A stretch of 25,062 nt of DNA, taken from positions 1-25,062 of IMG/VR virus record IMGVR_UViG_3300046004_000319; one strand, written 5' to 3'. The translations under genes and the position numbers were made by a program. Positions 1 through 25,062 of this stretch are shown here, in pieces. A model generated the notes under the pieces. That model was given only the letters and a program-made list of their open reading frames with translations. It was not told the origin of the DNA and made no database searches. Every line of letters starts with the position of its first letter. The first letter of the stretch is position 1. Source of the stretch: a virus.

Positions 1-126
1 TATCGGCAGCTAGGCGAGAAGTTCGACCTAAGCAAGTCGGGAGCTAGAAAGATATGCAAGGGACAGAACAGGTGCCAAAGCGCAGTAAGATTTAAGACGG
101 TGCAGATTAACGACGAGGACGAATGA
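1..126 (+). CDS. C-terminal fragment of an unidentified protein with HTH-like segment
   Basis: The frame is open from base 1 to a TGA at 124-126, giving 41 residues with no start inside the window, so only the end of a gene is seen. Its first half (Y-R-Q-L-G-E-K-F, then L-S-K-S-G-A-R-K-I-C-K-G) has the spacing and hydrophobic pattern of a helix-turn-helix. A similar segment closes many phage HNH homing-type endonucleases and small DNA-binding proteins; this is family knowledge, not proof. The end is charged and acidic. One base separates it from the terminase small subunit, and GAGG at 115-118 inside it serves as that gene's ribosome binding site, so the two are probably co-transcribed. The function stays unassigned. 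Confidence 0.5.
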   Translation, partial: YRQLGEKFDLSKSGARKICKGQNRCQSAVRFKTVQINDEDE

Positions 127-127
127 T

Positions 128-664
128 ATGGGGCGCAAAGAGACTTACACGCCAGCAATGATTGCTGAGCTAACTGCAGAAATTTGCACGCGCATAGCTC
201 AAGGCGAACCGTTGCGGCAAATTTGCCGTGAACATCACATGCCGGGTTGGGTTACAGTATACGAATGGATAAAGACAGACGATGACTTTGCCGAACGGTT
301 CGCGCGTGCAAGGGAACTGGGCTACGATGCAATAGCCGAAGAAACGCTGGAGATTGCTAACACGCCCATAATGGGTGAGGAATTGGAACTAGAAGGCCAG
401 GGTGCTGATGCCAAAGTAACGAAGGTCAAGCGCTCTGACATGCTGGGCCATCGTAAGTTGCAGATTGAAACTCGCCTGAAGCTCTTAGCGAAATGGTCGC
501 CTAAGAAGTACGGTGACAAGCAGCAAGTGGAAATGAGCGGACAGCTTGCAACAAGCACAATGAGCGATGCTGATATCAAGGCCGAACTCGCTGCATTGGC
601 TAACGCTGGGATCATTGCACCGGATACGGGGGACGATGAAGATGGCATCGACGACTTGCTCTAG
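128..664 (+). CDS. terS: Terminase small subunit (Sf6 gp1-like)
   Basis: This 178-residue protein fits the Sf6-type small terminase, which recognises phage DNA and hands it to the large subunit for packaging. Residues about 25-50 (G-E-P-L-R-Q-I-C-R-E-H, then V-T-V-Y-E-W-I) form the N-terminal helix-turn-helix. The F-A-E-R-F-A-R-A-R-E segment and the later K-L-L-A-K-W-S-P-K-K-Y-G-D-K segment are hallmarks of the family. The last 15 residues are strongly acidic, suited to contact with the large subunit. The ATG has GAGG nine bases upstream. The gene overlaps the start of terL by 23 bases, the normal arrangement for translational coupling. I see no defect, and the length is in the usual range. 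Confidence 0.9.
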   Translation: MGRKETYTPAMIAELTAEICTRIAQGEPLRQICREHHMPGWVTVYEWIKTDDDFAERFARARELGYDAIAEETLEIANTPIMGEELELEGQGADAKVTKVKRSDMLGHRKLQIETRLKLLAKWSPKKYGDKQQVEMSGQLATSTMSDADIKAELAALANAGIIAPDTGDDEDGIDDLL

Positions 665-2204
665 TCAACAACTGCAGCGCGCATTGGAACTAGCCAGGGA
701 ACTCAAAAGGCGCAAGCCCTGGGCACCACTGAAAGGACCGCAGACTCAAGCCTATGAGTGCGTGGCAGATATCACAGGTTATGGGGGCGCAGCTGGCGGC
801 GGCAAGACTGACTTGGCTTGTGGTCTTGCTACAACGAAGCACAAGCGCGTCCTGGTTATACGTCGTGAGAAGGCGCAAACCGAAGGCATCATCCAGCGAT
901 TGACTGCAATACTGGGCAATACCGACGGGTTCAACTCGCAGAAGTCTATCTGGCGAGTCGGCGTAGGCAGTCAACCGCTGATTGAGTTCGGTGGCCTGGA
1001 CGTTACTGGCGACGAGCAACGGTGGCAAGGTCGAGCGCATGACCTGAAGGTATTCGATGAAGTGACCGAAATGCGCGAGCACCAGGTCCGATTCATTATG
1101 GGCTGGACTCGAACCGATGATCCTAACATCAAGCCGCGAGTCCTGATGACATTCAACCCGCCAACAACAAGCGAAGCTCGATGGGTTATCAAGTTCTTCG
1201 GCCCTTGGTTGGATAAGGGGCATCCTAACCCGGCTAAGCCTGGCGAACTGAGATACTTCACAACGCGAGGCGAGAACCAAGACTACGAAGTGCCAGATGG
1301 CCGTTCGTTCGTATGGGGTGCAGATGGCTCGCCGGTTTACGACTTCGACCGCAGCAAGCATAGTCCTGAAGATATCGTGACTCCGAAGTCTCGCACCTTC
1401 ATCCCTGCCAAGGTGACTGATAACAAGTTCTACATGGCAACCGGGTATATCAGTCAACTGCAGTCTCTGCCTGAACCACTGCGCAGCCAAATGCTATACG
1501 GTGATTTCCAAGCCGGCATAAGCGATGACCCTTGGCAAGTAATACCAACGCTATGGGTAGAGCAAGCAATGGCACGATGGAAGGACCAGAACCCGAAGCC
1601 TCGCATGGACTCAGTAGGCGTGGACGTTGCAAGGGGCGGCAAGGACAAGACTGTCATATCGAGAAGACATGGCATGTGGTTCGACCAACTGCTACGGTAT
1701 CCAGGTGCTGACACTCCAAATGGTCCAACGGTTGCTGGCCTGTCTATCGCTGCAATGCGAGATAAAGCACCGCTTCACGTCGACGTCATTGGCGTGGGGG
1801 CAAGTGCTTATGACTTCTTGGTCGAGTCAAAACAACAGACTATCGGCGTCAACGTGTCTGAAGCGGCAACAACGACTGACAAGTCGGGACGGCTGCGGTT
1901 CTACAACCTAAGGACTCAGCTATGGTGGAAGATGCGCGAAGCATTGGACCCTGAAGCAAACAACGGTATCGCATTGCCACCAGACGACAAGCTCAAGGCC
2001 GACCTTTGCGCACCGTGTTGGTCCCTGACAGGTGCAAAAATCTACGTGGAAAGCCGCGAGGAAATTGTTAAGAAGATTGGCCGCTCGCCGGATGACGCCA
2101 GTGCAGTGATCCTTGCGCTTATCGATACGCCACGTATCGACGACGTGAAAGCGCTCAATGCTTCACAACGAGGTAAGCGAGGTGAGTACGACCCGTACAG
2201 CTAA
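642..2204 (+). CDS. terL: Terminase large subunit (ATPase and nuclease)
   Basis: This is the packaging motor and headful nuclease, 520 residues from the ATG at 642. An in-frame ATG at 567 lies deep inside terS without a ribosome site, whereas GGGGGA at 628-633 sits eight bases before 642. The ATPase domain has a Walker A variant (G-G-A-A-G-G-G-K-T, about residues 48-56). Walker B is V-F-D-E at 137-140, and the coupling motif L-M-T-F-N-P-P lies at 168-174. The RNase H-like nuclease has its acidic residues in V-G-V-D-V-A (D328), H-V-D-V-I-G (D381) and R-S-P-D-D-A (484-485), as expected for two-metal cleavage. All key residues are present, so it should be active. Motif A follows the stop within three bases. 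Confidence 0.96.
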   Translation: MASTTCSSQQLQRALELARELKRRKPWAPLKGPQTQAYECVADITGYGGAAGGGKTDLACGLATTKHKRVLVIRREKAQTEGIIQRLTAILGNTDGFNSQKSIWRVGVGSQPLIEFGGLDVTGDEQRWQGRAHDLKVFDEVTEMREHQVRFIMGWTRTDDPNIKPRVLMTFNPPTTSEARWVIKFFGPWLDKGHPNPAKPGELRYFTTRGENQDYEVPDGRSFVWGADGSPVYDFDRSKHSPEDIVTPKSRTFIPAKVTDNKFYMATGYISQLQSLPEPLRSQMLYGDFQAGISDDPWQVIPTLWVEQAMARWKDQNPKPRMDSVGVDVARGGKDKTVISRRHGMWFDQLLRYPGADTPNGPTVAGLSIAAMRDKAPLHVDVIGVGASAYDFLVESKQQTIGVNVSEAATTTDKSGRLRFYNLRTQLWWKMREALDPEANNGIALPPDDKLKADLCAPCWSLTGAKIYVESREEIVKKIGRSPDDASAVILALIDTPRIDDVKALNASQRGKRGEYDPYS

Positions 2205-2206
2205 GC

Positions 2207-2223
2207 AGTGCACGTAACACAAA
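2207..2223 (+). promoter_or_regulatory. Repeated intergenic motif, copy A
   Basis: AGTGCACGTAACACAAA begins three bases after the terL stop. The 13-base core is identical to copy B (5947-5959), one base different from copy C (11378-11390), and shared over 11 bases with copy D (22938-22950). The distance from the first base to the next start codon is 58. A shorter repeat, ACGTAAC, recurs at 2231-2237 inside the following hairpin loop. It has no sigma-70 -10/-35 pattern. I infer a phage promoter or factor-binding site; the function is unproven. Confidence 0.5.
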
Positions 2224-2259
2224 GCCCCTGACGTAACTTGCTCGCAAATACTCAGGGGC
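2224..2259 (+). promoter_or_regulatory. Hairpin overlapping the GNAT ribosome binding site
   Basis: GCCCCTGA at 2224-2231 pairs perfectly with TCAGGGGC at 2252-2259, giving eight base pairs and a 20-base loop, followed by CTTTC. The 3' arm contains AGGGG (2254-2258), the ribosome binding site for the ATG at 2265. The hairpin could act as a weak terminator after terL, as a 5' structure on a new transcript, or as a cover over the ribosome site. There is no long T run, so termination would be weak. Confidence 0.55.
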
Positions 2260-2264
2260 CTTTC

Positions 2265-2720
2265 ATGCAAGAATTCAAAACACTCACAGTTGACCAACTG
2301 ACTGGCGACCCAGCAATCGCTGCGCTATTCCATGCCCATTGGCAAGAGATTGCACTGAACAAAGACCTGATGAAGCTCAAGCCGCTGTTTGATAAATACT
2401 ACAAACTTGAAGACACCGGGATGCTCTTGGTTATTGGCGCATACGTTGACGACGAGCTTGTCGGCTACTCGGTGAACTTCATCACACAGCACTTGCATTA
2501 CGCAGATCTCTGGACCTGCATGAACGATATTATTTTTGTCGACAAGGCTGCGCGCAAGTCAGGCGTAGGTGCTGCGCTTATCAAGCACACTGAGCAAGAA
2601 GCCAAAGCGCGCGGGGCGCAGATGATGCTTTGGCACGTCAAGGAAAATACTTCGATGGCTGCGCTACTGCCAAACCTGGGCTATGGCGTGCAAGATATCG
2701 TACTGAGCAAGGGGCTTTAA
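2265..2720 (+). CDS. GNAT family N-acetyltransferase
   Basis: The 151-residue product has the GNAT fold, which transfers an acetyl group from acetyl-CoA to an amine. The acetyl-CoA-binding motif A is plain near residues 95-101 (A-R-K-S-G-V-G-A, the R-x-x-G-x-G/A pattern). It is followed by the helix L-I-K-H-T-E-Q-E-A-K-A-R-G, and the C-terminal L-G-Y-G segment is also typical. I chose the ATG at 2265 because AGGGG lies six bases before it; an upstream TTG at 2238 falls in the hairpin loop and lacks a site. The gene sits between terminase and portal, where related podoviruses sometimes carry such an enzyme. The substrate is unknown: a virion protein, a host protein or a small molecule are all possible. 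Confidence 0.9.
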   Translation: MQEFKTLTVDQLTGDPAIAALFHAHWQEIALNKDLMKLKPLFDKYYKLEDTGMLLVIGAYVDDELVGYSVNFITQHLHYADLWTCMNDIIFVDKAARKSGVGAALIKHTEQEAKARGAQMMLWHVKENTSMAALLPNLGYGVQDIVLSKGL

Positions 2721-2721
2721 G

Positions 2722-3015
2722 ATGGGCGTAACAGCAGCAATCGGTTCCGTAGTCGCTAACGCATACAACGCAAACCAGCAAAAGCAGCAGATGAAGGGTG
2801 CTAACTATCGCGCCGAGCAAGCTGCATTGAAGCAAGAGAAGCAACTCGAACAGCAGATGAACGCAGCCAACAAGAAGAAACCAAACACTAACGCTCTGCT
2901 ATCGAACGCTGCGCAGAATGCGCGTGCTGGTCAATCTGGCACTATGCTCACTGGTTCACAAGGCATTGACCCGGCTGCATTGACGCTGGGTAAAACTACA
3001 TTGCTTGGGGGCTAG
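2722..3015 (+). CDS. Small conserved phage protein upstream of portal
   Basis: This 97-residue protein starts at an ATG one base after the GNAT stop, with AAGGGG seven bases upstream. It has a short glycine/alanine N-terminus, then a long glutamine- and lysine-rich stretch (about residues 18-52) likely to be helical or coiled coil. The C-terminus reads G-T-M-L-T-G-S-Q-G-I-D-P and ends L-G-K-T-T-L-L-G-G. A short protein with a similar T-L-L-G ending occurs beside the portal in many podoviruses, and by position and size it resembles T7 gp7.3, a small virion protein needed for adsorption. That equivalence is inference. It ends one base before the portal ATG, which implies coupled translation. 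Confidence 0.7.
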   Translation: MGVTAAIGSVVANAYNANQQKQQMKGANYRAEQAALKQEKQLEQQMNAANKKKPNTNALLSNAAQNARAGQSGTMLTGSQGIDPAALTLGKTTLLGG

Positions 3016-3016
3016 G

Positions 3017-4681
3017 ATGGATATCAAGCTGAAAGAGCAACTGAACCAACGCTGGAACGGACTGAAGACCGAGCGCAGTGGCTGGATACCGCATTGGAAA
3101 GAGATTAGCGAATTGCTGATCCCTCGCTCTGGTCGTTACTTCTTGGACGATGTGAACAAGGGCCAAAAGCGACACAACCAAATCTATGACAACACTGGCA
3201 CAAGAGCACTGCGCACCTTGGCAGCTGGCATGATGGCTGGCATGACAAGCCCCGCACGTCCTTGGTTCCGACTGACAACCAGCGATCCTTCACTGGACGA
3301 GTCAAGTGCAGTCAAGCAATGGCTGGCTGACTCGCAACGTATCATGCAAATGATATTCGCTAAGTCGAACATCTATCGCGCATTGCATTCGATGTACGAG
3401 GAACTTGGCGCATTCGGCACTGCAAGCTGCATCATCCAGGACGACTTCAAAAATGTTATGCACGTACACAACCTGACAGTAGGCGAGTACGCAATCGCGA
3501 CCAACTACAAGGGCGAAGTCACCACATTATTCCGCGAATTCAAGATGACCGTTGCGCAAGTGGTAGGCGAGTTCGGCAAGGCAAACTGCAGCTTGGCAAT
3601 TCAGAACCTGTTCAATCAGGGTGCACTGGACAAATGGGTAACAGTGCTTCACTGCATCGAACCACGTAAAGACCGGGACCCGAACAAGAAAGATGCCAAG
3701 AACATGGCCTGGCGCAGCGTATACTTTGAAGCTGGCGGCGAGAAAGAGAAGGTACTCCGCGAATCTGGATACAAGACATTCCCTTCACTCAGTCCACGTT
3801 GGGCGGTAACTGGTGGCGATATCTACGGCAGTTCGCCAGGTATGGAAGCACTGGGCGACGTCAAGCAATTACAACACGAACAGCTGCGCAAAGCACAAGG
3901 CATTGACTACAAGACACGTCCGCCACTGCAAGTACCAACGTCGATGAAGAATCACGAACTGGATACACTGCCTGGCGGCATTAGCTTTGTTGATACGGCC
4001 TCGCCAACAGGTGGAATTCGCACCGCGTTTGAAACTAATCTGGACCTGAGCCATTTGCTCTTGGATATCCAGGACGTGCGGGAGCGGATTAACAAATCGT
4101 TCTATGCTGACTTGTTTCTCATGCTGGCGAACTCAAGCAATCCGCAGATGACTGCGACTGAAGTTGCCGAAAGACACGAAGAAAAATTGCTGATGCTTGG
4201 TCCAGTGCTTGAGCGTTTGCAAAATGAAATACTCGATCCGCTGATTGAAGCGACGTTCGCTAAGATGGTTGCGGCTGGTATTGTCCCGCCGTCCCCGCCA
4301 GAGCTGCAAGGCAAAGAGCTCAACGTCGAATACGTATCGATGCTGGCTCAAGCGCAACGTGCAATATCTACGAACAGCATTGACCGCTTTGTCGGCAACC
4401 TGGGCGCAGTGGCAACACTCAAACCAGAAGTATTAGACAAGTTTGACGCAGACAGCTGGGCCGATGCTTACGCAGATATGCTAGGCATTGATCCCGAAAT
4501 GATTGTGCCGAGCCAGCAAGTTGCAATGATCCGAAACCAACGCGCACAAGCGCAACAAGCAATGCAGCAACAGGCGATGATGCAGCAAGGTGCGGACACT
4601 GCGGCGAAACTGGCTTCGGCCAAAACGAATGAAGAAAACGCCCTGACTTCGGTTATGGATGCTTTCACCGGTTACACCTAA
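3017..4681 (+). CDS. Portal (head-to-tail connecting) protein
   Basis: This 554-residue protein matches the bacteriophage head-to-tail connecting family, the dodecameric ring through which DNA enters and leaves the head. The family signature is seen near the N-terminus (W-I-P-H-W-K-E-I-S-E-L-L-I-P-R-S-G-R-Y), then R-A-L-R-T-L-A-A-G-M-M-A-G-M-T-S-P-A-R-P-W-F. The segment Y-E-E-L-G-A-F-G-T-A lies around residues 120-130. The last 60 residues are glutamine/alanine rich (Q-Q-A-M-Q-Q-Q-A-M-M), as is usual at portal C-termini. The ATG at 3017 follows GGGGG by five bases; an in-frame TTG at 3005 overlaps the previous gene and is less likely. The gene is complete. Confidence 0.94.
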   Translation: MDIKLKEQLNQRWNGLKTERSGWIPHWKEISELLIPRSGRYFLDDVNKGQKRHNQIYDNTGTRALRTLAAGMMAGMTSPARPWFRLTTSDPSLDESSAVKQWLADSQRIMQMIFAKSNIYRALHSMYEELGAFGTASCIIQDDFKNVMHVHNLTVGEYAIATNYKGEVTTLFREFKMTVAQVVGEFGKANCSLAIQNLFNQGALDKWVTVLHCIEPRKDRDPNKKDAKNMAWRSVYFEAGGEKEKVLRESGYKTFPSLSPRWAVTGGDIYGSSPGMEALGDVKQLQHEQLRKAQGIDYKTRPPLQVPTSMKNHELDTLPGGISFVDTASPTGGIRTAFETNLDLSHLLLDIQDVRERINKSFYADLFLMLANSSNPQMTATEVAERHEEKLLMLGPVLERLQNEILDPLIEATFAKMVAAGIVPPSPPELQGKELNVEYVSMLAQAQRAISTNSIDRFVGNLGAVATLKPEVLDKFDADSWADAYADMLGIDPEMIVPSQQVAMIRNQRAQAQQAMQQQAMMQQGADTAAKLASAKTNEENALTSVMDAFTGYT

Positions 4682-4695
4682 CAAGGCGAATAGAT

Positions 4696-5877
4696 ATGGC
4701 AGATTTCACGACGGGAGCAACGCCTGTCATTATGGTCGACGGCAAAGGCAATTCACTTGCCGACGCTGAAGACAACATGATGAAGGTGAAAAGCGTACAA
4801 AAGAAATGGCGTGACAGCTTCACAACTGGCGCACTGAACCCGGACAAATGGACCAGTCTAATCGGCACAGGTGGCGTAGTCAGTGTTGCAGCCGGTGCTT
4901 TGACTATGGGATCAGGAACTACTGCAAGCGCAGAGACTTGGATACTGAGCCAAGAAACTTTTACAGTTCCTTTCCGCTTATCCATTGGCATGACGTTATC
5001 ACAGCGTATAGCTAACCAATCTTTTTACGTCGAAGCTGTCTCAATCGATCCAGCGACTGGCGTACCTAACGGCTTGCACGCTATAGGCTTTTTGTTCGAT
5101 GGCACAACAGCAACACAAGCTAAGTACGAAGTGCAGAATGGCGGCCTTGCTCGACTAACATCGGTGGCGTCAACCTTCCCGACTACGGCAAGCAGCAGCG
5201 TATTCGAGCTAGAACCGTTTGCAGACGAAGCATGGTTCCACGGCGGGACGATGGACGCGAGCACCGGGCGAACTAACTCTTACCGTCGGCATCAACAGAT
5301 CCCTGATCCAAATGCCGTATACAAAATCCGCTTACGTTGGTTGAATGGCGCAACTCCGCCAGCAAGTAACACCAACGCAGTGGTACAATACCTGGCGGTA
5401 CAAGACTATGCCGAGCTGACTGCGGAAATTACTGCAGGCCGCGGGCAAACTTCAGCAGGCCAAGCAATCGCAGTAGCGGTGGTAAGCGCACCGACAACAA
5501 CGGTAAGCGGTACTGTCACTGCCAACCAGGGCACTGCAGCGAACCCGACTGCAAGCACTATCAACAGCGCGGCTACGACTAACGCAACAAGTGTTAAGAA
5601 TGCTGCGGGTAACTTGTACCAAATCACTGCAAGCAATATCAATGCTGCAACTCGCTACTTGAAGATTTACAACAAGGCTTCAGCGCCAACAGTAGGAACG
5701 GACATACCAGTGCTGACAATCCCTATCCCTACAAACACGGTGCAAAACATCGAGTTCGGTACCTACGGATTGCGCTTAGGCACAGGTATCGCCCTGGCTA
5801 TCACTGGCGCTGCGGCTGACAATGACACTACTGCAGTTGCAGCTGGCGATGTTAAAGTCTGTACTTCTTATATCTAA
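4696..5877 (+). CDS. Beta-rich virion structural protein, lectin-like N-terminal domain
   Basis: The 393-residue product starts at ATG 4696 with AAGG nine bases upstream. After a 37-residue lead, residues about 38-220 (W-R-D-S-F, then A-L-N-P-D-K-W, to I-R-L-R-W-L-N-G) have the pattern of a concanavalin-A/LamG-like jelly roll. A linker rich in threonine, alanine and serine follows (about 240-305). A second compact beta domain ends the protein (Y-L-K-I-Y-N-K-A, I-P-T-N-T-V-Q-N-I-E-F-G, and T-S-Y-I at the end). It has no enzyme motif that I recognise. Its place between portal and capsid genes suggests a head-surface decoration or minor virion protein that could bind sugars. A rho-independent terminator begins 38 bases after the stop. 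The domain assignment is by pattern only. Confidence 0.75.
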   Translation: MADFTTGATPVIMVDGKGNSLADAEDNMMKVKSVQKKWRDSFTTGALNPDKWTSLIGTGGVVSVAAGALTMGSGTTASAETWILSQETFTVPFRLSIGMTLSQRIANQSFYVEAVSIDPATGVPNGLHAIGFLFDGTTATQAKYEVQNGGLARLTSVASTFPTTASSSVFELEPFADEAWFHGGTMDASTGRTNSYRRHQQIPDPNAVYKIRLRWLNGATPPASNTNAVVQYLAVQDYAELTAEITAGRGQTSAGQAIAVAVVSAPTTTVSGTVTANQGTAANPTASTINSAATTNATSVKNAAGNLYQITASNINAATRYLKIYNKASAPTVGTDIPVLTIPIPTNTVQNIEFGTYGLRLGTGIALAITGAAADNDTTAVAAGDVKVCTSYI

Positions 5878-5915
5878 ATTCCTGTAGTCCCCAGCTGTCT
5901 GACCCACAGCCTTCG

Positions 5916-5939
5916 GCCCGCTTCGGCGGGCTATTTTTT
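5916..5939 (+). terminator. Rho-independent terminator after the portal block
   Basis: GCCCGC (5916-5921), loop TTCG and GCGGGC (5926-5931) form a six-pair GC stem capped by a stable UUCG tetraloop. TATTTTTT follows at 5932-5939. This is the clearest terminator in the window and divides the portal block from the capsid block. Motif copy B starts six bases further on. Confidence 0.9.
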
Positions 5940-5945
5940 ACTCAG

Positions 5946-5962
5946 GGTGCACGTAACACAAA
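5946..5962 (+). promoter_or_regulatory. Repeated intergenic motif, copy B
   Basis: GGTGCACGTAACACAAA shares 16 of 17 bases with copy A, including the whole 13-base core. It is the only copy with the hairpin upstream (terminator 5916-5939) rather than downstream, and it lies 40 bases before the start codon at 5986. Being directly after a strong terminator favours a role in starting transcription of the capsid block. GGGTGCA (5945-5951) could also pair with TGCATCCC (5978-5985), leaving one bulged T. Confidence 0.5.
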
Positions 5963-5985
5963 ACACAACCCCTAGAGTGCATCCC

Positions 5986-6321
5986 ATGAACAAACATGAT
6001 CCGATTGACATCAATTCTGAGGAACGCGCGCAAGCCGAGCTTGATACGCGAAGACGCAATGCACGCGACACCGAAGAAGGCGATTTAAAATGGCTTATGA
6101 GCAGCAAGCGGGGGCGTCGAATTGTTTGGCGTCAACTGGAAGCGGCGGGGGTTTTCCGTTCTTCATTCAACACCAATGCGATGGCGATGGCCTTTGCAGA
6201 AGGTAACAGGAATTTAGGACTGCGACTCTTGGGACAAATCCACAGCATCTGCCCTGAGCACTACACAACGATGATGAAGGAATCAAATGAGCAACGAGAC
6301 AACAACACTGATGACAGATAG
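5986..6321 (+). CDS. Bbp19-like phage protein
   Basis: This is a 111-residue protein from the ATG at 5986; a GTG at 5977 is in frame but has no better ribosome site. The core W-L-M-S-S-K-R-G-R-R-I-V-W-R-Q-L, then A-G-V-F-R-S-S-F, and later E-G-N-R-N-L-G-L-R-L-L, is the signature of the Bbp19-like family named after Bordetella phage BPP-1. That family lies just upstream of the scaffold and capsid genes in many podoviruses. Its molecular role is not established; position suggests head assembly. The N-terminal 30 residues are charged and probably flexible. The gene overlaps the next by 35 bases, which indicates coupled translation. Confidence 0.85.
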   Translation: MNKHDPIDINSEERAQAELDTRRRNARDTEEGDLKWLMSSKRGRRIVWRQLEAAGVFRSSFNTNAMAMAFAEGNRNLGLRLLGQIHSICPEHYTTMMKESNEQRDNNTDDR

Positions 6322-6934
6322 CGCCGAAACAACCAATGAAGGCCAAACTGCATCTACAACGACTGAGCAATCTGCTACTGGTGCGGAGTCGCAAGGTCAA
6401 CAGCAACAAGCAACTACTGAGCAAACTGCAGCAGAAGGCGATGCCGACACAGGCAAGACCGACGAAGCCAAGAAGCCAGAAGGTGCACCGGAGTCCTATG
6501 AGTGGGGCGAAACTCAGTTCGACAGCGAAGTGCTCACTGCATTCAGCGAAGTCGCTAAAGATCTGAACCTGTCGCAAGATGCGGCAAGCAAAGTGTTAGA
6601 CAAGATGGGGCCAGTTCTCCAGGCACGACAAGAAGCACAGTTTGAAGCTGCGCGGAATGAATGGGCTGAGACTTCAAAGGCTGACAAAGAGTTCGGCGGC
6701 GAGAAGCTGCAAGAGAACCTTGGCTTTGCAAAACGGGCAATGGATGCCTACGCAACACAGGAACTGAAGGCGTTGCTGAACGATACCGGTTTGGGCAATC
6801 ACCCGGAAGTTATTCGGTTTTTTGTCAAAGCAGGCAAGGCAATCAGTGAAGACACGGTGGTAACTGGCGCCAAAGGTGCAGGCACTGAGTCTTACAACCC
6901 TAAACGGCTGTATCCAAACAGCAATATGAATTAA
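6287..6934 (+). CDS. Capsid scaffold/assembly protein
   Basis: The 215-residue product begins at ATG 6287 within the end of the previous gene, with AAGGA eight bases upstream. The first 75 residues are low complexity (threonine, glutamine, alanine, glutamate) and should be disordered. The middle is helical and charged (about residues 85-165). The end contains N-H-P-E-V-I-R-F-F-V-K-A-G and closes with K-R-L-Y-P-N-S-N-M-N, a pattern I associate with podoviral scaffolding proteins. Immediate placement before the major capsid gene supports a scaffold that directs procapsid assembly and is later removed, as with T7 gp9. No protease motif is visible. Confidence 0.78.
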   Translation: MSNETTTLMTDSAETTNEGQTASTTTEQSATGAESQGQQQQATTEQTAAEGDADTGKTDEAKKPEGAPESYEWGETQFDSEVLTAFSEVAKDLNLSQDAASKVLDKMGPVLQARQEAQFEAARNEWAETSKADKEFGGEKLQENLGFAKRAMDAYATQELKALLNDTGLGNHPEVIRFFVKAGKAISEDTVVTGAKGAGTESYNPKRLYPNSNMN

Positions 6935-6950
6935 CTCAGGAGCGCATAGC

Positions 6951-7943
6951 ATGGCTACTCTTTCGACCTTAAACCCAACCTTAGCGGACTTAGCTAACCG
7001 CATGGACCCTAATGGTAAAATCGATCCGCAAATCGTAGAGATTTTAACCCAATCAAACGAAGTGCTGGACGATATGAGCTTCATCGAAGCTAACGGCTTC
7101 ACCGACCACAAGACGACTATTCGTTCTGGTTTGCCTGCAGGTACTTGGCGCAAACTGAACTACGGTGTAATGCCAGAAAAATCTAAGACTGTTCAAGTCA
7201 AGGATTCAATGGGTATGCTGGAATCGTTTGCTGAAGTGGACAAAGCATTGGCCGAGTTAAACGGCAATAGTGCAGCATGGCGCCTGTCTGAAGATTATGC
7301 CTTCATCGAAGGTATGAACAAGACGATGGCAAGCACTCTGTTCTATGGCGACACTGACACCGACCCTGAAAAATTCATGGGCTTGGCGCCACGTTATGAC
7401 AGCACTTCAGCTGCAAACGGTAGCAACATCATCAAAGCTGGCGGCTCTGGCGCGGACAACACCTCTGTTTGGTTAGTTGTTTGGGGCCCGAACACTGTGC
7501 ACGGCATTTACCCTAAAGGTTCACAAGCAGGCTTGAAGTCTGAAGACCTTGGTGAAGACGTGTTGACTGATGCGGCTGGCGGTCGTTACCGTGGCTTGCG
7601 TACTCATTACCGTTGGGATATGGGCTTAACACTGCGCGACTGGCGCTATGTAGTTCGTATCGCGAACATCGACGTATCTGACCTGACTAAGAACGCGGCT
7701 TCGGGCGCTGACTTAATCGACCTGATGATCCAAGCTCTGGAAATTATTCCGAACCTGGGTATGGGCCGTCCAGTGTTCTACTGTTCACGCACTGTCCGCA
7801 GCTTCTTGCGCCGTCAGATCCTGAACAAGAGCAATGTCAACCTGACGTTTGATGACGTTGCCGGTAAGAAAGTCGTTATGTTCGACGGCGTGCCAGTTCG
7901 TAAAACTGATGCTCTGTTAGAAACTGAAGCAGCTATCGCTTAA
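6951..7943 (+). CDS. Major capsid protein (epsilon15 GP7-type)
   Basis: This 330-residue protein builds the icosahedral shell. The N-terminus T-L-A-D-L-A-N-R-M-D-P-N-G-K-I and the segment R-S-G-L-P-A-G-T-W-R-K-L-N-Y-G-V are typical of the GP7 major capsid family. So are S-E-D-Y-A-F-I-E-G-M-N and T-S-V-W-L-V-V-W-G-P-N-T-V-H-G-I-Y-P-K-G. The length matches epsilon15 gp7 (about 335). It has the strongest ribosome site in the block, AGGAG at 6938-6942 with an eight-base spacer, as expected for the most abundant virion protein. There is no sign of a frameshift extension at its end. It is followed by a GC hairpin at 7951-7968. Confidence 0.94.
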   Translation: MATLSTLNPTLADLANRMDPNGKIDPQIVEILTQSNEVLDDMSFIEANGFTDHKTTIRSGLPAGTWRKLNYGVMPEKSKTVQVKDSMGMLESFAEVDKALAELNGNSAAWRLSEDYAFIEGMNKTMASTLFYGDTDTDPEKFMGLAPRYDSTSAANGSNIIKAGGSGADNTSVWLVVWGPNTVHGIYPKGSQAGLKSEDLGEDVLTDAAGGRYRGLRTHYRWDMGLTLRDWRYVVRIANIDVSDLTKNAASGADLIDLMIQALEIIPNLGMGRPVFYCSRTVRSFLRRQILNKSNVNLTFDDVAGKKVVMFDGVPVRKTDALLETEAAIA

Positions 7944-7950
7944 TTGAAGC

Positions 7951-7968
7951 GGGCGGGTAGCACCGCCC
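7951..7968 (+). promoter_or_regulatory. GC hairpin between capsid and cement genes
   Basis: GGGCGG (7951-7956) and CCGCCC (7963-7968) make a six-pair stem with the loop GTAGCA. TACTTGG follows, so there is no T run and it should not terminate efficiently. It may protect the 3' end of capsid mRNA or reduce read-through into the cement gene; both are inference. Confidence 0.55.
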
Positions 7969-7986
7969 TACTTGGAGAATTGAACC

Positions 7987-8400
7987 ATGATTATCGACAA
8001 ATTTTTGCAAGTCTCTAACGAGCAAGCGGTAACTGCGACGGCAGCTTCGACCGACGTTATCGACTTCGGCCAGACGAACCCTAACACCGGTATCTCTGAC
8101 CACTTGGACCTGTCAATCACTGTAGACGAAGCTGCAGCTGCAGCCGGTGCTGCGACCGTGGTTTTCAGTATCCAGGACTCTGCTGATAACAGCTCTTTCG
8201 CCGACGTAGCATCTACCGTTGCCATCGGCAAAGCAGCACTACCATTGGGTGCGCAGATTGTGATCCCTATGCCTAAGTTGCACCGCCGTTATGTCCGGGT
8301 AAACTACACTGTAGCTACCGGTCCGTTAACCGCTGGTAAGTTCTCTGCGCAGTTCGTGACTGGTCTGCAGTTGAACACGCCAACACCTGGTCAACTGTAA
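7987..8400 (+). CDS. Capsid cement protein (Bbp16-like)
   Basis: The 137-residue product resembles the Bbp16 capsid cement family of BPP-1-type heads, which binds the outside of the shell and stabilises it. The N-terminus I-I-D-K-F-L-Q-V-S and the segment T-D-V-I-D-F-G-Q are followed by alternating beta-type strands. These include V-V-F-S-I-Q-D-S-A-D-N-S-S-F and L-H-R-R-Y-V-R-V-N-Y-T-V-A, and the end is G-K-F-S-A-Q-F-V-T-G-L-Q. Position right after the major capsid gene is the usual one. The ribosome site is GGAG (7974-7977), nine bases before the ATG. The gene is complete and not unusual. Confidence 0.86.
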   Translation: MIIDKFLQVSNEQAVTATAASTDVIDFGQTNPNTGISDHLDLSITVDEAAAAAGAATVVFSIQDSADNSSFADVASTVAIGKAALPLGAQIVIPMPKLHRRYVRVNYTVATGPLTAGKFSAQFVTGLQLNTPTPGQL

Positions 8401-8410
8401 GGGCTGAATG

Positions 8411-8620
8411 ATGGCAAGCACTAAACAACCCGTAAAAGGCAAGCCGCCAGTAGGCGAGAACAAAACTGTAATCGCTTTACGCGATGGCTACTTCGGCCAA
8501 TACCGCGTAGCTGGCGAGCAGTTTGAAGTTCCGACGGACCTGAATGCAAGCTGGTTTGTCGATGCAACACCAATCGAAAAACCGGAAGCAGAGAAATCTG
8601 AAGCAAGCGACCTGGTGTAA
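8411..8620 (+). CDS. Small hypothetical protein of the head module
   Basis: This 69-residue reading frame starts at ATG 8411, seven bases after AAGGG (8399-8403); an ATG at 8408 is the next candidate and adds one methionine. It has a basic N-terminus, a central segment R-D-G-Y-F-G-Q-Y-R-V-A-G-E-Q-F-E-V-P that looks like a small beta fold, and an acidic tail (E-K-P-E-A-E-K-S-E-A). Proteins of this size with a G-Y-x-G-x-x-R-x-x-G-E-x-F core often lie between cement and tail genes in phages. I cannot assign a function. It is the last gene before the 8642-8664 hairpin, so it closes the capsid block. Confidence 0.75.
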   Translation: MASTKQPVKGKPPVGENKTVIALRDGYFGQYRVAGEQFEVPTDLNASWFVDATPIEKPEAEKSEASDLV

Positions 8621-8623
8621 GCC

Positions 8624-8640
8624 AGCGGCGTAATGAAAAC
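8624..8640 (+). promoter_or_regulatory. Possible degenerate fifth copy of the intergenic motif (E)
   Basis: AGCGGCGTAATGAAAAC aligns with copy A only when one gap is allowed, sharing about eleven positions including the GTAA core and the A run. Its placement is the better evidence: it lies three bases after a stop codon, directly before a hairpin, and 58 bases before the next ATG, the same as copy A. On sequence alone it would not be called. Confidence 0.25.
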
Positions 8641-8641
8641 C

Positions 8642-8664
8642 AAAGGGGCCGCGTGCCCCTTTTT
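8642..8664 (+). terminator. Rho-independent terminator after the capsid block
   Basis: AAAGGGGC (8642-8649), loop CGCGT and GCCCCTTT (8655-8662) form an eight-pair perfect stem. The stem ends in five Ts (8660-8664), followed by CATT. The A-T pairs at the base and the short T run suggest partial termination, which would lower tail-gene expression relative to capsid. The ribosome site of the next gene lies outside the stem. Confidence 0.75.
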
Positions 8665-8681
8665 CATTGGAGATACAAATT

Positions 8682-9323
8682 ATGGCTACGGAAGTTGAGA
8701 TCTGCAACCTTGCCCTTGGACACTTGGGCGACACTGCAACAGTAGCAAGCATCGACCCGCCTGAAGGTTCTGCGCAAGCAGAGCACTGTTCGCGGTTCTA
8801 TCCAGTTGCGCGCGATATACTACTGCAAGCGCACGGCTGGAACTTCTCTACCCGGCGCATTCAACTGGCGCAACTGAGTGAAGTACCTTATGGCTGGGCC
8901 TACGCTTACGCAAGACCAGATGGTGCATTAGACGTGTTCGATATCCAACTGCCTGAGACAATGGACTTTGCACGCGAAAGCCAAGCCTTTGTTTGCGAAG
9001 TGGATGCGGATGGTAACGATGTGATTTATACCGATGTGTCGAACGCAGTAGCACGCTACACAATGCGCGTAACTGATACCACAAAATTCCCGCCACTGTT
9101 CACCTTGGCTTTGTCCTGGCAATTAGCAGGCTTACTTGCAGGGCCAATCCTGAAGGGCGACGTGGGTGCAGCTGAAGCAAAACGCTGCGCGCAAATGGCT
9201 GCAGCGTACTTAGGCGAAGCGAAGGTAGCTGATGCGCGGCAACGCAAAGTACCATTGAACCACACTGCAAGCGGTATCGTAGGGCCAGACCGCACGGCGC
9301 CTACCAATCCTTGGGGGCGCTAA
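8682..9323 (+). CDS. Tail tubular protein A-like (head-tail adaptor)
   Basis: This 213-residue protein corresponds to T7 gp11, the ring that closes the portal and carries the nozzle. The opening T-E-V-E-I-C-N-L-A-L-G-H-L-G-D is the characteristic N-terminus of the family. A-R-D-I-L-L-Q-A-H-G-W-N-F-S-T-R-R lies at about residues 45-62, and the helix L-A-L-S-W-Q-L-A-G-L-L-A-G-P-I at about 143-158. The ATG at 8682 has GGAG nine bases upstream; a TTG at 8667 is in frame but overlaps that ribosome site. It is three bases from the next gene, with which it forms the tail module. Confidence 0.86.
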   Translation: MATEVEICNLALGHLGDTATVASIDPPEGSAQAEHCSRFYPVARDILLQAHGWNFSTRRIQLAQLSEVPYGWAYAYARPDGALDVFDIQLPETMDFARESQAFVCEVDADGNDVIYTDVSNAVARYTMRVTDTTKFPPLFTLALSWQLAGLLAGPILKGDVGAAEAKRCAQMAAAYLGEAKVADARQRKVPLNHTASGIVGPDRTAPTNPWGR

Positions 9324-9326
9324 GTT

Positions 9327-11375
9327 ATGGCAAACACAAGAACACTAAGCCGCAGCTTTGCAGGCGGCGAAGTTACCCCTGAGTTTTTTGGCCGCATTGA
9401 CGACGTGAAGTATCAGTCTGGCCTTGCAACTTGTCGCAACTTCATTGTGAAACCCCACGGCCCGGTAGAAAATCGCGCCGGGTTCGCCTACGTAAACGAG
9501 GTGAAAGACAGCACGAAGAAGGTGCGACTAATCCCTTTCACCTATTCAACAACACAAACGATGGTCATTGAACTAGGCGCGGGCTACTTCAGATTCCATA
9601 CACAAGGCGGGACCTTGTTACACCTTGGCGTCCCTTACGAAATCACTAACCCATATGCTGAAGCAGACCTGTTTGATATCCACTACGTACAATCTGCAGA
9701 CGTAATTACCCTGGTGCATCCGAACTATGCACCTCGCACGCTTAGCCGGTTAGGACCAACGAACTGGTTTTTAAGCACCATTACTTTTGCGGCACCGGTT
9801 GCGCCTGATCTGCCGACTGCAGTTATGTCTGGCGGCACTGAACTCAAATACGATTATGTATACGTGGTCACTTCGATAGGCGCGGACGGACTGAGCGAAT
9901 CTGAAGCCTCGCCTGAAGTAACGGTACAAGGCAACCTGTTCGAGACTGGACAAGTAATTGAGATATCATGGACCGCAGTACCATTGGCAACCCGGTATCT
10001 GGTTTATAAGCTGCAAGGGGGCATGTTCGGTTACATTGGGCAAACCACGTCACTGTCGCTGAAAGATGACAATATCGATGCGGATATGTCAAAGACCCCG
10101 CCAATCTATGAAGCAGTGTTCGGCAGTGCTGGCGAGTATCCTGGCGCAGTTAGTTACTACGAACAGCGCAAGTGCTTTGCAGGCAGCATCAACAAGCCTC
10201 AGAATATTTGGATGACTAAAAGCGGCACTGAGAAGAATATGTCGTATTCTCTGCCACTGCGCGACGACGACCGTATCAGTTTCCGCGTAGCTGCGCGCGA
10301 AGCCAATACTATCCGGCATATCGTTCCACTGACTCAACTGGTGATACTAACAAGCTCTGCTGAATGGCGCGTCACTTCAGTTAACAGCGATGCGATTACA
10401 CCAACAACAATCAGTGTAAGCCCGCAATCTTACGTGGGCGCAAGCAACGTGCAACCTGTGATCATCAACAATACTTTGCTTTATGGCGCAGCAAGGGGCG
10501 GACACGTCCGCGAACTGGCGTACAACTGGCAAGCAAACGGATACTTGACCGGGGACTTGTCACTGCGCGCACCTCACTTGTTCGACAACCTTGACGTGGT
10601 GGATATGGCCTACGCCAAAGCACCGATGCCACTGGTTTGGTTTGTTAGTACCAGCGGAAAATTGCTGGGCCTGACTTATGTACCAGAGCAGCAAATAGGT
10701 GCATGGCATCAACACGACACCGATGGCGTATTCGAGTCGTGCTGCGTAGTTGCTGAAGGCAATGAAGACGTGCTGTATGTTGTGGTTAAGCGCACAATCA
10801 ACAGCACTGAAGTTCGATACGTCGAACGGATGGCAAGCCGACAATTCGCCAACCAGGAAGATGCGTTCTTTGTTGACTGTGGTGCAACCTATGACGGCGC
10901 ACCGGCTGACGTTATCAGCGGACTGGATTACTTAGAAGGAAAAACGGTAAGCATCCTGGCAGACGGTGCAGTGCACCCACAGCGTACAGTGATCCTTGGC
11001 AGCATTACCTTGGACAATGAAGCGAGCAAAGTGCATATCGGTTTGCCAATTGTTGCGGACGTGAAGACACTGCCAGCCGTTATTGGTTTGCAAGATGGCA
11101 GCTACGGACAGGGCCGGTTCAAGAACGTCAACAAGGTCTGGCTGCGCGTATTCCGTTCAAGCGGTATATTCGTCGGTCCTGACTTTGACAAATTGACTGA
11201 GGCCAAGCAACGCACAACAGAAGTTTATGGCAGTCCGCCAGCACTGAAGTCTGAAGAAATCCAAGTTATGGTTACTCCAAGCTGGGATGACAGCGGCCAA
11301 GTAGCGGTGCGGCAATCAGATCCGTTGCCACTGACTATCGTTAGCATGACGACGGAAATGGCTATCGGCGGATAA
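9327..11375 (+). CDS. Tail tubular protein B-like (tail nozzle)
   Basis: The 682-residue product fits the large podoviral nozzle protein that follows tubular A. The N-terminus S-R-S-F-A-G-G-E-V-T-P-E-F-F-G-R, and then C-R-N-F-I-V-K-P-H-G-P-V-E-N-R-A-G-F, is the recognisable signature. Residues about 165-255 look like an inserted fibronectin-III-type beta domain (Y-D-Y-V-Y-V-V-T, W-T-A-V-P-L-A-T-R-Y-L-V-Y). The segment Y-Y-E-Q-R-K-C-F-A-G-S follows, as is common in the family. GGGGG (9313-9317) lies nine bases before the ATG. The final 40 residues (W-L-R-V-F-R-S-S-G-I, later P-L-P-L-T-I-V) are also typical. Motif copy C begins two bases after the stop. Confidence 0.86.
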   Translation: MANTRTLSRSFAGGEVTPEFFGRIDDVKYQSGLATCRNFIVKPHGPVENRAGFAYVNEVKDSTKKVRLIPFTYSTTQTMVIELGAGYFRFHTQGGTLLHLGVPYEITNPYAEADLFDIHYVQSADVITLVHPNYAPRTLSRLGPTNWFLSTITFAAPVAPDLPTAVMSGGTELKYDYVYVVTSIGADGLSESEASPEVTVQGNLFETGQVIEISWTAVPLATRYLVYKLQGGMFGYIGQTTSLSLKDDNIDADMSKTPPIYEAVFGSAGEYPGAVSYYEQRKCFAGSINKPQNIWMTKSGTEKNMSYSLPLRDDDRISFRVAAREANTIRHIVPLTQLVILTSSAEWRVTSVNSDAITPTTISVSPQSYVGASNVQPVIINNTLLYGAARGGHVRELAYNWQANGYLTGDLSLRAPHLFDNLDVVDMAYAKAPMPLVWFVSTSGKLLGLTYVPEQQIGAWHQHDTDGVFESCCVVAEGNEDVLYVVVKRTINSTEVRYVERMASRQFANQEDAFFVDCGATYDGAPADVISGLDYLEGKTVSILADGAVHPQRTVILGSITLDNEASKVHIGLPIVADVKTLPAVIGLQDGSYGQGRFKNVNKVWLRVFRSSGIFVGPDFDKLTEAKQRTTEVYGSPPALKSEEIQVMVTPSWDDSGQVAVRQSDPLPLTIVSMTTEMAIGG

Positions 11376-11376
11376 C

Positions 11377-11393
11377 AGTGCACTTAACACCAT
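11377..11393 (+). promoter_or_regulatory. Repeated intergenic motif, copy C
   Basis: AGTGCACTTAACACCAT lies just after the nozzle stop codon. The 13-base core differs from copies A and B at one base (T for G at 11384). It is followed by a hairpin and lies 63 bases before the ATG of the ejection-protein block. Confidence 0.48.
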
Positions 11394-11417
11394 GCGCCCG
11401 CTTTACTGTGGGCGCAT
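11392..11417 (+). terminator. Hairpin before the ejection-protein block
   Basis: ATGCGCCC (11392-11399) pairs with GGGCGCAT (11410-11417) over eight bases, with a possible inner G-T pair. TCATTTG follows. The T run is poor, so it is either a weak terminator or a 5' hairpin on the downstream transcript. The ribosome site of the next gene (AGG at 11429-11431) is outside the stem. Confidence 0.55.
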
Positions 11418-11439
11418 TCATTTGTAGCAGGTATTAAAT

Positions 11440-12018
11440 ATGGGCTTTTCAGCTAGCCAAATGGCTCAAGTGTCAACAGGGGCTAACGTAGCAGGCAGCG
11501 CGCAATCTGCAGTCGGCGCGTACTACGATGCGTCAATGCAGAAACAAAGTCTGAAGCATACAGCGGCAATGGCAACTATCAACGCGCGCGTAGCTGAGCT
11601 AGGCGCACAGTCGGCATTACTGCAAGGTAAGTCAGAAGTTGCGAAACTCACCCAGCAAGCGGGCCAATTAAAAAGCCGACAGAAGGTGGCACTGGCTGCA
11701 AGCGGAGTCGATTTAGGCGTAGGCAATGCGGCTGAGATCCAAGCCTCAACCGATATGATGAAAGAAATCGACGTGAACACGATACAGTCCAACGCTTGGC
11801 GCAATGCCTGGGGCCAACGAGTGCAAGCGCAGAACTACTTGAACCAAGCCGATGCAGCACGTATCACCGCTAAAGGCATTAACCCTTACCAGAGCGCAAT
11901 GAACTCACTGATGGGCGACGCGGGACAGGTAGCGAGTCAGTGGTACGGACTACAACAGCAAGGTGCGTTCGGCACTACGACCGACACCAACGGCAACACA
12001 ACAAATTCATGGTGGTAA
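11440..12018 (+). CDS. Internal virion protein, T7 gp14-like
   Basis: This 192-residue protein is close in length to T7 gp14 (196). In T7, gp14 leaves the capsid on infection and forms the outer-membrane part of the DNA-ejection channel. The segment K-V-A-L-A-A-S-G-V-D-L-G-V-G-N-A-A-E-I (about residues 85-103) is the signature of this family. The following helix, N-T-I-Q-S-N-A-W-R-N-A-W-G-Q-R, belongs to it too. The N-terminus is glycine/alanine rich with amphipathic character; the end is glycine, threonine and asparagine rich. It is first in a three-gene block with the T7 order gp14-gp15-gp16, three bases from the next gene. AGG lies eight bases before the start. Confidence 0.86.
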   Translation: MGFSASQMAQVSTGANVAGSAQSAVGAYYDASMQKQSLKHTAAMATINARVAELGAQSALLQGKSEVAKLTQQAGQLKSRQKVALAASGVDLGVGNAAEIQASTDMMKEIDVNTIQSNAWRNAWGQRVQAQNYLNQADAARITAKGINPYQSAMNSLMGDAGQVASQWYGLQQQGAFGTTTDTNGNTTNSWW

Positions 12019-12021
12019 TAA

Positions 12022-14049
12022 ATGCCAACAGTTCCGACCTATGACTCGGCGCAAGTCAGTCAGAATACGACACCGCAAGTCTCTTTCGATGCGACGTCGG
12101 CGCAACCAACTGCTGCGCGTCAACTTATGCAAACCGGGCAGGCTATGTCCTCAATGGGCCAAGCCGCTGGACGTATCGCCAACGATATGCAGCAACAAGC
12201 CAACGACCTGCGAGTAACGGACGCACTGAACCAAGCCAAAGAACAGGCCATGCGCTTAACCTTTGACAAGGATGCAGGCTTTACTAACCAACGCGGTATC
12301 AACGCACTGCAACGACAAGACGGTAAATCACTGGAACAGGAGTACAGCGAGGAACTGCAAAAGCAAATGGATAGTCTTGCAAACGGATTAGGCAACGAAG
12401 CTCAACGCGCAATGTTCAAACAGAATGCCGATGGTATTCTCGGCGGGTTCCGGGCTAACCTGGTGAAGCATGAAGCTGAACAGTATCAAGACTATTCGCT
12501 GTCTGTATCTGAAGGCGTGCAGTCAACAGCACTGCGCGAAATTGGTTTGAACTGGAACAGTCCAGAAGTAATTGACAAAGCGGTGAACCGTATCAAAGCG
12601 GAAACTTACCGCCAGGGTCAATTGCTTGGCAAGTCTGCTGAGTGGCAGGACGCAAGGACGCGCGAACTAACAAGCAAAGCCCATCTGACTGCGATGGCTG
12701 CAGCACTGGACAAGGGCGATCCTATCTATGCTGATGGCTATCTGAAGAAGTACGGCGAGCAAATGCAAGCCGACGACTTGTTGCGGGCGCGTGGGCTGGT
12801 CAACAAAGAAGTTGATCTGCAGGTCGGTACAAGTATCGGCCAAGCAACTATGAACAAATACCGCAGTGGGATTGTGCCTACTGAATACGACCGGCTGCAA
12901 AATATCGTCAACAGCAAGGCGCCACAAGTTGAAGGGCAACCGGCACTGGACGAGCAAATCAAGAAATTCGGCGGCGATGTGACCAAAGCACTGGCCGCGT
13001 ACAAGCTGGGAGACAAGGAAGTCAGTTCTCTTGAAAAGCAATATGGTGCTGATTGGCTTGCCAACGCGCCAAAGGACACAAGAGATTTTGTAACTAGCAC
13101 TGCGGCCGAGTTCGGTGCAGGCGGTGGCAAGGGTACACGTCCTACACTGGCAGAAATGAAGGCGGACCTGCGCAACGATCCAGCATTGGCGAACAACCCA
13201 CTGCGATTGAAGCACGCAGAAGACTACATTGAAACGCAATACGCAGCTATCAACGCGGCCAAAAAGCAACGCGAAGAAGATTCGCTCGATGCAGCTTACA
13301 AAGAGCTATATGCAAACGGCGGCGATATGTCTAGCTTACCGGCTGGACTACGGGCGCAAATACCTGGCGACAAACTGGACAGCGTATTGAACTTTGCGAA
13401 GTCAGTATCCAAGGGTGAAAAGATGGTGAACAACGGACAGGCATGGGCACAGGTTTTAAGTATGCCGAAATCCGTACTATCGCAAATGACACCAACAGAT
13501 TTTTATGCCAAGTACCGCAACGTACTGGATGACGCGCACCTTGAAAAAGGTTATGCGCTATTGGCTGAAGCAAACAACACTGCAACTGACAAGCACCTTG
13601 AGATCCTTACCGTAGACAACCGGATGAAGCAAGCCGCAATCGGGGCTGGCATTCTACCTGCTGATGGTAAACCGGACGAGGAACAGTCACTGCAATTTGC
13701 GCAGTTCCAACAGACAATCGATATGAAGGTCCGCCAGTTCGAGCAAACCGACTTACAAGGTAAGCGCAAGGCGAACAGCCAGGAACTGCAAAACATTGTC
13801 GACACGACACTGATGGATAAGGCTTTTGTTGCAGAATCTTTCTGGCCTGACAACGCTAAACCACTGTCACTGATGACCCCACAAGAGCAAGCCGTGTCTT
13901 ACGTCAACGTGGGCGATGAAGAAATAGCAGTGACCAGCATACCGGTATCGCAAAGAGCATTGATTGTTAGTAAACTTCAGGCGAGGGGCTTGCCAGTTAC
14001 TGAGCAAGCAATCGCTGAACTGTGGGTACGTGCAGGCAAACAAAAATAA
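12022..14049 (+). CDS. Internal virion protein, gp15-position, with broken transglycosylase segment
   Basis: The 675-residue product holds the place of T7 gp15, the middle ejection protein. Most of it is helical and rich in glutamine, alanine and lysine. Residues about 312-360 keep the C-terminal part of a soluble lytic transglycosylase domain: K-F-G-G-D-V-T-K-A-L-A-A-Y, then G-A-D-W-L-A-N-A-P-K-D-T-R-D-F-V. The usual Y-N-A-G-P turn has become Y-K-L-G-D. The preceding catalytic half (E-S-G-G and G-L-M-Q type motifs) is not present between residues 270 and 312. I infer loss of muralytic activity by internal deletion. The remainder (R-P-T-L-A-E-M, K-K-Q-R-E-E-D) matches the layout of related podoviral proteins. 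The start ATG at 12022 has a weak GGTGG site. Confidence 0.85.
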   Translation: MPTVPTYDSAQVSQNTTPQVSFDATSAQPTAARQLMQTGQAMSSMGQAAGRIANDMQQQANDLRVTDALNQAKEQAMRLTFDKDAGFTNQRGINALQRQDGKSLEQEYSEELQKQMDSLANGLGNEAQRAMFKQNADGILGGFRANLVKHEAEQYQDYSLSVSEGVQSTALREIGLNWNSPEVIDKAVNRIKAETYRQGQLLGKSAEWQDARTRELTSKAHLTAMAAALDKGDPIYADGYLKKYGEQMQADDLLRARGLVNKEVDLQVGTSIGQATMNKYRSGIVPTEYDRLQNIVNSKAPQVEGQPALDEQIKKFGGDVTKALAAYKLGDKEVSSLEKQYGADWLANAPKDTRDFVTSTAAEFGAGGGKGTRPTLAEMKADLRNDPALANNPLRLKHAEDYIETQYAAINAAKKQREEDSLDAAYKELYANGGDMSSLPAGLRAQIPGDKLDSVLNFAKSVSKGEKMVNNGQAWAQVLSMPKSVLSQMTPTDFYAKYRNVLDDAHLEKGYALLAEANNTATDKHLEILTVDNRMKQAAIGAGILPADGKPDEEQSLQFAQFQQTIDMKVRQFEQTDLQGKRKANSQELQNIVDTTLMDKAFVAESFWPDNAKPLSLMTPQEQAVSYVNVGDEEIAVTSIPVSQRALIVSKLQARGLPVTEQAIAELWVRAGKQK

Positions 14050-14060
14050 TTGGGGTTACT

Positions 14061-17000
14061 ATGACTGATATTTATGATTCGATTTTAGATGGTCAAGAGC
14101 AAGGTGCACCACTAACGGCACCGGTTGCACCAGCTGGTCAGAAAGACGCTTATGATACGATACTGGATGAATTTGCTACTAAGCAGGACGCAGCACTCAA
14201 GCAGTCACTAGGCGAGGCGATGAAGGTACTGCCGCAACAAGCTGCAACGACGCAGCAACTTGCGAAGGCTTCAGGCTTGCCAGAAGATTTAGTCGAGCGC
14301 AACAAAGACCTGGTACAACAACAGGTGAAGATGCGCGAATTACAATCACTGCTGACGAGCTCGCCAATTCTTGCACGCCAAATGCAAGACCCGGCATTCG
14401 CTAAGCTGGCGCAAAACGATGCCGCAACCTTGAGCACTATCGAGCGCTTATGGCGTGGGCCAAGTGGCGGTGCGGTCGAAGGCTTCGGCATGGGCACTGC
14501 GGGCATTGGCGATACGCTGAGCATCGTACAACGCAACTTCATGGAAGGCTTTGCCAATACCTTCTTGCCTACTCCTATTGGCGGGTTTGACAAAGTTGAT
14601 AAAGGCTCTTTAGCTGGACCATTGCTTGGTCAAGACTGGCAGAAAGTTGGTGAATACCTGAAGGCGCAAGGCCGCGATATTCAGATCCCACAATTGCAAC
14701 AACAGTTTTTTGATAAAGTGCTGGCGGGCATCGGACAAGTCGGCGCGCAAATTACAGTTGGCGCTTTAACTGGGGGCGGCGGCTCTGCAGCATTCTTGTA
14801 CGGTCAAGGCGTCAATGCGATGACTGAGAAGACTGCCAAAGACCCAGGCACGCAAGGCGAAAAAGATTTAGCAGCATTACTAGGCGGTGGCGTCACTGCG
14901 ATTACTGAGAAGTGGGCACTGGACAAGTTGCTCGGCCCGATGACTTTGCCAATCCAGAATCAACTGGGCGCAGCCTTAGCGCGCATTGGCGTAGCAGGCG
15001 CAAGCGAAGGTGCTCAAGAGACTATCGAATCCCTGGCGCAAGATGCACTGCGCAAATACCTGGTCAATCCTGAAGCACCTATCCAATTAGGCCAAGCACT
15101 GGACGAAGGTGGAGTCGGCGCAACTGTGGGCGCGATAGTCCGCACCGTAGTCGAATCTGCAGCTGGCGTTCGCAGCCGTGCAGTAAGAGACAACCAACAA
15201 GCTGCGCAAGCCGAACAAAACACTGCAATGATTGAGCAGTTAAACAAGCTGGCAGCTGCAAGCGAGTTATTGCAAACAAGCCCTGAAGCATTCCAACAAT
15301 TCATCGAGCAAGCTGCAGAAGATGGTGAAGTTACCGACCTGTATATCGACGCTGCAGTATTAATGCAGTCGGGTATGGCTGACCAACTAGCTGCAATTTC
15401 GCCAGCTATTTCTGAGCAGTTACCGGCAGCGATGGCAACAGGTGGAACAGTCCGCATTCCTGTAGGTGAGTACGCTGCGAAGATTGCACCGACCGAATTC
15501 GCACAAGGTTTATTGGACCATTTAAAAACTGATCCGATGGGCTTTACCCGGACGGAAGCGCAAGAGTATTTCCAAAATTTCCAAGCGCAAATGGAAGAAG
15601 AAATCGCGCAACAACTGGCAAATAAAACCGGCGACCAAGAATTCATGGACAGCAAAGAGCGCGTGAAGCAAACCGTGCTGACTGAGCTAAACGACTTAGG
15701 CCGCTTCACTCCGCAGAAGAATGAACTGGACGCAACGCTAATCGCTGCGCGTACTGCTGTTCGTGCTGCGCAACTTGGCATGACACCTGAAGCATTCTTT
15801 GAGAAACAACGCTTGCGCTTTGCGGCTGAACGCATTGATGGGCAGCGAGTCCCTGACGTCGACGTATCGGTGCAACTGGACCAGATAAAAAACGCGAGTG
15901 ATCGCGAGGGTTATGTGGAAGGAGTGCGAAGTCTTGCCGCGGAGTTACCTAACGGCAGCACCATCACCGATGCAGATACAGGGGTTGTTTACACAGTAAC
16001 CAAAGGCACTACAAGCAAAGGCACCGAATTTATTGAGTTTGACGCCGGGGGCAAGGGCGAAAACAATTTCACTTTCAGTAAGAAGAAAGACGGACAGTGG
16101 GCCGTTGCGGGCGATTTGTATTTCCCAAAACAGTTTGAAATTAAGCAACCGGCGCGGCAGCAAGGTATGTTGGATCAGGCAGCATACCACGGCACCCCGC
16201 ACAAGTTTGACAAGTTCAGTCTGGACGCAATTGGTACAGGTGAAGGCGCCCAGGTTTACGGCTGGGGCCTTTACTTTGCGGGCAGCAAAGAGATTGCCGA
16301 ATGGTACAGGGACACCTTGACGGATGCTCGCGCAAACATAATCGATAACAGCCGTTTGGAAATGGAAGGAAAGGTCGTCGATAAAGATTCCGAAGACTAT
16401 GACTTTATGCTAGAAATCCAACGGGCTGGCGGGTTTGAAAAATACATAAGCGTGCGCCAAGCATCCTTAGACACCTTGGCGCCCGACCATCCGGTATACC
16501 GGGCGAGGTCAAAAACCATCGAGCGTGCAAAGGCATTACAAGAGAAATACAACAATGCTGATTTAAACTACGTTACAGATATCCAGAAAGAAAAAGCTGA
16601 CGGGACACTTTACCAGGTAGATATCCCTGAAGATGCGGACTTGATGGATTATGAAGCGAAGTACAACGATCAACCTGAGAAAGTCAAACAAGCAATTGCT
16701 GATTTGTTTAACAGCATTGGGCAACTTGATCTGCTAGTGACTAACCCTAGCGGTGTGGATATCTACAACTTTTTAGCTGAAGCTGCTGCAGAGGGTAGAC
16801 AGTTTGAAGCCTCCCAAACATTCACCGATAAGGATGAAGCACTTGCGTTCTTCAAACAGAAGTCAAACGAATGGCGGGGCAACGAAGGTCAAAAGAACCA
16901 ACCTAAAGTAGACCAGGACTTTGATGACAATTGGGTGATTACTTTCGGCCAGCAACTAGAAGAAAAATTCGGAATCGAATCTAACATCAGCGCAGACCGT

Positions 17001-20000
17001 AGCGCGTCCCTAGTGCTAAACAAAGTTGGCATACCTGGCCTGCGATACCAAGACGGCATGAGTAGAAACGGGGAAGGCAACAGCTATAACTATGTTATTT
17101 GGGACGAGAATGCGGTAACCGTAGAAGCTGTAAACAACGAGCTGGCCCAGGCAACTGCGAGGGAAAACGGCACGTATCTGCAAAGCGAAATTCCTGGCGG
17201 CATTGTTTATGTTAGCGACGTCAACGCTATCGACGTTGAAGAAGACCTGAAGGATTTAGCAAGCGAACTGATAGACAACGGCGCACAGATAACTCCAAGG
17301 GGCGAAGTGCGTTTGTTCCACCGTACTAGCAAGGCGTCCGCTGAGACAATCAAGTCAACAGGTATGATGACTGGTAAAGAGGATGGCTTGTTCTTCTCTA
17401 CAAAATCGGATGGGCAAATCTCCGACTATGGCGACACTGTGGTCGAATTGCATATCCCGCTGAGCAAGCTACAACTTGATGACGTTTTCGGCGACGAGGC
17501 GCATGTGCGCGTCCCAATGCAACGTGCAGGGCAAAAGGTAAACGTCAGACCCTGGCAAGGTGAATACAACCAATTCGCTGGCGTCCGGTCGCGCACCGCT
17601 GATTTAGGCCAACTAGAAATCGCGATGGCAATGGCCGACGATAAACGCAGTGCTAACTATATCCAAGAGCGTACCGGCTGGACCTTAGGCGTAGACGGCA
17701 TGTGGCGCTATGAAATATCAGATGACCAGGCACGCTTCAACATTGACGAGTTGAAAACAGATTACCCATACGTGCTAGAAGAAGTGCTGGACCATCCTGA
17801 ACTGTTTGCAGCTTATCCTGGCTTGCGCAATATCAACGTGCTATTCAAGGACGGCGACGGGTATGCGTTAGGTGCTTACATTGAACAACGAAACAAAATC
17901 GAGGTCGACACGTCGCGCGGTAAAGAAAGCGCACTTAGCACCTTGTTGCACGAAATCCAACACGCTATTCAAGCGCGGGAAGGTTTTGCGCGCGGCGGTT
18001 CTTCTGATACTGAGTTTGTCAACTCGGTTAAAGAAGCTGTTATCCGGTTGAAAGAACAGGCTGACAGCAACGTCGCTTCATGGAAGAACACCAACTGGGA
18101 CGTACTGGACAAAGTTAAAGAGTCAACCGAACTTGCGCGCAACGCTCTGAAGTACCAATCGGCGCAACGATTAATTGAATACTCTAAGCGTGATAAGCCG
18201 TCTGGCGTATTCCGTTTGATCCGCAACGAAATGCAATGGATTTACGGCGAACAGTTCTATGGCAACCGGGAAGCTAACGACATTCAACGCATGTTCTACG
18301 ACCTGCCGAAACGAGGTGACAAGCGCAATTCATTCTTGAGCAATATGGCTTTTGAAGGTGCGCAGTTCCTTATGAAGTCTATCCCGGCTGAACAGCTGAG
18401 CATGTTTAAGAATGACCCTCGCAAATTGCAAAGCCTGGTTAAAGCACTTGACCGCCAGGCAAGCAGTGCCCGCAAAGAAATGGCACCTTTGCGCGACTTA
18501 GAAAAAGATGCGCGGGCGGCAAACTACTTGAACGAAAAGACCAAGTACAAAACTTCTTTTGATGTTTACAACGCTTTAGCTGGCGAGATTGAAGCGCGCA
18601 CAACACAAGCCCGCCAGCAATTTACGGCGGAAGAAAGACGGACGCGCCCAGTGCGGTTCGATATGGACGTCGACCCTTCACAAGCAATCGTTATTTTAGG
18701 CGGGCGCGAAATGAAAGTGCCTAGCGTAATGCAAAGCATGGCCCCACAAGGCGCACGCGGTTCGTTCAATCCGAACACTAATACGATTGCGCTGATGAAA
18801 GGTGCTGACTTATCGACGTTCTTGCACGAAGCCGGGCACTACTTCTTTGAATCCGATATCAACCTGGCAGCTGAGATTGTGCAAGGCAATGCGCTTTTCG
18901 GTGCGGAGTCAATGACGCAAGGCGAGTCAGAGATCTTGAACGACGTATCTACGCTGTTCACCTGGTTCGGGTTTGAAGGCGATATCGCTACGCAAATTGC
19001 ACAATGGAATAGCTTGAGCTTTGAGCAGAAACGCGGCTACCACGAAAAAACTGCTGAATCTTTTGAGCGCTATTTGTTTGAAGGCAAGGCGCCAAGCATT
19101 GAACTGCAAAGCTACTTTCAGCAATTCCGTGCCTGGTTGACCAACGTGTATAAGTCAATCAAGGACTTTGTGACTAACAATCCTGCAGCCGGTGAATTGT
19201 CTGATGAAGTGCGCGCAGTGTTTGACCGTATGCTCGCGACTAATGAAGAAATCCAACTGGCTGAGCAAGCCCGGTCTATGATGCCGTTATTCCGTACCAA
19301 GCAAGATGCAGACAATATTGGCATGACGCCAGACGAGTTTAAGGCTTACCAAAAGCAGGACGTCGATGCGACTAATGCAGCTATCCAGGATATGCAAGCG
19401 CGCGCAGTACGTGATCTGCAGTGGACTCGCAACGCGCACAATAGAGAAGTAAAACGCTTGCAACGTCAAGCTGGCGAACTGCGCACAGCCGCAAAAGATG
19501 AAGCGCGCGCCGAAGTGCTGAACGAACCGCTATACAAAGCCTGGCAGTTCCTGACGCGCAAGCTGGAAGAATCTGACAAGGTGGTCCCTGTCCAACGTCC
19601 TAAGACTGATCCGAATGTGGTCGAGCCTATGGTCGATTCGATGTTCACTGCTATCGCAAAACTTGGCGGTTTGAACAAGCAAGAAGCGATGGACACTTGG
19701 GGAGTCGAAGAAGCTGAGCGGCCAAACTCCGGCGTATTCGGTAAACCGGTGCTACGGGTTAACGGTGGCAAGTCGATTGACGGTATGGTCGAAGCGCTTG
19801 CGCAATACGGCTATCTGCCACTAGACGAGAATGGCAAAGCGGATATCGCTGACTTTGAAACGAAGTTCGATGACGAGTTGCGTGGCGATCCTCAATACTC
19901 AGTTGCTTACGATTACAGCATAGATGACGCGATGATGCTGCGCCCTGGCGAGCAAATGGACGTCGCCTCTTTGACTGCTGGCCGGTTCGATATCGGTGCG

Positions 20001-22937
20001 CTGATGGAAATGGATTTAACCAGTGCCGAAATCGAATTGCTAAAAGCCCGTCGCATGACTGCGAAGGATGGCTTGCACCCGGACTTAGTTGCTGAACTGC
20101 CAGGGATTGAAATGAGTTCGGGCGACGAGCTTGTGCGCAAGTTGCTGGCGGCTACTCCACTGAAAGAAGAAATCGAAGCGCGCGCAGAAACGATTATGCT
20201 GGAACGTCATGGCGAACTGTCTTCACCTGAAGCAATCGCGCGCGAAGCTGATAAAGCAATCCATAGCGAAGCACGCGCGAAGATGGTGGCAACTGAAGCC
20301 AACGCACTGGCACGCGCAACCGGCGAGCGTAAAATTTTGGCAAAGGCTGCGAAGGCTATGGCTGAAACAATGGTCGCACGTATTAAGGTCCGCGATATCA
20401 AGCCAACGCAATATGCAAGCGCTGAAGCGCGCGCAGCTAAGAATGCAGTCAAGGCAAGCAATGCAGGCGACTTACGTACTGCGGCTGCAGAGAAGCGCAG
20501 CCAGTTGGTGAATACCTACGCAACGCGCGCAGCCTATAACGCACAGGATGAAATCAACGCAGCACTGCGATACCTGAAGAAGTTCGAGAAAGAAGGTAGC
20601 CGCAAAGGTTTGGATATTGAATATCTGGACCAAATTGACGTATTGCTTGAGCGCTTCGACTTGCGCAAAGGTGTAAGCCTGAAGGCTTTAGACAAGCGCG
20701 AATCTCTGGCGAAGTGGATTGCTGCGCAAGAAGAACAAGGTTTTGAACCTGATTTACCTGAATACGTTACCGCTGAAGCAAACCGGGTACACTATAAAAA
20801 TCTGACAGTTGAAGAATTCCGTGGCCTGGTGGAATCGGTGAAACAAATCGAGCACCTTGGTCGACTGAAGAAGAAACTGCTGACGGCAAAAGACCAACGC
20901 GATCTGGATGCAATTGTCGACGAAATCAAAGAGCGCATCGAGCAATCGAGCGGCGGGCGTACCGTCAATAATGAAGTGCGCAACACGCTTGAAGATAAAG
21001 TGCGCGCAAGCGTCGGCAAGTTCTTAGCTGCGCACCGCAAAGCTGCGAGCGTAGCGCGCGAACTGGATGGCTTTGAAGATGGTGGACCAATGTGGGAATA
21101 CTTCACCCGTGCAATGAATGATGCCGGGGATTATGAAGTTACCAAGCGCGCAGAGACTTCAAAGAAACTTTATGAACTGGCTAAGCCAATCATTGACGGC
21201 GCTAAGATGGGCGGCAAAGGTCGTTTCTTCCCGTCGCTTAATCGCAGCGTAAACCGTGGCGAGAAAATTGCCATGGCTCTTAACTGGGGCAACGACTCTA
21301 ACCGCCAGCGTTTACTAGGCGGCAAGGGCTGGACAGCTGCGCAAGTGCAACCAGTGCTGGACACAATGACTGCTGAAGAATGGCAATTCGTGCAAGGCGT
21401 ATGGGACTTGTTTGAATCGTTCCGACCTGAGATTGCTGCAAAGGAAAGACGAGTAAGCGGCAAAGAGCCAGAATGGATTGAAGCGGTCCCGCTGGATATC
21501 ACCACAATCGACGGTCAAAAATTGCAGTTGCGTGGCGGCTATCACCCGGTGAAATTTGACCCACTGCAATCCGGCAAAGTAGGCGAGCACGCTGCAGCTG
21601 AAGAAGCTAAGCAATTGCTGCGCGCAGCATACACTGCAGCAACAACACGTCGCAGCTTTACCAAGTCGCGCGCAGCTGAAGTGTACGACCGTCCGTTGCT
21701 CTTGAGCTTCGATGGTATCTACCAGGGCATGAACGAGGTTATACACGATCTGGCTTGGCATGAATGGCTAATCGATGCGAACAAGTTACTGCGCAAACTG
21801 GACGGGCCTATCCGCACCCGGTACGGCGCGAACTATGTTGACGTGCTGAAGAAGGCTAAAGACGATATCGCGCGCGGCGATACGCCAGCTGCTAACGAGT
21901 TTGAGAAGGCGCTGTCACACGTCCGCAACGGTTCAACGATTGTCGGTATGGGCTGGAATATCACGACCGCACTGATGCAGCCTTTAGGCTTTAGCCAATC
22001 TGCAGTGCGTATTGGCGGCAAGTGGTTAGGCCGTGGCATGACTGAGTTTTTTGGTTCACCTTCTCACATGATTGCTAAAGCTGAAGAAGTGCAAGGCAAA
22101 TCGAAGCTGATGGCAAACCGTGCGCTAACCTTTAACCGCGAAATCAACGACGTGCGTAACCGACTTGAGACAAGCAAGTCAGAGACTTATCAGAAGGTGG
22201 AAGCTACGTTCTTTATCATGATCCAAAAAATGCAGGCAATGGTTGACTACCCTACATGGCTTGGCGCGTATGAAAAGGCACTGGCAGATCCTGCTAACGA
22301 CGAGCAACGTGCGATTGCTCTGGCGGACCAAGCTGTCCTGGATGCGCAAGGCGGCGGGCAAACCAAAGACTTGGCACTGGTGCAACGCGGTAGCCCATTG
22401 CTGAAGTTGTTCACCAACTTCTACAGCTACTTTAACGTGCTGTATAACTTAACTTCTGAGCGCACAAAACAACGTGTTAAGGCTAAAGAGTATGGCGGCT
22501 TAATGTCAGACTATATGTTGCTTATGGTTGTGCCCGCAGTAATGAGCGCGATAATTCGCAACGCAACCAAGGGCGAAGATGACGAAGAAGAATACATGAA
22601 AGCGATTGCAGGCGAGCTTGTTGGTTATCCGTTCGGCATGTTCTTAGGCGTGCGCGAAATGGCTGAAGCAGTCAAGTTGGCAGTAGGGCTTGGCAATCCA
22701 GGCATTGGGTATTCTGGCCCTGCAGGTTTGCGCTTCTTCAGCGAAGTCTACAAACTAGGTCAACAAGCTGGACAAGGGGAATTGGACTGGGCATTTTTCA
22801 AAGCCGCAAACAACGCGGCGGGGATCTTGTTCCACTACCCTGCGGGCCAAGTCAACCGGCTGGTGGAAGGTGTTGTCGCCTTGATGGATGACAAGACAGA
22901 TAACCCACTGGCCCCGTTGGTAGGCGTCAAGAAGTAA
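14061..22937 (+). CDS. Giant polyvalent internal virion (ejection) protein with ART and zincin domains
   Basis: This 2958-residue protein occupies the T7 gp16 position. The ATG at 14061 has GGGG five bases upstream. Residues 1-700 are helical, with glycine-rich hydrophobic patches near 140-160 and 225-300. An ART-PolyVal ADP-ribosyltransferase lies at about 709-1025 (Y-H-G-T-P at 709-713, G-L-Y-F-A at 736-740, Y-V-I-W-D-E-N near its end). A second ART-like unit is at 1083-1160 (L-F-H-R-T, H1087; G-L-F-F-S-T, 1109-1114). A zincin-type region has H-E-I-Q-H at 1297-1301, and a second zincin has H-E-A-G-H at 1589-1593. Residues 1860-2300 match regions conserved in large polyvalent proteins (H-Y-K-N-L-T-V-E-E-F-R-G). 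The end has hydrophobic stretches (about 2815-2870) suited to inner-membrane contact. It probably enters the cell with the DNA. Targets are unknown. Confidence 0.92.
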   Translation: MTDIYDSILDGQEQGAPLTAPVAPAGQKDAYDTILDEFATKQDAALKQSLGEAMKVLPQQAATTQQLAKASGLPEDLVERNKDLVQQQVKMRELQSLLTSSPILARQMQDPAFAKLAQNDAATLSTIERLWRGPSGGAVEGFGMGTAGIGDTLSIVQRNFMEGFANTFLPTPIGGFDKVDKGSLAGPLLGQDWQKVGEYLKAQGRDIQIPQLQQQFFDKVLAGIGQVGAQITVGALTGGGGSAAFLYGQGVNAMTEKTAKDPGTQGEKDLAALLGGGVTAITEKWALDKLLGPMTLPIQNQLGAALARIGVAGASEGAQETIESLAQDALRKYLVNPEAPIQLGQALDEGGVGATVGAIVRTVVESAAGVRSRAVRDNQQAAQAEQNTAMIEQLNKLAAASELLQTSPEAFQQFIEQAAEDGEVTDLYIDAAVLMQSGMADQLAAISPAISEQLPAAMATGGTVRIPVGEYAAKIAPTEFAQGLLDHLKTDPMGFTRTEAQEYFQNFQAQMEEEIAQQLANKTGDQEFMDSKERVKQTVLTELNDLGRFTPQKNELDATLIAARTAVRAAQLGMTPEAFFEKQRLRFAAERIDGQRVPDVDVSVQLDQIKNASDREGYVEGVRSLAAELPNGSTITDADTGVVYTVTKGTTSKGTEFIEFDAGGKGENNFTFSKKKDGQWAVAGDLYFPKQFEIKQPARQQGMLDQAAYHGTPHKFDKFSLDAIGTGEGAQVYGWGLYFAGSKEIAEWYRDTLTDARANIIDNSRLEMEGKVVDKDSEDYDFMLEIQRAGGFEKYISVRQASLDTLAPDHPVYRARSKTIERAKALQEKYNNADLNYVTDIQKEKADGTLYQVDIPEDADLMDYEAKYNDQPEKVKQAIADLFNSIGQLDLLVTNPSGVDIYNFLAEAAAEGRQFEASQTFTDKDEALAFFKQKSNEWRGNEGQKNQPKVDQDFDDNWVITFGQQLEEKFGIESNISADRSASLVLNKVGIPGLRYQDGMSRNGEGNSYNYVIWDENAVTVEAVNNELAQATARENGTYLQSEIPGGIVYVSDVNAIDVEEDLKDLASELIDNGAQITPRGEVRLFHRTSKASAETIKSTGMMTGKEDGLFFSTKSDGQISDYGDTVVELHIPLSKLQLDDVFGDEAHVRVPMQRAGQKVNVRPWQGEYNQFAGVRSRTADLGQLEIAMAMADDKRSANYIQERTGWTLGVDGMWRYEISDDQARFNIDELKTDYPYVLEEVLDHPELFAAYPGLRNINVLFKDGDGYALGAYIEQRNKIEVDTSRGKESALSTLLHEIQHAIQAREGFARGGSSDTEFVNSVKEAVIRLKEQADSNVASWKNTNWDVLDKVKESTELARNALKYQSAQRLIEYSKRDKPSGVFRLIRNEMQWIYGEQFYGNREANDIQRMFYDLPKRGDKRNSFLSNMAFEGAQFLMKSIPAEQLSMFKNDPRKLQSLVKALDRQASSARKEMAPLRDLEKDARAANYLNEKTKYKTSFDVYNALAGEIEARTTQARQQFTAEERRTRPVRFDMDVDPSQAIVILGGREMKVPSVMQSMAPQGARGSFNPNTNTIALMKGADLSTFLHEAGHYFFESDINLAAEIVQGNALFGAESMTQGESEILNDVSTLFTWFGFEGDIATQIAQWNSLSFEQKRGYHEKTAESFERYLFEGKAPSIELQSYFQQFRAWLTNVYKSIKDFVTNNPAAGELSDEVRAVFDRMLATNEEIQLAEQARSMMPLFRTKQDADNIGMTPDEFKAYQKQDVDATNAAIQDMQARAVRDLQWTRNAHNREVKRLQRQAGELRTAAKDEARAEVLNEPLYKAWQFLTRKLEESDKVVPVQRPKTDPNVVEPMVDSMFTAIAKLGGLNKQEAMDTWGVEEAERPNSGVFGKPVLRVNGGKSIDGMVEALAQYGYLPLDENGKADIADFETKFDDELRGDPQYSVAYDYSIDDAMMLRPGEQMDVASLTAGRFDIGALMEMDLTSAEIELLKARRMTAKDGLHPDLVAELPGIEMSSGDELVRKLLAATPLKEEIEARAETIMLERHGELSSPEAIAREADKAIHSEARAKMVATEANALARATGERKILAKAAKAMAETMVARIKVRDIKPTQYASAEARAAKNAVKASNAGDLRTAAAEKRSQLVNTYATRAAYNAQDEINAALRYLKKFEKEGSRKGLDIEYLDQIDVLLERFDLRKGVSLKALDKRESLAKWIAAQEEQGFEPDLPEYVTAEANRVHYKNLTVEEFRGLVESVKQIEHLGRLKKKLLTAKDQRDLDAIVDEIKERIEQSSGGRTVNNEVRNTLEDKVRASVGKFLAAHRKAASVARELDGFEDGGPMWEYFTRAMNDAGDYEVTKRAETSKKLYELAKPIIDGAKMGGKGRFFPSLNRSVNRGEKIAMALNWGNDSNRQRLLGGKGWTAAQVQPVLDTMTAEEWQFVQGVWDLFESFRPEIAAKERRVSGKEPEWIEAVPLDITTIDGQKLQLRGGYHPVKFDPLQSGKVGEHAAAEEAKQLLRAAYTAATTRRSFTKSRAAEVYDRPLLLSFDGIYQGMNEVIHDLAWHEWLIDANKLLRKLDGPIRTRYGANYVDVLKKAKDDIARGDTPAANEFEKALSHVRNGSTIVGMGWNITTALMQPLGFSQSAVRIGGKWLGRGMTEFFGSPSHMIAKAEEVQGKSKLMANRALTFNREINDVRNRLETSKSETYQKVEATFFIMIQKMQAMVDYPTWLGAYEKALADPANDEQRAIALADQAVLDAQGGGQTKDLALVQRGSPLLKLFTNFYSYFNVLYNLTSERTKQRVKAKEYGGLMSDYMLLMVVPAVMSAIIRNATKGEDDEEEYMKAIAGELVGYPFGMFLGVREMAEAVKLAVGLGNPGIGYSGPAGLRFFSEVYKLGQQAGQGELDWAFFKAANNAAGILFHYPAGQVNRLVEGVVALMDDKTDNPLAPLVGVKK

Positions 22938-22950
22938 GTGCACGTAACCG
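22937..22950 (+). promoter_or_regulatory. Repeated intergenic motif, copy D
   Basis: AGTGCACGTAACCG starts on the last base of the giant gene's stop codon. It shares the first 12 bases with copy A and then diverges. It runs directly into the hairpin at 22950 and lies 59 bases before the tail fibre start. Confidence 0.48.
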
Positions 22951-22989
22951 ACTCCTATGGATTTAGCCTAGCGCAAATTCATAGGAGTC
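22950..22989 (+). promoter_or_regulatory. Long hairpin covering the tail fibre ribosome binding site
   Basis: Bases 22950-22964 (GACTCCTATGGATTT) pair with 22975-22989 (AAATTCATAGGAGTC). This makes 15 pairs with one G-T wobble and a ten-base loop, followed by TTCATT. The 3' arm contains AGGAG (22983-22987), the ribosome site of the fibre gene. It could terminate transcription after the giant gene or restrain fibre translation. It is the longest stem in the window. Confidence 0.65.
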
Positions 22990-22995
22990 TTCATT

Positions 22996-25062
22996 GTGAC
23001 TATAGCAACCCAATCCCGAACAGCCGGACCATTTGAATGTAATGGCTCAACAACGGTTTATCCTTTCACATTCAAGGTGTTCACTACCAGCGATGTTGCT
23101 GTAATTTTTCGCAACACGGCAAGCGGCGAAGAAGCCAAGCTGGTTTTAAACATTGATTACACTGTCGCGCTCAACGCAAACCAAAACGCGAACCCTGGCG
23201 GATCAATCACAATCATCGGCCCGGCTTATGAGGCTGGCAACACGCTGATCTTAACAAGCGAACTGCAGTACCTGCAACCGACTGATCTCACCAACCAGGG
23301 CGGCTTTTATCCTAAGGTTATTTCCGATGCTTTGGACCGGCTGACTATTTTCGTGCAGCAAATCCGTGGGCTTGCTACGCGCGCACTGAAGTTTCCAATT
23401 AGCGATGGCAACTTAGATGCTACGCTACCAGGTAAGGACCAGCGGAAAGGCCGCGTACTTGCATTCGATCCTACGACTGGCTTACCTGTCGTCGGCCCTT
23501 TAGTAGATGGCATTGGTGCGGGCGCGAACTACATTTCAGAAACAGCACCAACGACCGGGCTGTATAACGGGTTCCGTTGGTACAATCCTGCAGTGCCTAC
23601 AACTTACGTTTACTACATGGACGGCGACTCAAACCAATGGGTAGAAGAAGCCTCGCAGTCAACCGACGGCGGTTTGCGCGATGACTTAGGCGCAGTAGAT
23701 TCGGCAGTACCAATTGCTGGCGTACCGGCTAGTGCTATCGCAACAATCAAGGACAAAGTTGATAATTTAGATTTTAGCTATTCTGACGAGTTAAGAACAC
23801 TAACAATAAACCCTGACTACAACACCACAAACCCCCAGTGTAAGGCGTCCCTAAACACTGCAGGTACTCTTGAGTACCCGAACAGACTAGGGCATTCCGT
23901 TGCTTTTGGAAGGGACGACGCCCCGCTAGAAGTAACGTACAACGTACCTGTGAGCTTTACCGTTAGCGCGGGACAACCTTACCGCAACGTATTTTTCTTG
24001 TCCAAAAAAGGCGGCTTCCTGCAGACGTTCACTGCAGAGGAACTTGTGGTTACAGGGTACGGGACAGGGACCATCTCAATAACCCCTGATGCCGCTAAGC
24101 TATCTGGAAGTGAGGAAGTTACCTACTGGGTGGTGGGTGACTCAGACCAATTTAACGACAACACTACACAGAACAATTTGCAAAATAACATCGGCGGCTA
24201 TGACAATATAACTAACCGACAAATGAGCTACAACTTAGGCGCACACAACCTGATTGATGGCACTGGGGATCACAATGCGATTGTAGGTGCTACCTATTCG
24301 GTAATGTATTGCTCCGGCTCATACAACGTGATCCTGGGCGGCCAAAACAATCAACACGGGGGGATTTCTGGTTACTCTCTCGTAGGCGGCGAAGGCAATC
24401 GAAACTTCGGCTCCTATAATTTTGTGTCGGGCGCATTCTCTGTAAACAACGCAGCCAGCAAGTTTAACTTCTCTTTTGGTAGAACTTTAGATACTAAGGC
24501 TTGCGAAAACTCTGCGGCATTCGGACGCGATAACGTGCTAAATGCGAACAGCAGTTTCATGTGGGGGCAAAACCATTTCAACTACTCAAGTCACTATTCT
24601 TCAGTTGGCGGGTACGGTGCGAACTGTAGGAATGCAGGCGGTCAAACATTCGCAGCGTCCCCTGTCACAGTAGGCGCAGACCAAAAAACTGAGGTGCTAA
24701 CCAAGAAACTTACCATTGCAAGTGGCGGCGCTTGGCAGAAATTCAACAAGTTAGATGACAGTCCAAACTTGCGGCTAAGAGCTAGTGCAACGGCTTTGTT
24801 AACGGCTGATGTTGTCGTCAACTTAACCGGATTAAATGGCCTTTTGCAACCTGTAAACCACGCAGTTGTAAGATGCACGGCATTGTATAATGCCTCATTT
24901 GGTGTAATCAGCACCAGTTTTACAATACTGCATAGTGCTGGTACTGGCGGAAATGTCGAAGTGAGGTTCTACCAAAACCCGTTAGGTACTGACTACGTGC
25001 ACTTAGAGATACGCGACCCGGTGACTAACAACTCAGGTAGCGCCATCGCAGATATTTCAATC
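22996..25062 (+). CDS. Tail fibre protein, T7-like anchor and YadA-like beta-roll (3' end missing)
   Basis: The frame is open from a GTG at 22996 to the window end, giving 689 residues without a stop. AGGAG lies eight bases before the GTG, and the preceding TTG is followed by a stop in its own frame, so GTG is the start. Residues 1 to about 140 match the T7 gp17-type N-terminal anchor that fixes fibres to the tail (V-Y-P-F-T-F-K-V-F, N-I-D-Y-T-V, L-Q-P-T-D-L-T-N-Q-G). Residues about 398-555 hold repeats of 14-16 residues of the type N-V-I-L-G-G, S-L-V-G-G, F-V-S-G and S-F-G. These resemble the left-handed beta-roll of YadA-type adhesin heads. The C-terminal region, about 556 onward, is beta-rich and unassigned, and likely carries receptor contacts. 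The end lies outside the window. Confidence 0.88.
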   Translation, partial: MTIATQSRTAGPFECNGSTTVYPFTFKVFTTSDVAVIFRNTASGEEAKLVLNIDYTVALNANQNANPGGSITIIGPAYEAGNTLILTSELQYLQPTDLTNQGGFYPKVISDALDRLTIFVQQIRGLATRALKFPISDGNLDATLPGKDQRKGRVLAFDPTTGLPVVGPLVDGIGAGANYISETAPTTGLYNGFRWYNPAVPTTYVYYMDGDSNQWVEEASQSTDGGLRDDLGAVDSAVPIAGVPASAIATIKDKVDNLDFSYSDELRTLTINPDYNTTNPQCKASLNTAGTLEYPNRLGHSVAFGRDDAPLEVTYNVPVSFTVSAGQPYRNVFFLSKKGGFLQTFTAEELVVTGYGTGTISITPDAAKLSGSEEVTYWVVGDSDQFNDNTTQNNLQNNIGGYDNITNRQMSYNLGAHNLIDGTGDHNAIVGATYSVMYCSGSYNVILGGQNNQHGGISGYSLVGGEGNRNFGSYNFVSGAFSVNNAASKFNFSFGRTLDTKACENSAAFGRDNVLNANSSFMWGQNHFNYSSHYSSVGGYGANCRNAGGQTFAASPVTVGADQKTEVLTKKLTIASGGAWQKFNKLDDSPNLRLRASATALLTADVVVNLTGLNGLLQPVNHAVVRCTALYNASFGVISTSFTILHSAGTGGNVEVRFYQNPLGTDYVHLEIRDPVTNNSGSAIADISI

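Follow-up and report, generated by a model that had tools for sequence, protein, structure and literature searches.

A metagenomic virus fragment of 25,062 bases, the whole of which we refer to as the window, contains an ORF for a 2958-residue protein in which a constant scaffold with sharp borders surrounds a slot, residues 596 to 1564, whose contents are exchanged among relatives. We consider it probable, as one joint reading, that among the internal virion (ejection) proteins of a BPP-1-like podovirus this protein is the largest and that its slot carries enzymes into the cell, in which case the scaffold would have a role in delivery. An earlier note on this DNA had proposed a multidomain payload fused to an ejection protein. 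That interpretation is partly supported, since a payload is present and is limited to residues 596 to 1564; the window protein exemplifies a standard design in which a scaffold holds an exchangeable slot for cargo.

The gene order of the window matches that of Bordetella phage BPP-1. Terminase genes, a GNAT gene, and genes for the portal, protease, major capsid protein, and tail are followed by genes for an internal virion protein, a protein in the gp15 position, the giant protein, and a tail fiber, an order that corresponds by synteny to T7 genes 11-12-14-15-16-17. The giant ORF, its parts, and its neighboring genes described here are on the plus strand. The giant ORF (positions 14061 to 22937) is open and occupies the gp16 position, as had been claimed for it, in synteny with both T7 and BPP-1. 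It is the third member, and the largest, of a gp14-gp15-gp16 series that lies between the tail tube and fiber genes. Its ATG at 14061 comes after a GGGG run; the stop of the upstream gene is 11 bases away, and 58 bases separate the ORF from the downstream gene. Upstream, the product of a T7 gp14-like internal virion protein gene (11440 to 12018; phrog_418) has a weak yet full-length match to the gp14 family (PF24072; E value of 1.7e-4, below the cutoff). The gene in the gp15 position (12022 to 14049) encodes a protein with 39% identity to BPP-1 Bbp11 that carries the PHROGs label "endolysin"; it has no Pfam transglycosylase match, although its relatives are labeled endolysin or transglycosylase. 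Downstream is a tail fiber gene (22996 to 25062) that runs off the contig. The giant ORF thus sits between internal virion and tail fiber genes, in the late or virion block, and both of its neighbors are structural. This arrangement recurs in those homologous loci whose flanking DNA is long enough to show it, where a gp14-like gene is immediately upstream in 77 of 89, a gp15-position gene is present in 70 of 89, and a fiber gene is downstream in 82 of 94. No immunity gene was found among the genes flanking the giant ORF, and the tail fiber gene immediately downstream leaves no space for one.

No near-identical or close phage DNA relative of the window was found. When the complete protein served as a single-sequence query, scans of viral and genome collections gave zero matches, and alignment-based scans of these collections yielded 127 loci. 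The nearest relatives of the protein are giant proteins in the gp16 position, among them Bbp10 of BPP-1. A profile built from 76 sequences of the core and C-scaffold revealed no homology to the single T7 gp16 sequence with which it was compared, and the giant ORF has no Pfam match to an N-terminal lytic transglycosylase domain of the T7 gp16 type. Three Pfam domains exceed their curated cutoffs: LPD22 (residues 55 to 135), LPD23 (1171 to 1227), and DUF6782 (1259 to 1313). Together with a predicted ADP-ribosyltransferase (ART), LPD22, LPD23, and the DUF6782 peptidase place several disparate domains in one polypeptide. The two HExxH sites that had been noticed previously are present, HEIQH at residues 1297 to 1301 and HEAGH at 1589 to 1593; the number expected from the composition of the protein is 0.02.

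The division into scaffold and slot emerged identically from Blast comparisons with 15 phage relatives and with 103 full-length homologs. The constant N-scaffold comprises residues 1 to 595 (14061 to 15845), with homolog matches ending at a median of residue 594 (interquartile range [IQR], 590 to 600) and restarting at residue 1564 (IQR, 1563 to 1566). Among the 103 homologs, coverage of the window protein is 23 to 67% over the more divergent residues 1 to 350 and 83 to 99% over residues 351 to 600. It drops from 83% at residues 551 to 600 to 10% at 601 to 650, stays at 0 to 4% until residue 1550, and returns to 73% at 1551 to 1600 and to 81 to 99% beyond, with 68% at the extreme C terminus. 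The number of alignments that cross the slot is zero. In the window the slot spans positions 15846 to 18752; in the homologs it holds 6 to 1749 amino acids (median, 357) that are mostly unrelated to those of the window slot. Vibrio phage MZH0603, for example, retains the scaffold around a slot of 16 amino acids.

The N-scaffold contains LPD22 (PF18834; 14223 to 14465), a domain listed in 2017 as a possibly enzymatic part of polyvalent proteins (PMC5512222). Because Pfam detects LPD22 in 78 of 81 N-scaffolds (those of the window and of homologs from loci L017 to L143) irrespective of the cargo, it looks like a delivery-scaffold domain. The ORF does carry polyvalent-protein domains, as the earlier note had reported, and LPD22 has to be moved from the payload to the scaffold. 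Beyond LPD22, the 81 N-scaffolds have no recurring Pfam family, only singletons, one of which is a fused portal domain; zero Pfam families were found in 41 core and C-scaffold sequences.

Several irregular cases were noted along the scaffold. Coverage dips to 52 to 63% at window positions 19611 to 20060 (residues ~1851 to 2000), a possible second, smaller variable stretch. The giant ORF of one metagenomic contig (L068, positions 3752 to 9517) starts with a portal-protein domain that is 26% identical to the window portal (E value of 7e-29), representing either a portal fusion or an assembly join. In two cyanophages, Microcystis phage Mel-JY33 and Nostoc phage Nsp-JY18, the N- and C-scaffold matches lie ~7 kb apart, a spacing that suggests a very large slot of >2000 amino acids. 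Limnohabitans phage DC33 (PQ492659) is filed under Inoviridae yet encodes a podovirus-type giant protein, probably a taxonomy error.

Slot contents are exchanged independently of the scaffold. In all 345 pairs of proteins with 60 to 75% identical cores the N-scaffolds were similar, and any similarity between the slots was found in 58; pairs with 80 to 95% identical cores but unrelated slots also exist. Only 4 of 93 slots of at least 100 amino acids lacked a relative among the other slots, indicating that the fillings come from a shared pool. A Pfam survey of 92 dereplicated slots identified ART-PolyVal in 32, PBECR5 in 13, PBECR3 and LPD3 in 7 each, MuF_C, PBECR1, and GNAT in 5 each, RadC in 3, and LPD37 in 2, along with singletons that included GGDEF, zeta toxin, RelA_SpoT, ASCH, and PBECR2. 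These effector families, of which the PBECR members are nucleases, are confined to the slot, because the same analysis of the scaffolds as a control returned LPD22 and singletons from the N-scaffolds and nothing from the C-scaffolds. PADLOC found no defense-family hits in the 92 slots.

The first cargo domain of the window protein, residues ~704 to 1030 (16170 to 17150), is a predicted ADP-ribosyltransferase of the ART-PolyVal type. The Pfam model (PF18760) matches residues 708 to 778 just below the cutoff of 31.2 bits, scoring 26 bits when the entire protein is searched and 28.5 when the slot is searched by itself. The H-Y-D site is retained as H710, Y738, and D998 or D1015; among ~65 ART homologs, H710 is conserved in 64 of 66 and Y738 in 66 of 66, and the acidic residue is kept as D998 in 61 of 65 or as D1015 in 50 of 65. 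Structures were predicted region by region, and the model of this domain, with a pLDDT of >90 through the core, matches ART folds. Its top match in VIA-align was chain B of 9k3a, the pre-ejectosome of cyanophage A4 (Z score of 9.6 over 152 residues, 20% identity), followed by the catalytic domains of diphtheria toxin (Z score of 7.2) and tankyrase (Z score of 6.8). Foldseek alone gave no significant match to the ART model and poor E values, probably because of a long helical insertion in the domain. The earlier assignment of an ART is upheld as a prediction. A small conserved domain with many viral relatives follows at residues ~1070 to 1165 (17268 to 17555). It had been taken for a second ART-like module; we do not call it an ART, because hhalign found no profile-profile relation to ART and the model residues there are of low confidence.

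The third cargo element combines LPD23 (PF18838; residues 1171 to 1227, 17571 to 17741), which is above the Pfam cutoff, with a DUF6782-type metallopeptidase (residues 1228 to 1400, 17742 to 18260). The latter scores 30.9 bits against a cutoff of 27 and has a conserved HEIQH motif (17949 to 17963) and a conserved E1307. The adjoining region, residues 1401 to 1560 (18261 to 18740), is also found next to this module in several other phages. Other phages also have the LPD23-peptidase module in giant proteins of their own, such as gp60 of Pseudomonas phage H66, which shares only this region with the window protein and which, according to its record, was verified in the virion by mass spectrometry.

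Immediately to the right of the slot is a second, constant metallopeptidase, the core (residues 1565 to 1833, 18753 to 19559), which is related to the cargo peptidase across the HExxH region (hhalign, 69.9%; P value of 4e-5). Both zincin sites had been counted as payload. That holds for HEIQH, which is in the slot; HEAGH (18825 to 18839) belongs to the constant scaffold, and all 104 members carry the core HExxH, even where the slot is nearly empty. H1589, E1590, and H1593 are conserved, and a second helix carries H1661 and the invariant E1662 and E1669. In the core model, the HExxH motif lies on a helix that follows two strands, as in minimal zincins. The fold search with the core gave a weak match, to anthrax lethal factor, with a Z score of 5.0 over 91 residues that is below the reliable range. 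The remainder of the protein is a mostly helical constant C-scaffold (residues 1834 to 2958, modeled to residue 2740; 19560 to 22934) that belongs to no Pfam family. A Foldseek search of the PDB with the C-scaffold gave no match with an E value below 0.09 and no clear fold; among predicted viral structures, the C-scaffold resembles other giant phage proteins, which are labeled ART-PolyVal, nuclease, MuF, N-acetyltransferase, or LPD.

The core metallopeptidase most likely serves the scaffold, through self-processing, in maturation, or structurally, because it is invariant even in relatives that are nearly free of cargo. A variant of our explanation, in which the core is a release protease dedicated to the cargo, is possible but doubtful. 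It would account for the invariance of the core HExxH and for the fact that the core starts precisely where the slot ends on its right side, and DdrB of phage P1 is processed before packaging (PMC5512222). The core is nevertheless unchanged in members with slots of 6 to 16 amino acids, and the virion RNA polymerase (vRNAP) of phage N4, whose HExxH domain is comparably placed, is packaged unprocessed (PMC5512222).

We infer packaging, injection, catalysis, targets, and cleavage as follows. The phage head would contain the scaffold, which, by analogy with the ejection proteins of T7, P22, N4, and DEV (PMC8954989, PMC10925440, PMC12633501), would be pushed through the tail and a gp14/gp15-type channel before the DNA and would bring the slot contents with it. 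In the cell, the ADP-ribosyltransferase would modify host molecules immediately, the LPD23-metallopeptidase might either cut host proteins or free the ART, and the core metallopeptidase would act on behalf of the scaffold itself.

Alternatively, the slot domains might be structural parts of the ejectosome with borrowed enzyme folds, so that the ART fold would not be used on the host. The closest solved fold, an ordered domain within an assembled pre-ejectosome, is in keeping with this idea, and the slot could in part be structural. As a general explanation, we regard it as unlikely: relatives with slots of 6 or 16 amino acids retain the whole scaffold, slots contain many unrelated enzyme families, and across 65 ART homologs H710 and Y738 are almost invariant and the acidic residue is kept. 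In another proposal, the cargo would act undelivered in the phage-producing cell, in late takeover of the host or in the exclusion of competing phages. The location of the gene in the late structural block, which implies late synthesis of the protein, favors this view, as does the occurrence of zeta toxin, RelA/SpoT, and PBECR folds in intracellular conflict systems (PMC5512222). The fusion of the cargo to a conserved protein in an internal virion position, with conserved gp14/gp15-type neighbors, and the absence of an immunity gene next to the giant ORF make this proposal quite improbable. Many database entries would make the protein a lysin or a member of the crystallin type. This is very improbable, since the labels of relatives ("lysis protein" and "crystallin beta/gamma motif") are all that favors it and Pfam detected no lysin or crystallin domain either in the window protein or among 81 N-scaffolds and 41 C-scaffolds.

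The delivery reading that we prefer connects the window protein to several known systems. Iyer et al. (2017) predicted that enzymes are packaged and injected within large phage proteins (PMC5512222). The polyvalent proteins described there are, like the window protein, large and multidomain, are encoded near virion genes, and share with this protein family ART, zincin, PBECR, GNAT, and LPD domains. The window protein differs in having one constant scaffold, composed of LPD22 and a helical C-terminal part, around a slot with fixed borders, and its LPD22 and core metallopeptidase belong to what is constant, not to the cargo. No such slot is described in the sections of that article that were consulted, and Bordetella phages are absent from its text; the literature that was searched contained no paper combining the terms "polyvalent protein" and "ejection protein." BPP-1 Bbp10 and gp40 of Caulobacter phage SR18 share the scaffold and the gene order, with 40 to 52% identity in the core and C-scaffold. 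Their slots are only ~170 to 220 amino acids long and have no detectable similarity to the window cargo.

The cyanophage A4 pre-ejectosome (PDB 9k3a; Hou et al. 2025, PNAS, cited in PMC12810830), which provided the best fold match of the window ART, likewise includes an internal virion protein with an ART-fold domain; no sequence match between the two was found. T4 Alt, also an ART, is carried in the phage head and is injected into the cell together with the DNA (PMC9503650). It is a stand-alone protein with R-S-E chemistry (PMC5512222), in contrast to the H-Y-D-type ART embedded in an ejection-type protein in the window. Polymorphic toxin systems likewise join a constant part to an exchangeable effector, and here the constant part would effect delivery; unlike those systems, the window has no adjacent immunity gene.

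In N4 vRNAP, an N-terminal domain is followed by the enzyme, an HExxH domain (residues 2124 to 2375), and a helical domain (residues 2376 to 3500) (PMC12633501). The vRNAPs of N4 and DEV, which are ejected equivalents of gp16, resemble the window protein in their order of N-terminal domain, enzyme, HExxH domain, and large helical C-terminal domain (PMC12633501, PMC10925440), and they differ in that the enzyme is an RNA polymerase. Profile comparison with N4 vRNAP gave an hhalign probability of 8.5% and an E value of 0.004, a weak link restricted to the HExxH region, with no homology found outside it. The comparison accordingly supports the view that the window protein works like N4 vRNAP, not that it is a member of the same family. 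Tentatively, and with less confidence than in delivery by the window protein itself, podoviral ejection proteins in the gp16 position might represent a general modular delivery chassis, with N4 vRNAP as one historical filling and a border metallopeptidase that controls release. A fixed LPD22 N-terminal part and a zincin-helical C-terminal part would then enclose a bay that is refilled by recombination from a shared effector repertoire. In a separate observation, the end of a giant protein of the 249-kb Enterobacter phage SonariX matches the C-terminal part of N4 vRNAP.

Earlier work had already described polyvalent proteins with ARTs and zincins and had predicted that they are injected (PMC5512222, PMC9503650), and an ART-fold domain already existed in a solved phage pre-ejectosome. 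What is new here is the constant LPD22 scaffold, the sharply bounded exchangeable slot, and the obligatory adjacent metallopeptidase. Further additions are the transfer of LPD22 and one HExxH site out of the payload and into the scaffold and the connection, by fold, with an ejectosome of solved structure. LPD22 thereby gains a concrete reading as part of a constant scaffold, and misleading "crystallin" and "lysis protein" labels can be replaced. If the slot is delivered, each slot would hold a naturally selected protein that is injected at the first moment of infection, and reading the slots would list phage weapons against bacterial defenses as well as functions for host takeover. The sharp borders and the size tolerance of the slot make this idea testable.

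Two further genes in the window have counterparts in BPP-1. At positions 4696 to 5877, flanked by the genes for the portal and the capsid protease, is a gene for 393 amino acids to which neither Pfam nor PHROG gave a match; its length exceeds that of bbp20, the BPP-1 gene at the equivalent place. A stand-alone GNAT acetyltransferase gene at positions 2238 to 2720 adjoins the terminase genes, as does bbp24 in BPP-1, and GNAT domains are found also as slot cargo.
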